Of a stretch of 64,000 nt of DNA, positions 1 through 64,000 are shown piece by piece. The position numbers and the translations under genes are program-made. Under the pieces are notes generated by a model. The model saw only the letters and a program-made list of their open reading frames with translations. It was not told the origin of the DNA and ran no database searches. This DNA comes from Bacteroidales bacterium. Its GTDB lineage: Bacteria; Bacteroidota; Bacteroidia; Bacteroidales; UBA932. The stretch is taken from assembly GCA_015060445.1 (NCBI GenBank), contig SUYL01000067.1:1-64000 (forward strand), in the 5' to 3' direction. Position 1 is the first letter of the stretch, and each line of letters opens with the position of its first letter.

Positions 1-49
1 CTCCAAAAACCTCTGTAACTACCTAACATTCAATATTTTCAAAGAACTT

Positions 50-3000
50 TTATAAATTTTTACCGGACACTAATGATTGCAAGTAATAAAGAGGTATGGT
101 GTTTAAACAATTGTTTAGGTAAGGTATGTATTCTGACAGTATGGTGTATGCCTCGACTCTTCTTTCTGAGATTCCGCAAAGTCGGACTATGAGTCTTAGT
201 GCACAACCTTGAGCTGAATTGATTGCCTTTGTCAATAAATGGTTGGCAAGCTTGTCGAATTCTGTAATATTTTCAGTTTTCTCATCTAAAATGAATGGGA
301 TGTTCAAGATGGCTTTAAGAGTTGATAAGATGTCGTTTATATAATCATTGTCCCTTTTTAAATAATACTCAATGATATCGCTGAATGAGTGACAACTGTT
401 AAAAGCGTATTCTATCGAAATAATTTTTTTTACAAGAGGCCATATCTCATCAAGTCTTACTCCTCCTTTGAGCAGCCCATTTACACCAGCAACCTTGTAT
501 AACATTTTAATATCGTCTCTTTGATAAATGTCATATACAAAATCTTTGAAGTAATCAGGATGATTCTCAACACATGTTTCAAATGCGTCTGCATGAACGT
601 TTAGGTCGATAGGATGTCTATTACCACGCCAAAACCTTGCTTCGTCTAATTTCAGAAATGAGTTCAACCAAGTGCTTTTTGAGAATCTTTCATATTTTTC
701 CTGACTGACAATTCCACCGCATACCATCGCACATGAAACTTCGTAATTCGGTTTCTTAACGTTATAGTTATCTCCATACCTTCGTATAAGTTCCTGTCGG
801 CACTTATGCATATCACTTATCAGTCCATATTCAGGTAATGTATTGCAGATTAAAACCCACTTATGCAACCATAAGTGTGGGTAGAGCGATAAAGAGTATT
901 TACGCTCTTTATTACTTAATAAATCGGTTGAAGACTTGAAGTTGAGTATTCGTCTCTGGTAGGATTCTGATTGTTCACTACCTAATGTTAAGTGCCACTC
1001 TTTCAGCATTTTCAAAAAGTAGTACTCAATATCTCCATGCAGGCATTTCTCAATTTCTTTATCCTTTGATATCAAGTTGAAAATCGTATCATTATATTCT
1101 GTTGGATTCTCACTGATGGTATTGAATGCTAATGACAAAGATGTTTCGTTATTGAGATCAATTAGTTCTTCAACAATCGGTTTAATAATATCATTTACTT
1201 TAGCATATTTAATCAGTAGCGCTTCATACATTTCTAAGAGTTTACGTGTATTGTTGCTAGCTAGAAAACCTCTGGATATATTTGAAACGGAGAATTGATA
1301 TATGAAGGATGGTTTAGATTGCTTTTTAATGCTTTGTACAAAACATTCATGAAATGCACGAAGATATTCTGTGGGATATTTCTCGCACAGATCTTTGCAT
1401 AAAACATCAACTATTTCATAATGTGCATGTTCGTGTGGCAGGTCCGGAGATTCAAGATAACTCAAAATGCATTTCTTTGTTTCTTTCAATCCGAATTCGA
1501 TATTGCTCAACATGGAATCTTTAATTCTGCCAACAATGAATGTCATGTCATCATCTAACTCATAGAATGCATTCCGAACCTTTTCGTTTTGGTAGTCATT
1601 ATGCTCTCTTAAAACATATTGTAATGCAAATTTATGCGTGGATTCATCTTCAATCGAATCTAACAAAGGAAATATTTCGTCAGGATGATTAAATGAATAT
1701 CTCGAAAGACAATTAAGAGTCGGACCCAATATGTGATTGTCTCGGCTGATACCAGGTAATACATCTTTAACTAGTTTTAAGATAACTTTGAACCACTTCT
1801 CACTTCTTGCTCCAAGCAAAAAATGAATTAGAAGCCTTTTATCGGAAGAGCAAGCTTCTTTGATGATTTTTCTCTCAGCTGCGCTTGGGCTCTCTGTGGC
1901 GGCAAGGATTGAAATGGCCAAGAGTTTTATGTGTAATCTAATCTTGTCAGAGTTTAGTAATTCACTAATTTCTTTAATATAAATGGATTCGTTGTGCCCT
2001 TTTTCATATTCTAATATTGCCTTGACAGTGGACCGTATTTCCAGACCTTGAAACTGATTCTGTAACTCAGCTATAAACGATTTGTGATTTGTCGTATAAT
2101 AGCGTGCTAAAGTATAGTCATAGAAGGTTTGATGAAAAAAAGAAACAGAATTTCCATTTGATATGATTGCTCCAGAACTTGCTAAATGCGTAAATGCCTC
2201 CTTCTGCTCTATGGCTGGTGTCCATACCGGCCATAATGTCTCTAATTCGCGTATGGAAACAGCGATTTCAAATAGGATTTTCTCCACACTGTTTGGTTCA
2301 ATTCCAGAAGGAGCAGAAGTAATATAAGAATCCCATAACGAATCATATAGTTCTATTGGACTACCGAAATTCAATTTTGCCTTGTTTTTCTGATATACGA
2401 AGCAGAATGAATTAAGATACTGGACTGTCTTCAGCATTTGATATGTTGTGGAATCCAATTTGTCTTTTAACCCAGCCTCTAATTTTAATAGTGTGGCATC
2501 TACAGCATCATTTGAAAGTTCACCAAGTTCTATGATTTCTGCCTTCTCTTTAAGCCGACTAAGTGTGGCGTCATAATCTAAATCATATTTTCGACATGAA
2601 ATTATAGCACGAACATTGGGCCATCCATCTAATGAGGATAATATGCTTACGATGTCATTTATTCGATTTCTGTCATTGGATAGACTTTGAGATAAAGCAT
2701 CGATTTGATCTATTATAACAACGACCTTATGTCGTCCTGAAGCAAAGCATGAGATGGCATTGTAAATATCATCGAATGATACTGGATTATTTATGTTAAT
2801 TGAGTCGGCCTTTATACAGATGCTCTGAATATAAGCTGCATCCAATCGCCTTACGATGTCTTTTAAGACTGCGGATTTACCCACTCCTGCATTGCCCGTA
2901 AGTAGGCATATATTATGCTGCTTGTTTGATAATTCCGACTGAGCCCAGTTTAAGAGTATATCAACTTCGCCTCTTTTAATATGAGATTCCGGGATTCCGT

Positions 3001-3733
3001 GAATGTCTGTACAGATTCGATTGAATGCTGCTTTATGAGTGGTTGCAAATCTTTCTGCAAGTGCTTTGTCATCCTTTATAGAGTCCATCTTTCTATGGTA
3101 CAGTTCTCGCCAAGCCTGGATAACATCTAAGACATTTGTTTTATTGCAGTATTCGTTTTCTTTGAAATAATAACGTACAGTTTCCTGAATGTGGTCAGAG
3201 TGATTGATGAATTCATCTATGGCAATTTCGTCAATCACTTTCCAATAGAAGATTTCATTTTCATAATCACAGGCAATGAAAATCACAACTTCACCCTTGC
3301 GTCTATGAGCATAGGCGTAGATGGATTGGGGAATGTCATAAAAAGCATCGCCATTTATAGCAGGATGAGTGAGATGCTTTACTTGTACGACAATACGTTC
3401 ATATGCTGTTCCGTCTAAACATAGCAAATCCAAATATCCATCTATATTAGGTAATGTTCCTCCAATTTGTAATTGACTGCAGTCTACCAATTCGCATGGA
3501 AACAAATTGTTGAGAAAATTTATGGATTTTCTGTCTAATAAAGTGGATGGGTATATGCTTTTATTTGGCTTTAGCTCTATAGCGTTCATTATTAGTACTA
3601 ATAATAATTCTTCTGTAAAGGTATGATATTTTGTCTGTTTCTTCAAGAAATGTAGTCTGTAACCATTGAGATAATCTTGTTGCCAATCAATTGGCCGGTT
3701 GAAGTGATTTCGGAATTGCAAGTGACATCTCAT
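50..3733 (-). CDS. STAND-type NTPase with nuclease-like N-terminus, candidate anti-phage defence protein
   Basis: This 1227-residue protein has three parts. Residues about 45-175 look like a restriction-endonuclease-like domain (DUF4365/Mrr type): D98-G-Y-L-D is followed by a hydrophobic strand ending Q117-V-K119, the Q-x-K variant of the PD-(D/E)xK core. Residues 280-287 (GNAGVGKS) are a Walker A loop and 337-345 (VVVIIDQID) a Walker B strand, so this is a P-loop NTPase of STAND style. About 800 further residues are helix-rich and repeat-like, as in sensor regions. Nuclease-like domain, STAND ATPase and long helical tail is the layout known from Avs-type defence proteins; I infer a related role but recognise no exact family. 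A start at Met49 (base 3589) is also possible. It is divergent from a restriction gene, which fits a defence cluster. Confidence 0.75.
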   Translation of the reverse strand: MRCHLQFRNHFNRPIDWQQDYLNGYRLHFLKKQTKYHTFTEELLLVLIMNAIELKPNKSIYPSTLLDRKSINFLNNLFPCELVDCSQLQIGGTLPNIDGYLDLLCLDGTAYERIVVQVKHLTHPAINGDAFYDIPQSIYAYAHRRKGEVVIFIACDYENEIFYWKVIDEIAIDEFINHSDHIQETVRYYFKENEYCNKTNVLDVIQAWRELYHRKMDSIKDDKALAERFATTHKAAFNRICTDIHGIPESHIKRGEVDILLNWAQSELSNKQHNICLLTGNAGVGKSAVLKDIVRRLDAAYIQSICIKADSININNPVSFDDIYNAISCFASGRHKVVVIIDQIDALSQSLSNDRNRINDIVSILSSLDGWPNVRAIISCRKYDLDYDATLSRLKEKAEIIELGELSNDAVDATLLKLEAGLKDKLDSTTYQMLKTVQYLNSFCFVYQKNKAKLNFGSPIELYDSLWDSYITSAPSGIEPNSVEKILFEIAVSIRELETLWPVWTPAIEQKEAFTHLASSGAIISNGNSVSFFHQTFYDYTLARYYTTNHKSFIAELQNQFQGLEIRSTVKAILEYEKGHNESIYIKEISELLNSDKIRLHIKLLAISILAATESPSAAERKIIKEACSSDKRLLIHFLLGARSEKWFKVILKLVKDVLPGISRDNHILGPTLNCLSRYSFNHPDEIFPLLDSIEDESTHKFALQYVLREHNDYQNEKVRNAFYELDDDMTFIVGRIKDSMLSNIEFGLKETKKCILSYLESPDLPHEHAHYEIVDVLCKDLCEKYPTEYLRAFHECFVQSIKKQSKPSFIYQFSVSNISRGFLASNNTRKLLEMYEALLIKYAKVNDIIKPIVEELIDLNNETSLSLAFNTISENPTEYNDTIFNLISKDKEIEKCLHGDIEYYFLKMLKEWHLTLGSEQSESYQRRILNFKSSTDLLSNKERKYSLSLYPHLWLHKWVLICNTLPEYGLISDMHKCRQELIRRYGDNYNVKKPNYEVSCAMVCGGIVSQEKYERFSKSTWLNSFLKLDEARFWRGNRHPIDLNVHADAFETCVENHPDYFKDFVYDIYQRDDIKMLYKVAGVNGLLKGGVRLDEIWPLVKKIISIEYAFNSCHSFSDIIEYYLKRDNDYINDILSTLKAILNIPFILDEKTENITEFDKLANHLLTKAINSAQGCALRLIVRLCGISERRVEAYTILSEYIPYLNNCLNTIPLYYLQSLVSGKNL

Positions 3734-3855
3734 AGCTAATGCGATGATATGATGAAAGTAACATTAATGATAAGGGTGTATGGCATCTTGTTTCTAATTT
3801 TAAATGTGTTGTTGGTTTCACTAATAATAAAGGTGAAACATTAAAGGAAAAAAGC

Positions 3856-3863
3856 TACATTTG
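3856..3863 (+). promoter_or_regulatory. Bacteroidota -7 promoter box for the restriction gene
   Basis: TACATTTG matches TAnnTTTG and lies 25 nt before the ATG at 3889, in the divergent gap between the NTPase and the restriction gene. No good -33 TTTG is visible at the usual distance. Confidence 0.5.
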
Positions 3864-3888
3864 TTACTCTTAAATACAAGCAAGCACT

Positions 3889-4488
3889 ATGACAAAACTA
3901 AAATTAACCACTGAGGATGTTATGAGGTTGTCAAACGCCTCTGAGTATCAATTTCCGAAGTATACATCCCAAATTATCAATTGGGCCAACCAAAATGCAC
4001 AGGGAACAAGAGCAAATGTAGTTGGTCAAATGTCAGACCTTATTCAAGAATTTGATGGCAAAACATTATCAGAATGGATTGCTTGGTATGATGATAAAAT
4101 GCCAAATGCTATTGAAAATGCTACTGATAAGATTTATGGAATGGTAAATAAAATCAGAGATGCAGCTCCTCAAATTGACCGAGAAATGGTTAGAAATTGG
4201 GTAAAGGATTTGGTGTATAATAAAACCTATTGTGGCCTTAAAGTTCAACAAGCAATATTGGCATTCATTGCAAATAAGGTCGGGAAGGGTTGGAGGTTAG
4301 CGAATAGTGATGAAGAGTCAAAGAATATTGATGGTTACATAGGAGAGGTCCCAGTTCAAATTAAATCTTCAACCTACAAAGTAGAAAAGCATCTTAACCA
4401 ATCAATAGAGATTCCTATTATTTATTATGAAAAGAAAACAAAGGGAATAGAATTGGAGTTTGATGGTTTTGATTTATCTATATTTTAA
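3889..4488 (+). CDS. Type II restriction endonuclease, MjaI-like
   Basis: A 199-residue protein whose best fit from memory is the MjaI restriction endonuclease family (PF09568), small enzymes that cut CTAG. What is seen directly is a helical first half, then N-K-T-Y-C-G-L-K-V-Q-Q-A around 111-122 and a nuclease-type core D148-G-Y-I-G followed by Q157-I-K159. The cognate methylase lies immediately downstream in the opposite orientation, with a shared terminator hairpin between them. Gene size and pairing with a beta-class methyltransferase agree with the MjaI system. The recognition sequence is inferred from the family only. Confidence 0.65.
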   Translation: MTKLKLTTEDVMRLSNASEYQFPKYTSQIINWANQNAQGTRANVVGQMSDLIQEFDGKTLSEWIAWYDDKMPNAIENATDKIYGMVNKIRDAAPQIDREMVRNWVKDLVYNKTYCGLKVQQAILAFIANKVGKGWRLANSDEESKNIDGYIGEVPVQIKSSTYKVEKHLNQSIEIPIIYYEKKTKGIELEFDGFDLSIF

Positions 4489-4493
4489 TAATT

Positions 4494-4515
4494 AACCCAG
4501 CCAATTGGCTGGGTT
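4494..4515. terminator. Bidirectional terminator between convergent restriction and methylase genes
   Basis: A perfect 9-bp stem, AACCCAGCC and GGCTGGGTT, with an AATT loop sits in the 32-bp gap between the two convergent stop codons. T-rich tracts on either side are modest. Confidence 0.75.
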
Positions 4516-4520
4516 CTGTT

Positions 4521-5612
4521 TTAGAATAAAGCCCCATCTGTGATTGGTATTTTGGTCATATCTGATAAAATTTCATAGTCAATCTCGTAAGTGATAGGTA
4601 ATTCGTAAAGCTTATTGATAGACTTCACGTAATTCAATCTAAGGTCTGACTCTTGAGCTGTCATTACATCACAATTCAAATGAGCATTGTTGTGCTTCAA
4701 AGCGCCGTTACTGATAGTTCTCTCATTGACAAAAGCGATATGCTTGTCGTATCTTGCTTTTATCATTTTGTTCATTTCGTAAGTATTCAATGATTCAATA
4801 TTCTCTTGAATTATCGAAGAGAGCATTTTATCAATTTCATAACCTATACTATGCCTGCCAAGAAGCATTGCAGCTTGGGTTGTAGTGCCAGTACCCATAA
4901 AAGGGTCCAGTACAACATCGCCTTTTTGAGAGTACATATTGATAAGTCTGTAAGGAAGTTCAAAAGGATATGCAGCACTGCGTTCTCTTGTTGCTGATTT
5001 GGTTAATTTTTGCTTTGTACCTTTCAAATCCCATAAATCAGAGAACCATACATTTCTTTCTTCCCAGAAATATGAACTCTCTCTTCTACTTTGTTTGGTG
5101 TCGGGATTTTTATAATCTCTTTTGCCTCCCTTGCGGAAAATCAATATATATTCGTGTTCAAGCGTAACATATGCACCACAGGGTAACATACCACTTCCCA
5201 TAAACTTGTTAGGAGCATTGGTCTGTTTTCTCCATATGATGTTTGGCAAATTGGTAAGTCCAATACTTGAGCAATAGTTTACAATCCTTGAATGATTGTT
5301 ATACAAAGCGAAGTTGCCGTTTATGGTTCTCGTTGCATCACCGATGTTAATACAAAGAAAACTTCCATCCTTCAGTACTCTGTAACATTCTTTCCATACT
5401 TTGTCCAGCTCGATGTGCATTAGTTCAAATGCAAGAGATGGATTGTTATTGGTGAAGGCAGTTGCTATTTCAGGATTTTGTTTGCCCATAATTTCATCCC
5501 ACATTTCAATCATAGGGTATGGTGGAGAGGTAATGATTAAATCAACGCTGTTATCCTCTACATTTGACATATTTTGAGACTGACCAAAATGGATTATATG
5601 CTGTGTTTTCAT
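4521..5612 (-). CDS. Site-specific DNA methyltransferase of the restriction pair (beta class, probably N4-cytosine)
   Basis: From the ATG at 5612 this is 363 residues. The catalytic motif T-S-P-P-Y (about 28-32) comes first and the SAM-binding motif F-M-G-T-G-T-T (about 238-244) near the C-terminus, the circular order of beta-class amino-methyltransferases. S-P-P-Y rather than D-P-P-Y favours N4-cytosine, as in M.MjaI. It would protect DNA from the convergent endonuclease. The frame stays open to a TTG at 5636, but that TTG is part of a TAnnTTTG promoter box, so the ATG at codon 9 is the real start. Transcribed towards its partner; both end at the shared hairpin. Confidence 0.85.
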   Translation of the reverse strand: MKTQHIIHFGQSQNMSNVEDNSVDLIITSPPYPMIEMWDEIMGKQNPEIATAFTNNNPSLAFELMHIELDKVWKECYRVLKDGSFLCINIGDATRTINGNFALYNNHSRIVNYCSSIGLTNLPNIIWRKQTNAPNKFMGSGMLPCGAYVTLEHEYILIFRKGGKRDYKNPDTKQSRRESSYFWEERNVWFSDLWDLKGTKQKLTKSATRERSAAYPFELPYRLINMYSQKGDVVLDPFMGTGTTTQAAMLLGRHSIGYEIDKMLSSIIQENIESLNTYEMNKMIKARYDKHIAFVNERTISNGALKHNNAHLNCDVMTAQESDLRLNYVKSINKLYELPITYEIDYEILSDMTKIPITDGALF

Positions 5613-5633
5613 AATGCTTGAAATGTTAGCGTG

Positions 5634-5641
5634 CAAAGATA
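5634..5641 (-). promoter_or_regulatory. -7 promoter box for the methyltransferase
   Basis: TATCTTTG on the minus strand, 22 nt before the methylase ATG at 5612. It overlaps the last codons of the upstream recombinase by none and its stop by only a few bases of spacing. It decides the methylase start, because the alternative TTG codon lies inside the box. Confidence 0.6.
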
Positions 5642-5642
5642 C

Positions 5643-6236
5643 TTAAAATTGTAAACAATCATAAACCTCTCCCAACTCCTGCTGCCTCAACCCAATGTAG
5701 CGCCTCGTTATTGAAGGGCAACTATGGTTCATAATTTCGCCGAGTTTCAAAAGAGCCATATCCCCTCTGCCTTGTGAATTTTCATTTTCATAGACTTGCC
5801 TTGCCCAAGTCTTACGGAGTGAGTGGGTGCTGAAATTCTCTATCTTCAGTTGGTACTTTACCTTAATGGCTTTGAAGTTTCGGTTAATCATCTGCAATGA
5901 AATAATGCTGCCATATCTGTTGAGGAAACAAGGTTCATTTATATCCTTTATCCTCAACGCTTGAAAACAATCGGCAATATGAGCCTTAAACCCCTCGTTG
6001 ATGTGTATTACACGCCTTTTATCGGTTTTCTTCTCATAGATAACAAATTCATCACCTCCTAAAATTTGATTCCACGAGAGGGTAAGCAAATCTGATACCC
6101 TCAACCCGAAAAAAATCCCACAACCAATGAAAAGGCTCATCCTATAATCCCCGTTGCGGAACAATTTTCTCACTATATTTGTTGCTGTATCCCAAGTGAT
6201 GTAGTCTGCTGTTGTGTATGAATGTTTCAAACTCAT
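5643..6236 (-). CDS. Catalytic-domain-only tyrosine recombinase
   Basis: A 197-residue protein carrying the complete tyrosine recombinase active site: R46 in G-L-R-V-S-D, K70 in the beta hairpin, H138-S-L-R141, H171 in N-H-S-C and nucleophile Y180 in R-R-Y-I-G. The usual N-terminal core-binding SAM-like domain is missing, so it is about half the usual length. Such short recombinases act as DNA invertases or accessory integrases in Bacteroidota, but the target is not evident here. It sits between the methylase and a DUF2693-type gene, all on the minus strand. Confidence 0.85.
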   Translation of the reverse strand: MSLKHSYTTADYITWDTATNIVRKLFRNGDYRMSLFIGCGIFFGLRVSDLLTLSWNQILGGDEFVIYEKKTDKRRVIHINEGFKAHIADCFQALRIKDINEPCFLNRYGSIISLQMINRNFKAIKVKYQLKIENFSTHSLRKTWARQVYENENSQGRGDMALLKLGEIMNHSCPSITRRYIGLRQQELGEVYDCLQF

Positions 6237-6304
6237 TTGATTAAAATTTTATGGTTAATGTTTACGGAAAGAGTACTGATTGGGGCAGGATCCTGCCCCA
6301 ATCT

Positions 6305-6634
6305 TTAAAATACTTTAACCAAATTCTCCCAGCGGAATGACCTCCATCCACCAGCCTCACAATCATAGTATGCTGTAGTTGCAAAATTTTCTCTGCTCTG
6401 TCCCCTACCGTTAATATGTTTTGCAGCAAGGCTGTTGGTAGTACCCCAAGCCTCTCTCAAAGAACCATCCTTTTTTTTGTAAACGAAGTGTGCTATGCCA
6501 GCGCTCATTTGCTTCTTAAGGTTCTCAATCATCATTGCTTTTGCTCCAGCTATCAATTCTGAATTTGTCCTTAAAGCAATTACTGCCATTCTTGAAATTG
6601 TAAGGTCGTTGGATGTAATAATCATTGCGCTCAT
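6305..6634 (-). CDS. DUF2693/WYL_2-type small SH3-like protein
   Basis: A 109-residue protein with the pattern F-V-Y-K-K-K-D-G-S-L-R-E-A-W-G-T-T around residues 50-66, which I associate with the small DUF2693 (PF10902, SH3-like barrel) proteins found on Bacteroidales mobile elements. Function is not established. It is 68 bp upstream of the small tyrosine recombinase on the same strand and divergent from the 6778 gene. The shared upstream region carries two near-identical 19-bp repeats that could bind a regulator. Confidence 0.6.
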   Translation of the reverse strand: MSAMIITSNDLTISRMAVIALRTNSELIAGAKAMMIENLKKQMSAGIAHFVYKKKDGSLREAWGTTNSLAAKHINGRGQSRENFATTAYYDCEAGGWRSFRWENLVKVF

Positions 6635-6667
6635 AGTCTTGTTTCCTTTTGTTTTCAGTAGCTAAGA

Positions 6668-6728
6668 TATGACATTTATTTAATATATGCAATAGTGGAA
6701 TGAAAATTTTATGACATTTTTTGAATAT
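6668..6728. repeat. Pair of 19-bp direct repeats in a divergent promoter region
   Basis: TATGACATTTATTTAATAT at 6668-6686 and TATGACATTTTTTGAATAT at 6710-6728 match at 17 of 19 positions. Their starts are 42 bp apart, four helical turns. The second copy covers the -33 box of the 6778 gene. They look like a repressor operator pair. Confidence 0.5.
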
Positions 6729-6750
6729 TTGTCACATTTGATTAAATTTG
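6720..6750 (+). promoter_or_regulatory. Promoter of the small gene at 6778
   Basis: TTTG (6720-6723), 19 nt spacer, TAAATTTG (6743-6750): an exact Bacteroidota promoter. Transcription should start near 6757, which rules out the upstream TTG start codon at 6748. Confidence 0.7.
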
Positions 6751-6777
6751 TATAGCAAGCAAGACATTCACATATTT

Positions 6778-7011
6778 ATGGCAGGAAGAAAGGTTATTCA
6801 CCTCAACACAAATGGGGTGGACTATTATTTTGGGTCCTTATCTGCAATATACTCCGTATTCAACAAGGAGGATATTGGCATCAGTTATGGGTCCCTTAGA
6901 AACTATGGTCTTGACGTGGACCATCCTTATTTCAACAGTAAGGTAGTTATTAAGGAAGGCGTCCTTATAAGCGCCAGAGGCGAAAGGGGAAAAAGGGAGC
7001 AAGCAGGATAA
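6778..7011 (+). CDS. Small hypothetical protein of the mobile region
   Basis: A 77-residue protein starting at the ATG at 6778; the frame is open to a TTG at 6748 but that lies inside the promoter. It has a run N-G-V-D-Y-Y-F-G-S-L-S-A-I-Y around residues 13-26 and a basic C-terminus. I recall similar short proteins in Bacteroidales elements but know no function. It is divergent from the DUF2693-type gene and probably under the same regulator as judged by the shared repeats. Confidence 0.5.
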   Translation: MAGRKVIHLNTNGVDYYFGSLSAIYSVFNKEDIGISYGSLRNYGLDVDHPYFNSKVVIKEGVLISARGERGKREQAG

Positions 7012-7487
7012 AGTTTCAATTTCGGGAATCATAGAGAAAATTATCACGTCAAACTGTGTGTAGTAGGGGTGATATTTGCGTACCCCCTCAAAAAAATTCC
7101 AACTTGGATAACACTTAAAACAATCCCCCACCCATCCATTCTGCTCCTTGTAAGTGCCTGTATGTCTATGGGTTATAATAATATGAGATTTGAGAGAATT
7201 TGATATTTGTAATTAGGCTTAATAATCCATCATCCAATCATAGACTTTCTGCAAATTTGTTTTTCAAGGATTAAATCTGTATATTAGTAACATAGCGGTC
7301 CGTTTCGAGACTTCTATCCCCATAAATAAGATTACAGAGTAGATGAAATAAGCTATATATTAGCTGCGCTCAATGTAGCGCATAGGTTTCTGCGTGCCTT
7401 ACCGAACAGAAGTCCCGCTCAATTAACGGTAGCGGGAGGTGAAGTGCAGTATACCCCCTTTTAGGGGATATAATACTCATTAACAAG
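7012..7487. other. Non-coding stretch with three consecutive hairpins and a C4/G4 palindrome
   Basis: No convincing ORF is present in these 476 bp. Between 7365 and 7437 lie three back-to-back inverted repeats: TGCGCT/AGCGCA (7365-7381), TTCTG/CAGAA (7388-7411) and TCCCGCT/AGCGGGA (7413-7437). A near-palindrome, CCCC-TTTTA-GGGG inside TATA flanks, follows at about 7451-7472, just before the small ORF at 7488. This could be a small structured RNA, a 5' leader or recombinase binding sites; the sequence alone does not decide. Confidence 0.4.
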
Positions 7488-7652
7488 ATGTTGAGTATAG
7501 AAAGATGTAATGAAATTTTAATAAAAAACAATTATAAACTAACAAATACAGAGATTAAGCAGGTCAGAGAAATTCTGTACTTGTTTGCTGAGATTCAAAT
7601 AAATGCAGAAAAACAACTGATAGAAGATGAAGAACGTAATACTATATTGTAG
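7488..7652 (+). CDS. Small 54-aa protein overlapping the serine recombinase start
   Basis: The ORF starts ATG-TTG-AGT and ends TAG at 7652, overlapping the recombinase start codon by 26 bp in another frame. The product is acidic and probably helical, with I-E-R-C-N-E-I-L near the start and E-I-K-Q-V-R-E-I-L-Y-L-F in the middle. I recall similar small ORFs directly upstream of serine recombinases in Bacteroidales. The overlap implies translational coupling with the recombinase. Possible roles are recombination directionality factor or regulator; neither is shown. Confidence 0.6.
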   Translation: MLSIERCNEILIKNNYKLTNTEIKQVREILYLFAEIQINAEKQLIEDEERNTIL

Positions 7653-9237
7653 GGTTAGTTCTGATGAGCAGAAGACTAACACAAGTCTTGACTTTCAAGA
7701 GAAGAAGTTGAGACAACATTGTGACAAGAATGGTTACAATGTTATTGCTTGTTCCCACGAAGATTTCTCCGCTAAGCACCACGATTTTATGCGACCAGAG
7801 ATGAAAAAGATTAGGGACTATTGTAAGAAGCATAAAAATGAGGTGGATATGATACTATTCCTGCGTTGGGATAGGTTCAGCCGTAACCCCGAGTTTACAT
7901 ATATGTTTAAGCGTATGTTCCTTGATGAATGGGGTATTCAATTCAATGCTCTTGAAAGTCCCATAGATTTTAATGCCACAGAATGGTCTTCTCTTTTAGC
8001 GAGTTATTGTGCAGCAGCACACACCGAGAATAACAAGATAAGCCGCCGAACAAGAGATGGTATTCGGGAGACAATGCTGTCGGGAAGATGGGCAAACTCT
8101 GCTCCAAGAGGATATAAGAATGTTCACATAGTGGATAGTAATGGTATAACAACAGCCAAGACTGTTGAGGTGGATGAATTAAAGGCTCCAATTATCAGAA
8201 AAATATTCCAAGAAGTTGGGAAGGGTGTTGAGGCTCCTTGTACCATCCGCAGAAAAATTTGTCCCGATATTCCCGAAAGTACATACCTCGATATTTTGAG
8301 AAATATATTCTATAAAGGGAAAATACGTGTACCAGCTACAAATACGGAACCCGAGGTTATAGTTGATGGATTGCACGAGCCATTGGTAACAGAGGAATTG
8401 TTTGATAGGGGCCAAGATATAATGGATGGTAAGCGGAAGAAAAACCCGAAACTCGCCAAACCCGTGAAACCCGAGTATTACCTCCGTAAGTTCCTTGTAT
8501 GTCCTCATTGTTGGAAAGCCATTACGGGGGCCACAAGCAAGGGCGGTAGCGGAGGTAAGTATCATTACTATTTCTGTCCAACTACGGGTAAGCACCTACG
8601 AATGCCAGCTGAAACTGTTAATGATGCTTTTGTTGATTATGTAGGAGGGTTAAGACCTAACGGTGCCATTATGCAGTTGTATTACGAGGTCCTCAACGAC
8701 CTTAGAAAAGAGAATACCCGAGATATACGTGCAATGGTTGATAAATTGGATAAAGAGATATACGAGTTGAATGAGCGGTTGGATAAGATTGAAGATAAGT
8801 ACATTGATGGTGATATAGACAAGAATGATTATACCCGTATGACCAATAGGGTTAATCAGCAGATGAAAACTATCGAAGATAGGAAGGAGTTGCTTGAAAC
8901 CCCGAACCGTGGTGCAGTCGAACCGAAGTTGAAGTACTCTATTAACTTGATAGACAATATAGATAAGTTCTTCAAATATGCCCCTGCTGAGGCTAAGATT
9001 AGGGCCTTGAGTTCGATTTTTTCGGGAAAATTGGAATTTGATGGAGAAAATTTTCGAACTGATAACCTCAACAGTGTGCTTAACCTAATATATCAGCAAA
9101 CCAATGAGTTACGAGGGAAAAATAAAAAAAGCGAGGAAAGTTTTCAACTTTCCCCGCTTCCGTACCCAGAGCCGAGACAGTACCCAAACAAAAACATAAC
9201 CCTAATACAAATAAATCAAAGTACAACAGCGTTTTAG
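7627..9237 (+). CDS. Large serine recombinase (site-specific integrase)
   Basis: A 536-residue large serine recombinase. The resolvase domain occupies about 1-150 with nucleophile S11 in Y-C-R-V-S-S-D-E-Q and the D82-R83-x-x-R86 helix motif. A recombinase domain follows (about 155-280), then a zinc-ribbon-like segment with C292-P-H-C295 and C317, and a coiled coil near 360-430. It integrates or excises a mobile element. The 3' end of the gene runs through a hairpin (9130-9158) and a 13-bp copy of the tRNA-Leu 3' end, so the last roughly 20 residues are encoded by sequence brought in by the neighbouring element and probably differ from the ancestral C-terminus. Confidence 0.92.
   Translation: MKNVILYCRVSSDEQKTNTSLDFQEKKLRQHCDKNGYNVIACSHEDFSAKHHDFMRPEMKKIRDYCKKHKNEVDMILFLRWDRFSRNPEFTYMFKRMFLDEWGIQFNALESPIDFNATEWSSLLASYCAAAHTENNKISRRTRDGIRETMLSGRWANSAPRGYKNVHIVDSNGITTAKTVEVDELKAPIIRKIFQEVGKGVEAPCTIRRKICPDIPESTYLDILRNIFYKGKIRVPATNTEPEVIVDGLHEPLVTEELFDRGQDIMDGKRKKNPKLAKPVKPEYYLRKFLVCPHCWKAITGATSKGGSGGKYHYYFCPTTGKHLRMPAETVNDAFVDYVGGLRPNGAIMQLYYEVLNDLRKENTRDIRAMVDKLDKEIYELNERLDKIEDKYIDGDIDKNDYTRMTNRVNQQMKTIEDRKELLETPNRGAVEPKLKYSINLIDNIDKFFKYAPAEAKIRALSSIFSGKLEFDGENFRTDNLNSVLNLIYQQTNELRGKNKKSEESFQLSPLPYPEPRQYPNKNITLIQINQSTTAF
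9124..9158 (-). terminator. Displaced tRNA-Leu terminator (minus strand)
   Basis: Arms AGCGAGGAAAG (9130-9140) and CTTTCCCCGCT (9148-9158) form an 11-bp stem with one mismatch. On the minus strand the stem is followed by a run of seven T. It lies immediately beyond the att copy, where the terminator of the minus-strand tRNA-Leu would have been before the mini-element inserted. Confidence 0.65.
9162..9174 (+). repeat. Left attachment core of the mini-element
   Basis: GTACCCAGAGCCG, identical to 15925-15937, which contains the last 12 bases of tRNA-Leu. It lies within the last codons of the serine recombinase, where it reads Y-P-E-P in the same frame as the tRNA-derived sequence at 15926. Confidence 0.75.
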
Positions 9238-9289
9238 GTGTTTATTATTTGTATTAAGTTTGATAAAAAAGCATTCGTTTCGCACTTTT

Positions 9290-9309
9290 GTTACACCTGA
9301 GTTACACCT
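9290..9309 (+). repeat. Left candidate integrase arm sites
   Basis: Two direct copies of GTTACACCT start at 9290 and 9301, an 11-bp period. The same pair with the same period and orientation is found at 15858 and 15869 near the other end. Confidence 0.6.
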
Positions 9310-9326
9310 AATCAAAATAAAATTAT

Positions 9327-9334
9327 TACTTTTG
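9327..9334 (+). promoter_or_regulatory. -7 promoter box of the integrase gene
   Basis: TACTTTTG matches TAnnTTTG, 29 nt upstream of the integrase ATG. The candidate arm sites lie just upstream, so integrase could repress its own promoter. Confidence 0.55.
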
Positions 9335-9363
9335 CAACTAAATACAACAAAAGACAAATAAGT

Positions 9364-10554
9364 ATGGCTAAAAACGATGCAAAGGTAACGGATAATCCAA
9401 AGTTAAAGCAGAAAGCCCTATCAGACGGCAATTTCTCGCTTTATCTCGATTATTACTTAGGGCGTGTCAATGTGAAAGACGAAAAAACAGGAGAAATTAC
9501 TAACAAAGTACAACGCAAAAGGGAATTTCTGCATTTAACTTTGTTAGCCTCTCCAAGAACACCAATTGAGAGACAGCAAAATAAGGAAACATTAGCATTA
9601 GCCCAAAAAATCAGATTTGAGAGGGAGCAGGAACTCAAAGAAAGTATGCACGGTTATCGATTAAAGAAAGACCGTGATATTAACTTTATTGACTATTTCA
9701 GGGCATATATAGACAGCTATACCAAGAAAGACATAAGAATGATGCAGATAGCATTAAATCGCTTTGTTGATTTCCTTAAAGATACCCCCGAATACAGTAA
9801 ATTCTCACTCAGGATTAAGCCCGAGCAAATAACAAGGGATATGATAGAGGATTTTACCGAGTATCTGCAAAGCCGAAGCGTTGGAGAGGGAGCAAAGAGC
9901 ATATATGCAAGATTTAAGAAAGTGATTAAATATGCTATTGAGCACGATGTAATGCTTAAAAATCCGTGTAATGGAATTATAATTAAAGTTGATGAGCAAC
10001 GCTTGAAGAAAGAGGTTTTATCTCAGGAAGAAATACAAACATTGATAGCAACACATTACGAGAACGAGAACCCCAATATAAGAAGAGCATTTATATTTTG
10101 TCTTTATTGTGGTTTGAGATATTGCGATGTGAAAGACCTCACATTTGAGAATGTTGATTTTGCCAACAAGAGACTAAATTTTGAGCAAAGCAAAACAAAG
10201 GGACATAGTGCAAATAGCAGTGTTATAATACCTCTGAATGAGGGTATATTAAAACTCATTGGAGAGCCTCAACAACCCGACAATAGGACAGAACTTATAT
10301 TCCCCTTGCCGAGTTATGAGATGTGCTTAAAAGCCCTCAAAAGGTGGGTAAAAAGAGCAGGAATTAACAAGCATATTAGTTGGCATTGTGCAAGACATAG
10401 CTTTGCGGTTAATATCCTCAACAATGGAGCAAATATCAAGACCGTAGCAAGCCTTTTAGGACATAGTGGATTAAAGCATACAGAGAAATACACTCGTGCC
10501 GTAGATAGCTTAAAACAAGAGGCTATAAATAGCTTACCCGAACTTAATTTGTAA
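9364..10554 (+). CDS. Tyrosine-type site-specific integrase of the mini-element
   Basis: A 396-residue integrase. Residues about 1-100 look like an arm-binding domain, 105-205 like the SAM-like core-binding domain, and 215-390 are catalytic with R252 (G-L-R-Y-C-D), K277 or K279, H341-C-A-R344, H367 (G-H-S-G) and nucleophile Y376. It should recombine the 13-bp core at the 3' end of tRNA-Leu with the element attachment site. Position at the left end next to the core repeat is typical for tRNA-targeting islands. The next gene starts 4 bp after its stop, so integrase may be co-transcribed with the following three genes. Confidence 0.95.
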   Translation: MAKNDAKVTDNPKLKQKALSDGNFSLYLDYYLGRVNVKDEKTGEITNKVQRKREFLHLTLLASPRTPIERQQNKETLALAQKIRFEREQELKESMHGYRLKKDRDINFIDYFRAYIDSYTKKDIRMMQIALNRFVDFLKDTPEYSKFSLRIKPEQITRDMIEDFTEYLQSRSVGEGAKSIYARFKKVIKYAIEHDVMLKNPCNGIIIKVDEQRLKKEVLSQEEIQTLIATHYENENPNIRRAFIFCLYCGLRYCDVKDLTFENVDFANKRLNFEQSKTKGHSANSSVIIPLNEGILKLIGEPQQPDNRTELIFPLPSYEMCLKALKRWVKRAGINKHISWHCARHSFAVNILNNGANIKTVASLLGHSGLKHTEKYTRAVDSLKQEAINSLPELNL

Positions 10555-10558
10555 TAAT

Positions 10559-10882
10559 ATGGAAGAACATAATTTGAGATATTGTAAATACTACAAAGGG
10601 GAAGATAGTAATCCATTTGAGGGAACAGACCAAAACAAGGCGATGTTGTGGTTTTATGAGCAGTATTGGATAAAAACTTATAAGACCGCTAATTTTGAAG
10701 AGTATTTGAATGAGTATAGCCTCGTAGGATTATCTCAATTCGAGGCTCAGGACTCAATCCCCATAACATTAAAATCTCTTATCTTCAATCGATATGCGAA
10801 AACTTATTTTACAATGTTAGATGCAGTAGAGCCATTCAAAAAATTCTATAAAAAGTATTATACAGGGATTATAGAAGTATGA
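10559..10882 (+). CDS. Hypothetical protein of the mini-element
   Basis: A 107-residue protein with many aromatic residues and no motif that I recognise. It begins 4 bp after the integrase stop and its last codons overlap the next gene in an ATGA arrangement, so it is clearly within an operon of integrase plus three genes. Function unknown. Confidence 0.65.
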   Translation: MEEHNLRYCKYYKGEDSNPFEGTDQNKAMLWFYEQYWIKTYKTANFEEYLNEYSLVGLSQFEAQDSIPITLKSLIFNRYAKTYFTMLDAVEPFKKFYKKYYTGIIEV

Positions 10883-11535
10883 CAGATAAAGAATTTATAT
10901 CAGGCATTATTGATGATACATATAGCGAGAATGATATTATAAAATATTGTTCGGGCTTGTATAGTGTCAAAGCATTTTGGGGCGTATTGATGAGCGAATA
11001 CTCTAAATTTAGCGATAATTGCCCCGTTGTATCTTTTGAAAACAACGCAACTATAACAAGCAATGACAATTTAACAATAGAACAGAAAAGAAGATTGGGT
11101 CGTTTGTTGGTGGCTATCAATATTGTTGAGGAAATGATGCAACAGCAGAGCAATGTAGAAACTCAGCCACAAATAACACCCAAAAAGAAACAACAAAACA
11201 ATGAAATAGGTACATTTCAGGAGTTTCTTAATAAAGTGCCCGAATGTAAGAGAGACAAAGCCCAGAAATACCTCAATAAAGCAATAGAATTGGGGCTGAT
11301 TGACAATAATTATAAATGGACTGAGGGAAAAGAGTTGTTATCGTGGTTTGTGAGCGAGTTTAGTCTTAAATGTAATATGGGGAAAGGTGTCAATAGTAAT
11401 GGACAACCTCGTACAAGTTGGCAGCCATTTGAAACCCTTTTTAAGATTACAGGATTAAGGAGTAATTTCAATGATACTCAAAAAACGGGGCGAACCCCAA
11501 CGAAAAAAGAGCTAATAGACAGCGTTTTTGTATAA
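10879..11535 (+). CDS. Hypothetical mobile-element protein with W-x-P-F-E-x-L-F motif
   Basis: A 218-residue protein. The first half is acidic and poorly defined; residues about 105-120 are Lys/Gln-rich. The second half contains W-F-V-S-E-F, then R-T-S-W-Q-P-F-E-T-L-F and L-R-S-N-F-N-D, a pattern I recall from uncharacterised Bacteroidales mobile-element proteins. Start overlaps the preceding stop by 4 bp. No catalytic motif is apparent; nucleic-acid binding is a guess from the basic linker. Confidence 0.7.
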   Translation: MTDKEFISGIIDDTYSENDIIKYCSGLYSVKAFWGVLMSEYSKFSDNCPVVSFENNATITSNDNLTIEQKRRLGRLLVAINIVEEMMQQQSNVETQPQITPKKKQQNNEIGTFQEFLNKVPECKRDKAQKYLNKAIELGLIDNNYKWTEGKELLSWFVSEFSLKCNMGKGVNSNGQPRTSWQPFETLFKITGLRSNFNDTQKTGRTPTKKELIDSVFV

Positions 11536-11537
11536 TT

Positions 11538-11894
11538 ATGGGAGATAGATTTAGAATTAACCAAGCCGAATTTGCATATATTTACGAGAATGCTCAGGCT
11601 CGAATGAGATATAACCCTGATATTGCTGCAAAGCATAAAAAAGAAATTGAGAAATACCCCTTTTACCAAAGCGAGAAAGAGGCATTACAATATACTCTTG
11701 ATATGATGAACAAGGAGTATTCTAATTATCAGATTTGGGCTAAGATTGGCAAAGAAGATGAGTATTACTATATTCGGGATTATTATATTGCAACCGATGA
11801 TAATCTAATAAAACAAGCAGCCGATTATATAGGAATGGCTCTTATTTATGACGGAACGAGACTTCAAACCATAATCGATAATAACAGGCAATGA
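11538..11894 (+). CDS. Hypothetical protein of the mini-element
   Basis: A 118-residue protein rich in Tyr, Lys and Glu with a run D-E-Y-Y-Y-I-R-D-Y-Y-I around residues 75-85. Not recognised. It starts 2 bp after the preceding stop and is the last gene before a strong terminator, closing the integrase operon. Confidence 0.6.
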   Translation: MGDRFRINQAEFAYIYENAQARMRYNPDIAAKHKKEIEKYPFYQSEKEALQYTLDMMNKEYSNYQIWAKIGKEDEYYYIRDYYIATDDNLIKQAADYIGMALIYDGTRLQTIIDNNRQ

Positions 11895-11931
11895 TGTGGT
11901 AGTTTTATTTCTGAGCAAACAACAGGCACAC

Positions 11932-11973
11932 AAACCCCTACAACCCCACAATGGGCAATTGTAGGGGTTTTTA
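11932..11973 (+). terminator. Rho-independent terminator of the integrase operon
   Basis: AAACCCCTACAA (11932-11943) pairs perfectly with TTGTAGGGGTTT (11959-11970) and is followed by TT. A 12-bp GC-rich stem ending in T residues. Confidence 0.8.
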
Positions 11974-12063
11974 GTTGTATTTGGTTTGCAATTTTGCATC
12001 AGCTTTCATAAAGGAAGTTGGCGGAGTGCACACGCCTTTTGTTTAACGCAACATTGCAAAAGT

Positions 12064-12357
12064 ATGAACCAAGAGGAATTAAGACATTTGGCTGAGCAAA
12101 TAGCAGATAAGATTATTTTTTGCTCAAAAGAGGTGCTAACTATTGATGAGGTCTCTAAATATATGGGCTTAAAGAAAAGCACATTATACAGGCTCACAAT
12201 GAACCGAGAAATACCGTGCTACAAGCCGACAGGTAGAACTGTATATTTTAATAGAAGAGAGCTTGAAGAGTGGTTGCAAAGCAATAGAGCCTCAACGGGT
12301 GCAGAACTCAACCAACAAGCTACAACATATTGTATGAAGAAAGGAGGTGCGATATGA
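12064..12357 (+). CDS. Excisionase-like helix-turn-helix protein (HTH_17 family)
   Basis: A 97-residue protein with a MerR-like winged helix at about 25-75: L-T-I-D-E-V-S-K-Y-M-G-L, then S-T-L-Y-R-L, K-P-T-G-R-T-V-Y-F and E-L-E-E-W-L, the standard HTH_17 excisionase pattern. Candidate excisionase or regulator of the element. The start chosen is the ATG at 12064; an in-frame ATG at 11986 would add 26 residues of non-family sequence. First gene of a tight run extending to 14942. Confidence 0.85.
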   Translation: MNQEELRHLAEQIADKIIFCSKEVLTIDEVSKYMGLKKSTLYRLTMNREIPCYKPTGRTVYFNRRELEEWLQSNRASTGAELNQQATTYCMKKGGAI

Positions 12358-12608
12358 TACCGACCCCCTCAACAAAAGACAATGGCAAAGTTATAGATAA
12401 ATTGCCAAGAGTACAAAGGAAAGTGTATAATTTACTCCGTAATGGAGGTAAATACTCCGCAGCTGACATTTCTATATATCTGCATTTATGCGACCCAAGA
12501 GGACATATTGCAGAACTCAGAAACAAGGGTATTACGATACTTGACGAATGGAGAGTAAGCGATTACGGCTCACGATATAAAGTATATTTTTTAAAGCAGG
12601 AGGGGTAA
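12354..12608 (+). CDS. Small winged-helix protein, HTH_39-like
   Basis: 84 residues from the ATG at 12354, which overlaps the previous stop (ATGA) and follows a strong AAGGAGG Shine-Dalgarno at 12341-12347. The sequence V-Y-N-L-L-R-N-G-G-K-Y-S-A-A-D, then H-I-A-E-L-R-N-K-G-I-T-I, matches the HTH_39 type found in phage and satellite genomes. Likely DNA binding; the target is unknown. Confidence 0.7.
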   Translation: MIPTPSTKDNGKVIDKLPRVQRKVYNLLRNGGKYSAADISIYLHLCDPRGHIAELRNKGITILDEWRVSDYGSRYKVYFLKQEG

Positions 12609-12610
12609 TT

Positions 12611-12835
12611 ATGGGATATTCTTTTAAGTTTTTTGCGGATTGGGTACATTTTGGCGATAGCCTCAACTCAACGAATGAGAGAGTAGAATATTATAGGGCT
12701 ATCTCACGATATGGAGCATATCGCCAAGAACCCGACAATCTCAACGGGGAAACTCTTAAATACTTCAATAAGAATATACGCCCTGAAATTGACAGACAAC
12801 ACGAAAAGAAAGGAGGGGTCAATGAGCAAGGATAG
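12611..12835 (+). CDS. Short DUF6291-like protein
   Basis: A 74-residue protein with Y-Y-R-A-I-S-R-Y-G-A-Y, E-P-D, and I-R-P-E-I-D-R-Q, the layout of the N-terminal DUF6291 module common in phage-related genes. The following gene starts with a clearly related module, so the two look like a duplicated pair in which this copy lacks the C-terminal half. Preceded by AGGAGGGG. Function unknown. Confidence 0.65.
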   Translation: MGYSFKFFADWVHFGDSLNSTNERVEYYRAISRYGAYRQEPDNLNGETLKYFNKNIRPEIDRQHEKKGGVNEQG

Positions 12836-13472
12836 TGCGGATACATTTGTATTTTACCCGACTTTTTTAACGCAAATCGAGGCAGTTAAAAATGAAACCG
12901 TACAATTAGCATTATTTAAGGCTATTGCGAATTATGGGTTATATGATATTGAGCCTGATTTTTCGGATATTGACCCGTTGGGAACTCTTGAAGCTATGTT
13001 TATACCGATGAGGTATGCAATAGACGGGGCGAAAGCAAGGAGAAAGACAAATGCCATTAACGGCAGGAAAGGAGGTGCTCCAATTGGCAACCTTAATGCC
13101 AACAAAACAACCGAAAACAAGCAAAAACAAGCGAACTCAACCGAGAACAAGCCTAATGTAAATGTATATGGTAATGTAAATGAAAATATAAATGTAAATA
13201 ATAAGAAAAGTACAAAGCACTTTTCTAAGCCCTCTATTGAAGAAATTAAATCTTTAATAGATGTAGAGACGTTAAATTGTGATGCGGATATGTTTTATAA
13301 CTATTACGAGAGTAACGGTTGGTGTGTTGGTAAAGCCAAAATGAAAGATTGGAAAGCAGCTCTAAGGAATTGGAGCAGGAGAGAAAAAGCCTCAACGCTC
13401 AAAGAACCTCAACAGCGTAGAAGTTATGAAGTAACCGCTATAAGTGAAAATGATTATCAAACAACATTTTAA
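12822..13472 (+). CDS. DUF6291-like protein with replisome-organiser-type C-terminus
   Basis: 216 residues from the ATG at 12822, which follows AGGAGGGG and overlaps the previous gene by 14 bp. Residues about 8-75 are DUF6291-like (F-V-F-Y-P-T-F-L, Y-G-L-Y, E-P-D-F), followed by N-G-R-K-G-G-A-P, an Asn/Lys-rich linker, and a C-terminal block M-F-Y-N-Y-Y-E-S-N-G-W, W-K-A-A-L-R-N-W-S typical of phage replisome organisers. It probably has a role in replication of the excised element; that is inference. The frame extends upstream to 12711 but without ribosome binding site. Confidence 0.75.
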   Translation: MSKDSADTFVFYPTFLTQIEAVKNETVQLALFKAIANYGLYDIEPDFSDIDPLGTLEAMFIPMRYAIDGAKARRKTNAINGRKGGAPIGNLNANKTTENKQKQANSTENKPNVNVYGNVNENINVNNKKSTKHFSKPSIEEIKSLIDVETLNCDADMFYNYYESNGWCVGKAKMKDWKAALRNWSRREKASTLKEPQQRRSYEVTAISENDYQTTF

Positions 13473-13473
13473 G

Positions 13474-13647
13474 ATGAAAGCAGATACTATTACGCAGGAG
13501 GAATTAAACAAAATCACAAGTGATTGGATTGATGAACAGGGCGAGGCTCTGCAATGCCCTATTGGTTTAACAGTTGAGGATAGCGAAGAGTTTAGCTCCA
13601 AAGATGAAGCTCAGAAATGGGCAAAAGGCTTGCCTGATAGAAAATAA
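13474..13647 (+). CDS. Small acidic hypothetical protein
   Basis: 57 residues from the ATG at 13474, one base after the previous stop; an in-frame ATG at 13444 would overlap that gene. The sequence is rich in Glu and Asp with S-S-K-D-E-A-Q-K-W-A near the end. No family recognised. Its place inside the tight gene run supports it being real. Confidence 0.5.
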   Translation: MKADTITQEELNKITSDWIDEQGEALQCPIGLTVEDSEEFSSKDEAQKWAKGLPDRK

Positions 13648-13676
13648 CGTCATTTCTAAAATAGATAAAAGTAGAA

Positions 13677-13994
13677 ATGGAAAATCAAGAATTAAAACCA
13701 AGACGGAGAGCAAAAGGAACGCCCAAAACAGGAGGGCGAAAGAAAGGAACTCCCAACCGAGTAACATCTGATATTAGAGGGTGGCTCGCCAAACTGATAA
13801 AACAAAACCGCAGACAAATTGAGGCTGATTTACAAGAACTTGAACCCAAAGACCGTGTAATGATGCTTGAAAGGCTGATGCAGTATGTAATTCCAAAGAA
13901 ACAAGCCATAAAAGCAGATATTTCGGATTTATCCGAAGATGATGTTGCAGATGTGGCAAGTAGAATATTAAACGAATTAAGGAACAATGAGTAA
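13677..13994 (+). CDS. DUF5681-like phage-type protein
   Basis: 105 residues. The N-terminus K-G-T-P-K-T-G-G-R-K-K-G-T-P-N-R is the basic DUF5681-type signature. Then comes a helical part with D-R-V-M-M-L-E-R-L-M-Q-Y-V-I-P-K-K-Q-A, a pattern seen in phage genes near small terminase. A DNA-binding or packaging-related role is possible but unproven. Its stop overlaps the next start (TAATG). Confidence 0.7.
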   Translation: MENQELKPRRRAKGTPKTGGRKKGTPNRVTSDIRGWLAKLIKQNRRQIEADLQELEPKDRVMMLERLMQYVIPKKQAIKADISDLSEDDVADVASRILNELRNNE

Positions 13995-14260
13995 TGAAAA
14001 TAGAATTATCGCATAGGCAAAAAATCGCATTACTTGAAGCCGTACAGAGTGGAACGCTCGATACTTCGATATATGAAAGGCAAGATAATGAACCACAGAA
14101 TATAGAAGATATAGAACGGGAAATTATACGGCTTGAAATATTGGAACTCTCGAATAGTGGATTACTTGCACTATCCGAATTGATGAGAGATTATGCAAGG
14201 GGCAAGTTACCCCGTGAAGAATATATTACCAAGAGAATAGAACTCATAAATAAATATTGA
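13994..14260 (+). CDS. Hypothetical acidic helical protein
   Basis: 88 residues, very rich in Glu, Ile and Leu, predicted all-helical. Starts in a TAATG overlap with the preceding gene, so translation is coupled. No family recognised. Confidence 0.6.
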   Translation: MKIELSHRQKIALLEAVQSGTLDTSIYERQDNEPQNIEDIEREIIRLEILELSNSGLLALSELMRDYARGKLPREEYITKRIELINKY

Positions 14261-14261
14261 T

Positions 14262-14942
14262 ATGGAACAACAAAGCGAATTTCAGACAAACGATTTATTA
14301 GGTAATAATCAGAGCCGATATGCGAACCAAAAAGCAGATTTAACAGCGTTTTGCAACTTGATAAATACTCTTATCTCAGAATTAGAGAATAAAGGTTTTA
14401 TTTCCGCAATAGAAATAACACCTAATATTCTTTGTGCAATTGCAGATTTTGAATACACTCCGATTGTTGAGGTAGTAGAACAAAAGTATAATATTGAGGC
14501 TGAACGCATTGAGTACGAAAGAGCAAAAATGGATTTCCTAAGAGGCTTTGACGATGCAAAAAGTGAAATTATTGCAATCTTCAAGAGAACCAAGCAAGAA
14601 TATTCAAACAAAGCAATACATTTCTATAAACCACAGGAGGGCGGATATTGGAGGCTTGAATATCTAACTATTAGCAATAAAGGTATTTCTTTTGATGAGG
14701 CTAAATTAAAGGAGCATAATTGCCAAAGAGTAAAGAACAAAGAACACGCAAAATTTCTCAAACGGGCAAAGAAGCTATATAGCGACATCGTAGATTTTAA
14801 CAAAGAGGTGTCTAAACACTCAGGCAATGTAATTATGGGTGTGTCAGGTATAGATGCGACAACAGAAGCCATAATAACCATAAATGAGGCAGGCGAAATT
14901 ATTTTTGATGCTAATGTTACATCGTTTATGGATTTTGAGTAA
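14262..14942 (+). CDS. Hypothetical protein, last gene of the main mini-element run
   Basis: 226 residues, starting 1 bp after the preceding stop. The first half is helical and coiled-coil-like (E-R-I-E-Y-E-R-A-K-M-D-F-L). Then W-R-L-E-Y-L-T-I-S, and the C-terminus is beta-rich (E-A-I-I-T-I-N-E-A-G-E-I-I-F-D-A-N). I do not recognise a family. A strong terminator follows. Confidence 0.65.
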   Translation: MEQQSEFQTNDLLGNNQSRYANQKADLTAFCNLINTLISELENKGFISAIEITPNILCAIADFEYTPIVEVVEQKYNIEAERIEYERAKMDFLRGFDDAKSEIIAIFKRTKQEYSNKAIHFYKPQEGGYWRLEYLTISNKGISFDEAKLKEHNCQRVKNKEHAKFLKRAKKLYSDIVDFNKEVSKHSGNVIMGVSGIDATTEAIITINEAGEIIFDANVTSFMDFE

Positions 14943-14985
14943 ATTTGCGTTGCGTATATGAAATGCTATCGGCATTCAGGCTTGT

Positions 14986-15029
14986 AAAGTTGGTATTTGA
15001 TGAAGAAATACCAACTTTTTTTATTTTTT
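14986..15029 (+). terminator. Rho-independent terminator after the 12064-14942 run
   Basis: AAAGTTGGTATTT (14986-14998) pairs perfectly with AAATACCAACTTT (15006-15018), followed by a long T-rich tract to 15029. A textbook terminator. Confidence 0.9.
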
Positions 15030-15038
15030 AACACCCCC

Positions 15039-15120
15039 TAAAACGGTACTTAATAGGCACTCACGAAGAGTATATCCATATAGGCAAAGGGATATTAAGT
15101 GCTTAATAAGCACTGTTTTA
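15039..15120. repeat. 23-bp inverted repeat in non-coding DNA
   Basis: The arm 15039-15061 (TAAAACGGTACTTAATAGGCACT with four differences) is repeated inverted at 15098-15120. The right arm itself contains the palindrome AGTGCTT-AAT-AAGCACT. The 36-bp gap includes TATATCCATATA. Candidate operator or replication origin of the excised element; not testable from sequence alone. Confidence 0.55.
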
Positions 15121-15125
15121 CGCAT

Positions 15126-15156
15126 TTTGAGGTTTCGAATTTTGCTATTACATTTG
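15126..15156 (+). promoter_or_regulatory. Promoter of the 15184 gene pair
   Basis: TTTG (15126-15129), 19 nt, TACATTTG (15149-15156). An exact consensus promoter 28 nt before the ATG at 15184, directly beside the inverted repeat. Confidence 0.75.
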
Positions 15157-15183
15157 CATCATCAAATCATTAACAATTAAATT

Positions 15184-15459
15184 ATGGAAGAGACAATTAA
15201 AGCGTTAAGAGACCCCAACAAAGCTATTGAAATGCCTCAACGGTACAGAGAAATAATAGCATTGATAGCTGAGTTATTTGAACTATCAAACAATTACAAT
15301 ACATTTTCATATGCAATATGGGCTGATAGCGATAGTGCAAATACGAGATTTTGGGAAGCCCTCGAACAAGCGAAACAAATCCTATTAGATGATTTGTATA
15401 GTGTATTATCAGATGATATATGTAGCGGACAATTAGAAGACTATGTTAGTAGAGGTTAA
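15184..15459 (+). CDS. Small acidic protein at the right end of the mini-element
   Basis: A 91-residue acidic, helical protein expressed from its own consensus promoter, separately from the main run. It overlaps the next gene by 17 bp. No family recognised. Its position as terminal cargo next to the right att, with its own promoter, is where accessory functions of satellites usually sit; that is inference. Confidence 0.6.
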   Translation: MEETIKALRDPNKAIEMPQRYREIIALIAELFELSNNYNTFSYAIWADSDSANTRFWEALEQAKQILLDDLYSVLSDDICSGQLEDYVSRG

Positions 15460-15661
15460 TAATCGTCTTGCAAAAATGATTGAGGATTGCAGGAACGAAG
15501 AGAGATTGAACGCACAAAAGGCTATCATTTGTGATATACTATGCGAAATGATAGATGATGCCGATATTAACGGTACTGAGAGACTTAAATTTTTTACTCC
15601 AATGGTCGTGATAGCTGATTATGTAGAGATATTGAATGAGTTTAATAGGGTAAATAATTGA
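15443..15661 (+). CDS. Small hypothetical protein, partner of 15184
   Basis: A 72-residue protein, acidic and helical, with L-A-K-M-I-E-D-C-R-N-E-E-R-L near the start. The 17-bp overlap with the preceding gene implies coupled translation, as in toxin-antitoxin or two-subunit pairs, but neither protein shows a known toxin motif. Function unknown. Confidence 0.55.
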   Translation: MLVEVNNRLAKMIEDCRNEERLNAQKAIICDILCEMIDDADINGTERLKFFTPMVVIADYVEILNEFNRVNN

Positions 15662-15693
15662 TATTTAACACATTACAAAACCCTGCAAATTTT

Positions 15694-15877
15694 GTTACCC
15701 ATTTGTTACTCGTGTTTTTAAAAATGCTTGTAACTGATTGTATATGAGCGTGTTACAAAATTGCCTTACTTTCTGCAACAGAAAGTAGAATGAGTAACAA
15801 AAAAATCAGTATATTAGGGGTGTGAATATAGGACAAAAGTAGTAATACGGTTAAATTGTTACACCTATGTTACACCC
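15694..15877. repeat. Right candidate integrase arm sites
   Basis: GTTAC repeats: a pair at 15694 and 15705 (11-bp period), single copies near 15752 and, inverted, 15794, and a pair GTTACACCT/GTTACACCC at 15858 and 15869 (11-bp period) matching the left-end pair. No gene is visible in 15662-15925. Confidence 0.55.
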
Positions 15878-15886
15878 AATAAATGA

Positions 15887-15922
15887 AATAAGGTTGATAA
15901 TCAAGTGATTGCCAACCTTATT
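15887..15922. terminator. Bidirectional terminator at the right end, replacing that of tRNA-Leu
   Basis: AATAAGGTTG (15887-15896) pairs perfectly with CAACCTTATT (15913-15922). TTTT follows on the plus strand and a T-rich stretch on the minus strand. On the minus strand it is the first hairpin after tRNA-Leu. Confidence 0.6.
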
Positions 15923-15924
15923 TT

Positions 15925-15937
15925 GTACCCAGAGCCG
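15925..15937 (+). repeat. Right attachment core, tRNA-Leu 3' end
   Basis: GTACCCAGAGCCG, identical to 9162-9174. It covers the last 12 bases of tRNA-Leu plus one base, so insertion left the tRNA intact. Confidence 0.75.
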
Positions 15938-16007
15938 GGGTCGAACCGGCACGGGTCGCCCCACTGGTGTTTGAGACCAGCGCGTCTACCGATTCCGCCA
16001 TCTGGGC
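15926..16007 (-). tRNA. tRNA-Leu (anticodon CAA)
   Basis: Read on the minus strand: acceptor GCCCAGA pairs with TCTGGGT (one G-T), the anticodon arm CTGGT-CTCAAAC-ACCAG gives anticodon CAA (codon UUG), there is a long variable arm as in class II tRNAs, and the T arm is CCGGTTCGACCCCGG. CCA is not encoded. 82 nt. Its 3' end is the integration site of the mini-element. Confidence 0.95.
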
Positions 16008-16064
16008 CTTTCATTTGCGCTCCCGTAAGAACCGCATCACAAAGGTTAAGAACTTTTGAGAGCG

Positions 16065-16095
16065 CAAATGTACAAACTTTTATTTAAAATCCAAA
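16065..16095 (-). promoter_or_regulatory. Promoter of tRNA-Leu
   Basis: Minus strand TTTG (16092-16095), 19-nt spacer, TACATTTG (16065-16072): exact consensus. The -33 box nearly touches the stop of the upstream OsmC-like gene. Confidence 0.75.
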
Positions 16096-16097
16096 TT

Positions 16098-16505
16098 TTA
16101 ATAGTTGAAAGTTATGGATTTTTTAATGTCCGGGTGCAAACTGTTGTAAACAGGGCATGATTTTGCAGATGCTTCAATCACCCTTTTCTGTCTGTCGGTG
16201 TAGTTGTTGTCTTTAGGGAAAGTGATGTTCAGTTTCAGTTCAACAACTCTTCTTGGGTCTGTTCCCATTATTTTTTCTGTTTCAATTACGGTTCCCTCAA
16301 GGTTGTAGCCGTATGCAGGGGCAGAGATGCCCATAATTGTAAGCATGCAACTTCCAAGTGAGGTGGCAAGAAGGTCTGTAGGTGAGAAAGCCTCTCCTTT
16401 GCCGTTGTTGTCAAGTGGTGCATCAGTGATAATCTTGTTGCCTGATTGCAAATGCTCGGCCTCTGTCCTCAGATTGCCAAGGTATACAGTTTTCATTTTT
16501 GTCAT
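16098..16505 (-). CDS. OsmC family protein
   Basis: 135 residues from the ATG at 16505; another Met three codons later is equally possible, and the frame extends without support to 16562. It has the OsmC/Ohr pattern: N-G-K-G-E-A-F-S-P-T-D-L-L-A-T-S-L-G-S-C with the first redox cysteine, and S-C-P-V-Y-N-S-L with the second. Members reduce organic hydroperoxides or similar thiol-reactive compounds in the cytoplasm. The presence of both cysteines suggests activity. It is a lone gene upstream of tRNA-Leu on the same strand. Confidence 0.85.
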   Translation of the reverse strand: MTKMKTVYLGNLRTEAEHLQSGNKIITDAPLDNNGKGEAFSPTDLLATSLGSCMLTIMGISAPAYGYNLEGTVIETEKIMGTDPRRVVELKLNITFPKDNNYTDRQKRVIEASAKSCPVYNSLHPDIKKSITFNY

Positions 16506-16606
16506 AGCGCGTATTTTTTGTGTTAAGTTATAAATTCTTTTTTCTTCCCGACAGATATGCACCGATGTGTTTCTGCCATTTTGTGGTGCGTGGCCTCAAA
16601 CCGGGG

Positions 16607-17983
16607 CTATTCTTCAACCAGTTCTGCCATAAGTGTTGCAGAGGTGCATGAGGTTACTTTTACGGTTACATAGTCTCCAATCTTGTGCCCTTTGCCGTCA
16701 AATACGCAAACCTTGTTTTGAGGTGTGCGTCCGAACAGTTGCTCGGCAGACCTTTTTGATGTGCCTTCAATCAGAACTTCATACTCTTTGCCTACGCATT
16801 TCTGGTTGCTGGCAAGTGAAAGGCTGTTCTGCAGTTCAATTATCTCGTTCAGTCTGCGGGTTTTCTCCTCTAAAGGCACGTCGTCTGTAAAGTGCCTGTG
16901 GGCTTTGGTGTTGGGCCTCATTGAGTACTGGAACATGAATGCGGAGTCGTAACCTACTTCTCTCATTATTGAAAGGGTGTCGGCATGGTCTTCAAGTGTC
17001 TCGCCGCAGAATCCTGCAATTATGTCTGTACTTATTGCGCAGTCCGGGATAATCTCCCTTATCTTGGAAACTCTGTAAAGATACCCCTCCCGGGTGTATT
17101 TCCTGTTCATTTTCTCCAGCATTGCATCGCTTCCGCTCTGTACAGGAAGGTGTATGTGGTTGCAGATGTTAGGATACATTGCCATAGTATAGAGTACTCC
17201 GTTGCCCATATCTTTAGGGTGTGAGGTTGAGAACCTTACCCTCAATTGTGGGCTTACCAGGGCCACAAGTTCAAGCAGTTGGGCAAAGTTTGTGGTTTCT
17301 GTGGTGTTGTCGGGATTAACCCATTTGTATGAATCCACATTCTGCCCCAGAAGGGTAACCTCCTTGTATCCTGCATCAAAGAGTTCTTGGGCTTCCCTTA
17401 CAATGCTGTGAGGGTCTCGGCTCCTCTCGGCTCCTCTTGTGTAAGGTACAACACAGTATGAGCACATATTGTTGCAGCCTCTCATAATTGAGATGAAGGC
17501 AGAAACGCCGTTTTTGTCGAGCCTTACCGGAGATATGTCTGAATATGTCTCCTCGCGCAGCAGTTTGGTGTTTATCTGCTTTTCTCCTGTGTCAAGGGCT
17601 GCAATGAGGTTTGCAATGTTCCTGTAGGAATCCGGACCTGCTACAATGTCAACTGCAGGGTGCTCCAACAGTTCTTCCTTGAGCCTTTCTGCCATACAGC
17701 CCAGTACTCCTACCACTACATTTTTCCTTTTCTTTTTCTCCTGGAGGAATACGTCAAGCCTTCCCCATATCCTCTGTTCTGCGTTATCCCTTATAGAACA
17801 GGTGTTTACCAGTATTACATTTGCCTGTTGCAAGGAGTCGCATAAAGCATAGCCGGCTTTCTGAAGTACTGAAAGTACCACCTCGCTGTCGTTCACGTTC
17901 ATCTGGCAGCCGTAGGTCTCTATGAATACCTGTGGCAGTGAACTGTCTTTAATGGGCTTTACGGAACAATATTTGTTTGTCAT
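16607..17983 (-). CDS. miaB: tRNA-2-methylthio-N6-dimethylallyladenosine synthase MiaB
   Basis: 458 residues, the normal family length. The N-terminal UPF0004 domain carries C26 (Y-G-C-Q-M-N), C62 and C96. The radical SAM cluster is C170-x3-C174-x2-C177 in M-R-G-C-N-N-M-C-S-Y-C, and a TRAM domain ends the protein. It adds the methylthio group to A37 of tRNAs reading UNN codons, which include tRNA-Leu(CAA) located nearby. The TATCTTTG box at 18004-18011 is its probable promoter. Confidence 0.95.
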   Translation of the reverse strand: MTNKYCSVKPIKDSSLPQVFIETYGCQMNVNDSEVVLSVLQKAGYALCDSLQQANVILVNTCSIRDNAEQRIWGRLDVFLQEKKKRKNVVVGVLGCMAERLKEELLEHPAVDIVAGPDSYRNIANLIAALDTGEKQINTKLLREETYSDISPVRLDKNGVSAFISIMRGCNNMCSYCVVPYTRGAERSRDPHSIVREAQELFDAGYKEVTLLGQNVDSYKWVNPDNTTETTNFAQLLELVALVSPQLRVRFSTSHPKDMGNGVLYTMAMYPNICNHIHLPVQSGSDAMLEKMNRKYTREGYLYRVSKIREIIPDCAISTDIIAGFCGETLEDHADTLSIMREVGYDSAFMFQYSMRPNTKAHRHFTDDVPLEEKTRRLNEIIELQNSLSLASNQKCVGKEYEVLIEGTSKRSAEQLFGRTPQNKVCVFDGKGHKIGDYVTVKVTSCTSATLMAELVEE

Positions 17984-18003
17984 GTAGTCAAATTATTAAA
18001 ACA

Positions 18004-18011
18004 CAAAGATA
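18004..18011 (-). promoter_or_regulatory. -7 promoter box of miaB
   Basis: TATCTTTG on the minus strand, 20 nt before the miaB ATG. No consensus -33 at 19 nt. Confidence 0.55.
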
Positions 18012-18030
18012 AGTTTTTTATAAGTTTTTT

Positions 18031-18038
18031 TACCTTTG
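18031..18038 (+). promoter_or_regulatory. -7 promoter box directly before the LEA-type gene
   Basis: TACCTTTG ends only 4 nt before the ATG at 18043, so the transcript would begin at or next to the start codon. Confidence 0.5.
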
Positions 18039-18042
18039 TCAA

Positions 18043-18507
18043 ATGAAGAAATTGATATTTATACTCCTTGCATGTTCACTGATATTGGGTGGATGTGCCA
18101 ATTACAGGGATATTGAACTTGCAGGGCTGGATGTGGTGAGTTTTTCCATGGTCTCGCTCAATGCTGCCCAGGTTGAGGTAAAACTGGAGGTTGATAATCC
18201 CACAAGGGCAACTTTTGAGGTTGTAGGGGTTGAGGGCTCAATAAAGAAACAGGGGAGTGAGTTTGCATCCATTCTGCAGGTTGATACACCCCAAAAGTGC
18301 CGGATTGCTCCGGGAGCATCTTCAGTTGCAAACATCACCCTCAGGGGGGAACTCTCAGATCCTATTGCTATTTTTGCAGGAGGGTTGAAGCAAGAGCATT
18401 TTACTGCAGATGTTACAATAAGGATAAAGCAGGGAATAATAACCAAAAGGATAGTTCTTAAGGATGTTCCGGTTGGCGAACTGGTTAAAGAAATAATAAG
18501 GAAATGA
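18043..18507 (+). CDS. LEA type 2 (WHy domain) lipoprotein
   Basis: 154 residues with a lipoprotein signal ending L-I-L-G-G-C19. The mature part fits the LEA14/WHy beta-sandwich: V-E-V-K-L-E-V-D-N-P-T-R-A-T-F-E-V and S-V-A-N-I-T-L-R-G. Such proteins bind or stabilise other cell-envelope components; no exact role is known. Overlaps the SPOR gene by 4 bp (ATGA), so the two are co-translated. Its promoter box abuts the start codon. Confidence 0.8.
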   Translation: MKKLIFILLACSLILGGCANYRDIELAGLDVVSFSMVSLNAAQVEVKLEVDNPTRATFEVVGVEGSIKKQGSEFASILQVDTPQKCRIAPGASSVANITLRGELSDPIAIFAGGLKQEHFTADVTIRIKQGIITKRIVLKDVPVGELVKEIIRK

Positions 18508-19016
18508 TGAAAAGGATAATTGCAATTATATTTTCGGCTGCGTTGGCATTGCCTGCTTTTGCGCAGCAGAATGTTGTACAGGCTGTACCCCAAACAGATT
18601 CTACAGTTGTGGCAAGGGCTCCTCTGGCAGATTCTTCACTTGTGGGCAAGACAATTTTTCATGTGCTTGGCCAGCCGGCAGATGGAAGCGTAAGACTTAA
18701 CCAGCCGCAGGAGATGGGGCCGGCGTATGAGAAATATGTAAAGGCAAATGGAGAGCGCAAGCGCCAGGGTTACAGGATAAGGCTTTTCTTTGACAACAAG
18801 CAGACAGCCCGCGTTGAATCTGAGGAACTGGAGAAGGCTTTTCAGGAGCAGTTTCCTCTCATACCCACTTACCGCAGTTATACCAACCCTTTCTTTAAGG
18901 TAGTTGTAGGTGATTACCGCACAAAATCGGAAGCGGTGAAGGAACTCAATAAAATACTCCCTTTCTACCCCAGGGCAATTGTGGTGAAAGAGAGCATCTT
19001 TTTTCCTGCAATATAG
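18504..19016 (+). CDS. Secreted SPOR-domain protein
   Basis: 170 residues with a signal peptide (cleavage after P-A-F-A-Q). The C-terminal about 80 residues form a SPOR domain: Y-R-I-R-L-F-F-D, F-P-L-I-P-T-Y-R-S-Y-T-N-P-F-F-K-V-V-V-G-D-Y-R-T-K-S-E split over two strands and a helix. SPOR domains bind denuded septal peptidoglycan. Co-translated with the LEA-type lipoprotein. Followed by an unusual terminator made of the TCCCGAC heptamer. Confidence 0.85.
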   Translation: MMKRIIAIIFSAALALPAFAQQNVVQAVPQTDSTVVARAPLADSSLVGKTIFHVLGQPADGSVRLNQPQEMGPAYEKYVKANGERKRQGYRIRLFFDNKQTARVESEELEKAFQEQFPLIPTYRSYTNPFFKVVVGDYRTKSEAVKELNKILPFYPRAIVVKESIFFPAI

Positions 19017-19024
19017 AATCATCT

Positions 19025-19045
19025 TCCCGACAAATCCTGTCGGGA
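19025..19045. terminator. Terminator built from an inverted pair of the heptamer TCCCGAC
   Basis: TCCCGACA, five bases, TGTCGGGA, then a T-rich tract, between convergent SPOR and glsB genes. Both arms are copies of the heptamer that is over-represented in this core region. Confidence 0.75.
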
Positions 19046-19046
19046 T

Positions 19047-19997
19047 TTATTTTTTCCACCATTTTACCCTTATCCTGTGTGCCCAGCTGCGTAGCGGGGT
19101 AATGTAGCGCTCTATCTTTTCGGGGTAGATGTCGGGGATGTTCACCAGTATCCCTGTCTCCTCTACACCTCCAAAACCGTGGTTGATTGCGGTGCCGAAT
19201 ACCTTCATGGAAGGGGAGAGGTTCATATATGAGTTGATTAGCGGCGGAATGTGCTCGCCGTTGTTCTTTATCTCCTTCTGCAGTACCTTGTATCCCTCCT
19301 TGAACTCCAGTCCTTTGAACAGTTCTACAAAGTACGGATTGTCAATGTCGCATTCGAGCGGTGTAATAGGCCTTACAAGAGAGTGCTGGTCCCTGAAGTA
19401 CTTTTTGAGGAAGTGCAGCAGCAGGTTCCTGGCCCGGGCATTGTAAGAGGTGTACATTGTAACCTTGCCAAAGAAATACTTTATGTTGGAGTATTTTACC
19501 ACAAGTGCTCCAAGTCCGTCCCACAGGTTGTCAAGGGCATACAGACTTTTACGTCTGATGTTGGTGCTCTGGTAGTTCGGCTGTACAAATGAGCGTCCGA
19601 GTTCTATGGTAAAAGGCATATACTCATTTATGAACTCCTCGGAAAAGTCAAACAGTTCCTTTGTCGCCATTTTGCTGATGTCCAACCCGCCGCAGTTTAT
19701 GTACCGGTACCCTCCAATGATTTCCTGGTCTTTTGGATCCCATACTATCAGTTGCCTGTACGGCTCGTGCGGATCAGTGTCATATTCATCTATATCCACG
19801 GCTTTTCCTGTACCGCCACCACCAACTCTGAATGATATCTCCCTGAGTCTCCCTATCTCCTGCATGATATTGGGGGAGTCGTGGGCAGTTACCTCATAGA
19901 GGTAATTGTCACCCTTTCTGGTGGCCCTTATGAATTTGTCGCGTGTGAGTTCCTTTATTATCAGTTTCCTGTCAACAGGCGGGATTATAGGTTCCAT
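19047..19997 (-). CDS. glsB: GlsB-like N-acyltransferase for glycine lipids
   Basis: 316 residues of the GNAT/hemolysin-like acyltransferase type: R-L-R-E-I-S-F-R-V-G-G-G-G-T-G, D-P-K-D-Q-E-I-I-G-G-Y-R-Y, and E-L-G-R-S-F-V-Q-P-N-Y-Q. The family member GlsB of Bacteroides makes N-acyl glycine (commendamide) from 3-hydroxyacyl-ACP and glycine. The neighbour directly upstream is an O-acyltransferase of GlsA type; the start codon follows its TGA with no gap, so the two are translationally coupled. The two-gene unit would make mono- and di-acylated glycine lipids of the membrane. Assignment is by family and pairing. Confidence 0.75.
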   Translation of the reverse strand: MEPIIPPVDRKLIIKELTRDKFIRATRKGDNYLYEVTAHDSPNIMQEIGRLREISFRVGGGGTGKAVDIDEYDTDPHEPYRQLIVWDPKDQEIIGGYRYINCGGLDISKMATKELFDFSEEFINEYMPFTIELGRSFVQPNYQSTNIRRKSLYALDNLWDGLGALVVKYSNIKYFFGKVTMYTSYNARARNLLLHFLKKYFRDQHSLVRPITPLECDIDNPYFVELFKGLEFKEGYKVLQKEIKNNGEHIPPLINSYMNLSPSMKVFGTAINHGFGGVEETGILVNIPDIYPEKIERYITPLRSWAHRIRVKWWKK

Positions 19998-20831
19998 TCA
20001 ATTCTCTTTTAACTGGTAGCACATCTTCCGTATCTCCATACACCACTGCTCCAATGTCCTGCTGGAATCAATTGTTTCAATGGGTACAGGTTTTCCTATC
20101 GTTACCGCAAATATACTGTTTTTTTGCCGGAACATTTCGTCGGGAAGGAAAATCATTTCAATGTTGAATTTTATTCCAAGTGCTTTCCTTATATTGGCCA
20201 GGCGGTAGAAGAATTTGGAATTCCTCCCTTCAAAATATACAGGAACAATATCACGGTTGTATCTTTTTGCCTGTTTGAGGAAGTTCTTCTGCCATTTGAG
20301 GTCGGTTATCTCCCCCTTTATAAGGCGTGAGCACAATCCTGCCGGGAAGTAGAGAATCTGGGCATCTGAAGAGTAGGCATCATGTATCATTTTCCCATAC
20401 TCCTTCCCCATTCTGCCGTGTTTGTTAACCGGAACAAACAGGCTGCGCATGGGAATTATATTGAGCAGAATATCATTTACCACAAATTTTATCTTCCCGA
20501 AAATTTTCCCCAAAACAGATATCATAATTAGCCCGTCCAGCCCTCCCAACGGATGGTTGGATACAAAAATGTATCTCCCGTTGGGCTTTAAACTCTCTCT
20601 GTCAGTGAACTTTACATTGCCTCTTGCGTTAAGCCACTGAAGGGTTTTGTCTGCAAACTCCACATCAATGGCCCCATTGCTGAAACGGAGGATTTCATTG
20701 AGTTCATCCTGGTGTATTACCTTTTTTAGCCAGGCAAGGAGAAACTTTGGTGTGTATTTTGCTAACTTCTCACTTTTAGAAGCTATAACAGCGTTCAAAT
20801 CTACTTTTAAATCTTTGTTAAGGCTTTCCAT
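19998..20831 (-). CDS. glsA: GlsA-like O-acyltransferase (lysophospholipid acyltransferase family)
   Basis: 277 residues with the PlsC-type motifs S-N-H-P-L-G-G-L-D-G (catalytic His and Asp), F-V-P-V-N-K-H-G-R-M-G-K and Y-F-P-A-G-L-C-S-R. In glycine-lipid synthesis GlsA adds the second acyl chain to the hydroxyl of N-acyl glycine. It is first in the operon and divergent from rpoN with only 52 bp between the start codons, so the two promoters overlap closely. Confidence 0.75.
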   Translation of the reverse strand: MESLNKDLKVDLNAVIASKSEKLAKYTPKFLLAWLKKVIHQDELNEILRFSNGAIDVEFADKTLQWLNARGNVKFTDRESLKPNGRYIFVSNHPLGGLDGLIMISVLGKIFGKIKFVVNDILLNIIPMRSLFVPVNKHGRMGKEYGKMIHDAYSSDAQILYFPAGLCSRLIKGEITDLKWQKNFLKQAKRYNRDIVPVYFEGRNSKFFYRLANIRKALGIKFNIEMIFLPDEMFRQKNSIFAVTIGKPVPIETIDSSRTLEQWCMEIRKMCYQLKEN

Positions 20832-20870
20832 AACGGGGGTTATTTGTGGATGCTAAGTTAAAAAAAATTG

Positions 20871-20878
20871 TATCTTTG
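20871..20878 (+). promoter_or_regulatory. -7 promoter box of rpoN abutting its ATG
   Basis: TATCTTTG ends 5 nt before the rpoN ATG at 20884, implying a leaderless or near-leaderless mRNA. Confidence 0.55.
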
Positions 20879-20883
20879 TCATT

Positions 20884-22287
20884 ATGTTAAAACAGGGGTT
20901 ACAACAAAAACAGCAACAAAAATTATCACCGCTCCAGATACAGACAATAAAACTGCTGGAGTTGCCTACTCTTGAACTTGAACAGAAAATAAGGAAGGAG
21001 TTGGAGGAGAATCCTGTGCTTGATGAGATTACAGAGAGTGATGACCCCGAGAACGATTCGCCAAAGAATGTCTCTTTGAGCGAGTATCCCGCAGATGATC
21101 CCACTCCGTCATATAAGTTGTATGTGAACAACCAGGGGAAGGATGCCAAACCCCAATACAGCACATTTTCCGTAAAGGAGAGTTTCCAGGAGAATCTTGT
21201 GGTGCAGTTGGGATACAAGAAACTGGATGAGCGTACCCGTTCAATTGCAGTCTTCATTATAGGTAGCCTGGATGATGACGGATATCTGCGCAGAGACCTT
21301 GAGTCTCTCTCATATGACATACTGCTCCGTCTGAATATTGAGACTACTGAGGAGGAACTTGAGAAGATCCTTTCAATAATACAGGAGTTTGAACCTGCCG
21401 GTGTGGGTGCAAGAGATTTGCAGGAGTGTCTTCTGCTCCAGTTGAGCGGAAAAAATGTTGCACAGGAGAGGGCCCGCATAATATTGCAGGACTATTTTCA
21501 GGAGTTTACAAAGAAGCATTATTCAAAGATAATCTCCAGAATGGGGATAACCCAGGAGGAACTGAAAGAGGCAATAGAGGAGATTGTAAGGCTCAATCCA
21601 CGCCCGGGGGGCCAGATAGACGATTCCTATGAAGACCAGGCCCAGCAGATTATCCCTGATTTTCTTCTTGAGGAGAAGGATGGGGAACTGATTATGAGCA
21701 TGCCGAAGTTTTCTGTGCCGGAGTTGAAGGTGAACAGGAGATACGCGGAACTGCTTATGGATTCTGCCAGTTCAGGGACCAAGGCGGGGAAGGAGGCAGC
21801 CAGTTTTGTAAAGCAGAAACTCGACTCCGCAAAATGGTTCATTGAGGCTATTAAGCAGAGGCACAATACTCTGCAGAATACAATGAACGCCATAATTGAT
21901 TTCCAGAGAGAATATTTTATGGATGGAGATGAGACCAAACTCAAGCCAATGGTGCTGAAGAATATAGCAGAGAAGACAGGACTCGATATCTCAACCATTT
22001 CCAGGGTTGTGAACTGCAAGTACATACAAACCCATTTTGGAATATATCCATTGAAGTATTTTTTCTCTGAAGGGCTTATGACCGAGGGTGGGGAGGAGGT
22101 CTCTACAAGGGAGATAAAGAAAATACTTATGGAGAGTGTGGATGCCGAGGATAAAGGCAAACCGCTTACAGATGAGGAACTTGTTGAGGTTCTCAGTGCC
22201 AAGGGATATAAAGTTGCCCGCCGTACAGTTGCAAAGTACAGGGAGCAACTCAATATTCCTATAGCAAGACTCAGAAAAGAGTTATAG
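20884..22287 (+). CDS. rpoN: RNA polymerase sigma-54 factor
   Basis: 467 residues. The Gln-rich region I (L-K-Q-G-L-Q-Q-K-Q-Q-Q-K-L-S-P-L-Q-I-Q) interacts with enhancer-binding proteins, the acidic region II follows, then the core-binding domain, an HTH (D-I-S-T-I-S-R-V-V-N) and the C-terminal RpoN box A-R-R-T-V-A-K-Y-R-E, which recognises the -24 element. No enhancer-binding protein gene is in the window. The 3' end overlaps convergent upp by 6 bp. Confidence 0.97.
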   Translation: MLKQGLQQKQQQKLSPLQIQTIKLLELPTLELEQKIRKELEENPVLDEITESDDPENDSPKNVSLSEYPADDPTPSYKLYVNNQGKDAKPQYSTFSVKESFQENLVVQLGYKKLDERTRSIAVFIIGSLDDDGYLRRDLESLSYDILLRLNIETTEEELEKILSIIQEFEPAGVGARDLQECLLLQLSGKNVAQERARIILQDYFQEFTKKHYSKIISRMGITQEELKEAIEEIVRLNPRPGGQIDDSYEDQAQQIIPDFLLEEKDGELIMSMPKFSVPELKVNRRYAELLMDSASSGTKAGKEAASFVKQKLDSAKWFIEAIKQRHNTLQNTMNAIIDFQREYFMDGDETKLKPMVLKNIAEKTGLDISTISRVVNCKYIQTHFGIYPLKYFFSEGLMTEGGEEVSTREIKKILMESVDAEDKGKPLTDEELVEVLSAKGYKVARRTVAKYREQLNIPIARLRKEL

Positions 22288-22935
22288 TTTGTCTCCGTAT
22301 GCCAGGTCTCCGGCATCACCTATACCTGGAACTATATATGATTTGTTGGTGAGTTCTTCATCAACTGCGGCAACCCAAAGTGTAACTTTTTTGTGTGGCA
22401 AGTGCTTTGAGAGGTATCCAAGGCTGAATTCGCTTGCAATCGGGCACACTATATGGGTATGTGCGGGTTCCCCCTTTTCGCACAACTTCTCATAAGCCAG
22501 TACAAGTGAGGATCCTGTGGCAAGCATGGAGTCCGCTATAACCAGAATCTTCCCTTCAATGGAAGGGGAACTTATGTATTCTATCTGTATTGTAAACTTG
22601 TTGTCCTTCCCATATTTGCGGTATGCAGCCACAAAGGCGTTCTGGGCTTTGTCAAAGATGTTCAGCATCCCGTTATGCAATGGAACACCAGCCCTCAGGA
22701 TTGTGGCAAGCACCAGGTTTTCGTCGGGAATGGAGCAGTTGGCAATACCGAGGGGTGTAGCAACCTCCTTTGCGGAGTAATTCAAGGTCTTGCTTATCTC
22801 ATAAGCGAAAATTTCCCCTATACGTTCAAGGTTCCTTCTGAATCTCATGCTGTCTTTCTGAATGTTCTTATCCCTGAGTTCTGCAATGAACCGGTTGAGG
22901 ATTGAATTGCTCTGGCCAAGATTTATCGTTTTCAT
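22282..22935 (-). CDS. upp: Uracil phosphoribosyltransferase
   Basis: 217 residues of type I phosphoribosyltransferase fold. The PRPP loop is I-L-V-I-A-D-S-M-L-A-T-G-S-S and the uracil-binding C-terminus is Y-I-V-P-G-I-G-D-A-G-D-L-A-Y-G. Salvages uracil with PRPP to UMP. The start is preceded by TATATTTG. Its last codons overlap those of convergent rpoN. Confidence 0.95.
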   Translation of the reverse strand: MKTINLGQSNSILNRFIAELRDKNIQKDSMRFRRNLERIGEIFAYEISKTLNYSAKEVATPLGIANCSIPDENLVLATILRAGVPLHNGMLNIFDKAQNAFVAAYRKYGKDNKFTIQIEYISSPSIEGKILVIADSMLATGSSLVLAYEKLCEKGEPAHTHIVCPIASEFSLGYLSKHLPHKKVTLWVAAVDEELTNKSYIVPGIGDAGDLAYGDKL

Positions 22936-22956
22936 AACTTTAAGGTATTACATGAA

Positions 22957-22964
22957 CAAATATA
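22957..22964 (-). promoter_or_regulatory. -7 promoter box of upp
   Basis: TATATTTG on the minus strand, 21 nt before the upp ATG. Confidence 0.55.
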
Positions 22965-22979
22965 ATGAAAATACGGCTG

Positions 22980-23669
22980 TTATAACAGACCCTCATCTGC
23001 AAAACTGAAATAATTCTCTCCTGCAACAATTATGTGGTCTACAAGTTTTATGTCGCACATCTGTGCCGCCTTCTGCAGTTTGTTTGTCTGTATCTTGTCT
23101 GCTTCTCCTGCATATCTGTTTCCCGACGGGTGGTTGTGTACCAGTATTAAATGGCATGCATTCTTCTGCAGGGCTTTTTTTATTATTATCCTCACATCCA
23201 CTACTGTAGTATCCAGCCCACCTTTGGAAATTCTCTCTTTCCCAAGAAGTTTGTTTGATTTGTTAAGGTAAAGTACCCAGCACTCCTCATGGTGCAGATC
23301 CTTGAGCAGAGGAATTACAATTGCGGCAGCAGTGACAGACGAGTAAACCTGCGGCATGGCAGGTGTGCTCTCCATCTGGCACCGTTTCCCCAGTTCAAAG
23401 GCTGCCATTATGGAGAGTGCTTTCCCTATCCCAATACCCCTGAACCTTTTGAGGTCTTCAAAAGTGAAGCCATTAAGGTTTTTCAGTGAATTCTCTGCTC
23501 CACGCAGAACTCTTCTGGCCAGTTCAATGGCATTCTCATCCCTGTTCCCTGCCCGTATCAGGATAGCCAGCAACTCAGCATCACTCAGACTCTCGGGGCC
23601 ACGTTCCAAAAATTTTTCTCTGGGCCTATCTTCAACCGCCCAATCCTGAATAGTAAACTTATCTCTCAT
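22980..23669 (-). CDS. radC: RadC family JAB-domain protein
   Basis: 229 residues from the ATG at 23669. The frame also contains a TTG at 23696, but that lies within the rpsT terminator hairpin and is rejected. Helix-hairpin-helix part near residue 70, then a JAMM-type metal site V-H-N-H-P-S-G-N with a downstream Asp. Despite the name it is not established as a repair protein; family members are often linked to mobile DNA or natural transformation. Ordinary chromosomal copy here. Confidence 0.9.
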   Translation of the reverse strand: MRDKFTIQDWAVEDRPREKFLERGPESLSDAELLAILIRAGNRDENAIELARRVLRGAENSLKNLNGFTFEDLKRFRGIGIGKALSIMAAFELGKRCQMESTPAMPQVYSSVTAAAIVIPLLKDLHHEECWVLYLNKSNKLLGKERISKGGLDTTVVDVRIIIKKALQKNACHLILVHNHPSGNRYAGEADKIQTNKLQKAAQMCDIKLVDHIIVAGENYFSFADEGLL

Positions 23670-23684
23670 ATTGCATAAAAAAAT

Positions 23685-23711
23685 AAAACTTCCCAAAGTT
23701 TGGGAAGTTTT
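23685..23711. terminator. Terminator of rpsT
   Basis: AAAACTTCCCAAA and TTTGGGAAGTTTT separated by a single G, flanked by A-run on the left and T on the right. Works on the minus strand after rpsT. Confidence 0.8.
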
Positions 23712-23738
23712 ATCTTTATCTCAATAATAAGGATAAAT

Positions 23739-23993
23739 TTACGCCAATTTATTTACATAAACAGCAAGACCACTCTTAAGGTTTGCAGCCTTATTGCTGT
23801 GAATGATGTTCTTTTTAGCCAATTTGTCCAACATTGCTGCTACTTTAGGCATAAGTGCTAGTGCTGCCTCTTTGTCGGTAGTGTTACGCAATGCTTTGAT
23901 AGCATTACGTGTTGTCTTTGCATAATAACGATTATGCAATCTACGCTTCGCATTCTGGCGATTGCGTTTTTCTGCTGATGCGTGATTTGCCAT
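23739..23993 (-). CDS. rpsT: Ribosomal protein bS20
   Basis: 84 residues, highly basic, starting [13 protein letters not shown] and ending with the A-A-N-L-K-S-G-L-A helix. Standard bS20 that binds the 16S rRNA in the body of the small subunit. It is directly downstream of tRNA-Glu on the same strand, so it may be partly transcribed from the tRNA promoter. Confidence 0.97.
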
Positions 23994-24017
23994 GATTTTA
24001 TTTTTTAATATTCTTAG

Positions 24018-24089
24018 TAGTCGGTAGGGGAATCGAACCCCTATTGCAAGAATGAAAATCTTGAGTCCTAACCGTTAGACGAACCGACC
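24018..24089 (-). tRNA. tRNA-Glu (anticodon TTC)
   Basis: Minus strand: acceptor GGTCGGT with ACCGACT, anticodon arm CAAGA-TTTTCAT-TCTTG (anticodon TTC), T arm AGGGGTTCGATTCCCCT. 72 nt without encoded CCA. Confidence 0.95.
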
Positions 24090-24106
24090 TTTCCACTTTG
24101 GGACTG

Positions 24107-24137
24107 CAAAGATATAAATAATTTTTATACCTCCAAA
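24107..24137 (-). promoter_or_regulatory. Promoter of tRNA-Glu
   Basis: TTTG (24134-24137), 19 nt, TATCTTTG (24107-24114) on the minus strand: exact consensus. Confidence 0.75.
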
Positions 24138-24138
24138 A

Positions 24139-25137
24139 TTATTTTCCAAAGTCTTCTTTCCAGTCAAAAGAGTACAGTATGGATTCCACCTGCCTTATAT
24201 AGTCTCTCTTGTCGTATCTTGGTGCATACACAAATCCTTCAACTACAATTATCTCTTTTGGATTGTTCTTGTCATAAAATGCATGTATAACAAAAGGACC
24301 TCCCATAAAATCGTTCTTAACCTCCCATAATCCTCTCATTTCTACAAAGTTGCGGTTCTTGTACTTCATTACTTCCAAGCCTGGGGTAACCTCGCTGCTT
24401 ATGGTCATATAACTGTTTTCAACCATACCCGGTACATTTTCCTGCATCATGTCGCCTGTTGCAGCCATAAGGCTTTCCAGTTGTACAGATGTAGAATCCT
24501 TATAAGGGATTTTATATACGAATATGCCCAGATTGGTGTATGTGGTTTCATATGAAATCCATACAAAGTTGTCTGTCTGCTTCTTAAGGGAGTATCCTTT
24601 AGGGAAATATGGGGAACCTCCGAACTTGTCTGCAACAAACTTCCTCAAGGCAACATCTTCATACTTCTTGGAGTTCCTCATGATTCTGTTCCTTTCTGCC
24701 TGGTTGATTATGTTGAACAACTGCTCAGCATGATCGGCAATCACTTTGGCTGCCTCTTCCTTGGTAGGTGCTGTAATCATGATTACAGTTTGAGGTGCTG
24801 CCCATACATCTTCCACAGCGGTGAATTTTGCCTCAAGTTCCTTGTCAACTTTAAGGATTATGATGTTCCTGTGGTACTCGAACAGCGATGTGAAACTTTT
24901 GTGGGGAATATTTATAAGTGTGTATGAAGGCTCTGACTGTGGAAGATAAGGGTATGGGGTTGCCAGTACTGCGCGCAGTTCGTTGCCCGGTTCACTCTCC
25001 CAGTCAGCCTTGTTGGCTACAATTATAATCTCCCCGGCTTTGCCGCCGACATTCTGTTTTACAAGAGCATCAGTGTCGTTGCAACTGATGGCAACCAGAG
25101 CGGTAAGTCCTAAAATTATTGCTTTGAGAAGTTTCAT
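24139..25137 (-). CDS. DUF4837 family lipoprotein
   Basis: 332 residues with a lipoprotein signal ending A-L-V-A-I-S-C19. The mature sequence begins with G-K-A-G-E-I-I-I-V-A-N-K-A-D-W-E and matches the Bacteroidota-specific DUF4837 family. Function unknown. It follows rseP, dxr and the M23 gene on the same strand with 14 bp spacing, an arrangement common in Bacteroidales and suggestive of envelope homeostasis. Confidence 0.85.
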   Translation of the reverse strand: MKLLKAIILGLTALVAISCNDTDALVKQNVGGKAGEIIIVANKADWESEPGNELRAVLATPYPYLPQSEPSYTLINIPHKSFTSLFEYHRNIIILKVDKELEAKFTAVEDVWAAPQTVIMITAPTKEEAAKVIADHAEQLFNIINQAERNRIMRNSKKYEDVALRKFVADKFGGSPYFPKGYSLKKQTDNFVWISYETTYTNLGIFVYKIPYKDSTSVQLESLMAATGDMMQENVPGMVENSYMTISSEVTPGLEVMKYKNRNFVEMRGLWEVKNDFMGGPFVIHAFYDKNNPKEIIVVEGFVYAPRYDKRDYIRQVESILYSFDWKEDFGK

Positions 25138-25151
25138 ATATTGTTATTTCT

Positions 25152-26477
25152 TTAATTGAACAATCTGAAAATGTCGTTTCCAAAGGCAAGCACCATAAGT
25201 CCCAGCAGGAGAACCATTCCTACCATTTGTGCGTACTCAAGGAACTTGTCGCTCGGCTTGCGCCCTGTAACCATTTCATATAGGGTAAATACAAGGTGCC
25301 CGCCGTCCAGTGCAGGAATAGGGAGTATGTTCAATACCGCCAGCATCACAGACAGGAATGCTGTAATACCCCAAAAACTATGCCAGTCCCAAGTGCCTGG
25401 GAATATCTTGCCTATGGTTATGAAACTGCCAACAGATTTGTATGCTTCAGTTTTTGGAGAGAAGATGAGTTTCAGTTCCTTGAAATAGTTGGTTACTGTG
25501 GTGACAGCCTTGTTTATGCCGGCCGGTATTGCCGACAGCAGTGTATATTCCTTCTTGGTAACGGTGTAGAACTCTTCCAGATTGGAGTTTACCAAAACCT
25601 GAAGGCGTCCCAATGTATCTGTAAGCAGAGGTACAAGAACAATCTCATTGCCCCTGGCTACTGTTGCAACAATGGAGTCTCCCTTAAAGCCCATAAGCAC
25701 CTCCTGCGCTTTGTAGAACATGTCGCATGAGTTCCCGTTTATGGCCAGAAGCCTGTCTTTTGCCATTAGCCCGCTTGATGCGTTGAGTGATGTGTCTGGA
25801 ATCTCCTTCACCTCAAAAGGGATTCCGTAACTGAACATCCCTGGGGTATTGAGTATGGTAGGGATATATATGGGATCTATGGATACGGTTACAGTATCTC
25901 CGTTCCTCAATACTTTAGCCTCCTTTGCCTGGGTACGTATAAGGTCAACCTGCAGTTCGTTGAACTTGTCGGGGACAATGCCGTCAAATGAAATGATGCG
26001 GTCCCCGTTGCAGAAACCTATTTCCTGGGCAAGTTGGCTCGCATAAATACCTGTGGTTACATCTGAATTCTTTATGTATTGCTCCCCCCAGGTGTACATT
26101 ATCCCGGTGTAGATTACTATTGCAAGGATAAAGTTGAAAAGTACTCCTCCAAAAATTACAAAGAATCTCTGCCATGCAGGTTTGCTGCGGTATTCCCAAG
26201 GCTGCGGCTCTTTGGCCATGGCCTCCTTGTCCATGGACTCATCTATCATTCCCGCTATCTTGCAGTAGCCACCCAGCGGAAGCCATCCTATACCGTATTC
26301 GGTATCGCTGTTTTTGGGCTTGTATTTGAAAAGGCTGAACCATGGGTCAAAGAAAAGGTAGAATTTCTCAACCCTTATCTTGAATATTCTTGCAAAAAGG
26401 AAGTGCCCGAACTCATGGATAAGTACCAGTATGCTCAGGGCCAATACAAGTTGCAGTATCTTTATTAAAACAACCAT
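25152..26477 (-). CDS. rseP: Site-2 protease RseP
   Basis: 441 residues. The catalytic zinc site is H21-E-F-G-H25 in the first membrane helix and L-D-G-G-H near the C-terminus; two PDZ-like segments lie between. It performs intramembrane cleavage of anti-sigma factors and removes remnant signal peptides. It lies 11 bp downstream of dxr, the usual pairing. Confidence 0.95.
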   Translation of the reverse strand: MVVLIKILQLVLALSILVLIHEFGHFLFARIFKIRVEKFYLFFDPWFSLFKYKPKNSDTEYGIGWLPLGGYCKIAGMIDESMDKEAMAKEPQPWEYRSKPAWQRFFVIFGGVLFNFILAIVIYTGIMYTWGEQYIKNSDVTTGIYASQLAQEIGFCNGDRIISFDGIVPDKFNELQVDLIRTQAKEAKVLRNGDTVTVSIDPIYIPTILNTPGMFSYGIPFEVKEIPDTSLNASSGLMAKDRLLAINGNSCDMFYKAQEVLMGFKGDSIVATVARGNEIVLVPLLTDTLGRLQVLVNSNLEEFYTVTKKEYTLLSAIPAGINKAVTTVTNYFKELKLIFSPKTEAYKSVGSFITIGKIFPGTWDWHSFWGITAFLSVMLAVLNILPIPALDGGHLVFTLYEMVTGRKPSDKFLEYAQMVGMVLLLGLMVLAFGNDIFRLFN

Positions 26478-26488
26478 CTTCTTATTTC

Positions 26489-27637
26489 TTAAATTAAACT
26501 TGTTGCTATCTCTTTTGCCTGCTTGTGTGACTGGTAAATGTCATCTATGTCGGGCAGGGGCACAAAGGTAGCCTTTTCCATTGTTTTTTCAATAATTTCA
26601 GGTATCCTGTGGAAGAGTACCTTCCCTTTGAGGAATGCATCAACTGCAATTTCATTTGCCCCGTTCATGATGCAGGCCATGTTGCCCTTCATCCTGTGCG
26701 CCTGGTAGGCCAGGTCAATTGCAGGGAACCGGGTAGTGTCGGGAGCAAAGAAATCCAGATGAGCAAGTTCTGCAAAACTGATTCTCTTTGTATCCAGAGA
26801 TACCCTTTCCGGGTATGAGAGGGCATACTGGATAGGGACCCTCATGTCGGGAGCCCCCAACTGCGCCTTAAGGCATCCGTCTGTAAACTGTACCATTGAG
26901 TGGACAATGGATTGCGGATGTACAACAATTTCAATGTCATCTGGGTTTACATTGAATAGCCATGAGGCTTCTATCATCTCCAGTCCCTTGTTCATCATGC
27001 TGGCTGAGTCTATGGTGACTTTTGCCCCCATATCCCAGTTGGGGTGGTTAAGGGCCTGCTCTCTTGTGGCTTTTGCAATATCCTCCCCCTTCCAGGTGCG
27101 GAACGGACCACCGGATGCAGTAAGGATAAGTTTTTCAATCTGGGTGTGTTCTCCCTGCAGGCATTGGAAAATTGCAGAATGCTCTGAGTCAACTGGTATT
27201 ATTGGGCTGTTGTACTCCCTTGCAAGACGTGTTACAATGCTTCCTGCCGCAACCAGGGTCTCCTTATTGGCCAGGGCAATGACTTTACCTGCCCTTATTG
27301 CGTTGAGGGTTGGCTCCAGTCCGCTGAATCCCACCATTGAGGCAAGCACTATGTCTGTAGTGCTGCTCTGTACAAGACTGTTTACTGAGCCCATTCCTGC
27401 AAAAACTTTTGTATCTGTTCCTGCAAGGGCATCATTTACTGTGGTGTAAAGCTCCTCGTTGCAGATTACCACATTGTTTGGTTTGAACCTGCGTGCCTGC
27501 TCAATGAGCAGTCCGGCGTTGTTGTTTGCAGTTAGTGTGTCAACCTCAAACATGTCGGGATGATGTGATATTACATCCAGTGCCTGGGTTCCTATGGATC
27601 CTGTGGATCCCAATATTGTTATATGTCTCTTGTTCAT
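26489..27637 (-). CDS. dxr: 1-deoxy-D-xylulose 5-phosphate reductoisomerase
   Basis: 382 residues. NADPH-binding loop G-S-T-G-S-I-G-T-Q-A-L at about 10-20; substrate and metal site V-D-S-E-H-S-A and M-N-K-G-L-E. Converts DXP to MEP in the non-mevalonate isoprenoid pathway, so this organism makes isoprenoids through MEP. Upstream of rseP in one run. Confidence 0.97.
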   Translation of the reverse strand: MNKRHITILGSTGSIGTQALDVISHHPDMFEVDTLTANNNAGLLIEQARRFKPNNVVICNEELYTTVNDALAGTDTKVFAGMGSVNSLVQSSTTDIVLASMVGFSGLEPTLNAIRAGKVIALANKETLVAAGSIVTRLAREYNSPIIPVDSEHSAIFQCLQGEHTQIEKLILTASGGPFRTWKGEDIAKATREQALNHPNWDMGAKVTIDSASMMNKGLEMIEASWLFNVNPDDIEIVVHPQSIVHSMVQFTDGCLKAQLGAPDMRVPIQYALSYPERVSLDTKRISFAELAHLDFFAPDTTRFPAIDLAYQAHRMKGNMACIMNGANEIAVDAFLKGKVLFHRIPEIIEKTMEKATFVPLPDIDDIYQSHKQAKEIATSLI

Positions 27638-27644
27638 GATTGCG

Positions 27645-28478
27645 CTAGAATTTGATGTACTGTGAAGGGTCTATTGGTTCCCCCTTGTGCCATAACTCAA
27701 AATGGAGATGCGGGGCGGTACTGAGTGTCCCGGTATTTCCTACAAGTGAGATAGGGGTTCCGGCGGTCACCTTGTCCCTTACTTTCTTCAGGAGTTTGGA
27801 GTTGTGCTTGTATACGGATACCAGGTTGTTGTCGTGCTGTATCTGTATTACAAAACCGTTCTCATCATCCCAGCCTGCATATATTACCGTACCGTTGAGC
27901 ACTGCTGAAACTGTACTGTTCTCTTCTGCTGCAATGTCCAGATAAGGGTGCCCTATTGCCAGGTTGTACTCTTCTGTAACTACCCCCTTGAGCGGAGTAA
28001 AGAAATGCAGCCCCTCTATCTGTTCAATCTTGTGGGATTTGGCTGTGAGGTTGAACTGCTCCTCCTTGAGCACTGTGGCCCTCAACAGTGAGTCGTCCCT
28101 GTAGTACTCGGTGCTGAATTCTGCAATTGAATCGCGGCTGCCGTGCAGGTTCAGCAGACTGTCTATGTGTATGGGCTGCCTGCCTGTTGCTATCCTCTGG
28201 ATGTTTGCCAACTGGAGCCTCCATATGTTCACCTCATTCTGCAATGAATCTATTTTGAGGGCATTCTGTACAAGGTCATGCCTGCTTTGGGCAGAGGGGT
28301 ATCCGGGGATGAATTCCCTCAGGGAGGTAAATGATATAAGTACTGTAACGGATGCAATGAGCATTATTACAGCAAGCAGTATGGTAAGTATGGAGAGTAC
28401 TCCGTAGGCCCTGAAGGAGAAGATCTCTTCATGGGTGGTGTCGTTGAAGATGGAGAATCTATACTTTTTTTTAGCCAT
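27645..28478 (-). CDS. M23 family (LytM) peptidoglycan endopeptidase, membrane anchored
   Basis: 277 residues. One N-terminal membrane helix (about 25-50), a coiled segment, then the M23 domain with G-H-P-Y-L-D-I-A and H-L-H-F-E-L-W, so the zinc ligands are present and it is probably catalytic. It likely cuts peptide cross-links in the periplasm. First gene of the M23-dxr-rseP-DUF4837 run, divergent from ruvX. Confidence 0.9.
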   Translation of the reverse strand: MAKKKYRFSIFNDTTHEEIFSFRAYGVLSILTILLAVIMLIASVTVLISFTSLREFIPGYPSAQSRHDLVQNALKIDSLQNEVNIWRLQLANIQRIATGRQPIHIDSLLNLHGSRDSIAEFSTEYYRDDSLLRATVLKEEQFNLTAKSHKIEQIEGLHFFTPLKGVVTEEYNLAIGHPYLDIAAEENSTVSAVLNGTVIYAGWDDENGFVIQIQHDNNLVSVYKHNSKLLKKVRDKVTAGTPISLVGNTGTLSTAPHLHFELWHKGEPIDPSQYIKF

Positions 28479-28495
28479 TTTTCCTTATAAAAATT

Positions 28496-28503
28496 TAACT
28501 TTG
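28496..28503 (+). promoter_or_regulatory. -7 promoter box of ruvX
   Basis: TAACTTTG ends 4 nt before the ATG at 28508, another candidate near-leaderless transcript. Confidence 0.5.
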
Positions 28504-28507
28504 CAGA

Positions 28508-28924
28508 ATGGACAGAATTATAGGAATTGATTATGGCAGAAAGAGAGTTGGTGTTGCAGTAAGTGACCCCCTCGGAATTTTTGCTTCTGCCCTGGATACA
28601 ATCCCGGCTGCAAAGATAATTGAATATCTCAAAAATTATACCCAAAACAACAAAGTGGTGCGTTTTGTAGTTGGGTACCCCATGAACCTGAACGGGAAGC
28701 CGGCGGAGTGTGCCCAGTATGTGGATATATTCCTCAAGCACTTGAAGAAACAGTTTCCCGATATCCCTGTTACACTGGAGGATGAGAGGTTCACTTCACA
28801 GTTGGCAATGAAGGCAATGATTGCCGGTGGAATGAAGAAGTCTGACCGCAGGGAGAAGGAGAATGTAGACAAAATAAGTGCGGCAATAATTCTGCAGTCA
28901 TATATGGATAATCCGCACGAATAA
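28508..28924 (+). CDS. ruvX: RuvX/YqgF Holliday junction resolvase-like protein
   Basis: 138 residues with the RNase H-like core I-G-I-D-Y-G-R-K-R-V-G-V-A, E-D-E-R-F-T-S, and D-K-I-S-A-A near the end. Family members process the 5' end of pre-16S rRNA and have been proposed as resolvases. First of three genes with def and DUF5009. Confidence 0.93.
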   Translation: MDRIIGIDYGRKRVGVAVSDPLGIFASALDTIPAAKIIEYLKNYTQNNKVVRFVVGYPMNLNGKPAECAQYVDIFLKHLKKQFPDIPVTLEDERFTSQLAMKAMIAGGMKKSDRREKENVDKISAAIILQSYMDNPHE

Positions 28925-28935
28925 AGTTTTGAATT

Positions 28936-29505
28936 ATGATATTACCTATTTATGTGTATGGCTCTGATGTTTTGAGAGCCAAAGCCCAGGAGATTGATTT
29001 TGCATCCTATGAGGGATTGCAGGAACTTATAGCAAACATGCAGGAGACCATGGAGAAAGCGGATGGTGTAGGAATAGCCGCCCCACAGGTGGGACTTGCA
29101 ATAAGGCTCCTGATTGTAGATGGTGCCCCGTTTGGGGAGGACGATCCGGAACTTGCAGCATTCAGGAGGGTAATGATAAACCCTGTTCTGCTGGAGGCAA
29201 GCGAGGAGACTGCAGAATATTCAGAGGGTTGCCTGAGTGTTCCCGACATACATGCTGACATTACCCGCCCGGCAAGGATAAAGGTCAAATACCTTAACGA
29301 CAAAGGCGAGGAGGTGACAGAGGATTTTGACGGCTTCAAGTGCCGTATGGTACAGCATGAGATGGACCATCTCGACGGCAAAATGTTCGTTGACAGGGCC
29401 ACCCCTATACGTAAGAAGATGATTGCCGCCAAACTTGGCAAGATTGCAGACGGCAAGGTGCGTACACACTATAAAGTGGCCAGACCTGTTCCAAAAAAGA
29501 AATAG
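28936..29505 (+). CDS. def: Peptide deformylase
   Basis: 189 residues with all three motifs: G-V-G-I-A-A-P-Q-V-G-L (44-54), E97-G-C-L-S101 and H141-E-M-D-H145. Removes N-terminal formyl groups from nascent proteins with a metal-bound water. The stop is directly followed by the start of the DUF5009 gene. Confidence 0.97.
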   Translation: MILPIYVYGSDVLRAKAQEIDFASYEGLQELIANMQETMEKADGVGIAAPQVGLAIRLLIVDGAPFGEDDPELAAFRRVMINPVLLEASEETAEYSEGCLSVPDIHADITRPARIKVKYLNDKGEEVTEDFDGFKCRMVQHEMDHLDGKMFVDRATPIRKKMIAAKLGKIADGKVRTHYKVARPVPKKK

Positions 29506-30840
29506 ATGTCTTTGAAACCGGCACGATACCTTTCGCTCGATTTTCTCAGGGGACTTACAATCTTTGGGATGGTACTCAGCGCAATACAGCCTTCAGGTGT
29601 AATGCCCGGGTGGATGTATCATGTGCAGAATCCCCCTCCGGCCCACAATCTTGATATGACAGTTCCCGGGATAGGGTGGGTGGATCTGGTCTTCCCCATC
29701 TTCATTTTCTGTATGGGGGCTGCCATACCTTTTGCCAAACCCACAATAAAGGGGATATTGGGGCGCTTTGGAATGTTGTGGCTGTTCTCCTATCTGTATG
29801 TGCTTATTAACTCAACTAACCCTTGGGTTACACTGGCCGGCTTTGCTGCGCTGTTCCCTTTATATATGGTAATGAAGGGGCCTGTGCGCTTTGCCGGGGC
29901 CAATATCCCCGTATGGGTTGTAAGGCTATTTGGGGCGGTTGCAGTAGCGGGGGCAATAGCGGTTAACCATCTCTTCTTTGGAGAGGTGGTCTCTGAGCAG
30001 AGAAGGGGAATTATTATCTTCCTTCTGGCATTCCTGTATCTTTTCGGCTCCCTCATTTGGTATTATACCAGAGGAAATCCACTCAGAAGAGCCGTTGTCT
30101 GGCTTGTGGTCCTGGTTTTTACAATTGTTACGCAGCAACTGGACTTGCCTGCCATAACATATGCAAACCCAAATATCAGGTGGTGGTTCAATGTTGAGTA
30201 CTTCTACTTCCTGCTTCTGTTGGTCCCCTCAACATACGTTGGAGATCTGCTTGTGGAAAGGAAGGGAAAAGGGGATATGGCAACGGCATCTTTTCCCCTT
30301 GCCGCGTTGTCGCTGCTTGCGGTGGTGTGGCTCACTTTTGCATTCTATATGCAACTGTACTGGTGGAATGTGGCTTTGTCGGGAATAATGCTTCTGCTTA
30401 TATTGGCCGTGGCTTCAAATAAGGATGCGGATTATCTTCCAATGCTGAGGATTGCGGCATTCCTCATATTTCTGGGAGTGGTAGCAGAACCCTATGGCGG
30501 AGGTATAAAGAAGGTCCCTTGTACAATACAGTATTGTTTTGCAACGGCAGGAATGGCTATGCTTATGCTGGTTGTATCTGACTGGGTGTGCCGCAAGTTT
30601 CCTGCATCATTCCTTACTGGGGTAATGGAGAGGGCAGGGAAGAATCCCCTCATGTGCTACATAGCGTTCAATTGCCTGGTGCTGCCACTGATGAATATAA
30701 CAGGTGCCGTTTATCTCTACAGACTGGCATATCCGCAGGGGATGCACCTTGTGGGGTTTGTAAGGTCCGTTGTGATGGTCCTCTTTACAATGTGGATTGT
30801 GGGGCTGTTTACAAAGAGGAAGATTTTCTGGAAAGCGTAA
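29506..30840 (+). CDS. DUF5009 multi-pass membrane acyltransferase-like protein
   Basis: 444 residues with about eleven hydrophobic helices. The N-terminus R-Y-L-S-L-D-F-L-R-G-L-T-I-F-G-M is the DUF5009 signature, related to heparan-glucosaminide N-acetyltransferase-like membrane proteins. It probably acetylates a sugar across the inner membrane; the substrate is unknown. It starts immediately after def and ends 3 bp before convergent rimM. Confidence 0.85.
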   Translation: MSLKPARYLSLDFLRGLTIFGMVLSAIQPSGVMPGWMYHVQNPPPAHNLDMTVPGIGWVDLVFPIFIFCMGAAIPFAKPTIKGILGRFGMLWLFSYLYVLINSTNPWVTLAGFAALFPLYMVMKGPVRFAGANIPVWVVRLFGAVAVAGAIAVNHLFFGEVVSEQRRGIIIFLLAFLYLFGSLIWYYTRGNPLRRAVVWLVVLVFTIVTQQLDLPAITYANPNIRWWFNVEYFYFLLLLVPSTYVGDLLVERKGKGDMATASFPLAALSLLAVVWLTFAFYMQLYWWNVALSGIMLLLILAVASNKDADYLPMLRIAAFLIFLGVVAEPYGGGIKKVPCTIQYCFATAGMAMLMLVVSDWVCRKFPASFLTGVMERAGKNPLMCYIAFNCLVLPLMNITGAVYLYRLAYPQGMHLVGFVRSVVMVLFTMWIVGLFTKRKIFWKA

Positions 30841-30843
30841 TGG

Positions 30844-31380
30844 CTAGTCTTCCAGAAGTCCCCCAGGGATGGTCATTGCAATTACCCTTTTTTTGTTGTC
30901 GAGTTTAAGGATAAGTTCTTCATTGAACGGCACAAGATGTTTACCGTTGAGTTCTATGCAGGGGTTATTAGGGTAATTGTAATAGTCTGATATCTCTCCA
31001 ACAAGTTTCCCGTTCTGGTCCTTCACTTTGAATCCCATGAGGAATGCTGCCATTGCCTGGTCTTCATCCATGTCAATGGAGTCGGGGTCTATGGTGGAAC
31101 TGTCAACAAGGATCTCCTTCTTAAGGAGTTCTTCTGAGTGGGAGAGGTCATTTATGGTCTCAAACTTTACAAGGGCACCGTTTGAGCCTTTTGTCTTGAA
31201 TGATGTAATGAAGAAAGGAACCGGAAGTCCATCAAAAATGATGAATACCGGTTCCTTTTTAAAGTTGTAATCTTCCAGAATTCCCGATGAGAGCCTTATG
31301 ACAACCTCACCGTTTACATCGTAAGATTTTACAATTTGCGCTACAGGCAACAAATCCATATCTGCTGTTGGGCGCAACAT
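30844..31380 (-). CDS. rimM: Ribosome maturation factor RimM
   Basis: 178 residues, two domains: N-terminal RimM barrel (I-V-K-S-Y-D-V-N-G-E-V-V-I) and PRC-barrel (G-K-L-V-G-E-I-S-D-Y-Y-N). Assists 30S head assembly, partner of uS19. Six bases after rpsP, as commonly arranged. Confidence 0.93.
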   Translation of the reverse strand: MLRPTADMDLLPVAQIVKSYDVNGEVVIRLSSGILEDYNFKKEPVFIIFDGLPVPFFITSFKTKGSNGALVKFETINDLSHSEELLKKEILVDSSTIDPDSIDMDEDQAMAAFLMGFKVKDQNGKLVGEISDYYNYPNNPCIELNGKHLVPFNEELILKLDNKKRVIAMTIPGGLLED

Positions 31381-31386
31381 TGCAAA

Positions 31387-31932
31387 TTAAGCCTCTGGGT
31401 TCTCAACTGTCTCCTCTGCCTGAGCAGCCTCAGCAGCAGCCTCTGCCTCAGCAGCAGCTTTAGCAGCCTCAGCCTCAGCCTTTTTCTTTGCAAGTTCAGC
31501 AGCTCTGTCTGCGTTAACTTTAGCCTCAGCCTCAAGAGCAGATTTCTTTGCAGCAACCTTACCCTGAGCAAGAGCAGTTTTCTTCTGGCTTACTTTAGCC
31601 TCTTTTTCTGCAACCCATGCGGTATATTTAGCCTCAGCCTGCTCCATTGTAAGAGCACCTTTCTTAACACCCTCAAGAAGGTGTTTCTTAAGAAGTACAC
31701 CTTTGTATGAAAGGATTCTTCTGCAAGTCTCGGTAGGCTGTGCACCGTTGTTCAACCAGTTTAGTGCTTTCTCATTATCCATGATAATGGTAGCAGGGTT
31801 GGTGTTAGGGTTATAAGTACCAATTAGATCAATAAAGCGACCATCACGTGGTGCTCTGCTGTCGGCAGCAACAATGTGGTAGAAAGCGTAGTTTTTCTTA
31901 CCGTGGCGTGCCAATCTGATTTTTACAGACAT
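31387..31932 (-). CDS. rpsP: Ribosomal protein bS16 with long Ala/Lys/Glu tail
   Basis: 181 residues, about twice the typical bS16. Residues 1-85 are the conserved protein ([14 protein letters not shown]). From about 110 on the tail is low-complexity Ala, Lys and Glu and should form a long helix, ending E-N-P-E-A. Such extensions are known in Bacteroidota bS16. Promoter box TATTTTTG at 31990-31997. Operon with rimM. Confidence 0.95.
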
Positions 31933-31989
31933 CTTTAATAAAGTTTTAATTAATAATTCAACTTCCTAATCTTCTCGAGAAAAGGCGCG

Positions 31990-31997
31990 CAAAAATA
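31990..31997 (-). promoter_or_regulatory. -7 promoter box of rpsP-rimM
   Basis: TATTTTTG on the minus strand with TTGG 19 nt upstream, about 58 nt before the rpsP start. Confidence 0.5.
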
Positions 31998-32034
31998 AGA
32001 GTTTTTTTTCTAATTGCCAAGAATTTGATGAAAT

Positions 32035-32700
32035 TTACTCTGCAGGCATTACACTTATAATCCTGATAGGGTTTACAGGGGCATTCTTTGGAGCAGTCAC
32101 AGGTTCTGCTGCAATTGCATCAATCACATCAAATCCCTCAATGGTCTCACCGAAAATGGTATATTGGCCGTCCAGGTGTGAGCATCCGGTTTCGCTCTCC
32201 ACAAAGTAGAACTGTGAACCTGAAGACTCTCTGGCAGGGTTGCTCTTGTCACCTTTACGTGCTGCAGCCAAAGCCCCTTTCTTATGTTTGAACTGAGGCA
32301 TAATCTCTGCAGGAATTGTGTAGCCCGGGCCGCCTGTTCCATATTTTGCAGGGTCTGCAGAAGGGTCTTTGGTAAGAGGGTCGCCAACCTGAATCATGAA
32401 ATTCTTTATTACCCTGTGGAAAAGGATATTGTCATAGAATTTCTTTGAAGCAAGTTTTACAAAGTTGTCCCTGTGGAGAGGGGTCTCCTTGTACAGTTTT
32501 ATCTTAATTGTACCCTTTGAGGTAACAATGTTGAATACAGGCTCTTGTGGCAGTGAATCCGGGTTGAATGCCAATGCCGGTGCCTCAACTTTTACAGGTG
32601 CAGCCTCAGGTTTTGGCTGTGGAACCTCTTTGTTGCCGCTTTTACATCCCGCAACAAGGATTGTTGCAATAACTAGCAAACTGAATAATCTGGTTTTCAT
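32035..32700 (-). CDS. Cyclophilin-type peptidyl-prolyl isomerase lipoprotein
   Basis: 221 residues with lipobox I-L-V-A-G-C19 and a linker rich in Pro, Glu and Lys. The cyclophilin domain shows F-H-R-V-I-K-N-F-M-I-Q-V-G-D, G-T-G-G-P-G-Y and S-G-S-Q-F-Y-F-V. Catalyses prolyl isomerisation on folding envelope proteins in the periplasm. Confidence 0.93.
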   Translation of the reverse strand: MKTRLFSLLVIATILVAGCKSGNKEVPQPKPEAAPVKVEAPALAFNPDSLPQEPVFNIVTSKGTIKIKLYKETPLHRDNFVKLASKKFYDNILFHRVIKNFMIQVGDPLTKDPSADPAKYGTGGPGYTIPAEIMPQFKHKKGALAAARKGDKSNPARESSGSQFYFVESETGCSHLDGQYTIFGETIEGFDVIDAIAAEPVTAPKNAPVNPIRIISVMPAE

Positions 32701-32742
32701 ATTATTTATTATTTAAAGATTGTATTCTGCAAAGTGATACTA

Positions 32743-32750
32743 CAAAGATA
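32743..32750 (-). promoter_or_regulatory. -7 promoter box of the cyclophilin gene
   Basis: TATCTTTG on the minus strand, 42 nt before the ATG. Confidence 0.5.
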
Positions 32751-32761
32751 ATTAAAAATGC

Positions 32762-32769
32762 TATTTTTG
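32762..32769 (+). promoter_or_regulatory. -7 promoter box of the flippase operon
   Basis: TATTTTTG, 41 nt before the ATG at 32811 and divergent from the cyclophilin promoter. Confidence 0.5.
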
Positions 32770-32810
32770 CATACTGAATAATATGTTTGGCACTCAGGAA
32801 ATATAAACAG

Positions 32811-34292
32811 ATGGGAGTATTGAAGAAACTGGCAGGGGAGACGGCCGTATATGGTCTCAGTACAATTTTGGCAAGGATGATCAATTTCTTCTTTGTCCCT
32901 ATTTATACCCGTATCCTTACTACAGGGGAGTATGGATCATATTCAGAGATAATGTCCTACATAGCGGTGCTCCAGGTTGTCCTTGTGCTCGGCCTGGAGA
33001 CAGGCTGCTTCCGGTTTGCCAACAAGGTGGAGAATCCGGCAAAACCTTTCGGGACAGCCTTCACTACAGTCTTTTGGGTAAGTATGCTCTTTTTTGCGGC
33101 AATGTGTATCTTTTCTGATTCCATAGCGGGAGCAATGGGATACGCCGGTTATGGGAAAATGATCATATATACTGGAGGTATCCTTGCCCTTGACTCCGTT
33201 ACTGCGATACTCTTTGCCAGGTTGAGGTATCAGCAGAAGGCCCTTAAGTTTGCACTTCTCAAGACAATAAAGATACTCAGTGAACTGGGATTCAACCTTC
33301 TGCTGTTCTTTGTGGTACCGGGTTACCTGGCAACACACCCGCAAAGCCTGCTTCTGGATTTTATCCCTGCAACGGCAGATTTCTCATATATAATTTTTGC
33401 AGTGTTCCTCAGTTGTGTGGTATGTACACTTCTCTTTCTTCCCGACATATTCAGGATGAAGGTCTCTTTTGACAGGAAACTCTTTAGGCAGATGATGGTG
33501 TACTCACTGCCCCTGATGATAGCGGGGCTTCCCGGAATAGTGAATGAGAGTTTCGACCGTATCCTTTTCAGGTTCTTTGCACCTGAGGGGGCAGTCTGGA
33601 GGGCAGATTTGGGAGAGTATCAGGCAGCAGTTAAACTGGCGGTAATAATGAACCTGTTCATACAGATGTTCAGGTATGCCGCAGAACCTTTCTTTTTTGC
33701 ACGGGGAAAGAACAGGGAACTGCTGGCACAGGTTATGGAGTATTTCACTGCATTCTGTGTACTCATATTTTTGGGGATAACCTTGTATATGGATATAATA
33801 GGGCTTATCCTGGGGAAAGATTTCAGGGGGGCGTTGGGAACTGTACCGTTCATGCTCATGTCATATATGCTGTTGGGGATGCTCTTTAATGTATCAATGT
33901 GGTATAAACTCAGCGGTGCCACAAGGTATGCTATCAACATCACCCTGTCGGGACTGGCCGTTACAGTGGTGGTAAACATTGTTTTCATGCCTGTGTTCTC
34001 ATACTGGGCATCTGTTGCGGCCCATGTTCTCAGTTGTCTGGTAATGCTTCTTTACAGTGTATGGCTGGGGAACAGACATTATTATATCCCTTACAGGTGG
34101 GGCAGGATATGCAGTTACATTTTGTGCGCTCTTGTGCTGTTTGCACTATCGGTAATGTTGCTTCAGATTGGCGCGGTAAGGGATTCACTTGTACTCAAAC
34201 TTGGTGCAAATACAGTATTGCTGCTGGTTTATATGGCATTTGCCTTTGGAAAATTAAAGAAACAGATACACTATGAAAGTAAAGATTGTTAA
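32811..34292 (+). CDS. MOP-superfamily polysaccharide flippase
   Basis: 493 residues from the ATG at 32811; the TTG at 32787 has no support. Twelve to fourteen hydrophobic helices, N-terminus [15 protein letters not shown] as in Wzx/MurJ-like lipid-linked oligosaccharide flippases. It could export O-antigen or capsule units; with dut and murF downstream there is no glycan cluster to name the substrate. Overlaps dut by 20 bp. Confidence 0.88.
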
Positions 34293-34707
34293 CAGGAGCG
34301 GGTTCCCGGTTCCATTTTATGCAACGGAACTCTCTGCGGGGATGGACCTCAAGGCTGCCATAGAGGAGCCTGTGGAACTGGATTCATTGGAAAGGGCAAT
34401 GGTCCCTACCGGACTATTTATTGAATTGCCTGCAGGATATGAGGCTCAGGTGAGGCCCAGGAGCGGCCTTGCTGCAAAACATGGCATTACAGTATGCAAC
34501 AGCCCGGGTACAATTGATGCGGATTACAGGGGGGAGATTAAGGTAATTCTTGTAAATCTTTCCAAAGACAAGTTTGTGATAAATCCGGGAGAGAGGATTG
34601 CGCAGATGGTAATTGCAAAATATGAGAAAATAGAGTGGGAAGAGGTGGAGCAGTTGGGGGAGACAGAGCGTGGAGCAGGCGGGTTCGGATCAACAGGGGT
34701 GAAATAG
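34273..34707 (+). CDS. dut: dUTP diphosphatase
   Basis: 144 residues of the trimeric dUTPase family: [27 protein letters not shown] and the C-terminal G-A-G-G-F-G-S-T-G loop. Hydrolyses dUTP to dUMP. Starts inside the flippase gene and ends 1 bp before murF, so it is in an operon. Confidence 0.96.
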
Positions 34708-34708
34708 T

Positions 34709-36070
34709 ATGAAGAATCTCGATACAGAACAGATTTATGGAATATACTCCGGCAATTCACAGGGAGTATGTACAGATACCAGGAACATTCTTCCCGGCTG
34801 CATGTTCTTTGCTTTGCGTGGGGAGACTTTCAACGGTAATGATTTTGCTGTTGCAGCGTTGGAAAAGGGGGCAGCATATGCGGTAGTTGATGAGCCAGCA
34901 GTGGAGGAGGCAGATCCTCAGAGGATAATTCTGGTGGAGAATGTCCTTGAAACCCTGCAGCAGGTTGCCCGCCATCACCGCAAACAGTTCAGGATACCTG
35001 TAATAGCCCTTACAGGTACAAATGGAAAGACTACAACCAAGGAACTTATTGCCGTATGCCTTAGGAAAAAGTACAATGTGATTGCCACTGAGGGGAATCT
35101 GAACAACCATATAGGTGTTCCGCTCACCCTTTTGCGCATAAATCAGCAAACTCAGGCTGCGGTAATAGAGATGGGGGCAAGCAATCCCGGTGAAATAGCG
35201 GTGCTTGTGAAGTTGGCATGCCCGAGTTTCGGCCTTGTTACAAATGTGGGAAAGGCCCATCTCCAGGGTTTTGGCTCTCTGGAGGGGGTGATGGCAACCA
35301 AGGGCGAATTGTATGACGACCTTGATGCCCACCGCAAGATTGCATTTGTAAATATGGACAATCCTCTTCTTGTAAAGATGGCGGGCCAAAGGCAAAGGAT
35401 GCAGATTGTCCCTTATGGTGTCTCAAATGACGGGGCCCGGGTGATTGTAGATGAGGGCGGTTCCCCATTCCTCTCACTTGTGGTTCCAAACCCATGCTTT
35501 ACTGCGGTGGAGGAGAACAGGGAGGAGGAGTGGCTCACTGTAAAGACAAATCTCATAGGGTCATATAATGCAGACAATGTCCTTGCCGCTCTGTGTGTAG
35601 CATCCTATATGGATGTTCCTGCAGCAGATGCAATGGCGGCAATAGGGGAGTATGTCCCGTCCAATAACCGTTCGCAGTTGACAAGAACAGAACGCAATAC
35701 CCTTGTGGTGGATGCATACAATGCCAATCCTACAAGCATGAGGGCTGCCATTGAGAATTTTGCCATGCTTAAGATGCCGGCAAAAGTCCTTCTGTTGGGA
35801 GATATGCTGGAACTTGGCCAGGATTCCATTCAGGAGCACAGGGCCATTTTGGAACTGGCTCTTGAAAAGGGATTTGAAAAGATATTCCTTGTAGGGGGGG
35901 AATTTGCACAGGCTGCATCACAGTTGCCTGGAAGGGGAGGAGATTTGATCCTGTTTGATGATTCCGCATCATTGAGGGACTACCTTAAAGAAAAACCCCT
36001 TTCCGGCTGTTCAATCCTAATAAAGGGATCCAGGGGAAAGAGGCTTGAAAGGGTAATTGAAGCACTTTAG
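34709..36070 (+). CDS. murF: UDP-N-acetylmuramoyl-tripeptide--D-alanyl-D-alanine ligase
   Basis: 453 residues with the Mur ligase ATP loop A-L-T-G-T-N-G-K-T-T-T-K-E-L, the E-M-G-A motif and D-A-Y-N-A-N-P-T-S near 330. Joins D-Ala-D-Ala to the UDP-MurNAc tripeptide. It lies away from a dcw cluster. Its terminator lies inside the end of convergent araC-type gene. Confidence 0.95.
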   Translation: MKNLDTEQIYGIYSGNSQGVCTDTRNILPGCMFFALRGETFNGNDFAVAALEKGAAYAVVDEPAVEEADPQRIILVENVLETLQQVARHHRKQFRIPVIALTGTNGKTTTKELIAVCLRKKYNVIATEGNLNNHIGVPLTLLRINQQTQAAVIEMGASNPGEIAVLVKLACPSFGLVTNVGKAHLQGFGSLEGVMATKGELYDDLDAHRKIAFVNMDNPLLVKMAGQRQRMQIVPYGVSNDGARVIVDEGGSPFLSLVVPNPCFTAVEENREEEWLTVKTNLIGSYNADNVLAALCVASYMDVPAADAMAAIGEYVPSNNRSQLTRTERNTLVVDAYNANPTSMRAAIENFAMLKMPAKVLLLGDMLELGQDSIQEHRAILELALEKGFEKIFLVGGEFAQAASQLPGRGGDLILFDDSASLRDYLKEKPLSGCSILIKGSRGKRLERVIEAL

Positions 36071-36073
36071 GAA

Positions 36074-37003
36074 TTATCGGGGAGAAGAAAAGTCTTCCCG
36101 ATATTTTTTTGGTGACATTCCGGTGTGTTTCTTGAAGAATTTTCCGAAAGAGGACTGGTCTGCAAAATGGAGTTTGTCCGTAATCTCCTTTATGGTAAGG
36201 TTGGGTGTGCGCAGAAGTATCTTTGCCTGGGCAGTGATTTTCTTTGCTATCCAGTGGTTTGCAGTATGGCCTGTAATGTCCTTCAATATTATTGAGAGGT
36301 ATTGGGTACTTATGCAGAGTTTGTCTGAGTAGAACGACGGATTGTGCTCTGTCATTGCATTTTTTTCAACCAATATCATAAAGTCCCTTATTATTGTCTC
36401 CTTCCTGGAGAGTGAATTCAACTGTTTCCTTACACCATCCCTGTTGTGGAACATGTTGCTGGCCTCCAATATGAAATTGTAGAATGTGTTGTGGAGCATA
36501 TCCTTCTTGAAATGGTGTTCGCGTCGCATATAGTATATGATGCGGTCTGCGCTGTGCTTGAGTGCCTCCAGTTCTTCATCCGTAATCTCCATGCATGGTG
36601 ATTCCCTTGCGTCAACAAAATGGGATACGGGGATAGGCTTTTTGTCCAAAAGTGTATCAAGTATGAAGGATTCGGACACCATTATTATACAGGCACTGAA
36701 GTTGTCGCTGTAATTGAGAAGCCTTACATCTGCTGTAGGACGCAATTCAACCCAATGGTTTTCCCTGAACTTGTAGTTGGCGTAATCTATTGACATTTCT
36801 GCTTCTCCGGCAACAATGAACATGAATCCCATCATTCTCTCAATCTCTTCAGGGGCACTTTTTACAGATGGAACCTCTGTTATATTGCCCTGCGAGAAGG
36901 GTGATATTACAACAGCCAGCAATTTGTCATTGAAACTGTACCCTTCTATCATCTTTATGAATTTTTGCAGGTTCACAGTTGAACCTATTGATGTTCTTTT
37001 CAT
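36074..37003 (-). CDS. AraC family transcription regulator
   Basis: 309 residues. The C-terminal about 100 residues contain the paired HTHs: Q-Y-L-S-I-I-L-K-D-I-T, then T-I-K-E-I-T-D-K-L-H-F-A-D-Q-S-S-F-G-K-F-F-K and G-M-S-P-K-K-Y-R. The N-terminal part is a cupin-like sensor. Divergent from the tolC-type efflux operon with 266 bp between, so it probably regulates it; this is inference from position. Confidence 0.9.
   Translation of the reverse strand: MKRTSIGSTVNLQKFIKMIEGYSFNDKLLAVVISPFSQGNITEVPSVKSAPEEIERMMGFMFIVAGEAEMSIDYANYKFRENHWVELRPTADVRLLNYSDNFSACIIMVSESFILDTLLDKKPIPVSHFVDARESPCMEITDEELEALKHSADRIIYYMRREHHFKKDMLHNTFYNFILEASNMFHNRDGVRKQLNSLSRKETIIRDFMILVEKNAMTEHNPSFYSDKLCISTQYLSIILKDITGHTANHWIAKKITAQAKILLRTPNLTIKEITDKLHFADQSSFGKFFKKHTGMSPKKYREDFSSPR
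36075..36110 (+). terminator. murF terminator inside the 3' end of the AraC-type gene
   Basis: TATCGGGG-AGAAG pairs with CTTCCCGATA with one bulge and is followed by seven T. The hairpin also encodes the last codons of the convergent regulator. Confidence 0.65.
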
Positions 37004-37058
37004 TCTTTATGTTATATTGTTTGGTTGGGTTTGTCACTGTTTGGTTGCAAAATCTATG

Positions 37059-37066
37059 CAAATATA
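37059..37066 (-). promoter_or_regulatory. -7 promoter box of the AraC-type gene
   Basis: TATATTTG on the minus strand, 55 nt before the ATG. Confidence 0.5.
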
Positions 37067-37179
37067 AATTTTTCTTGTTTTTTGGAAGATTATTGAACCT
37101 TTGTGGAATAAAAAATGCTCAGGGAGGAGTGTTTTGGCAGGAGTGGCGGTTATATTGATAAGTTTCAAACCAAAATATT

Positions 37180-37187
37180 TATTTTTG
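37180..37187 (+). promoter_or_regulatory. Candidate -7 box of the efflux operon
   Basis: TATTTTTG, 83 nt before the tolC-type ATG. No TTTG at the ideal distance, which fits a regulated promoter. Confidence 0.4.
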
Positions 37188-37269
37188 TGCCAAAATTATT
37201 GGTAAATCTTGCAAGATATTTGCAAACTGATTTTGAGTTTGAAAAATTGACAATAATTATAGTTAAAAG

Positions 37270-38595
37270 ATGAGAAGAGCAAAAATTACAAAGTTGCTGG
37301 TTGCAGTTGCTGCAACCCTGTTTGTATCTTCATCCGTATGGGGACAGGATACCCTGCACCTTACTCTTGAGGATGCATTGAAAGTGGCCTTGAGCGAAAA
37401 TATTTCGGTTAAGGTGGCTGACAAGGAGGTTAAGAGGACCGAGTATGCAAAGAAAGGTACATATGCTTCTTTGTTCCCTCAGATTGATTTCAGCGGCACA
37501 TACCAGCGTGCCATAAAGAAGCAGACAATGTATATGGGAGACCAGTCTTTCCAGATAGGAAGGGACAACACATGGTCAGCAGGTTTTTCTGCAGCATTGC
37601 CATTGGTAAATGTGCAGTTGTGGAAAGCCATACAGATTACCGGAATGGATGTGGAACTGGCTGTAGAGAAGGCAAAAGGATCAAGGCAGGATCTTGTGGC
37701 ACAGGTTCAGCAGGCTTTCTACGGAGTGCTTCTGGCTAAAGACCTGTACAATGTATATAAGGAGAATTATGACAATGCTTCTGACAACTACAATGATGTG
37801 AAGGGCAAATTTGACACAGGCCTGGCTTCAAAATTTGAGCTTTTGAGTTCAGAGGTTGCGATGAAGAATGCAGAGCCAAATATGTACGATGCGCAGAACA
37901 ACATTGTTCTGGCAAACTGGAAACTGAAGGCCCTTATAGGTATAGATTTGGACCAGAATATTGCGTGTGAAGGTTCTTTGGCTGATTATGAGTCTGTAGT
38001 AAGGGATGTAGCTTCGTATGACACTTCAGTGGAGAACAACTCTACAGTAAAACAGTTGGAGATTCAGGAGAGGATGCTCAGCAAGAACTATGAGATGCAG
38101 TTGGCAAAATATTATCCTACTTTGGCTGCCCAGGTGGGTTATAACTGGATTGCCATGGAGGACAACTTCAAGTTCAGCAACTATAAATGGAATCCGTATT
38201 CAACTGGAACCATTGCCCTTACAATCCCTATTTTCTCAGGTGGGCAGAGATATAATGAACTTAGGAAGACCAGAGTACAGCAGGAGCAATTGGCATTGCA
38301 GAAAGAGGATGCAATCAGACAACTTGAGATAAGCGTAATGCAGGTTCTCAATTCTCTTGAGACATGTCTCAAACAGTATGATGCTGCACAGAAGACAATT
38401 GAGGCTGCCCAGAACGGTTATGAAATTGCAAAAAGCAGATTTGACGTTGGTAGCGGTACCCTTCTTGAACTGCAGGATGCGCAGTTGGGTCTGTTGCAGG
38501 CAAGGTTGAACCTGAACCAGTCTGTATATACTTATATGACTCTCAAGTCTAACCTGGATAAAATCCTGGGTGTAAATGAATTTAATGAAAAATAA
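37270..38595 (+). CDS. TolC-family outer membrane efflux protein
   Basis: 441 residues with a signal peptide cleaved after S-S-V-W-G. Repeated coiled helices with L-T-L-E-D-A-L-K-V-A-L-S-E-N at the start, and G-S-G-T-L-L-E-L-Q-D-A-Q-L near the end are TolC/OEP hallmarks. Forms the outer-membrane channel of the pump whose adaptor and inner-membrane parts follow. Confidence 0.93.
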   Translation: MRRAKITKLLVAVAATLFVSSSVWGQDTLHLTLEDALKVALSENISVKVADKEVKRTEYAKKGTYASLFPQIDFSGTYQRAIKKQTMYMGDQSFQIGRDNTWSAGFSAALPLVNVQLWKAIQITGMDVELAVEKAKGSRQDLVAQVQQAFYGVLLAKDLYNVYKENYDNASDNYNDVKGKFDTGLASKFELLSSEVAMKNAEPNMYDAQNNIVLANWKLKALIGIDLDQNIACEGSLADYESVVRDVASYDTSVENNSTVKQLEIQERMLSKNYEMQLAKYYPTLAAQVGYNWIAMEDNFKFSNYKWNPYSTGTIALTIPIFSGGQRYNELRKTRVQQEQLALQKEDAIRQLEISVMQVLNSLETCLKQYDAAQKTIEAAQNGYEIAKSRFDVGSGTLLELQDAQLGLLQARLNLNQSVYTYMTLKSNLDKILGVNEFNEK

Positions 38596-38607
38596 TAAAG
38601 AAAAGAT

Positions 38608-39630
38608 ATGAAAAGACTAGTTAGAACATTATCATTTTTAATGTTGTCGGGAGTAATTTTCTCCTGCAATTCAGGACAGGAGAAGGCTGCTGCAACTGCT
38701 GTTGAGGCAGAGGTGATTCCACAGGTAAGGGTACAGCAGGTTTTTGAGAGGGAGGTTGAGCAGATTGAGACCTTTACTGCTACAGTTGAGGCTGAAACAA
38801 AGAACAAGATTGCCCCTTCAATGCCTTTGAGAATAAAGAGCATCCTTGTAGAGGTTGGTGACAACGTAAAGAAAGGAGAGATACTTGCAACTTTGGATGC
38901 TACAAATCTTGAGCAGGCAAAACTTAAAATGAAGAATGATTCAATTGAATTTGCCAGAATAGACAAACTTTACCAGGTTGGCGGCATCTCAAAAAGCAAC
39001 TGGGACGGCATGAAACTGGCTGCAAGCGTTTCAAGAAGCAATTATGAGAACCTTCTTGAGAATACAGTTTTGAGGAGCCCAATCAATGGTATTGTAACTG
39101 AAAGAAATTATGATGCAGGTGACATGTATGGCGGACTTCCTGTGTATGTTGTAGAGCAGATCTCTCCAGTCAAACTTAAAGTGAATGTTTCAGAGAAACT
39201 ATTTACCCAGATAAAGAAAGGAATGGAAGTGGATGTGAAACTGGATGTTTACGGTGATGAGGTATTCAAAGGCAAAGTTTCATTGGTTTATCCTACAATC
39301 AACGCTGCAACCAGAACATTCCCAGTTGAGATTACAATTGCAAATGCAAACCAGAGGGTACGTCCCGGCATGTTTGCAAGGGTTACCTTCTCTTACGGAA
39401 CAGCCAACCACGTTGTAGTTCCGGACCAGGCTGTTGTTAAGCAGAGCGGTTCAGGTGACAGATATGTATATGTATTCAATAATGGTACAATTGAGTTCAG
39501 GAAGGTTGAACTTGGAAGAAGATTGGGTACAGAGTATGAGTTGGTAGGTGGTGTTGCTTCAGGTGACAATGTTGTTACTGAGGGACACTCAAGAGTGGTT
39601 AACGGCGGTAAGGCCGAGATTGTGAAATAA
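38608..39630 (+). CDS. RND periplasmic adaptor subunit (HlyD/MFP family), lipoprotein
   Basis: 340 residues. Lipobox S-G-V-I-F-S-C20. Lipoyl half motif V-G-D-N-V-K-K-G-E-I-L-A-T-L-D and L-R-S-P-I-N-G-I-V, then beta-barrel and membrane-proximal parts. Bridges the transporter and the TolC channel. Second gene of the operon. Confidence 0.93.
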   Translation: MKRLVRTLSFLMLSGVIFSCNSGQEKAAATAVEAEVIPQVRVQQVFEREVEQIETFTATVEAETKNKIAPSMPLRIKSILVEVGDNVKKGEILATLDATNLEQAKLKMKNDSIEFARIDKLYQVGGISKSNWDGMKLAASVSRSNYENLLENTVLRSPINGIVTERNYDAGDMYGGLPVYVVEQISPVKLKVNVSEKLFTQIKKGMEVDVKLDVYGDEVFKGKVSLVYPTINAATRTFPVEITIANANQRVRPGMFARVTFSYGTANHVVVPDQAVVKQSGSGDRYVYVFNNGTIEFRKVELGRRLGTEYELVGGVASGDNVVTEGHSRVVNGGKAEIVK

Positions 39631-39666
39631 ACTGCAAACGGAGTTTAAAATTAGAAAGATCAGAAA

Positions 39667-42600
39667 ATGAGTTTATATCAAAGTGCGGTAAAGAAACCCA
39701 TAACCACAGCCCTAATTTTTGTGGCAGTGGCTATATTCGGTCTCTTCTCCCTGATGAATATTCCAATTGACCTTATTCCGGAGATTGAGACAAATACCAT
39801 CATGGTAATGACATCTTACCAGGGTGCGAACGCTTCTGATATTGAGAACAACGTTACCAAGCCTTTGGAGAACGTGCTCAATAGTGTGAGTGACCTCAAA
39901 CATATCTCTTCAACTTCAAAGGAGAATGTGTCTGTAGTAGTTTTGGAGTTTGAGTATGGAACAGACATTGATGTTGCCACAAATGATGTCCGTGACAAAC
40001 TGGATATGGTTACATCCATGCTTCCCGACAATGTTGATAACCCTATTATCTTCAAATTCGGAGCAGATGCGATTCCAATCCTTTTGCTGTCAGTTACAGC
40101 AGAGGAGAGTACACCGGGATTGTACAAGATTCTGGATGATGCGGTTGCCAACCCATTGGCACGTATTGGCGGTGTAGGTACAGTTTCTGTAGCAGGTGCC
40201 CCACAGCGTGAGATTACAATCTATTGCGATCCTCACAAACTTGAGGCATACAATATCCCTGTTGAGACTATTGCCAGTGTAATTGGTGCAGAGAACAGGA
40301 ACACCCCTGCAGGTCAGATTGACGTGGGCTCAAACACTTACTCTTTGCGTGTGCAGAAGGAGTTTGCAAGTGCAGATGAGATGAAGTATCTTGTAATTGG
40401 TGTCCATAATGGAAGTCCTGTTTATCTTAAAGATGTTGCTACTATCAGGGATGGTCTTGAGGAGAGGTCGAGGGAGACTTTCAACAACGGTAAGAAGGGT
40501 GGTATGATCATAATCCAGAAACAGTCGGGAGCAAACTCCGTGAATATCTCCAACAAGGTGATGGCAATGCTTCCAAATCTGCAGAAGAACCTCCCTTCAG
40601 ATGTAAAGATTGATGTTATTGTAAATACTTCAGATAACATTGTAAGTACAATCAACTCTTTGGTTGAGACAATTGCAATTACATTCCTGTTGGTAATGGT
40701 TGTGGTTTACCTCTTCCTTGGAAGATGGAGGGCTACATTCATCATTATGCTTACAATCCCTATTTCATTGTTGGCATCTCTGGTGTATCTGTTTGCAACA
40801 GGCAACTCGCTTAACATCATATCGTTGTCTTCACTTTCAATTGCAATTGGTATGGTGGTGGATGATGCCATTGTGGTTCTGGAGAACGTTACAACACATA
40901 TTGAGAGGGGAAGCCGTCCAAAGAGTGCTGCAGTTTATGCAACAAATGAGGTGGCAATCTCAGTTATTGCATCTACCCTCACCATGTTGGCAGTGTTCTT
41001 GCCTTTGACAATGATCAGCGGTATGTCGGGAGTATTGTTCCGTCAGTTGGGATGGATTGTAAGTATCATTATGATTGTATCCACAATTGGTGCGCTTACC
41101 CTTATCCCTATGTTGTGTTCGCAGATGTTGAGACTCAACCCGCATAAAGGCAAGTTCCAGCGTATTTTCCTTGACCCTTTCCACAGCTTCCTTACTTGGC
41201 TTGACGGAGCTTATGCAAAATTGTTGAAATGGTGTGCAAGGCACAGGAAGACTACAATCTTTGCATCTTTTGCATTGTTCCTGCTTGTGGTAGTTGGTGG
41301 TGGTGCATTGGTTAAGACAGAGTTCTTCCCTGCATCCGACAACGGCCGTATCTCAATTACAGTTGAACTCCCTATGGGTACAAGACAGGAGATTACAAGG
41401 GATCTTGCCCTTGAACTTGTGAACAAATTCATGACCAAGTATCCTGAGATTGTTACCTGTAACGTAAGTGAGGGTGCCTCAAGTTCAAGTGCGAGTGCAT
41501 TTGAGATGATGCAGAGTTCAGGAACACACGCAATGAGTTTCAATATAAATATAGGTAGTGTTGAGGATAGGGAGAGAGGTTTGTATGAGATTTGTGATAT
41601 GATGCGTAATGATTTGGCAGAATATACACAGATAAGGACATTCCAGGTTATTGCCGGTGGCCAGAGCGGCGGTATGGGCGGTGAGGCTACAGTGGATGTG
41701 GAACTTTACGGTTATGATTTTGAGGATACAGACAAGGCTGCCCTTATGGTTGAGCAGGGATTCCGCAGCATTCCGGGTGTAAAACAGGTAATTATCAGCC
41801 GTGATGAGTACACTCCTGAGTTCCAGGTAGATTTCGACCGCGAGAAGATTGCCCTCAACGGCCTAAATACCAGTACAGTTTCAACTTATTTGAGAAACCG
41901 TATCAATGGTGTTACTGCATCTTACTTCCGTGAGGATGGTGAGGAGTACGATATCAATATCAGATATGCCCCTGAGTTCCGTACTACAGTTGAGGATATT
42001 GAGAACATCCTTATCTACAATGCAATGGGACAGGGTATCAGATTGCGTGACTTGGGTGAGGTTAAAGAGATTCTTACCCCTCCTGCAATTGAGCGTAAAG
42101 ACCGAGAGAGACTTGTTACAGTTTCTGCTGTAGTTCCTACCGGTATGGCAATGTCTGATCTGGTTTCAGCAACAAATGGCTTTATGGACAAGTTGGCTTT
42201 GCCAATGGGTATCAGTTGGCAGTTGGGCGGTACATATGAGGACCAGCAGGAGACATTTGGGGACCTTATAATGCTGATGGTGCTTATCATTATCCTTGTG
42301 TTCATTGTAATGGCTGCGCAGTTTGAGTCACTTACATATCCGTTTGTAATCATGTTCTCAATCCCATTTGCGTTTGTGGGTGTGATTTTGGGATTCCTTG
42401 TTACAGGACAGCCTCTGAATGTAATGTCCATGATTGGTCTTATCATGCTTATGGGTATTGTGGTTAAGAACGGTATTGTGCTTATAGACTATATCATCCT
42501 TTGTAGAGAGAGGGGTATGGGAATTGTGCATGCAATAGTAACGTCGGGAAGATCCCGTCTGCGTCCTGTGCTTATGACTACAATGACAACAGTATTGGGT

Positions 42601-42798
42601 ATGGTGCCAATGGCAATTGGAACCGGTGAGGGTTCTGAGATGTGGAGAGGTTTGGGTACTTGTGTGGCTTGGGGTCTATCAGTATCTACCCTTATCACTC
42701 TGGTCATTGTACCTGTAATGTATGCCGTGTTTGCAGGTAATGGCCTGAAGAAGAGGAGGAAAGCAGAGATTAAGGCTATGAAGGCCCTTGCAAAGTAA
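39667..42798 (+). CDS. RND multidrug efflux transporter (AcrB/MexB-type)
   Basis: 1043 residues, normal length. The N-terminus S-A-V-K-K-P-I-T-T-A-L-I and P-I-D-L-I-P-E-I are typical; TM4 carries the proton relay G-M-V-V-D-D-A-I-V-V. TM10-12 contain G-I-V-V-K-N-G-I-V-L-I-D. V-D-D-A with two Asp indicates drug-type hydrophobe/amphiphile export rather than heavy metal export. Substrate unknown. Confidence 0.95.
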   Translation: MSLYQSAVKKPITTALIFVAVAIFGLFSLMNIPIDLIPEIETNTIMVMTSYQGANASDIENNVTKPLENVLNSVSDLKHISSTSKENVSVVVLEFEYGTDIDVATNDVRDKLDMVTSMLPDNVDNPIIFKFGADAIPILLLSVTAEESTPGLYKILDDAVANPLARIGGVGTVSVAGAPQREITIYCDPHKLEAYNIPVETIASVIGAENRNTPAGQIDVGSNTYSLRVQKEFASADEMKYLVIGVHNGSPVYLKDVATIRDGLEERSRETFNNGKKGGMIIIQKQSGANSVNISNKVMAMLPNLQKNLPSDVKIDVIVNTSDNIVSTINSLVETIAITFLLVMVVVYLFLGRWRATFIIMLTIPISLLASLVYLFATGNSLNIISLSSLSIAIGMVVDDAIVVLENVTTHIERGSRPKSAAVYATNEVAISVIASTLTMLAVFLPLTMISGMSGVLFRQLGWIVSIIMIVSTIGALTLIPMLCSQMLRLNPHKGKFQRIFLDPFHSFLTWLDGAYAKLLKWCARHRKTTIFASFALFLLVVVGGGALVKTEFFPASDNGRISITVELPMGTRQEITRDLALELVNKFMTKYPEIVTCNVSEGASSSSASAFEMMQSSGTHAMSFNINIGSVEDRERGLYEICDMMRNDLAEYTQIRTFQVIAGGQSGGMGGEATVDVELYGYDFEDTDKAALMVEQGFRSIPGVKQVIISRDEYTPEFQVDFDREKIALNGLNTSTVSTYLRNRINGVTASYFREDGEEYDINIRYAPEFRTTVEDIENILIYNAMGQGIRLRDLGEVKEILTPPAIERKDRERLVTVSAVVPTGMAMSDLVSATNGFMDKLALPMGISWQLGGTYEDQQETFGDLIMLMVLIIILVFIVMAAQFESLTYPFVIMFSIPFAFVGVILGFLVTGQPLNVMSMIGLIMLMGIVVKNGIVLIDYIILCRERGMGIVHAIVTSGRSRLRPVLMTTMTTVLGMVPMAIGTGEGSEMWRGLGTCVAWGLSVSTLITLVIVPVMYAVFAGNGLKKRRKAEIKAMKALAK

Positions 42799-42824
42799 TG
42801 TGAAACGCAAAAAAAAGAAAAGAA

Positions 42825-43118
42825 ATGAAAGCAGTTTTTGTATCATATAACCAGGCTTTTAAGGAAGAGATTCTGGATATTATGCTGAAAGCCGGTGTAA
42901 AGGGCTTTACAAACTGGGAAGAGGTTTCGGGCAGAGGGTCAAAAGGTGGTGACCCTCACCTTGGAGACCATGCCTGGCCTACTCTCAACTCTGCAATGAT
43001 CTCAATTGTGGATGACAGAATTGCGGAGGATTTTATGATGAGATTGAAAGTGTTGGATGAAAATAACCCACTTATGGGCCTAAGGGCTTTCAGTTGGGTT
43101 GTGGATTCCACAATTTAG
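42825..43118 (+). CDS. PII-like small protein at the end of the efflux operon
   Basis: 97 residues with the ferredoxin-like pattern M-K-A-V-F-V-S-Y-N-Q-A and A-M-I-S-I-V-D-D-R-I-A-E-D-F at about 58-71, resembling PII/CutA-type trimeric proteins (DUF3240-like) often encoded with RND pumps. 26 bp after the transporter. A regulatory role for the pump is plausible, not shown. Ends 7 bp before a convergent glycosyltransferase. Confidence 0.65.
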   Translation: MKAVFVSYNQAFKEEILDIMLKAGVKGFTNWEEVSGRGSKGGDPHLGDHAWPTLNSAMISIVDDRIAEDFMMRLKVLDENNPLMGLRAFSWVVDSTI

Positions 43119-43125
43119 GATAGTT

Positions 43126-44238
43126 TTAAAACTTTATGCGTCTGCCAAGGACTTTGCTTACAAGAAGGCTCTTGGGATAGATGCCAACAGGTTGGTGACG
43201 GCGGTTGTCCTTGAGGATGACCGCCGTTTCCTTTTTCATTCTGCGGAAACTGTTGTGGGCCTTTATTACAGAGGTGAAGAAACTCCATTTCAACTGCAGC
43301 AGGTAAATGATGGCAGTGAGTCCATCTACGCACATCCTTATGAATATATGCAGGTTGCGGTTCCCCCTCTTTTTCCCAAAAGCACTCCACCCTTCACAAA
43401 CCGGAAGGTTCTTGTACAGCATGAGGAGGTTGTTGCGGTAATTGAGGAACAGTTTTCTTGGAGAGTTGTTTGGCAAAGTGCCCCCTCCAACATGGAATAC
43501 ACGGCTTTGCGGTACTGCCCATACCTGATGTCCTGCCAGTTGGGCCCGCCAGCAGAAATCAATCTCCTCCATATGGGCAAAGAACTTTTCATCCAAACCT
43601 CCCAGTTCCCTCCATACGGTGCTGCGTACCATCATACATGCTCCGGAAGCCCAGAATACCTGCATGGGATTGTCATATTGTCCGTTGTCGTATTCCACAT
43701 CTGACAGGATTCTTCCCCTGCACAAAGGGAATCCCAGAATATCAATGAAGCCGCCACATGCCCCGGCATATTCAAACATCTCTTTTCCGGACCCTTTTGG
43801 AGTAAATCTTCCCGACAAGTCCTCACCGCCTGTCTCCTGTATGCACAACTGCTGGTGTACCCCTTCAGAAAGCATTTTGGGCTGGCACACTCCAACTTGC
43901 GGATGTGAATCCATAAAATCCACCATAGGCTCCAGCCAATTGCATGGAACCAGGATGTCTGAGTTGAGCAGGATAAAATATTCTGCCTCCACCTGTTTGA
44001 GGGCTCTGTTGTAACCGCCGGTAAAGCCGAAGTTTTCCTTGAATGGTATAATCACTATTTGCGGATAATTCTCCTTCAGATATTGGATGGAGCCGTCTGT
44101 AGAGCCGTTGTCTGCAACAACCAGTTCCACCTTCTCTCCTCCCAATCCTGCAGGGGTATTGGCAACCAGGGCCGGGATGTATTTTTTCAGGAACTTTTCT
44201 CCGTTCCAGTTAAGTATTACAACAGCAACTTTACTCAT
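43126..44238 (-). CDS. Family 2 glycosyltransferase
   Basis: 370 residues. GT-A fold with V-V-I-L-N-W-N-G-E-K-F-L at the start, V-V-A-D-N-G-S-T-D-G, the D-x-D-like L-L-N-S-D-I-L-V-P and E-E-I-D-F-C-W-R. A hydrophobic helix lies near residue 305. Rhamnosyl- or similar transferase for surface glycans; the acceptor is unknown. Lone gene. Confidence 0.88.
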   Translation of the reverse strand: MSKVAVVILNWNGEKFLKKYIPALVANTPAGLGGEKVELVVADNGSTDGSIQYLKENYPQIVIIPFKENFGFTGGYNRALKQVEAEYFILLNSDILVPCNWLEPMVDFMDSHPQVGVCQPKMLSEGVHQQLCIQETGGEDLSGRFTPKGSGKEMFEYAGACGGFIDILGFPLCRGRILSDVEYDNGQYDNPMQVFWASGACMMVRSTVWRELGGLDEKFFAHMEEIDFCWRAQLAGHQVWAVPQSRVFHVGGGTLPNNSPRKLFLNYRNNLLMLYKNLPVCEGWSAFGKKRGNRNLHIFIRMCVDGLTAIIYLLQLKWSFFTSVIKAHNSFRRMKKETAVILKDNRRHQPVGIYPKSLLVSKVLGRRIKF

Positions 44239-44307
44239 GACAACGCAAATATAATTATTTTGCTATCGGTTTTGGGCGAAAATTGCTTAAAAAATGCCAA
44301 ATATTTA

Positions 44308-44315
44308 TATCTTTG
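44308..44315 (+). promoter_or_regulatory. -7 promoter box of the POT transporter
   Basis: TATCTTTG, 64 nt before the ATG at 44380. Confidence 0.55.
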
Positions 44316-44379
44316 CCAAATATGTTTAACAATTTGGAATAAAAGAAACCAAATATTACTAATTCAAAATTTATAACTT

Positions 44380-45939
44380 ATGTTCAAAAATCATCCTAAA
44401 GGGTTGCTTGCAGCGGCTCTAAGTAACATGGGAGAGCGTTTCGGATACTACATCATGAACGCGGTACTTGTACTTTTCCTATGTTCTAAATTCGGTTTGA
44501 GCGAGGGTGTGAGCGGTACTATCTACTCATTCTTCTACGCAGGTATCTATATTCTTGCTCTTGTAGGTGGTCTTATTGCAGACCGTACCCAGAACTATAA
44601 AGGTACCATCAAGACCGGTCTGGTCATTATGGCAACAGGATACATTATCCTTTCCATTCCTATCCTTGCAACTGCAGGCAACACAACCTGGTTGCTTTCA
44701 CTCACTTGCCTTGCATTGTTCCTTATCGCTTTCGGTAACGGTCTTTTCAAAGGAAATCTTCAGGCTATCGTAGGTCAGATGTATGATGACTTTGAGGCTG
44801 AGGCTGCAAAGAAAGGTCCTGAGGCTCTTAAAGAGGCTAAAGACAAACGTGATGCAGGTTTCCAGATTTTCTATGTATTCATTAACGTAGGTGGCCTTAT
44901 TGCTCCTTTTGTAGCACCTGTATTGCGCCAGTGGTGGTTGGGTACAAACGGCATGGTTTACAACGCACAGCTTCCTGCACTTTGCCACGAGTACATTAAC
45001 GCAGCATCTGCAATGGCACCAGAGGCTCTTGCAAACTTGCAGCAGTTGATGACAGCTGCAGGCGGACAGATTGCTGATATGGCAGTAGCATGCCAGAAAT
45101 ATCTTCAGATTTTCAATGAGGGTATCCACTACTCATTCATTGCATCTGTGGCTGCTATGCTTATCTCATTGGTTATATTCTTCATCTCTCAGAAACAGTT
45201 CCCTACTCCTGCAAAGAAAGTTGCAGCTCAGAGTGTAGAGTATACTGCAGAGGAGAAGGCTGCAATGGCAAAAGAGATTAAACAGAGAATGTATGCATTG
45301 TTCGCAGTGCTTGGTATCGTTATCTTCTTCTGGTTCTCATTCCACCAGAACGGTATGTCACTTTCATTCTTTGCACGTGACTTTGTTGATTCATCTGCAG
45401 TTGCTCCAGAGATCTGGCAGGCTATCAACCCATTCTTTGTAATTACCCTTACCCCTGTAGTTATGGCTATCTTTGCTGCATTCGCCAGAAAAGGCAAAGC
45501 CATCTCTACTCCACGTAAGATTGCTATAGGTATGTTCATTGCAGGTTTGGCATTCCTGTTCCTTGCAATTTTCTCTGTAATGAAAGGTTATCCTTCTGCA
45601 GACTCTTACAAGGCACTTCCAATTGCAGAGCAGATGGCTCAGAAGGCTCACTGGTGGGTACTGATTGTAGTTTACTTCTTCCTTACTGTTGCTGAGTTGT
45701 TCATCTCTCCACTCGGATTGTCATTCGTATCAAAAGTTGCTCCTAAGAACCTTCTTGGACTTTGCCAGGGTCTATGGCTTACCGCTACCGCTCTTGGTAA
45801 CCTCCTTTTGTGGATTGGACCTCTTATGTACAACGCTTGGCCAATCTGGCAGTGCTGGACAGTATTCCTTGTAGTATGTCTTGTATCTATGGGCGTTATG
45901 CTTGGTATGGTTAAATGGTTGGAGAAAGTTACTGCGTAA
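44380..45939 (+). CDS. POT/PTR-family proton-dependent peptide transporter
   Basis: 519 residues and about 14 membrane helices. Motifs S-N-M-G-E-R-F-G-Y-Y (ExxER-like proton site) and G-G-L-I-A-D-R-T and F-I-N-V-G-G-L-I-A-P are PTR2 hallmarks. Takes up di/tripeptides with protons. Codon use favours the forms seen in highly expressed genes here. A strong terminator follows. Confidence 0.92.
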   Translation: MFKNHPKGLLAAALSNMGERFGYYIMNAVLVLFLCSKFGLSEGVSGTIYSFFYAGIYILALVGGLIADRTQNYKGTIKTGLVIMATGYIILSIPILATAGNTTWLLSLTCLALFLIAFGNGLFKGNLQAIVGQMYDDFEAEAAKKGPEALKEAKDKRDAGFQIFYVFINVGGLIAPFVAPVLRQWWLGTNGMVYNAQLPALCHEYINAASAMAPEALANLQQLMTAAGGQIADMAVACQKYLQIFNEGIHYSFIASVAAMLISLVIFFISQKQFPTPAKKVAAQSVEYTAEEKAAMAKEIKQRMYALFAVLGIVIFFWFSFHQNGMSLSFFARDFVDSSAVAPEIWQAINPFFVITLTPVVMAIFAAFARKGKAISTPRKIAIGMFIAGLAFLFLAIFSVMKGYPSADSYKALPIAEQMAQKAHWWVLIVVYFFLTVAELFISPLGLSFVSKVAPKNLLGLCQGLWLTATALGNLLLWIGPLMYNAWPIWQCWTVFLVVCLVSMGVMLGMVKWLEKVTA

Positions 45940-45963
45940 TTTTTCTGCAACACCTTATAATGG

Positions 45964-45998
45964 GAGTCTGGGCCAAATGGCCCAGACTCTTTTTTTTA
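45964..45998 (+). terminator. Strong terminator after the POT transporter
   Basis: GAGTCTGGGCC, AAAT loop, GGCCCAGACTC, then nine T. Perfect 11-bp stem. Confidence 0.93.
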
Positions 45999-46001
45999 TA
46001 C

Positions 46002-46020
46002 AAAATCACGTCGTGATTTT
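46002..46020. promoter_or_regulatory. Perfect palindrome over the -33 box, candidate operator
   Basis: AAAATCACG T CGTGATTTT, 9-bp arms around one base. Its right end enters the -33 TTTG of the next promoter. Confidence 0.5.
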
Positions 46021-46049
46021 GTGGCATTTGTGATTTTTCATTAAATTTG
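46018..46049 (+). promoter_or_regulatory. Promoter of the acyltransferase-DUF4831 genes
   Basis: TTTG (46018-46021), 20 nt, TAAATTTG (46042-46049). The TTG start codon at 46047 lies in the box, so the gene starts at 46101. Confidence 0.6.
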
Positions 46050-46100
46050 TTTTTGTGCTTGATTGCAGGAGGTATTGTCGGGAGGAAAAAGTTTAGAAAG

Positions 46101-47057
46101 ATGGAGAAATTGTTGTTCTGGATATTGTGGGGGAGCATGTATGTGGTTTCCCTGTTGCCGAGGAGGGTATTTTATATCCTCTCGGATATCTGTGCATTCT
46201 TCCTGAACCTTTTCGGTTACCGCAGGAGTGTGATAGATGTGAATATGGCACGTAGTTTCCTGCAGTTGAAATATGGTGAGATAAAGAGACTCCGCAAAGG
46301 GTATTACAGGTACATGCTGGATCTTACTTTTGAGAGCATCTGGGCAATTACCGCATCGCAGAAGGAGATTTGTGAGGTTATTTCTGTTCCCGACAGATCT
46401 GTGATGGATGAACTTTGCAGCAGGTATCCCAAGATGGTGGTTGTGGTTGGACATGTTGGGAATTGGGAACTTTTTGGGGGAGTTACAGGACCGGGCGGGG
46501 CAAGTGCAACCGGAGGTTTTGCTTTGCACAATATCTATTTGAGTTACAAGAGGGCTAAGAACAAGGCTTTTGATGCATTTTTTGTAAAGATGAGGATGCT
46601 GGCATTCAGAAAATCAGGGAATGGAGGACATATTCTTGAGTCCAAAAGCATTGTAAGGCATATCCTCAGGGACAGGAAGGCTACCGGCCTCTATATTTTC
46701 ATTGCAGACCAGTCTCCTAAAGATGAGAGGGTGGTGGTGAAGTTCCTCAACCAGCCTACACTTATGCTGGCAGGTGCCGAGTATGTTGCCTCAAGATTGG
46801 GAATCCCAATGGTATATATGGGAATTGACAGGGTGGCACGCGGCAAGTATGAGATCAGATTCAAACTTATTGAGGAGAATACAAAAGGGGTGGAGCACGG
46901 TGAACTCACAAGAAGATTTGCATGCTATTTGCAGGAGGACATTTTTGCAAACAAGGTGAACTGGTTGTGGAGCCACAAGCGGTGGAAGAGGGATTTCCTT
47001 CCGCAGGAGGCCGATGAATATGAAAGGATTTATGGCACAAGGCCATTTGTAAATTGA
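46101..47057 (+). CDS. LpxL/HtrB-like lipid A acyltransferase
   Basis: 318 residues from the ATG at 46101. One N-terminal hydrophobic helix, then the acyltransferase block with V-V-V-G-H-V-G-N-W-E-L (catalytic His and Glu) and F-I-A-D-Q-S-P-K. Transfers a secondary acyl chain to lipid A at the inner membrane. Followed by DUF4831 4 bp later. Confidence 0.88.
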   Translation: MEKLLFWILWGSMYVVSLLPRRVFYILSDICAFFLNLFGYRRSVIDVNMARSFLQLKYGEIKRLRKGYYRYMLDLTFESIWAITASQKEICEVISVPDRSVMDELCSRYPKMVVVVGHVGNWELFGGVTGPGGASATGGFALHNIYLSYKRAKNKAFDAFFVKMRMLAFRKSGNGGHILESKSIVRHILRDRKATGLYIFIADQSPKDERVVVKFLNQPTLMLAGAEYVASRLGIPMVYMGIDRVARGKYEIRFKLIEENTKGVEHGELTRRFACYLQEDIFANKVNWLWSHKRWKRDFLPQEADEYERIYGTRPFVN

Positions 47058-47061
47058 TAAT

Positions 47062-48135
47062 ATGAACAGAATCAGATTGTTTTTGGCAGCCATTATGATT
47101 GTGGGAATACTCCCGCATGCGGCTGCACAGGTTTTGAATGTGAATGAGCAGGCACCTGCAGGTACTGTTGTATATTCTTTGCCGAGCACTACAATTGCTC
47201 TGGAGGTTACTGCAGAGCATGAGTCATATCAGGCTGGCCCTTATGCCCAATATGCAAAGAAGTATCTTGGAATAGATGTAAGGGGCGCAAGTGGAGATTT
47301 CTATAAGATAAAGTCTGTGAGGATGGTCCCATATATTGAGGCTGATCCTGCAGTTTCCGCAGCAGTGAACCTCCAGGGATCAAAGGTGGCTTCTGCAAAT
47401 TTCCTCCAGATGGCAAGTCAGGGGCTTGTTGTGCTTTCTGACAGTTATACCGGAAAACCTGCCCAGTGGAGATTCCCTGCAACTGTTGATGCAAGGGATT
47501 TCTTTGCGGGTACAGCCTCAAATATAGACAATACCTCAACTGTACTCTACAAGACCGTAATGGGAGCGGAGGGGATTGAGAAGATACCGGTAAAGCAGGA
47601 GCAGGCTGTGGTGAAGAGCCTTGAGAAAAAGGCTGAGGAGACGGCGGAAATGATATTCAAGTTGCGTCAGAAGAGGGTTGATATTATAACCGGTGATACA
47701 GATGCCACATTCTCCGGTGAGGCAATGGGTGCCGCACTGGCTGAAATAAAGAGGCTGGAAGAGGAGTATATGAGCATGTTTGTGGGCAAGAGTGTCTTTG
47801 ATGAACAGTCTGTTGTTTTTGATGTTGTACCACAGGCTTCAAACCAGAAACATATATATATTGCATTCAGGATTTCAGAGACACAGGGGCTGCTCCATCC
47901 GAACAATATGCAGGGAAGGCCTGTTGTTCTGGAACTGGTTCAGGACAAGGAGCCTATAGCACCTACAGCGGTTTCTGAGGCGGCCATGAACACCAAGGGA
48001 CGTGTTGCATACAGGAAGCCTGTAACAGTGGTTGCCAAAGTTATGGACGGACAGAAGGTGCTTTTGCAGACAAGGGTACCGGTATATCAGTTGGGCAAGA
48101 TAATGAGTTTCCCTGTTGAAACACTTATGAGATAA
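47062..48135 (+). CDS. DUF4831 family secreted protein
   Basis: 357 residues with a signal peptide cleaved after P-H-A-A-A-Q. Contains Y-A-Q-Y-A-K-K-Y-L-G-I and a middle with L-R-Q-K-R-V-D-I-I-T-G-D-T-D-A-T-F, as in the Bacteroidales DUF4831 family. Periplasmic protein of unknown function. Co-transcribed with the acyltransferase. Confidence 0.85.
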   Translation: MNRIRLFLAAIMIVGILPHAAAQVLNVNEQAPAGTVVYSLPSTTIALEVTAEHESYQAGPYAQYAKKYLGIDVRGASGDFYKIKSVRMVPYIEADPAVSAAVNLQGSKVASANFLQMASQGLVVLSDSYTGKPAQWRFPATVDARDFFAGTASNIDNTSTVLYKTVMGAEGIEKIPVKQEQAVVKSLEKKAEETAEMIFKLRQKRVDIITGDTDATFSGEAMGAALAEIKRLEEEYMSMFVGKSVFDEQSVVFDVVPQASNQKHIYIAFRISETQGLLHPNNMQGRPVVLELVQDKEPIAPTAVSEAAMNTKGRVAYRKPVTVVAKVMDGQKVLLQTRVPVYQLGKIMSFPVETLMR

Positions 48136-48163
48136 TTTTATAACACAATAAATACACATAGAT

Positions 48164-49621
48164 ATGAATACAATTGCAGATTTGTCTCCACAGATTGTGT
48201 GGAAGAACTTTTATGATTTGACACAGATTCCGCGCCCTTCAAAATTTGAGCAGGAGGCTGCCAAATATATCTGTGAGTTTGGAAAGAAACTTGGTTTGGA
48301 GTCTTTCCAGGATGAGATTGGTAACGTAATTATCAGGAAACCTGCCACTCCTGGTATGGAGGACAGAATGGGTATCATTCTTCAGGCCCACATTGATATG
48401 GTTCCTCAGAAGAACAATGATGTTGAGCACGATTTCAAGAAAGACCCTATCAAACCTAGAATAGTAGGCAATATGGTTTATGCTACAGGTACTACCCTTG
48501 GTGCAGACAACGGTTTGGGTTGTGCAGTTGCTATGGCAGTATTGGAGTCAAAAGATATGGTTCATGGTCCTATTGAGGTGCTTATTACAATTGATGAGGA
48601 GACCGGTATGACAGGTGCCCGCGCACTTAAACCAGGTGTACTGAAAGGTGATATCCTCATTAACCTTGATTCTGAGACAGAGGGTGAACTATATGTAGGT
48701 TGTGCAGGCGGTCTTGATTGCTCAGCAACATTCAAATACAATACAGAGGCAGTTCCTGCAGGCTATGTAGGCCAGGTGCTTAATGTTAAAGGTCTTGTAG
48801 GTGGCCACTCAGGTATGGACATTATCCTTTACCGTGCAAATGCAAACAAGGTTATGACAAGGGCTTTGCTTCCTTTGTTGAGGGATCTTGATGCAAGACT
48901 TGTTTCTGTAGAGGGTGGCAATATGCGTAATGCTATCCCAAGGGAGGCTGTTGCTGTAATTGCAGTTCCTGCAGACAAACTTGAGGCTGCAAAAGCACTT
49001 GTTGCAAAAGTTGAGGCAGAGGTTAAAGTAGAGTATGCTGCAACTGACAAGGATGCCAAAGTATATCTTGAGGATGCTCCTCTTGCTGCAGAGGCAATTG
49101 AGCAGAAAGTTGCCCTCAATTTGTGCAAGGCACTGTATGGTTGTCCAAGCGGCGTAGAGAGAATGAGCGATGCAATGCCTGGTTTGGTTGAGACTTCAAA
49201 CAATATGGCAATTGTAAAATCTGAGAATGGTGTAATTAATGTACACTCTTTGATGAGAAGTTCTGTTGATACAGCAAAAGATGACCTTGCTGAGAGAATG
49301 CGTGCAGTATTTGAGTTGGCAGGTGCAGAGGTTTCATTCAGAGGCGGATACTCAGGATGGGCTCCAAACATGGCATCTCCAATCCTTAAGGAGATGAAGG
49401 TTGTATATGAGAAACTTTATGGCAAACAGCCTGCTGTTATGGCTATCCATGCAGGTCTTGAGTGCGGTATTCTTGGCGGTACATACCCTAACTGGGATAT
49501 GGTTTCTTGCGGCCCTACTATCTTCTCTCCTCACTCACCTGACGAGAGGGTTGAGATTGACTCAGTAGGCAAATGGTATGATTTCGTTGTTGAGGTGCTC
49601 AAAGAGGCTCCTAAGAAATAA
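48164..49621 (+). CDS. pepD: Aminoacyl-histidine dipeptidase (M20C)
   Basis: 485 residues, normal PepD length. Metal ligands in Q-A-H-I-D-M-V-P, L-G-A-D-N-G-L-G and I-D-E-E-T-G-M-T-G; dimerisation domain with G-G-H-S-G-M-D. Cytoplasmic dipeptidase that splits carnosine-type and other dipeptides, functionally matching the peptide importer upstream. Confidence 0.94.
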   Translation: MNTIADLSPQIVWKNFYDLTQIPRPSKFEQEAAKYICEFGKKLGLESFQDEIGNVIIRKPATPGMEDRMGIILQAHIDMVPQKNNDVEHDFKKDPIKPRIVGNMVYATGTTLGADNGLGCAVAMAVLESKDMVHGPIEVLITIDEETGMTGARALKPGVLKGDILINLDSETEGELYVGCAGGLDCSATFKYNTEAVPAGYVGQVLNVKGLVGGHSGMDIILYRANANKVMTRALLPLLRDLDARLVSVEGGNMRNAIPREAVAVIAVPADKLEAAKALVAKVEAEVKVEYAATDKDAKVYLEDAPLAAEAIEQKVALNLCKALYGCPSGVERMSDAMPGLVETSNNMAIVKSENGVINVHSLMRSSVDTAKDDLAERMRAVFELAGAEVSFRGGYSGWAPNMASPILKEMKVVYEKLYGKQPAVMAIHAGLECGILGGTYPNWDMVSCGPTIFSPHSPDERVEIDSVGKWYDFVVEVLKEAPKK

Positions 49622-49641
49622 TCCAATTAAAAATGATGTTG

Positions 49642-49667
49642 AAGGCGGCCAATTTTTTGGCCGCCTT
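49642..49667 (+). terminator. pepD terminator overlapping the next promoter
   Basis: AAGGCGGCCAA, TTTT loop, TTGGCCGCCTT followed by T-rich sequence. The right arm and loop include the -33 TTTG of the next gene. Confidence 0.8.
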
Positions 49668-49688
49668 TAATTTTATATGCTAACTTTG
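49656..49688 (+). promoter_or_regulatory. Promoter of the TPR-HTH regulator
   Basis: TTTG (49656-49659), 21 nt, TAACTTTG (49681-49688). Transcription would start near 49695, favouring the ATG at 49707. Confidence 0.6.
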
Positions 49689-49706
49689 CCCATGGATTAC
49701 AAGAGT

Positions 49707-51245
49707 ATGAAACCGGTAGGATACATATATATATTGTTGCTTCTGCTGTTTGCCGCCTGTGGCGAGAAGGCCGTTTCTCCGGAACTGGAACAGGCTCTGT
49801 ATCATTTCTATATGGGGCAGACATACCAGCAGGAGAGTAAATATTATGATGCCATGGAGGAGTTTCTCAAGGCAGAGGACCTGAGTGCCCCAACAGACAA
49901 AGTGGTGCTGAAGGGGCAGATATGCAGGCACAAAGGGGAACTGTATGCCCATAAGATGGATTATCCGAATGCACTTGAGATGTTTTCCAGGGCTTTGGGA
50001 TTTTTTGACCTGGCCGGAACAGATGTAAGGGAGCACAAGATGTTTGTATATGAGGGAATGGCCAAAGTGTATGCTGTAAACGGCAATGTGGAGGAGTCCA
50101 TCAATTATTATAGGGAGGCTTCGGGGCAGGCATTGCAGATGAGGAGCAAGATGATATTCAGCCCTCAGGATAGTGCAGTTGTAAGCAAGGAGAACCTCTT
50201 CAATGACGCACTCATAAGGTATTCAACAGCAATTGCAGCATTGTACTGCAGGATAGAAGGGGGTGAGGAGAGGGCTCTGGCACAGTTGGACAGTACCTAC
50301 AACAAATTCAATGACAGTATTGCCAACCCTCTGGATTATCCTCTGCTCGCAAAAATTTATCTTTTGAAGGGTGATATCAGAAAATCGTCGGGATACCTGG
50401 AGGAGTATTCCCGACATATGGCCAAAAGTGGACTTGATGCGGAGAAACTTGCAGAGCTTTATTCCATTTCTGCCCAGGTGGCATTGGCAAAAGGGAATTA
50501 CATGGATGCCTCACGGGCAATGGGTGAATATATAAAGATAAAGGATTCTCTGGAGTTTGCTGCAAGGAGCGAATCTGTGAGGGAGGCGGAGCAGCAGTTC
50601 TGGCAGAGAAGGCTGGAGGAGGAGAATTATGAAATGAAGGTGCGCAACATGAGTATGCTGGCTATATATTCTCTTGCACTTATTGTTCTGGCTGTAGGAG
50701 TGGTTGTGGTTGCAAGGAGATACAGGAAAAATATAATGCAGAAGAACCTTATGCTTGAGGAGTATGCAGAGAATATTGAGAAATTGGGAACGAGGGTAGC
50801 CAGTGCTGAGAACTCAAGGGAGAACCTCCTTTCGCAACTGGATGTGCAGAAGGCAAAGGAGAAGGAACTCAAGGAACTCCTGGAGAACCGTTTTGCAGAG
50901 GTTAGGGAACTGGTAAGGACATATTACGAGTTCGGCAATTCAAAAAAATTGCAGAAGAAGGTTGATGACCTTATGAAACTGCAACTCAGCGGAGACAATT
51001 TTGAGGTGATGGAGCAGGTGGTGAATGCAAAAAACAATGATGTAATAAGGAAGGTGAGGGAGAAGTATCCTAACCTTAAGGAGGATAACCTCAAATTGCT
51101 GAACCTTATTTATGCCGGTTTTTCTGCCCAGGAGATAAGTGTAATCCTCAATGATACTCCTCAAAATATTTATGTAAGGAAGAGCAGGCTGAAAAAGGCC
51201 ATACAGGAACTTATTTTAAGCGATCCTCAGATGAATTTCAGTTAG
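49707..51245 (+). CDS. Membrane-bound TPR protein with C-terminal LuxR-like HTH
   Basis: 512 residues from the ATG at 49707. Order: hydrophobic N-terminus ending L-L-L-L-L-F-A-A-C (lipoprotein or signal anchor), TPR repeats to about 300, a transmembrane helix at about 320-340 (L-A-I-Y-S-L-A-L-I-V-L-A-V), coiled coil, then an HTH at about 455-500 with F-S-A-Q-E-I-S-V-I-L-N-D-T-P-Q-N-I-Y. This is the Bacteroidota DUF6377-like regulator layout: sensing outside, DNA binding inside. Target genes unknown. Confidence 0.82.
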   Translation: MKPVGYIYILLLLLFAACGEKAVSPELEQALYHFYMGQTYQQESKYYDAMEEFLKAEDLSAPTDKVVLKGQICRHKGELYAHKMDYPNALEMFSRALGFFDLAGTDVREHKMFVYEGMAKVYAVNGNVEESINYYREASGQALQMRSKMIFSPQDSAVVSKENLFNDALIRYSTAIAALYCRIEGGEERALAQLDSTYNKFNDSIANPLDYPLLAKIYLLKGDIRKSSGYLEEYSRHMAKSGLDAEKLAELYSISAQVALAKGNYMDASRAMGEYIKIKDSLEFAARSESVREAEQQFWQRRLEEENYEMKVRNMSMLAIYSLALIVLAVGVVVVARRYRKNIMQKNLMLEEYAENIEKLGTRVASAENSRENLLSQLDVQKAKEKELKELLENRFAEVRELVRTYYEFGNSKKLQKKVDDLMKLQLSGDNFEVMEQVVNAKNNDVIRKVREKYPNLKEDNLKLLNLIYAGFSAQEISVILNDTPQNIYVRKSRLKKAIQELILSDPQMNFS

Positions 51246-51369
51246 GGAAAACGGTCTGCAAGATTTTGCAAGAAATGTGTAAGTGTAAATACTTGTATAT
51301 CAAATAAATATAAAACCGGATTGCAATATTAAAAAGCCCGGATTTTTAGGCGGATCGGGATATTTGACA

Positions 51370-51377
51370 TATCTTTG
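51370..51377 (+). promoter_or_regulatory. -7 promoter box of the candidate small RNA
   Basis: TATCTTTG without an adequate -33; next expected transcript start near 51384. Confidence 0.5.
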
Positions 51378-51383
51378 CATCAG

Positions 51384-51469
51384 TGAAATTTGAATTGAAC
51401 AAGTATTTTTATAGTTGAACACTGCCTGCCCAAAGCACAACAAGTGACGGGGCGGGCAGTTGTTTTTTT
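51384..51469 (+). ncRNA. Candidate small RNA with intrinsic terminator
   Basis: An 86-nt transcript is predicted between a TATCTTTG promoter and a terminator with arms ACTGCCTGCCC (51421-51431) and GGGCGGGCAGT (51450-51460, one G-T pair) followed by seven T. No ORF of note lies inside, and rpsF has its own promoter downstream. The 370-bp gap 51246-51615 is otherwise gene-free. Confidence 0.5.
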
Positions 51470-51501
51470 CTTCTTGCAACACGCTAACATCCAACAGTTT
51501 T

Positions 51502-51532
51502 TTTGGATTCTTGGGAAAAGTTTATATCTTTG
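51502..51532 (+). promoter_or_regulatory. Promoter of rpsF-rpsR-rplI
   Basis: TTTG (51502-51505), 19 nt, TATCTTTG (51525-51532). Exact consensus. Confidence 0.8.
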
Positions 51533-51538
51533 CAGCCC

Positions 51539-51579
51539 CAAGTGGTGGAAATTCTTGCTTTTTGAGTTCCAACTGCTTG
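51539..51579 (+). promoter_or_regulatory. Hairpin in the rpsF leader, candidate autoregulatory element
   Basis: CAAGTGGTGGAA (51539-51550) pairs with TTCCAACTGCTTG (51567-51579) imperfectly at the start of the transcript. bS6:bS18 leaders are known in several phyla; I cannot confirm the conserved CCG bulge here. Confidence 0.4.
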
Positions 51580-51615
51580 TAACTAAACTATTTATTAATT
51601 TAATTTTTTAACAAA

Positions 51616-51957
51616 ATGTTAAAACAGTACGAGACCGTTTTCATTGCAACTCCCGTTTTGTCTGATGCACAGATGAAGGAAGCGGTAGCCAAATACTTGG
51701 ATCTTATCAAGGAGAATGGCGGTGAGGTTGTATATGAGCAGGATTGGGGTCTAAGGAAATTGGCTTATCCAATCCAGAAAAAAACCACAGGTTTTTATCA
51801 CCTTATAGAGTTCAAGGCTGAGCCTGCATTCATTTCAAAACTTGAGACACAGTACAGACGTGATGAGAGAATCATCCGTTTCTTGACTTTTGCAATGGAT
51901 AAACATGCAGTTGCATACGCTGAGAAAAGAAGAGCTAACCAGACTGAACAAAAATAA
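51616..51957 (+). CDS. rpsF: Ribosomal protein bS6
   Basis: 113 residues: [14 protein letters not shown] and [12 protein letters not shown] as in bS6. Pairs with bS18 in the small-subunit platform. No Shine-Dalgarno before the ATG (A/T-only leader), unlike the two following genes. First gene of the operon. Confidence 0.96.
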
Positions 51958-51970
51958 TTAGGAGGTAAAA

Positions 51971-52246
51971 ATGATGGCAAATCCAGTAAACAACGAAATT
52001 CGTTACCTGAACCCTACTACAGGAGAGGTTAAGAAGAAAAAATACTGCCGTTTCAAAAAAGCAGGTATCAAATATGTAGATTACAAGGATGCAGAGTTCC
52101 TTAAGAGATTCCTTAACGAGCAGGGTAAAATCCTTCCTAGAAGACTTACCGGTACTTCTCTTAAATTCCAGAAAAAGGTTGCTCAGGCAGTTAAACGTGC
52201 AAGACACCTTGCTTTGCTACCATACGTAACAGATTTATTGAAATAA
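51971..52246 (+). CDS. rpsR: Ribosomal protein bS18
   Basis: 91 residues: [17 protein letters not shown], and A-R-H-L-A-L-L-P-Y. Preceded by AGGAGG at 51960-51965; the second ATG (51974, M-A-N-P) has the better spacing and may be the true start. In Bacteroidota ribosomes bS6, bS18 and bS21 are known to hide the anti-Shine-Dalgarno sequence, so a strong Shine-Dalgarno on this gene hints at feedback. Confidence 0.96.
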
Positions 52247-52259
52247 GGAGGACTATAAG

Positions 52260-52709
52260 ATGGAAATTATACTTAAACAGGATGTTGACCACTTGGGTCA
52301 CAAGGATGATATCGTAGTAGTTAAGAACGGCTACGCTGTAAACTATCTTATTCCTCAGGGAATGGCTGTTATGGCTACTCCTTCTGCAAAGAAAGTACAT
52401 GCAGAGAATATGAGACAGAGAGCCCACAAAGAGGCTAAACTTAGAGAGGATGCTCAGGCTTTGGCTGCTAAACTTGAGGGTGTACAGGTAACTGTTGCTA
52501 CCAAAGTTAGCGCTACCGGCAAAATCTTCGGTTCAGTTAACAACATTCAGGTTGCTGAGGCTCTTGCTCAGAAAGGTTTTGAGATTGACAGAAGAAACAT
52601 CACTATTGTTGATGCTGCAAAACTTCAGGAGGTTGGTATCTATGATGCAAATGTAAAATGCTACAAAGACATCAAGGCTACCATTAAAGTTGAGGTTGTT
52701 GCTGAGTAA
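52260..52709 (+). CDS. rplI: Ribosomal protein bL9
   Basis: 149 residues: E-I-I-L-K-Q-D-V-D-H-L-G, V-K-N-G-Y-A-V-N-Y-L-I-P-Q-G, and the connecting helix rich in Lys/Glu/Ala. Two-domain bL9 near the L1 stalk. Preceded by AAGGAGG at 52245-52251, eight bases before the ATG. Confidence 0.97.
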   Translation: MEIILKQDVDHLGHKDDIVVVKNGYAVNYLIPQGMAVMATPSAKKVHAENMRQRAHKEAKLREDAQALAAKLEGVQVTVATKVSATGKIFGSVNNIQVAEALAQKGFEIDRRNITIVDAAKLQEVGIYDANVKCYKDIKATIKVEVVAE

Positions 52710-52729
52710 TTTCTTCAGACGCAATATGG

Positions 52730-52759
52730 GCTGCTTCCGTAAGGAGGCAGCTTTTTTTG
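52730..52759 (+). terminator. Terminator of the rpsF operon
   Basis: GCTGCTTCC, GTAA loop, GGAGGCAGC (one G-T pair), then seven T. Confidence 0.88.
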
Positions 52760-52831
52760 TTTTACAGGGTAAACAATAGGGCACCCATATTGTTGATTTT
52801 ACATCACTTATCAACAATAAAGGTACTATAT

Positions 52832-53203
52832 ATGAAGCAGATGATAATCACTGTCCTCACCTCTTTCCTTTTGGGAATCCCTGCAACAAAGGATGGTTTG
52901 GAAGGGGTATGGGAGACCTCCAAACATGATTCAAGAATTGAAATATCCCAGAATCCCGACGGAACATTCTCCGGAAAGATTGTATGGGCACAGCCTCCAC
53001 ATGAGTCCTTTGTGGGAACCATGGTCATGAAGGGGGTTACATACTCCAAATCGCAGGGATGCTACAAATGTCCATGGATTTATGATCCGAGACTGGGCAT
53101 ATCAGCCCATGCAAAAATTACCCTCAGTGGGGATACAATGCATGTACAGGCCACCAAGGGTATAATTTCAAAAAAAGAGGTTTTTACCAAACTCTCCAAG
53201 TAA
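52832..53203 (+). CDS. DUF2147-like secreted protein
   Basis: 123 residues from the ATG at 52832. A signal peptide (about 1-18) precedes L-E-G-V-W-E-T, F-S-G-K-I-V-W-A and P-W-I-Y-D-P-R, close to the DUF2147 pattern G-x-W ... G-x-I-Y/V, but at reduced length. Periplasmic lipocalin-like beta fold of unknown role. Its stop abuts that of the convergent SIMPL gene. Confidence 0.7.
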   Translation: MKQMIITVLTSFLLGIPATKDGLEGVWETSKHDSRIEISQNPDGTFSGKIVWAQPPHESFVGTMVMKGVTYSKSQGCYKCPWIYDPRLGISAHAKITLSGDTMHVQATKGIISKKEVFTKLSK

Positions 53204-53911
53204 CTATTCAATGGCGAATCTGCATACTACATTTATTGAAAGGCTCTTCTTGGATACTTCAAGTTCAACACTCTCCTCTTCAATAAGGGCTGCATCTGCA
53301 TTCTGGGCGGTTGCGAATGATTTCATCATAACCCTGCCGTTTGCAGAGGAGTCAAAACTGTAGTAGTTCTGCATATAGATGGCCTTTCCGGCCTTACTCC
53401 CTACGGCCTGTGCAAGAATTGATGCATTCTCCTGTGCTTTTTGGGCAGCCTCTGTAAGGAGGCTGTTCTTTACTTCCCTTTCCAAAGAGTCTGAAATCTC
53501 TATTCTGGATATCCCTACGCGCGCTATCTTAAGGTTATTGAGGGCTTCAATTGCACTTCCGGCCAGGGATGCAGAAGTTACCTTAAGGGTGTACTCCCTT
53601 GAGGCATAAATGTTGTCTTTCCTGAATGTTCCGGTTTTAAGGGTGCTGCCCATATTGTTTACGGTAAGGGCCTCCTTTACATCAATGCCAAGGGCTTTAA
53701 GTGAGGCAATCATCTCCGTCTCCTGCTGCTCCACTGATATTTTCCCCTTGTTGTCCTTTTCGGTTATGGTAATTCCAAGGTATATTTCGTCGGGAGTAAC
53801 CTCTTTGCTTACCCTTACTGATGTTTCAATGAAATTTTCTGTAGTGTTTTGCGCAAAAATGCCACTAATTGAACATAGGGCAACAATTGCTGTTGCAACA
53901 AATAGTCTCAT
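53204..53911 (-). CDS. SIMPL-domain (DUF541) secreted protein
   Basis: 235 residues from the ATG at 53911, with signal peptide cleaved after G-I-F-A-Q. SIMPL/DUF541 pattern: T-P-D-E-I-Y-L-G-I-T-I-T-E-K and A-A-Q-K-A-Q-E-N-A-S-I-L-A-Q-A-V-G. Forms rings in relatives; periplasmic stress-linked protein with no fixed function. Confidence 0.85.
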   Translation of the reverse strand: MRLFVATAIVALCSISGIFAQNTTENFIETSVRVSKEVTPDEIYLGITITEKDNKGKISVEQQETEMIASLKALGIDVKEALTVNNMGSTLKTGTFRKDNIYASREYTLKVTSASLAGSAIEALNNLKIARVGISRIEISDSLEREVKNSLLTEAAQKAQENASILAQAVGSKAGKAIYMQNYYSFDSSANGRVMMKSFATAQNADAALIEEESVELEVSKKSLSINVVCRFAIE

Positions 53912-54002
53912 GATATATGTTTTTTTTCGTTTATGATGTAGTAAAATCAAAATATATGCCAAAAAAATATCTGATTATAAAACAAATTAATGCAATTATC
54001 GT

Positions 54003-54010
54003 TACATTTG
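54003..54010 (+). promoter_or_regulatory. -7 promoter box of the M16 protease
   Basis: TACATTTG, 25 nt before the ATG at 54036. Confidence 0.55.
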
Positions 54011-54035
54011 AAACTGATTTTAAAATGACTTGGAG

Positions 54036-56852
54036 ATGAAAAGAAAATTGTTTTTATCTGTTGTGCTGAGCCTCGTAGCCTTTTTGGGCTTTGCACAGGT
54101 TAATCCTCAGGCTCCTCTGGAGTTGGATAAAAAAGTATTGTACGGTAAGTTGGACAATGGTCTCACTTATTATGTAATGCATAATGAGAAACCTGCACAA
54201 AGGGCAGATTTCTATATTGTAACCAATGTGGGTGCGGTGCAGGAGACACCTGACCAGGACGGTCTGGCCCATTTCCTTGAGCACATGTGCTTCAACGGTA
54301 CAAAACATTTCCCTGGGAAGGGGATTATCTCCTATATGGAGAGCATAGGTTGTGCTTTTGGTGCAAACATCAATGCCGGTACCGGTTATGAGATGACATC
54401 ATATATGCTCAACAATGTGCCTGTTACCAGGGAGGGAATCATAGACAGTTCGCTCCTTATCCTGTTCGACTGGTCTGCATTTGTAACCAACGACCCTGCT
54501 GAGATTGATGCTGAGCGCGGTGTTATCCTTGAGGAGAAGAGGACCCGTGACACATACCAGTGGAGACAGCAGGTGGCAATGATGAAGACCCTGTTCAAAG
54601 GTTCTGCCCTGGAGAATGTATCTTTGATAGGCTCCGAGGAGAATCTGAAGAACTTCAAGCCAGAGTCCCTTGTAAACTTCTACAAGACCTGGTACAGACC
54701 TGATATGCAGTCAATCATTGTAGTAGGTGATGTGGATGCCGAGGCTGTAGTGGGCAAGATCAAGGATCTGTTCGGCCAGTTGCCAAAAGCGGAGAACCCT
54801 AAGGCAAAACAGCCTGTTGTGGTTCCTGACAATGCAGAACCTCTTGTAACCATATTCACAGACAAGGAGAACAACTCTACAGGTGTAATGTTGGCAGTTA
54901 AGAGCCCTGCAATTCCTATGCAGTACCGCGGTTTGGGTCTGGCAATGCTGAACGACCTTATGGAGAGCCTTGTAAGTGCAATGGTAAATGAGAGGCTTAC
55001 AGATATATCAAGAAAAGCAGATGCGCCATTCCTTAATGCAAGTTTCGGTTTTGGTAATTTGAGCAATGACCTTCACGCCCTTATGGCAGATGTTTCATCA
55101 AAGGATGGTGAGGCAATACCTGCTTTCACAGCACTTATGACAGAGTTGGAGAGGGTAAAGAGATACGGTTTTACTCCCGACGAGTTTGAGCGTGCAAAAA
55201 CCAATATCCTCAAAAGATATGAAACTGCAATGAACAATGCCGAGAGCCGTCAGAACCCTCAGTTTGTGAATGCATTCATAAGCCACTTTACACAGGGTAA
55301 GCCATATATGGATCCTGAGTATGCATACAATACTGTACAGCAGTATCTTGCAATGCTTTCACCAGAAATGCTCAATATGGCTGCAAAACAGCTTTATGGA
55401 GACAACAATATTGTATTGTTCTACACTGCTCCTGAGAAGGAGGGATTGGCTGTTCCAACTGAAGCAGAATTGAAAGCGGTCCTTGCAGCGGTAAAAACAG
55501 CTGAGATAGAGGCTCCAAAGGCAGAGGTATCAAATGAGCCTTTGATGGATCCTTCAACCCTTAAAGGTTCAAAGGTTAAGAAAGAGGAGGCCGGTGAGTT
55601 TGGTACAACTGTATGGACATTGGCTAATGGAATGCAGGTTATAGTAAAACCTACAGAGTACAAGAAGGATGAGGTAATGATAAAGACTGTAGCAAATGGT
55701 GGCCGTTCAATCTTGGCAGATGAACTCATGCCTTCATTTGAGAGCAATATCTTTGCTACATATTTGAATGGCGCAGGTGTGAGCAAGTTCCCTAAGAGCC
55801 AGTTGAACAAGATGCTTACAGGCAAAGTGGTGTCTGTATCTCCATACATTGGTGACCTTGAGCATGGTGTTACTGCAGGCGGTTCCCCTAAAGACATTGA
55901 GACAATGATGCAGCTGATGTATCTCTTCTACACCCAGCCACGTTTTGAAGCATCTGAGTTTGAGGCAGGGTTCAACCAGTTGAAGGCAATTGTACCTAAC
56001 ATCCTCAAACAGCCTAATATGGTGTTCTCAAAAGTGCTTCAGGAGACAATGTTGAGCAACTCTCCAAGAAGACCTTTCATCTCAATGGAGATGCTCGACA
56101 AAGTGAGCATAGACAATATAAAGAAGGGTTACACCCAACTTATGGCAGACCAGGCAGGCCTTAAAGTTTATATTACAGGTAATGTAAACCTTGAGCAGCT
56201 GAAACCTATGGTGGAGAAATATATAGGTTCACTCCCAGTACTTTCTAAGAAAGGTACTTCATGGGTTGACGAGGGAATCCAGGCTCCGCAGGGTATTAAG
56301 AAGAACCACTTCACAACCCCTATGGAGACTCCTAAGACATCAGTTGCCATAATATATAACGGCAAGATGGAGAAGAGTCTTGCAAACGATGTAAGGATGT
56401 CTGTATTGAGCAGTGTGCTTGACCAGCTTTACACCAAGACAATCCGCGAGGATGAGGGTGGAACATATGGTGTAAGTACAATGGCTGAGATTTCAGGCGA
56501 GCCAAAACCTGAGTTTGCAATACTTATCATCTTTGATACAGACAAGAGCAAGGCCCCTAAACTTATTGAACTTGCAAAACAGGGCTTGAAGGATATTGCA
56601 CAGAATGGCCCTAATGCAGAGTATGTTACAAAAGCAAGGGAGAACATGGTCAAAGCCTTCCCTGAGAAACAGATCCACAACAGTTATTGGCATAATCTTG
56701 CATACCAGTACTACTCTTTTGGCAGGAACAACTACAAAGATTATGTGGAGACTGTAGAGAAGGTGGCAACCCCTGAGTCAATCCAGAAATTTGTGCAGGA
56801 GATCCTTTCACAGGGCAACGAGTTTGAACTTGTTATGAACCCTGAGGAGTGA
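54036..56852 (+). CDS. M16 family zinc protease, secreted
   Basis: 938 residues from the ATG at 54036, with signal peptide cleaved after G-F-A-Q. First M16 domain carries the inverted zinc motif H-F-L-E-H (about 79-83) and a distal Glu in E-R-G-V-I-L-E-E-K; the second, inactive half follows after about 480. Full pitrilysin-type layout in one chain. Degrades peptides in the periplasm. Followed by an unusual DnaA-box-like cluster. Confidence 0.93.
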   Translation: MKRKLFLSVVLSLVAFLGFAQVNPQAPLELDKKVLYGKLDNGLTYYVMHNEKPAQRADFYIVTNVGAVQETPDQDGLAHFLEHMCFNGTKHFPGKGIISYMESIGCAFGANINAGTGYEMTSYMLNNVPVTREGIIDSSLLILFDWSAFVTNDPAEIDAERGVILEEKRTRDTYQWRQQVAMMKTLFKGSALENVSLIGSEENLKNFKPESLVNFYKTWYRPDMQSIIVVGDVDAEAVVGKIKDLFGQLPKAENPKAKQPVVVPDNAEPLVTIFTDKENNSTGVMLAVKSPAIPMQYRGLGLAMLNDLMESLVSAMVNERLTDISRKADAPFLNASFGFGNLSNDLHALMADVSSKDGEAIPAFTALMTELERVKRYGFTPDEFERAKTNILKRYETAMNNAESRQNPQFVNAFISHFTQGKPYMDPEYAYNTVQQYLAMLSPEMLNMAAKQLYGDNNIVLFYTAPEKEGLAVPTEAELKAVLAAVKTAEIEAPKAEVSNEPLMDPSTLKGSKVKKEEAGEFGTTVWTLANGMQVIVKPTEYKKDEVMIKTVANGGRSILADELMPSFESNIFATYLNGAGVSKFPKSQLNKMLTGKVVSVSPYIGDLEHGVTAGGSPKDIETMMQLMYLFYTQPRFEASEFEAGFNQLKAIVPNILKQPNMVFSKVLQETMLSNSPRRPFISMEMLDKVSIDNIKKGYTQLMADQAGLKVYITGNVNLEQLKPMVEKYIGSLPVLSKKGTSWVDEGIQAPQGIKKNHFTTPMETPKTSVAIIYNGKMEKSLANDVRMSVLSSVLDQLYTKTIREDEGGTYGVSTMAEISGEPKPEFAILIIFDTDKSKAPKLIELAKQGLKDIAQNGPNAEYVTKARENMVKAFPEKQIHNSYWHNLAYQYYSFGRNNYKDYVETVEKVATPESIQKFVQEILSQGNEFELVMNPEE

Positions 56853-56862
56853 ATTGATATGG

Positions 56863-56925
56863 TTTTGTCCACAAATTGATTACAGTTTGTGGACAAAATC
56901 TTTTATTCTAAAGATTTGTCCACAA
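56863..56925. repeat. Three TTGTCCACA copies in the gap after the M16 gene
   Basis: TTTTGTCCACAAA (56863-56875), its inverse TTTGTGGACAAAA (56886-56898) and TTTGTCCACAA (56915-56925). TTGTCCACA differs from the DnaA box TTATCCACA at one base. The first two can also form a hairpin. Confidence 0.5.
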
Positions 56926-56975
56926 TTCACATGTGTTTTGTGGAAGAATTCCGCAAAACAGAACTGAATAAGCAA

Positions 56976-57002
56976 CCCCCGTTAGAGTGATTCTAACGGG
57001 GG
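56976..57002. terminator. Terminator between M16 protease and amidohydrolase
   Basis: CCCCCGTTAGA, GTGAT loop, TCTAACGGGGG then T-rich. Perfect 11-bp stem between convergent genes. Confidence 0.85.
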
Positions 57003-57057
57003 TATTTCTTTATCATTATGACCTTTAGGCCACTCTTTTTCTATAACTTGAGGCAGA

Positions 57058-58794
57058 TTATACAATCATACCGCCAAACTCGCCAAGGAATTTGCCTTTC
57101 TCCAATGTGTGTACACCGTTTACAATCACATGCTCAATGCCTGGAGAGTACTGGTGAGGGTTCTGGTATGTGCAGGCCTCAGCAATGGTATCAGGATTGA
57201 AGATTGTGATGTCGGCAGCGTAGCCCGGTACGAGAAGGCCTCTCTCTTTCAGGCCAATCCTTGAGGCAGGGAGTGCGGTACATTTGTAGATGGCTGTCTG
57301 AAGGTCACAAATCTTGTCTTCCCTTACATATTTTCCAAAGAATCTTGGGAATGTTCCGTATGATCTTGGGTGAGGAATCTCTGTACTCAATGGACCCTGT
57401 GGAGAGTAAACGCTTCCGTCTGAAGCAGGCATACCCAACTCGTGTGAAAGGAACATCTGTACATTCTCATCTTTCATTGCAAAGCCAACCATCTGCAGAT
57501 AGTACTCAGAAAGGAGAATCTTCTTTATCATTGGCCAAGGCTCAAGACCTGTAAGTTTACAGCACTCCTCAACGTTCTTGCCTGAGAACATGGCGTTTTC
57601 AGGTTTGTCGCAGGCTGCAATAAGTACATTCTGAGGACCGCCCAATCTCTTCAGACGGCTGTCAGCATATGCAGCAATGATCTTCTCTGTCCTTGGATTG
57701 CGGATTCTTGCCTGAACCTCCTCCATTGATCCCTGTCTCATGTCAAGTGGAACAAAACAGTTCATGCCGGTAGAGAATGCAATGTAAGGGTAGCGGTCAA
57801 ATGCCACATCAATACCCTCGGCCCTTGCCTGCTCAATAAGTTTGAGCATGTTTGGAGCCTTGTGCCAGTTGGCTGCATTCTGAGCCTTCAGGTGTGATAT
57901 CTGAAGCCTTACACCAGACTTGCGTGCAAGGTCAATAGCCTCTGCTATAGCCTCTTCAACACGGTCATCCTCATTCCTCATATGGATTGCAAACAGGCCG
58001 TTGTGTTTGGCAACAACCTTAAGGAGTTCTATAATCTCCTCATTGCTTGCATACGAACCTGGAGCATATTCAAGACCGCAAGAGAGTCCCAGGCTGCCCA
58101 TTGCCATCTCCGCATCAAGCAGTGCAATCATCTTCTTCATCTGCTCAGGGGTTGCCTTTACGGCGTTGTCACCTACAACGGCAGAGCGCAACTGCCCCTG
58201 TCCTGTATATGTCTTGTAGTTTATGCCAATTTTCTTTGCTCTAAGGGCATCGTAGAACCCGTCCAGATCCTTCCAGAAAGGGAATCCGTGCCTTAGAGTC
58301 CCCTGTTTTGATGCAAAATACTCATCTGAGTAAGGGAACGGTGAATCTCCACAGTTACCGCCTATATCTGTTGTTACACCCTGGTAGATCTTGCTGTCAC
58401 CAACAGGGGCCACCAGCAGATTTGTGTCTGTATGCGAGTGTATGTCTATGAATCCTGGAGAAACAGCCAAACCTTCTGCATCAATTACTTTGCAGTGCTC
58501 TGCAAGGTTCTTGAGGTTACCCAGTTTTCCAATCTCCACAATTTTGCCGTTCCTGATACCTACCATGGCATTTTTCAGTGGAGCCTTTCCGTCTCCACAG
58601 TAAACCACGCCATTGGCAATGATTGTATCAAAATGCTCCCTGGTGGTGCAGGAAGTGAGGAATGAACCGAACGATGTTGCTCCAATCATTGCAACACCTG
58701 CTGCGCCGGCACCTGCAGCAGCAGTCTTGAGGAACCCTCTGCGGGACATCCTGGTGCTTTCATCCAAATTCTGCTTCAGATTTTTGTTTTCCAT
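57058..58794 (-). CDS. D-aminoacylase/N-acyl-D-amino-acid amidohydrolase, Tat-exported
   Basis: 578 residues. The N-terminus has a twin-arginine motif S-R-R-G-F-L-K, then a small hydrophobic stretch and a lipobox-like F-L-T-S-C, so a Tat-exported lipoprotein. The TIM-barrel amidohydrolase part has F-I-D-I-H-S-H-T-D metal ligands, the R-L-Q-I-S-H-L-K region and the C-terminal G-Y-A-A-D-I-T-I. Probably removes acyl or formyl groups from D-amino acids or related compounds. In operon order before apbE. Confidence 0.88.
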   Translation of the reverse strand: MENKNLKQNLDESTRMSRRGFLKTAAAGAGAAGVAMIGATSFGSFLTSCTTREHFDTIIANGVVYCGDGKAPLKNAMVGIRNGKIVEIGKLGNLKNLAEHCKVIDAEGLAVSPGFIDIHSHTDTNLLVAPVGDSKIYQGVTTDIGGNCGDSPFPYSDEYFASKQGTLRHGFPFWKDLDGFYDALRAKKIGINYKTYTGQGQLRSAVVGDNAVKATPEQMKKMIALLDAEMAMGSLGLSCGLEYAPGSYASNEEIIELLKVVAKHNGLFAIHMRNEDDRVEEAIAEAIDLARKSGVRLQISHLKAQNAANWHKAPNMLKLIEQARAEGIDVAFDRYPYIAFSTGMNCFVPLDMRQGSMEEVQARIRNPRTEKIIAAYADSRLKRLGGPQNVLIAACDKPENAMFSGKNVEECCKLTGLEPWPMIKKILLSEYYLQMVGFAMKDENVQMFLSHELGMPASDGSVYSPQGPLSTEIPHPRSYGTFPRFFGKYVREDKICDLQTAIYKCTALPASRIGLKERGLLVPGYAADITIFNPDTIAEACTYQNPHQYSPGIEHVIVNGVHTLEKGKFLGEFGGMIV

Positions 58795-58812
58795 TGTGTA
58801 GTGTATTATAAG

Positions 58813-59862
58813 TTATTGTAATTTTTTCTGTTTTACTCCGGCAGTAGAGAATACCTTCATATGTTCCTGCTCGCCATAAACAAGGAGGGCATCCATATCC
58901 TCTTTCCCCTCCAGGAACTCTTTTGCCTTTTCCAATCCTATGACCATAAAGAATGTGGCATAGGCATCAGCCATTGCAGCCGTAGGGGCAATAACTGTGG
59001 CACTGAGAAGATTATGCTTTACAGGACGCCCTGTTGCGGGATCTATGGTGTGTGAGAATTTTTCACCCTCCTCAACATAGAACTTCCTGTAGTTGCCGGA
59101 TGTAACCAATCCCCTTCCCGACAACTCTATGACTGCCTGTACAGATTCCCCCGGCACAAAATTGCCGTCGAGAGGCTTGTCTATTGCAATATTCCATTCA
59201 TTGCCTTTGGCATTCAGCCCTTTGCACATTATTTCCCCTCCAACTTCAAGCAGGTAGTTGTTTATACCCATCTTTTCCAGCCTGCTGCAGATATAGTCAC
59301 ATGTGAACCCTTGTGCAATGGCATTAAAGTTCACTTTCATCCTTGGGTCTGCTTTCCTGAGGAAATGGGCCCCGGCAACAGTGTCATATACTATTGAGAG
59401 TTTGTCCATCCCTACAAACTTCCTTATACTGTCAACCTTGGCCTGAGTTATCTTCTCCTTTTCCCTGAATCCGAATCCCCAGATATCAAACAGTGGGGCT
59501 GCCGATATGTCAAATGCCCCTCCTGTGGCCTCGTACACCTCTTTGGAGAGGTTGAAGCACTCTATGAACAAATGGTCAAGTGGCGGGTTTCCCCCCCTGT
59601 TTATCAGGGAAACAAGGGATGTGGAGTCGTATCCGCTCAAAGAGTTGTCTATGCTGAGGAAATATTTTGCAAGACTGTCGGGAAGATTATATTCAGCCCC
59701 TCCTGCAGGAAGTTCATATACAAGGTGGTAAGTGCCTCCCTGGGCAAAACCGTCCAATGTGCGGTATGTATCTTTCCTGGTGCTGCATCCTGCTGCCAAT
59801 GTGGCGGTTATAAACAGTGCGGCCAGCAACGGGGCAGCCATTGTATTGTGTTTGGATCCCAT
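58813..59862 (-). CDS. apbE: FAD:protein FMN transferase
   Basis: 349 residues with lipobox A-T-L-A-A-G-C. Core motifs A-I-A-Q-G-F-T-C-D, L-L-E-V-G-G-E-I and S-H-T-I-D-P-A-T-G-R-P; the metal site near A-M-A-D-A-Y-A-T. Attaches FMN to a threonine of exported electron-transfer proteins such as Nqr/Rnf subunits, which are not in the window. Divergent from the FISUMP gene. Confidence 0.93.
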   Translation of the reverse strand: MGSKHNTMAAPLLAALFITATLAAGCSTRKDTYRTLDGFAQGGTYHLVYELPAGGAEYNLPDSLAKYFLSIDNSLSGYDSTSLVSLINRGGNPPLDHLFIECFNLSKEVYEATGGAFDISAAPLFDIWGFGFREKEKITQAKVDSIRKFVGMDKLSIVYDTVAGAHFLRKADPRMKVNFNAIAQGFTCDYICSRLEKMGINNYLLEVGGEIMCKGLNAKGNEWNIAIDKPLDGNFVPGESVQAVIELSGRGLVTSGNYRKFYVEEGEKFSHTIDPATGRPVKHNLLSATVIAPTAAMADAYATFFMVIGLEKAKEFLEGKEDMDALLVYGEQEHMKVFSTAGVKQKKLQ

Positions 59863-59913
59863 ATTGTCCCCTTTTGTTACAGATTATGCTTTTTTAATGG
59901 CATGATTTTAGTA

Positions 59914-59921
59914 CAAATTTA
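59914..59921 (-). promoter_or_regulatory. -7 promoter box of apbE
   Basis: TAAATTTG on the minus strand, 51 nt before the apbE ATG. Confidence 0.5.
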
Positions 59922-59931
59922 GAAAAAATAT

Positions 59932-59939
59932 TACTTTTG
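59932..59939 (+). promoter_or_regulatory. -7 promoter box of the FISUMP operon
   Basis: TACTTTTG, 26 nt before the ATG at 59966, divergent from the apbE box. Confidence 0.55.
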
Positions 59940-59965
59940 CGGTTATCTTTTACTAATTATACCAA

Positions 59966-61021
59966 ATGAAAACAGAGAGAGAAGGGGCTGTGGCCCCAAA
60001 AATTTTTAGATCAACAAAGTTTGCGGCATTACTGATGGTTTCTATAGCACTTGTATTGTGTGCATGCGATAAGGATGATGAGGATGAGGGGTCTGACATG
60101 AAATACCTTGAGGGTTCCCCATATTTTGAACTTCCGGTGTATGCAATGACAGGAGATATTCTGGAAGTTACCGCTACTGGTGTGGCAACGGAGGGTGTAA
60201 GTTACACATGGACTTTCCCTGGCCTTGATTCCATTTCGGTTTCGGGAACCGGAAAGGAGACTATAAGACTCAGGGTTCCTGATACCCTAAGGGTTTTTGA
60301 AATTACAGCCACTGCCAGTGCCACTGCAGATTACTATAGCGCGGTATATTCAAACGAGGTCATGTCTGTTGGAGAAAATTCCATTACAGGTGTTCCTGTT
60401 CCTGAGAAGACATTTACAGACCCTAGGGACGGAAACGTGTATGGTATTGTGGAGATAGGAAATCTTGAGTGGTTTGCCAGAAACTTGAATTGGAAAGGTG
60501 CCGGCCATGGGTATGGAAAAACAGAGGCTGGAGCGTATGTTTTTGGAAGGTTATATACTTGGAATGATGCAACCGGTGGAAAGAGTGCATCAGGACTGGG
60601 CAATGGTGTGCAGGGTGTATGTCCTGAGGGTTGGAGCATCCCTACATCAGATGACTGGACAGATCTTGCAAAAGCGGTTAACGGCGGTAAGGATGTGACT
60701 TTCCTTGAGGACTGGAAAGGCATTGCAGGAAAACTTATGGCAAATGCAAAATTCAACGGTGTACAGGTATGGTCATACTCTCCACAGGTTGACATTACAA
60801 ATGAATACGGCTGGAGCGCATTGGCTGCAGGTTCAAGTTACAACAATTACAACAATTACAATAATGTCCTTTCATACGGCTTCTGGTGGAGTTGTACAGA
60901 GAGGGACAGCAATTATGCACATTACAAATACATGTTCAGCGAGTATCCTAATGTTCCTACAGCATTTGCTGCAAAAGACGGTATGGGTGCTTCTGTAAGA
61001 TGTGTAAGACTTAAAAAATAA
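59966..61021 (+). CDS. FISUMP-domain lipoprotein
   Basis: 351 residues. Signal ending A-L-V-L-C-A-C, then an acidic D-K-D-D-E-D-E-G-S-D. An Ig-like PKD-type segment (about 60-130) precedes the Fibrobacter major paralogous (FISUMP) domain: G-N-L-E-W-F-A-R-N-L-N-W, C-P-E-G-W-S-I-P-T-S-D-D-W and G-M-G-A-S-V-R-C-V-R. Surface-exposed, function unknown. LemA starts 6 bp later. Confidence 0.88.
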   Translation: MKTEREGAVAPKIFRSTKFAALLMVSIALVLCACDKDDEDEGSDMKYLEGSPYFELPVYAMTGDILEVTATGVATEGVSYTWTFPGLDSISVSGTGKETIRLRVPDTLRVFEITATASATADYYSAVYSNEVMSVGENSITGVPVPEKTFTDPRDGNVYGIVEIGNLEWFARNLNWKGAGHGYGKTEAGAYVFGRLYTWNDATGGKSASGLGNGVQGVCPEGWSIPTSDDWTDLAKAVNGGKDVTFLEDWKGIAGKLMANAKFNGVQVWSYSPQVDITNEYGWSALAAGSSYNNYNNYNNVLSYGFWWSCTERDSNYAHYKYMFSEYPNVPTAFAAKDGMGASVRCVRLKK

Positions 61022-61027
61022 ATTGAT

Positions 61028-61618
61028 ATGAAAAAAGGTTTGATAGCACTGTTGGCAGTAGGTGCAGTTCTCCTTGGCCTGTTTTTCTGGTTCCAGGGCA
61101 ATTACAACAATATGGTAAAATTGGATGAGGGAGTGCAGGCTGCATGGTCTCAGGTTGAGAATGTATATCAGAGGAGGGCTGACCTTATCCCCAACCTTGT
61201 GGCAACTGTAAAGGGTTATGCCCAGCATGAGCAGCAGACTCTTGAGGGGGTTATAAGTGCCAGAAGCAAGGCGACACAGATTACCGTTGATCCGGAGAAC
61301 CTCACTTCAGAGGAGTTGGCAAAATACCAGAAGGCACAGGGTGAACTTGGTGCCGCTTTGGGCAAACTGCTGGCAATTACCGAGAATTATCCCGACCTTA
61401 AGGCAAATGAGAATTTCCTTTCCCTGCAGTCCCAGTTGGAGGGTACTGAGAACAGGATAACTGTAGAAAGGAACAAATACAACCAGGTGGCAAGGGAGTA
61501 CAATACAACAATAAGGCAGTTCCCTAAAAATATTGTTGCGGGGATGTTCGGTTTTGAAAAGAAACCTTACTTTGAGGCACAGGAAGGGGCTGAAACTGCT
61601 CCTAAGGTTGAGTTCTAA
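61028..61618 (+). CDS. LemA family protein
   Basis: 196 residues. An N-terminal membrane helix (about 5-22) is followed by N-N-M-V-K-L-D-E-G-V-Q-A-A-W-S-Q-V and the LemA core Y-Q-R-R-A-D-L-I-P-N-L-V and T-E-N-Y-P-D-L-K-A-N. Helical bundle exposed on one face of the inner membrane, usually with TPM proteins as here. Function unsettled. Confidence 0.93.
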   Translation: MKKGLIALLAVGAVLLGLFFWFQGNYNNMVKLDEGVQAAWSQVENVYQRRADLIPNLVATVKGYAQHEQQTLEGVISARSKATQITVDPENLTSEELAKYQKAQGELGAALGKLLAITENYPDLKANENFLSLQSQLEGTENRITVERNKYNQVAREYNTTIRQFPKNIVAGMFGFEKKPYFEAQEGAETAPKVEF

Positions 61619-61627
61619 TATATTGCT

Positions 61628-62065
61628 ATGAAGGTAAAGGAATTCATAGGCAGAGAAGGTAAACTGCAGATAGAGCAGGCCATAAAGGAGGCTGAACTCT
61701 ACACTTCAGGGGAGATAAGGGTGCATATAGAATCCAAATGTACCTCGGATCCTCTGCAGAGGGCTGTCTATATATTCAATTATCTTAAGATGTACAATAC
61801 CCAGGCCAGGAACGGAGTCCTCATATATGTTGCTGTGGAGAGCCGCAAATTTGCAATCATTGGGGATGCCGGTATAAATAAGGCTGTTCCCGACAATTTC
61901 TGGGATTCCATTAAGGAGGGTATGGGAGCGGCATTCTCCCAGGGAAAATATGTAGAGGGGCTTGCCAATGCAATAAAGGTGGCAGGGGAATCCTTGAAAC
62001 AGTATTTTCCATATAGAAATGATGATATAAATGAGCAGCCCGATGAAATTTCGTTTGGTGAATAG
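61628..62065 (+). CDS. TPM-domain protein without signal peptide
   Basis: 145 residues; TPM (TLP18.3/Psb32/MOLO-1) phosphatase-like domain: S-G-E-I-R-V-H-I-E, R-N-G-V-L-I-Y-V-A-V-E-S-R-K-F-A and G-D-A-G-I-N. No signal peptide or membrane helix, so cytoplasmic. Overlaps the next gene by 23 bp. Confidence 0.88.
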   Translation: MKVKEFIGREGKLQIEQAIKEAELYTSGEIRVHIESKCTSDPLQRAVYIFNYLKMYNTQARNGVLIYVAVESRKFAIIGDAGINKAVPDNFWDSIKEGMGAAFSQGKYVEGLANAIKVAGESLKQYFPYRNDDINEQPDEISFGE

Positions 62066-62882
62066 AATCCGCATTTGCCTCGCCTTTATCCTGTTCTTTA
62101 CATCAGCCGCACTTGTGGCGCAGGTACCGCAGAGGCCCAATCCTCCACGTCTTGTCAATGACTTTGCAGGAATCTTTACAGGTGCGCAGGTTATGGAGAT
62201 GGAGAGTGTGCTCGATGCTTTTGCAGACAGTACCTCCAACCAGATTGCAGTGGTTACTGTACCGGAGTTGTATGGCTATGACAAGGCCCAGTTGGCCTAT
62301 GAAATAGGAGAGCAATGGGGCGTAGGACAAGACAAGTTTGACAACGGAATAGTAATCCTGGTAAAGCCCAAGGTGGGCAGTTCCCAAGGTGAGGTGTTCA
62401 TTGCAACCGGGTACGGTCTGGAAGGTGCAGTAACAGATGCTCTTGCCCGCAGGGTAATAGAACGCCAGATGATTCCCCATTTCAGGAACAACGACTATTA
62501 TTCGGGAGTAAAATCAGCTCTTGAGGTTCTTCTGCCTGTAATAAGCGGGGAAATATCATCAGATGAATTCTCAGGCAACGATGACAGTGAAGGGCTTGCC
62601 GTTGCATTGGCGTTCCTGTTCTGTGTAATTATATTCGTATGTCTGCTGGTAGCATTGTCTTCAGGTGACAACCGGAATTTTGGAGGTGGAAACAACAGGG
62701 GAGGAAGGAACTTTACCGCTACAGATGCTTTTATTCTGGGCTCAATACTCAACAATGCTTCCGGGTCAAGAGGTAGAAGCGGGGGCTTTGGCGGCGGTTT
62801 CGGAGGAGGCTTCGGCGGGGGCGGTTTTGGAGGCTTTGGCGGAGGCTCATTTGGTGGAGGAGGAGCAGGCGGCTCGTGGTAA
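62043..62882 (+). CDS. TPM-domain protein with membrane helix and glycine-rich tail
   Basis: 279 residues from the ATG at 62043. Signal peptide (to A-L-V-A-Q), TPM domain (about 30-155) with D-K-F-D-N-G-I-V-I-L-V, a membrane helix at about 185-205 and a tail of alternating G-G-F and G-G-G to W. YgcG-like. LemA, short TPM and long TPM form the usual set. Confidence 0.9.
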   Translation: MKFRLVNRIRICLAFILFFTSAALVAQVPQRPNPPRLVNDFAGIFTGAQVMEMESVLDAFADSTSNQIAVVTVPELYGYDKAQLAYEIGEQWGVGQDKFDNGIVILVKPKVGSSQGEVFIATGYGLEGAVTDALARRVIERQMIPHFRNNDYYSGVKSALEVLLPVISGEISSDEFSGNDDSEGLAVALAFLFCVIIFVCLLVALSSGDNRNFGGGNNRGGRNFTATDAFILGSILNNASGSRGRSGGFGGGFGGGFGGGGFGGFGGGSFGGGGAGGSW

Positions 62883-62905
62883 TACGAATCGAGCAATAAA
62901 TGATA

Positions 62906-62938
62906 GAGGGTTCACATTCATTGTGAACCCTCATTTTT
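62906..62938. terminator. Terminator between the TPM gene and phoH
   Basis: GAGGGTTCACA (62906-62916) and TGTGAACCCTC (62922-62932) followed by T-rich sequence, between convergent genes. Confidence 0.85.
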
Positions 62939-63939
62939 TATGCTTCCGGCTCCCCTTCAAAAGCCTTTACAATCTTGCTTACCAGCGGGTGCCTTACTAT
63001 ATCTTCCTTATTGAAATTCACAACCCCAACACCCTTAAGCCCTTTGAGCATCTCAACACCCCTTGCGAGGCCTGAATCAGCCTTGTTTGGCAGGTCTATC
63101 TGGGTAGCATCTCCTGTAACTATGAATTTGGCATTGTTCCCCATTCTTGTCAGGAACATCTTCAATTGCCCCAGACTTGTATTTTGAGCCTCATCCAGAA
63201 TTACAAAGGCACTCTCAAGAGTACGTCCCCTCATGTATGCCAATGGCGCAATTTGGATTGTGCCGTCTTCCATGAAAATTTTCAGTTTCTGGGGAGGAAT
63301 CATATCCATAAGAGCATCATACAGCGGCTGCAGATACGGATCAAGTTTGTCCTTGAGGTCTCCGGGGAGAAAACCAAGCCTTTCTCCAGCCTCAACTGCA
63401 GGTCTGGTAAGGATAAGCCTTTTCACCTCCCTGTTCTTGAGGGCTCTTACAGCCAATGCAATGGCAGTATATGTTTTACCGGTACCGGCTGGACCTAGGG
63501 CAAAGATGAGGTCGTTCCTGTAGTAATCCTCAACCAGTTTTTTCTGGTTTTTGGTGCGGGCCCTCACTATTTTGCCGTCATTCCCAAAAACTATTATGTC
63601 GCTCTTTTCATCAGCAAATCCCCCCTTGAGCCCATTTTCAGTCATTTCAAGGGTGTTGAGTGTGCCGTTGCTCCCCGTGATGAAATCTGTATCCTCAAAT
63701 AACTGGTCAACATCATCAAGATTGAGGCTCCTTTTCTTCCTCCTTTTTGCAATGAGCAGTTCAATATTTGTCTGGAAACTGGTAATGTCTTTGCTGCTCC
63801 CCTTCAAGGAGATGGTATTGCCCCTTGGCACTACCTTGAGTTTCGGAAAATAATTGGCAAGTCTGTTTATCAACTTGTCATTAACTCCAAAAATATCCAC
63901 CGGATCTATCTCCTGCAATTCTATTTTCTTCTCTGCCAT
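62938..63939 (-). CDS. phoH: PhoH family ATPase
   Basis: 333 residues. N-terminal KH-like part (about 1-100), then the helicase-like ATPase with Walker A G-P-A-G-T-G-K-T and Walker B A-F-V-I-L-D-E-A-Q-N. Cytoplasmic RNA helicase/nuclease-linked ATPase. Starts next to the end of another minus-strand gene. Confidence 0.95.
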   Translation of the reverse strand: MAEKKIELQEIDPVDIFGVNDKLINRLANYFPKLKVVPRGNTISLKGSSKDITSFQTNIELLIAKRRKKRSLNLDDVDQLFEDTDFITGSNGTLNTLEMTENGLKGGFADEKSDIIVFGNDGKIVRARTKNQKKLVEDYYRNDLIFALGPAGTGKTYTAIALAVRALKNREVKRLILTRPAVEAGERLGFLPGDLKDKLDPYLQPLYDALMDMIPPQKLKIFMEDGTIQIAPLAYMRGRTLESAFVILDEAQNTSLGQLKMFLTRMGNNAKFIVTGDATQIDLPNKADSGLARGVEMLKGLKGVGVVNFNKEDIVRHPLVSKIVKAFEGEPEA

Positions 63940-63955
63940 ATCTTTTTGTCAAATG

Positions 63956-64000
63956 TCAATCTTTTACAATAAGGTTCCTCCCTATAAAGTCATTATATGT
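63956..64000 (-). CDS. 3' end of a gene cut by the window edge
   Basis: The minus-strand frame reads T-Y-N-D-F-I-G-R-N-L-I-V-K-D then TGA, with no stop to the window edge. It lies 17 bp upstream of phoH. Only 14 codons are visible, so the product cannot be named. Confidence 0.4.
   Translation of the reverse strand, partial: TYNDFIGRNLIVKD

Follow-up and report, generated by a model that had tools for sequence, protein, structure and literature searches.

A Bacteroidales STAND NTPase with a predicted DUF4365/DREN-type nuclease domain, in a gene cut short by an insertion sequence

Avs1-4 proteins recognise phage terminase or portal and then cleave DNA, and nucleases of the Mrr or Cap4 type are found in some Avs types. 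In the passages available of PMC12931631, Avs1-4 are described as joining an N-terminal effector, a central STAND NTPase and a C-terminal sensor in one large protein, with nuclease-based effectors, while Avs5 combines Sir2 with a predicted nSTAND3 domain and repeats; the Avs1 system in the corresponding excerpt of PMC12799240 has a trypsin-like protease. A related arrangement is found in bNACHT25, where an N-terminal PD-(D/E)XK DNase is followed by a NACHT module and by a C-terminal domain that is helical; defence by this protein depends on D48 (PMC12169576, in excerpt). The DREN (DUF4365) nuclease belongs to SPARDA, in which a short pAgo is paired with a DREN/DUF4365-APAZ protein; its catalytic residues are D41, Q60 and K62, and DREN had no detectable activity alone and was active as a tetramer (PMC12205087, in excerpt). 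Effectors with an REase fold have already been described in conflict systems in which STAND NTPases occur too (excerpts of PMC7159879 and PMC8195603). Among open-licence PMC full texts, we found no paper bringing STAND, Avs and DUF4365 together, and none of the papers naming DUF4365 there concerned STAND proteins as far as their titles and the opening lines of their abstracts tell.

The window, by which we mean the whole 64,000-nt stretch of a Bacteroidales contig analysed here, holds one member of a protein family that we compared with these systems (Table 1). Our reading is supported at the sequence level by a three-part layout, a likeness to DREN with a conserved catalytic triad, STAND motifs and a patchy spread with exchanged neighbours. 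Chance is excluded by far as an explanation, with six further members at 33-50% identity and an nSTAND3 match above the Pfam cut-off. The initial annotation had placed the gene at 50-3733, and this frame is indeed open over 1227 codons of the minus strand; neither of its limits can be kept. In the relatives, the first ATG of the frame lies at M49 or at most eight residues away, and residues 1-48 of the listed frame have no counterpart in their proteins, so that translation probably starts at 3589 rather than at 3733. The stop codon at the other end is encoded by an insertion sequence (IS) that truncates the gene; intact relatives are 1420-1433 aa long.

Table 1. Features of the STAND-nuclease gene and its surroundings (positions in the window; residues numbered in the frame 50-3733)
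Feature	Position	Strand	Basis or remark
End of multicopy IS	1..75		supplies last 8 residues and stop of the frame
9-bp target-site duplication	76..84		partner at C52:140-148, beside the other IS end
STAND-nuclease gene as left here	50..3589	-	M49 to IS-encoded stop; 1179 codons, 1171 native; start probable
Upstream extension in listed frame 50-3733	48 codons	-	no counterpart in relatives
Helical-repeat tail, probable sensor, part present (residues 579-1219)	77..1999	-	relatives' lengths; L013 tail model
STAND NTPase module, limits approximate	2000..2923	-	nSTAND3; PDB 9n00 profile match
FFHQ (532-535), conserved motif toward the end of the NTPase module	2129..2140	-	invariant in 7/7
SCR (379-381), conserved arginine after Walker B, sensor-like by position (inferred)	2591..2599	-	invariant in 7/7
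Walker B VVVIIDQID (337-345), D342	2699..2725	-	sequence
Walker A GNAGVGKS (280-287), K286	2873..2896	-	sequence
Predicted DUF4365/DREN-type PD-(D/E)XK nuclease domain, limits approximate	3140..3589	-	Pfam, hhalign, PDB match
Q117-V-K119 (Q69, K71 from M49), equivalent to DREN Q60/K62	3377..3385	-	invariant in 7/7
D98 (D50 from M49), metal ligand by analogy with DREN D41	3440..3442	-	invariant in 7/7
MjaI-type restriction endonuclease, neighbour	3889..4488	+	PF09568 E=1e-61; PADLOC REase_II
N6/N4 DNA methyltransferase, neighbour, presumably of the same R-M pair	4521..5636	-	PF01555 E=3.3e-47

From profile comparison, the N-terminus can be named as DUF4365/DREN, the nuclease type of the SPARDA short-Argonaute systems, and is a predicted nuclease. 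The proposals of a nuclease-like N-terminus, marked by D98-G-Y-L-D and Q117-V-K119, and of a relation to DUF4365 both appear to have been right. D98, Q117 and K119 are invariant in all seven aligned full-length members, the window protein included, and align ungapped with D41, Q60 and K62 of DREN, at equal spacings of 19 and 2 residues. In hhalign, the N-terminal profile reached 92.8% against 23 DUF4365 domains (20 column shuffles, at most 0.7%), compared to 4.9% against 30 Mrr domains drawn from a longer match list (shuffles at most 1.6%) and 0.4% against the Cap4 domains of seven out of seven loci, a small and uneven set in which two fall below the Pfam cut-off (shuffles at most 0.4%). Of the three families compared, DUF4365 is the one nearest to the profile. 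The DUF4365 set was extracted from 26 of 31 loci (L048 and L050-L079, leaving out L071, L073, L075, L076 and L079); L051 was dropped, and L072 and L074 were kept out of the stricter 23-domain set for their resemblance to the query. The value with these two included was 96.2%.

The Pfam family itself was matched at a lower level. Five of the seven members matched DUF4365 (PF14280) in the same register (E 0.0013-0.0089, 16.5-19.3 bits), and four did so when whole proteins were the query; none of the seven exceeded the gathering cut-off of 24.3 bits, the complete Pfam match list of the window protein does not contain DUF4365, nor does a second list of its best 25 families, and for L037 it was not among the best 25 families listed. 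In the PDB, the sequence that the N-terminal profile matched best was DREN-APAZ, though weakly (E=0.028 over the whole chain and 1.4 when the domain was taken singly). An AlphaFold2 model of the N-terminal half, made from a three-row alignment (window, L013, L014) with the window protein first, had the order helix-strand-strand-strand-helix-strand-strand, which fits PD-(D/E)XK, at a pLDDT of only 47. A Foldseek search with this model gave no nuclease among the best 50 PDB matches listed; the matches obtained, with AAA+ clamp loaders at a best E of 3.3e-5, CED-4 at rank 16 and DSR2 at rank 27, were given no weight. The family resembles SPARDA in its effector type by profile and in the D/Q/K spacing, and differs from it in that the platform is a STAND NTPase and no Argonaute or APAZ domain was recognised.

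The protein had also been put forward as a possible new Avs type, of which the layout stands while the membership is unsupported: at E<=1 the window protein has no match to any Avs-labelled model in PADLOC, and none covers it or its six relatives. An Avs2 model matches one of the seven members (E=2.8e-4), partially, at residues 124-335. Unlike Avs1-4, the family has an effector that appears DUF4365/DREN-like rather than Mrr- or Cap4-like, and unlike Avs5, with which the window protein shares an nSTAND3 match and a repeat tail, it has a nuclease-like N-terminus in place of Sir2, for which the window protein has no Pfam match. The family could still be a bona fide described Avs type, too divergent for the PADLOC 2023 models. 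The common three-part layout, the nuclease effectors of Avs1-4, the single Avs2 match and an nSTAND3 domain as predicted in Avs5 would agree with this. However, we think it unlikely, in view of the absence of an Avs model match for the window protein, the N-terminus nearer to DUF4365, the Sir2 of Avs5 and the protease of the Avs1 system.

The centre of the protein is a STAND NTPase, as judged from its sequence and as initially annotated. Both Walker motifs are where they had been placed, with K286 and D342 invariant in all seven members, and Pfam nSTAND3 scored 28.7 bits on the whole window protein against a cut-off of 27.2. Profile searches assigned the window protein to no housekeeping or transport ATPase family, the outcome named beforehand as telling against the annotation; its other profile matches, most of them on the P-loop, were below their own cut-offs except for a generic AAA model. 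The family profile matched PDB 9n00 over its positions 224-608 at E=1.7e-11, the only solved chain at E<0.001. This structure (with 9n01 and 9yix) is of an 'AAA family ATPase' of 1523 aa, and in PADLOC its aligned piece matches best the candidate defence family PDC-M54A (1.6e-8). Models of PDC-M54A also match part of the NTPase or the region after it in three of the seven members (L034 4.6e-8, L036 1.4e-7, L035 1.1e-5), although the window protein has no match at E<=1 and about 125 of the 1621-1657 model positions are covered.

It is also conceivable that the family belongs to those bacterial NACHT (bNACHT) proteins that carry a PD-(D/E)XK nuclease, such as bNACHT25/32 of clade 6. The common features would be a PD-(D/E)XK domain, a NACHT-type NTPase and a helical C-terminal domain, a likeness drawn from the published description of the bNACHT proteins (PMC12169576, in excerpt). 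The Pfam NACHT model matches all seven members, and in 423-aa pieces it rises above its cut-off of 26.7 bits in four of them (window 28.3, L034 35.2, L035 30.9, L036 33.2). However, the pieces of L013, L014 and L037 are below the cut-off, and the whole window protein reaches only 25.1-25.2 bits for NACHT while it passes for nSTAND3; little separates the two. The NTPase subtype of the family is borderline, and we regard a bNACHT as rather unlikely.

The tail had been described as helical, which is consistent with the model of the corresponding region of L013, the intact relative from Heminiphilus faecis (L013:8007-12281), all-helical with 51 helices and no strand at a mean pLDDT of 62. This AlphaFold2 model was made from the same three proteins in a three-row alignment, with L013 first. 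It resembles karyopherin/HEAT proteins (best E 3.4e-6, TM at most 0.26 among the best 50 matches listed), and the tail is taken only as helical repeats, nothing more specific. The window tail has a few weak profile matches, such as DUF7014 (E=0.017) and DUF4495 (E=0.033).

Of 299 genomes of the bacterial family, three besides that of the window carried full-length relatives; of 393 genomes in the order sample, two besides that of the window did so. There was no match among 50,697 phage records at E<=1e-5, and of two scans of viral contigs the first gave none and the second one relative, L049, matching residues 199-600 only; 11 plasmid records matched, each over at most 34% of the query and all inside residues 249-692. 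The adjoining restriction genes reported initially are present, as an endonuclease and a methylase. R-M genes were recognised beside only two of the seven members (window and L034), with the neighbours of L035, L036 and L037 judged by eye without profiles, and hipB/hipA flank L013 and L014. No constant partner gene was seen by eye in the gene lists of the seven loci. With patchy relatives and changing neighbours, this suggests that the family is probably a one-gene system. STAND proteins include regulators, and the protein might accordingly be a regulator or maintenance protein rather than a defence factor. This seems quite unlikely to us, because the nuclease-like triad is conserved in all seven members, no DNA-binding output domain is above cut-off in the window protein, and the spread is patchy.

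We consider it probable that the family represents an Avs-like immune receptor encoded by a single gene, in which DREN domains are activated by STAND oligomerisation and bring about abortive infection. The C-terminal helical-repeat tail would sense a product of the invader, upon which the central STAND NTPase would oligomerise and gather the N-terminal DUF4365/DREN domains; the assembled nuclease could then degrade nucleic acid, and the infected cell would be stopped or killed. Activation by a STAND oligomer fits the activation of SPARDA DREN by tetramer formation. The defence role, the binding of a ligand by the tail, the trigger, the oligomerisation and oligomer state, and DNA (perhaps RNA as well) as the substrate are what we infer. 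A distant resemblance to defence proteins predicts a defence role poorly: of 24 such transcription units tested, only one gave defence (PMC13092281, in excerpt).

More tentatively, and as a possibility that falls just short of an even chance, the family may form a type of its own among antiviral STAND receptors, one of Bacteroidales with a DREN effector, in which the filament-driven tetramer switch of short Argonautes is replaced by a STAND oligomer. One effector would then serve two unrelated sensing platforms, and the STAND module may carry other effectors in relatives. These may include a QCKK-motif nuclease and perhaps SEFIR, a caspase or, from an adjacent gene, a TIR-like protein, all assigned from plasmid annotation or by eye. 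In a search for swapped effectors on the same NTPase, Pfam at E<=0.01 gave nothing but NTPase-type domains within the first 376-700 residues of nine out of nine such relatives.

The copy in the window is interrupted by the IS, and its coordinates are those of a truncated gene, because the first 75 bases of the window are an IS end and the rest of the gene is found on contig C52, next to an identical copy of the 9-bp duplication. The IS contributes residues 1220-1227 and the stop codon (50-52). This IS end occurs at 14 places in the genome, at least 11 of them at contig ends; the comparison of IS ends covered 8 of 14 A-end places and 11 of 12 B-end places. On C52, the other end of the IS is followed by the remaining part of the gene, which reaches to base 897; the nine bases flanking the IS are identical on both contigs. 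The 249 C-terminal residues, about one sixth of the protein, are absent from the window and present on C52. A tyrosine recombinase is located near the gene. A phase-variable, shuffled tail had been considered from this recombinase and from the contig ends inside the relatives L005 and L008, which are homologous up to those ends; it was rejected for the window because an IS end, flanked by the 9-bp duplication, forms the junction there.

With the interruption and the loss of the tail end, the window copy has in this strain probably lost its activity or its proper sensing, and a phage challenge of the source strain would probably be uninformative. That the shortened protein is instead a functional variant with changed sensing is very improbable: its 1171 native residues keep the N-terminal domain and the NTPase in frame to the stop, but the extra ~250 residues are kept in all six full-length relatives, and the IS is multicopy, which makes accidental insertion the simple explanation. 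Such a disruption is ordinary, yet it cautions that the window copy is unsuited for testing; what deserves attention is the protein family, of which related bacteria have intact members.

If our reading of the family is true, it would add a named effector to those of the bacterial STAND receptors. It would also link short Argonautes and STAND receptors by one nuclease, both perhaps activating it by gathering copies. The STAND scaffold thus asks whether oligomerisation is the general switch.

Relatives of the window protein with a full-length gene encode 1424, 1424, 1424, 1429, 1420 and 1433 aa, compared to 1179 aa from M49 in the window. Window bases 1-70 are present 14 times in the genome, and 11 of these copies are identical. 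Eleven of the 14 can be seen to lie close to a contig terminus, mostly some 65 bases away, and the remaining three are on contigs of unlisted length. Because the copies compared (nine rows, two being the window itself) agree through base 75 and diverge from base 76, this segment is the end of an insertion sequence (IS), and the final eight residues of the window ORF, with its stop codon, are encoded by it. When the C-terminal region that the window copy lacks was taken from the Heminiphilus faecis protein and used as query, the only match in the genome (48% identity) was on contig C52, behind the other IS end, which has 11 copies at 97-100% identity including itself and one at 81%. The 9 bases beside both IS ends agree (ATTGCAAGT in the window and its complement ACTTGCAAT on C52), and among the 11 ends of the C52 kind compared only this one fits as 9-bp partner of the window copy. 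For ends of the window kind, five of the eight places compared had a perfect 9-bp duplication partner and three had none. Past the duplication, C52 holds 249 codons of the gene. From the IS ends, the matching duplication and the C-terminal match, we infer that a single IS copy within the gene very probably links the window contig (C61) to C52, the pieces of the gene having been read separately. The window copy of the gene is broken. The multicopy IS duplicates 9 bp at its target and splits the genome's assembly into contigs; the duplications paired the contig ends C61/C52, C64/C40, C25/C1, C22/C11 and C20/C23.

The frame proposed in the initial annotation was open over 1227 codons, and its Walker A (residues 280-287), Walker B (337-345), D98-G-Y-L-D and Q117-V-K119 were all located where it had placed them. 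In its own genome (an assembly of 2.18 Mb in 67 contigs, with 87% completeness), the ORF matched a single place. The most likely start of translation is M49, because in the alignment the first ATG of the frame in the six full-length relatives falls at M49 or within 8 residues of it, and residues 1-48 of the window ORF have no counterpart in their proteins.

Positions of the features discussed
Sequence	Position	Feature
Window	1-75	IS end
Window	50-3733	STAND NTPase ORF, minus strand
Window	3589	M49, most likely start
Window	5643-6236	tyrosine-recombinase-like gene
Window	6305-6634	WYL_2 gene
Window	7627-9237	large serine recombinase
Window	9364-10554	second tyrosine integrase
Window	15925-16007	tRNA-Leu
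Window	1-16007	low-GC stretch
C52	1-139	other IS end
C52	140-148	9 bases beside IS end
C52	205-879	C-terminal match
L013 (H. faecis)	7581-13394	intact receptor between hipB-like (Xre-type) and hipA-like kinase genes
L014 (second species)	7581-13382	same arrangement
L043	6766-11322	relative with QCKK motif
L049	5197-9777	relative with QCKK motif
L041	8389-13547	STAND relative and genes after it
L041	12831-13547	next gene
L044	7436-12578	STAND relative and further gene

The N-terminus of the family looks like a nuclease of the DUF4365/DREN type. Pfam DUF4365 matched five of the seven members (the window protein and six full-length relatives) in one register, with E values of 0.0013-0.0089 and 16.5-19.3 bits, all below the cut-off of 24.3; with whole proteins as query it matched four of the seven, and it gave no match to the window protein itself. 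When the seven N-termini were combined in a profile and this was compared with 23 DUF4365 domains of the phylum (all from other genomes), the probability was 92.8% over 94 columns, against at most 0.7% in 20 column shuffles of this comparison. With 30 Mrr domains the same profile reached 4.9%, and with 7 Cap4 domains 0.4%; both sets were prepared likewise, and the Cap4 set was small and included two sequences below the Pfam cut-off. DUF4365 and Mrr matched each other at 56.8% over 30 columns, so they are cousins, but the family's N-terminus groups with DUF4365. Among all PDB chains, this profile matched DREN-APAZ (9jsb) best, with E values of 0.028 (chain) and 1.4 (single domain). In this alignment the family's invariant residues coincide with DREN residues, D98 with D41, Q117 with Q60 and K119 with K62; D41, Q60 and K62 are described as the catalytic residues of the SPARDA DREN (= DUF4365) domain (PMC12205087). 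For TmuRE (DUF4365-APAZ), the residues put forward as belonging to the active site are Q62 and K64, and a double mutant was constructed (PMC10810196).

Two DUF4365 proteins (L072, L074) share the P-D/N-I-D-G motif of the family, with no Walker A pattern in the stretch that was read. At five further loci (L053, L054, L055, L057, L077), DUF4365 domains lie within open frames of 1148-1172 aa. Because a small-GTPase region (Roc-like, by eye) precedes the domain in L057, the nuclease may be attached there to yet another NTPase platform.

From its domain-model scores, the central part is a STAND NTPase. The window protein reached 28.7 for nSTAND3 (cut-off 27.2) and also exceeded the cut-off of a generic AAA model, and it stayed below those of NACHT (25.1 vs 26.7) and nSTAND5 (28 vs 34). 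The boundary with NACHT is thin, since four of the seven members exceeded the NACHT cut-off when shorter pieces were scanned. A moderate-quality model of the H. faecis protein shows an all-helical tail, and the PADLOC candidate family PDC-M54A matched three of the seven members in part.

Some relatives are without the DUF4365-like N-terminus, and all nine scanned had NTPase-type domains only (Pfam). L043 and L049 have the same NTPase type behind a nuclease-like N-terminus with a QCKK motif (by eye); the L049 copy lies on a contig classed as viral. Plasmid matches include proteins annotated as SEFIR family and caspase family. An exchange of effectors on a shared NTPase is suggested by such inspection and annotation. 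At L041 and L044, the STAND relatives (1317 and 1308 aa) have only about 55-80 residues before the P-loop. Behind each lies another gene, of 170 and 407 aa respectively, and these two begin alike. In L041 the next gene (12831-13547) looks TIR/SEFIR-like by eye, and an effector is possibly supplied in trans.

In the family sample (299 genomes, E<=0.001), 11 genomes matched: the window's own, three with full-length proteins (G003, G139, G293), G294 and G175, where a C-terminal piece lies at the end of a contig, and five that lack the N-terminus. The order sample (393 genomes, E<=1e-20) gave six: the window's own, G322 and G588 with full-length proteins, and three lacking the N-terminus, of which some extend into the tail; the phylum sample (395 genomes) gave the window's own and five that likewise lack it. 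The G322 locus (L015), from a whole genome given as belonging to the order of the window, is contained in that of H. faecis with the same sequence. Among named genomes, a peptide pattern found H. faecis and Bacteroides cutis (2 of 27 candidate stretches), both Bacteroidales. The window itself is therefore probably of Bacteroidales origin.

In the window, the neighbouring genes encode an MjaI endonuclease and a methylase. Elsewhere the neighbours are an MvaI/BcnI endonuclease, a C5 methylase and Vsr at L034; an Xre-type HTH gene upstream and a HipA kinase downstream at L013 (by profiles) and L014 (by sequence likeness); and an integrase-like gene at L035 (by eye). Downstream on C52, a RhuM-family gene on the opposite strand is the next one of larger size. 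Because these neighbours differ and no constant partner gene was seen at the loci compared by gene list, this is probably a one-gene system. The low-GC stretch of the window has 35-39% GC, compared to 41-48% beyond, holds the serine recombinase and second integrase, and ends at the tRNA-Leu. The tyrosine-recombinase-like gene (197 aa, catalytic part only by profile) directly adjoins the methylase gene, with the WYL_2 gene next to it. The stretch probably represents one or two integrated mobile elements.

The effector-STAND-sensor layout is already known from Avs, from bNACHT (PMC12169576) and from published conflict systems combining STAND NTPases with REase-fold effectors (PMC7159879, PMC8195603). 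The Avs type first suggested for the window protein agrees with this layout, but no PADLOC Avs model fits the protein. A literature search of open-licence PMC full texts found no publication on a DUF4365-STAND fusion.

We consider it fairly likely that the gene, when intact, encodes an Avs-like receptor acting alone, its DREN nuclease switched on by a STAND oligomer. Avs-type receptors assemble as tetramers. Avs1-4 are described as recognizing proteins of phages, for example terminase and portal, leading to nuclease activity and cell death (PMC12931631). The DREN of SPARDA alone is monomeric and without detectable activity, and becomes active once the filament holds four together (PMC12205087). 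In the simplest model, the STAND oligomer would play the role of SPARDA's Argonaute filament and would activate the DREN domains. What the sequences show are the domain parts and residues; all dynamic steps and the defence role itself we infer. As a published caution, only one protected out of 24 transcription units whose homology to defence proteins was remote and whose prediction was negative (PMC13092281). The family is a variant of a known layout, seen here as a broken copy. The chances seem nearly balanced that it is a separate type of STAND receptor in Bacteroidales, which would share its DREN effector with short Argonautes.
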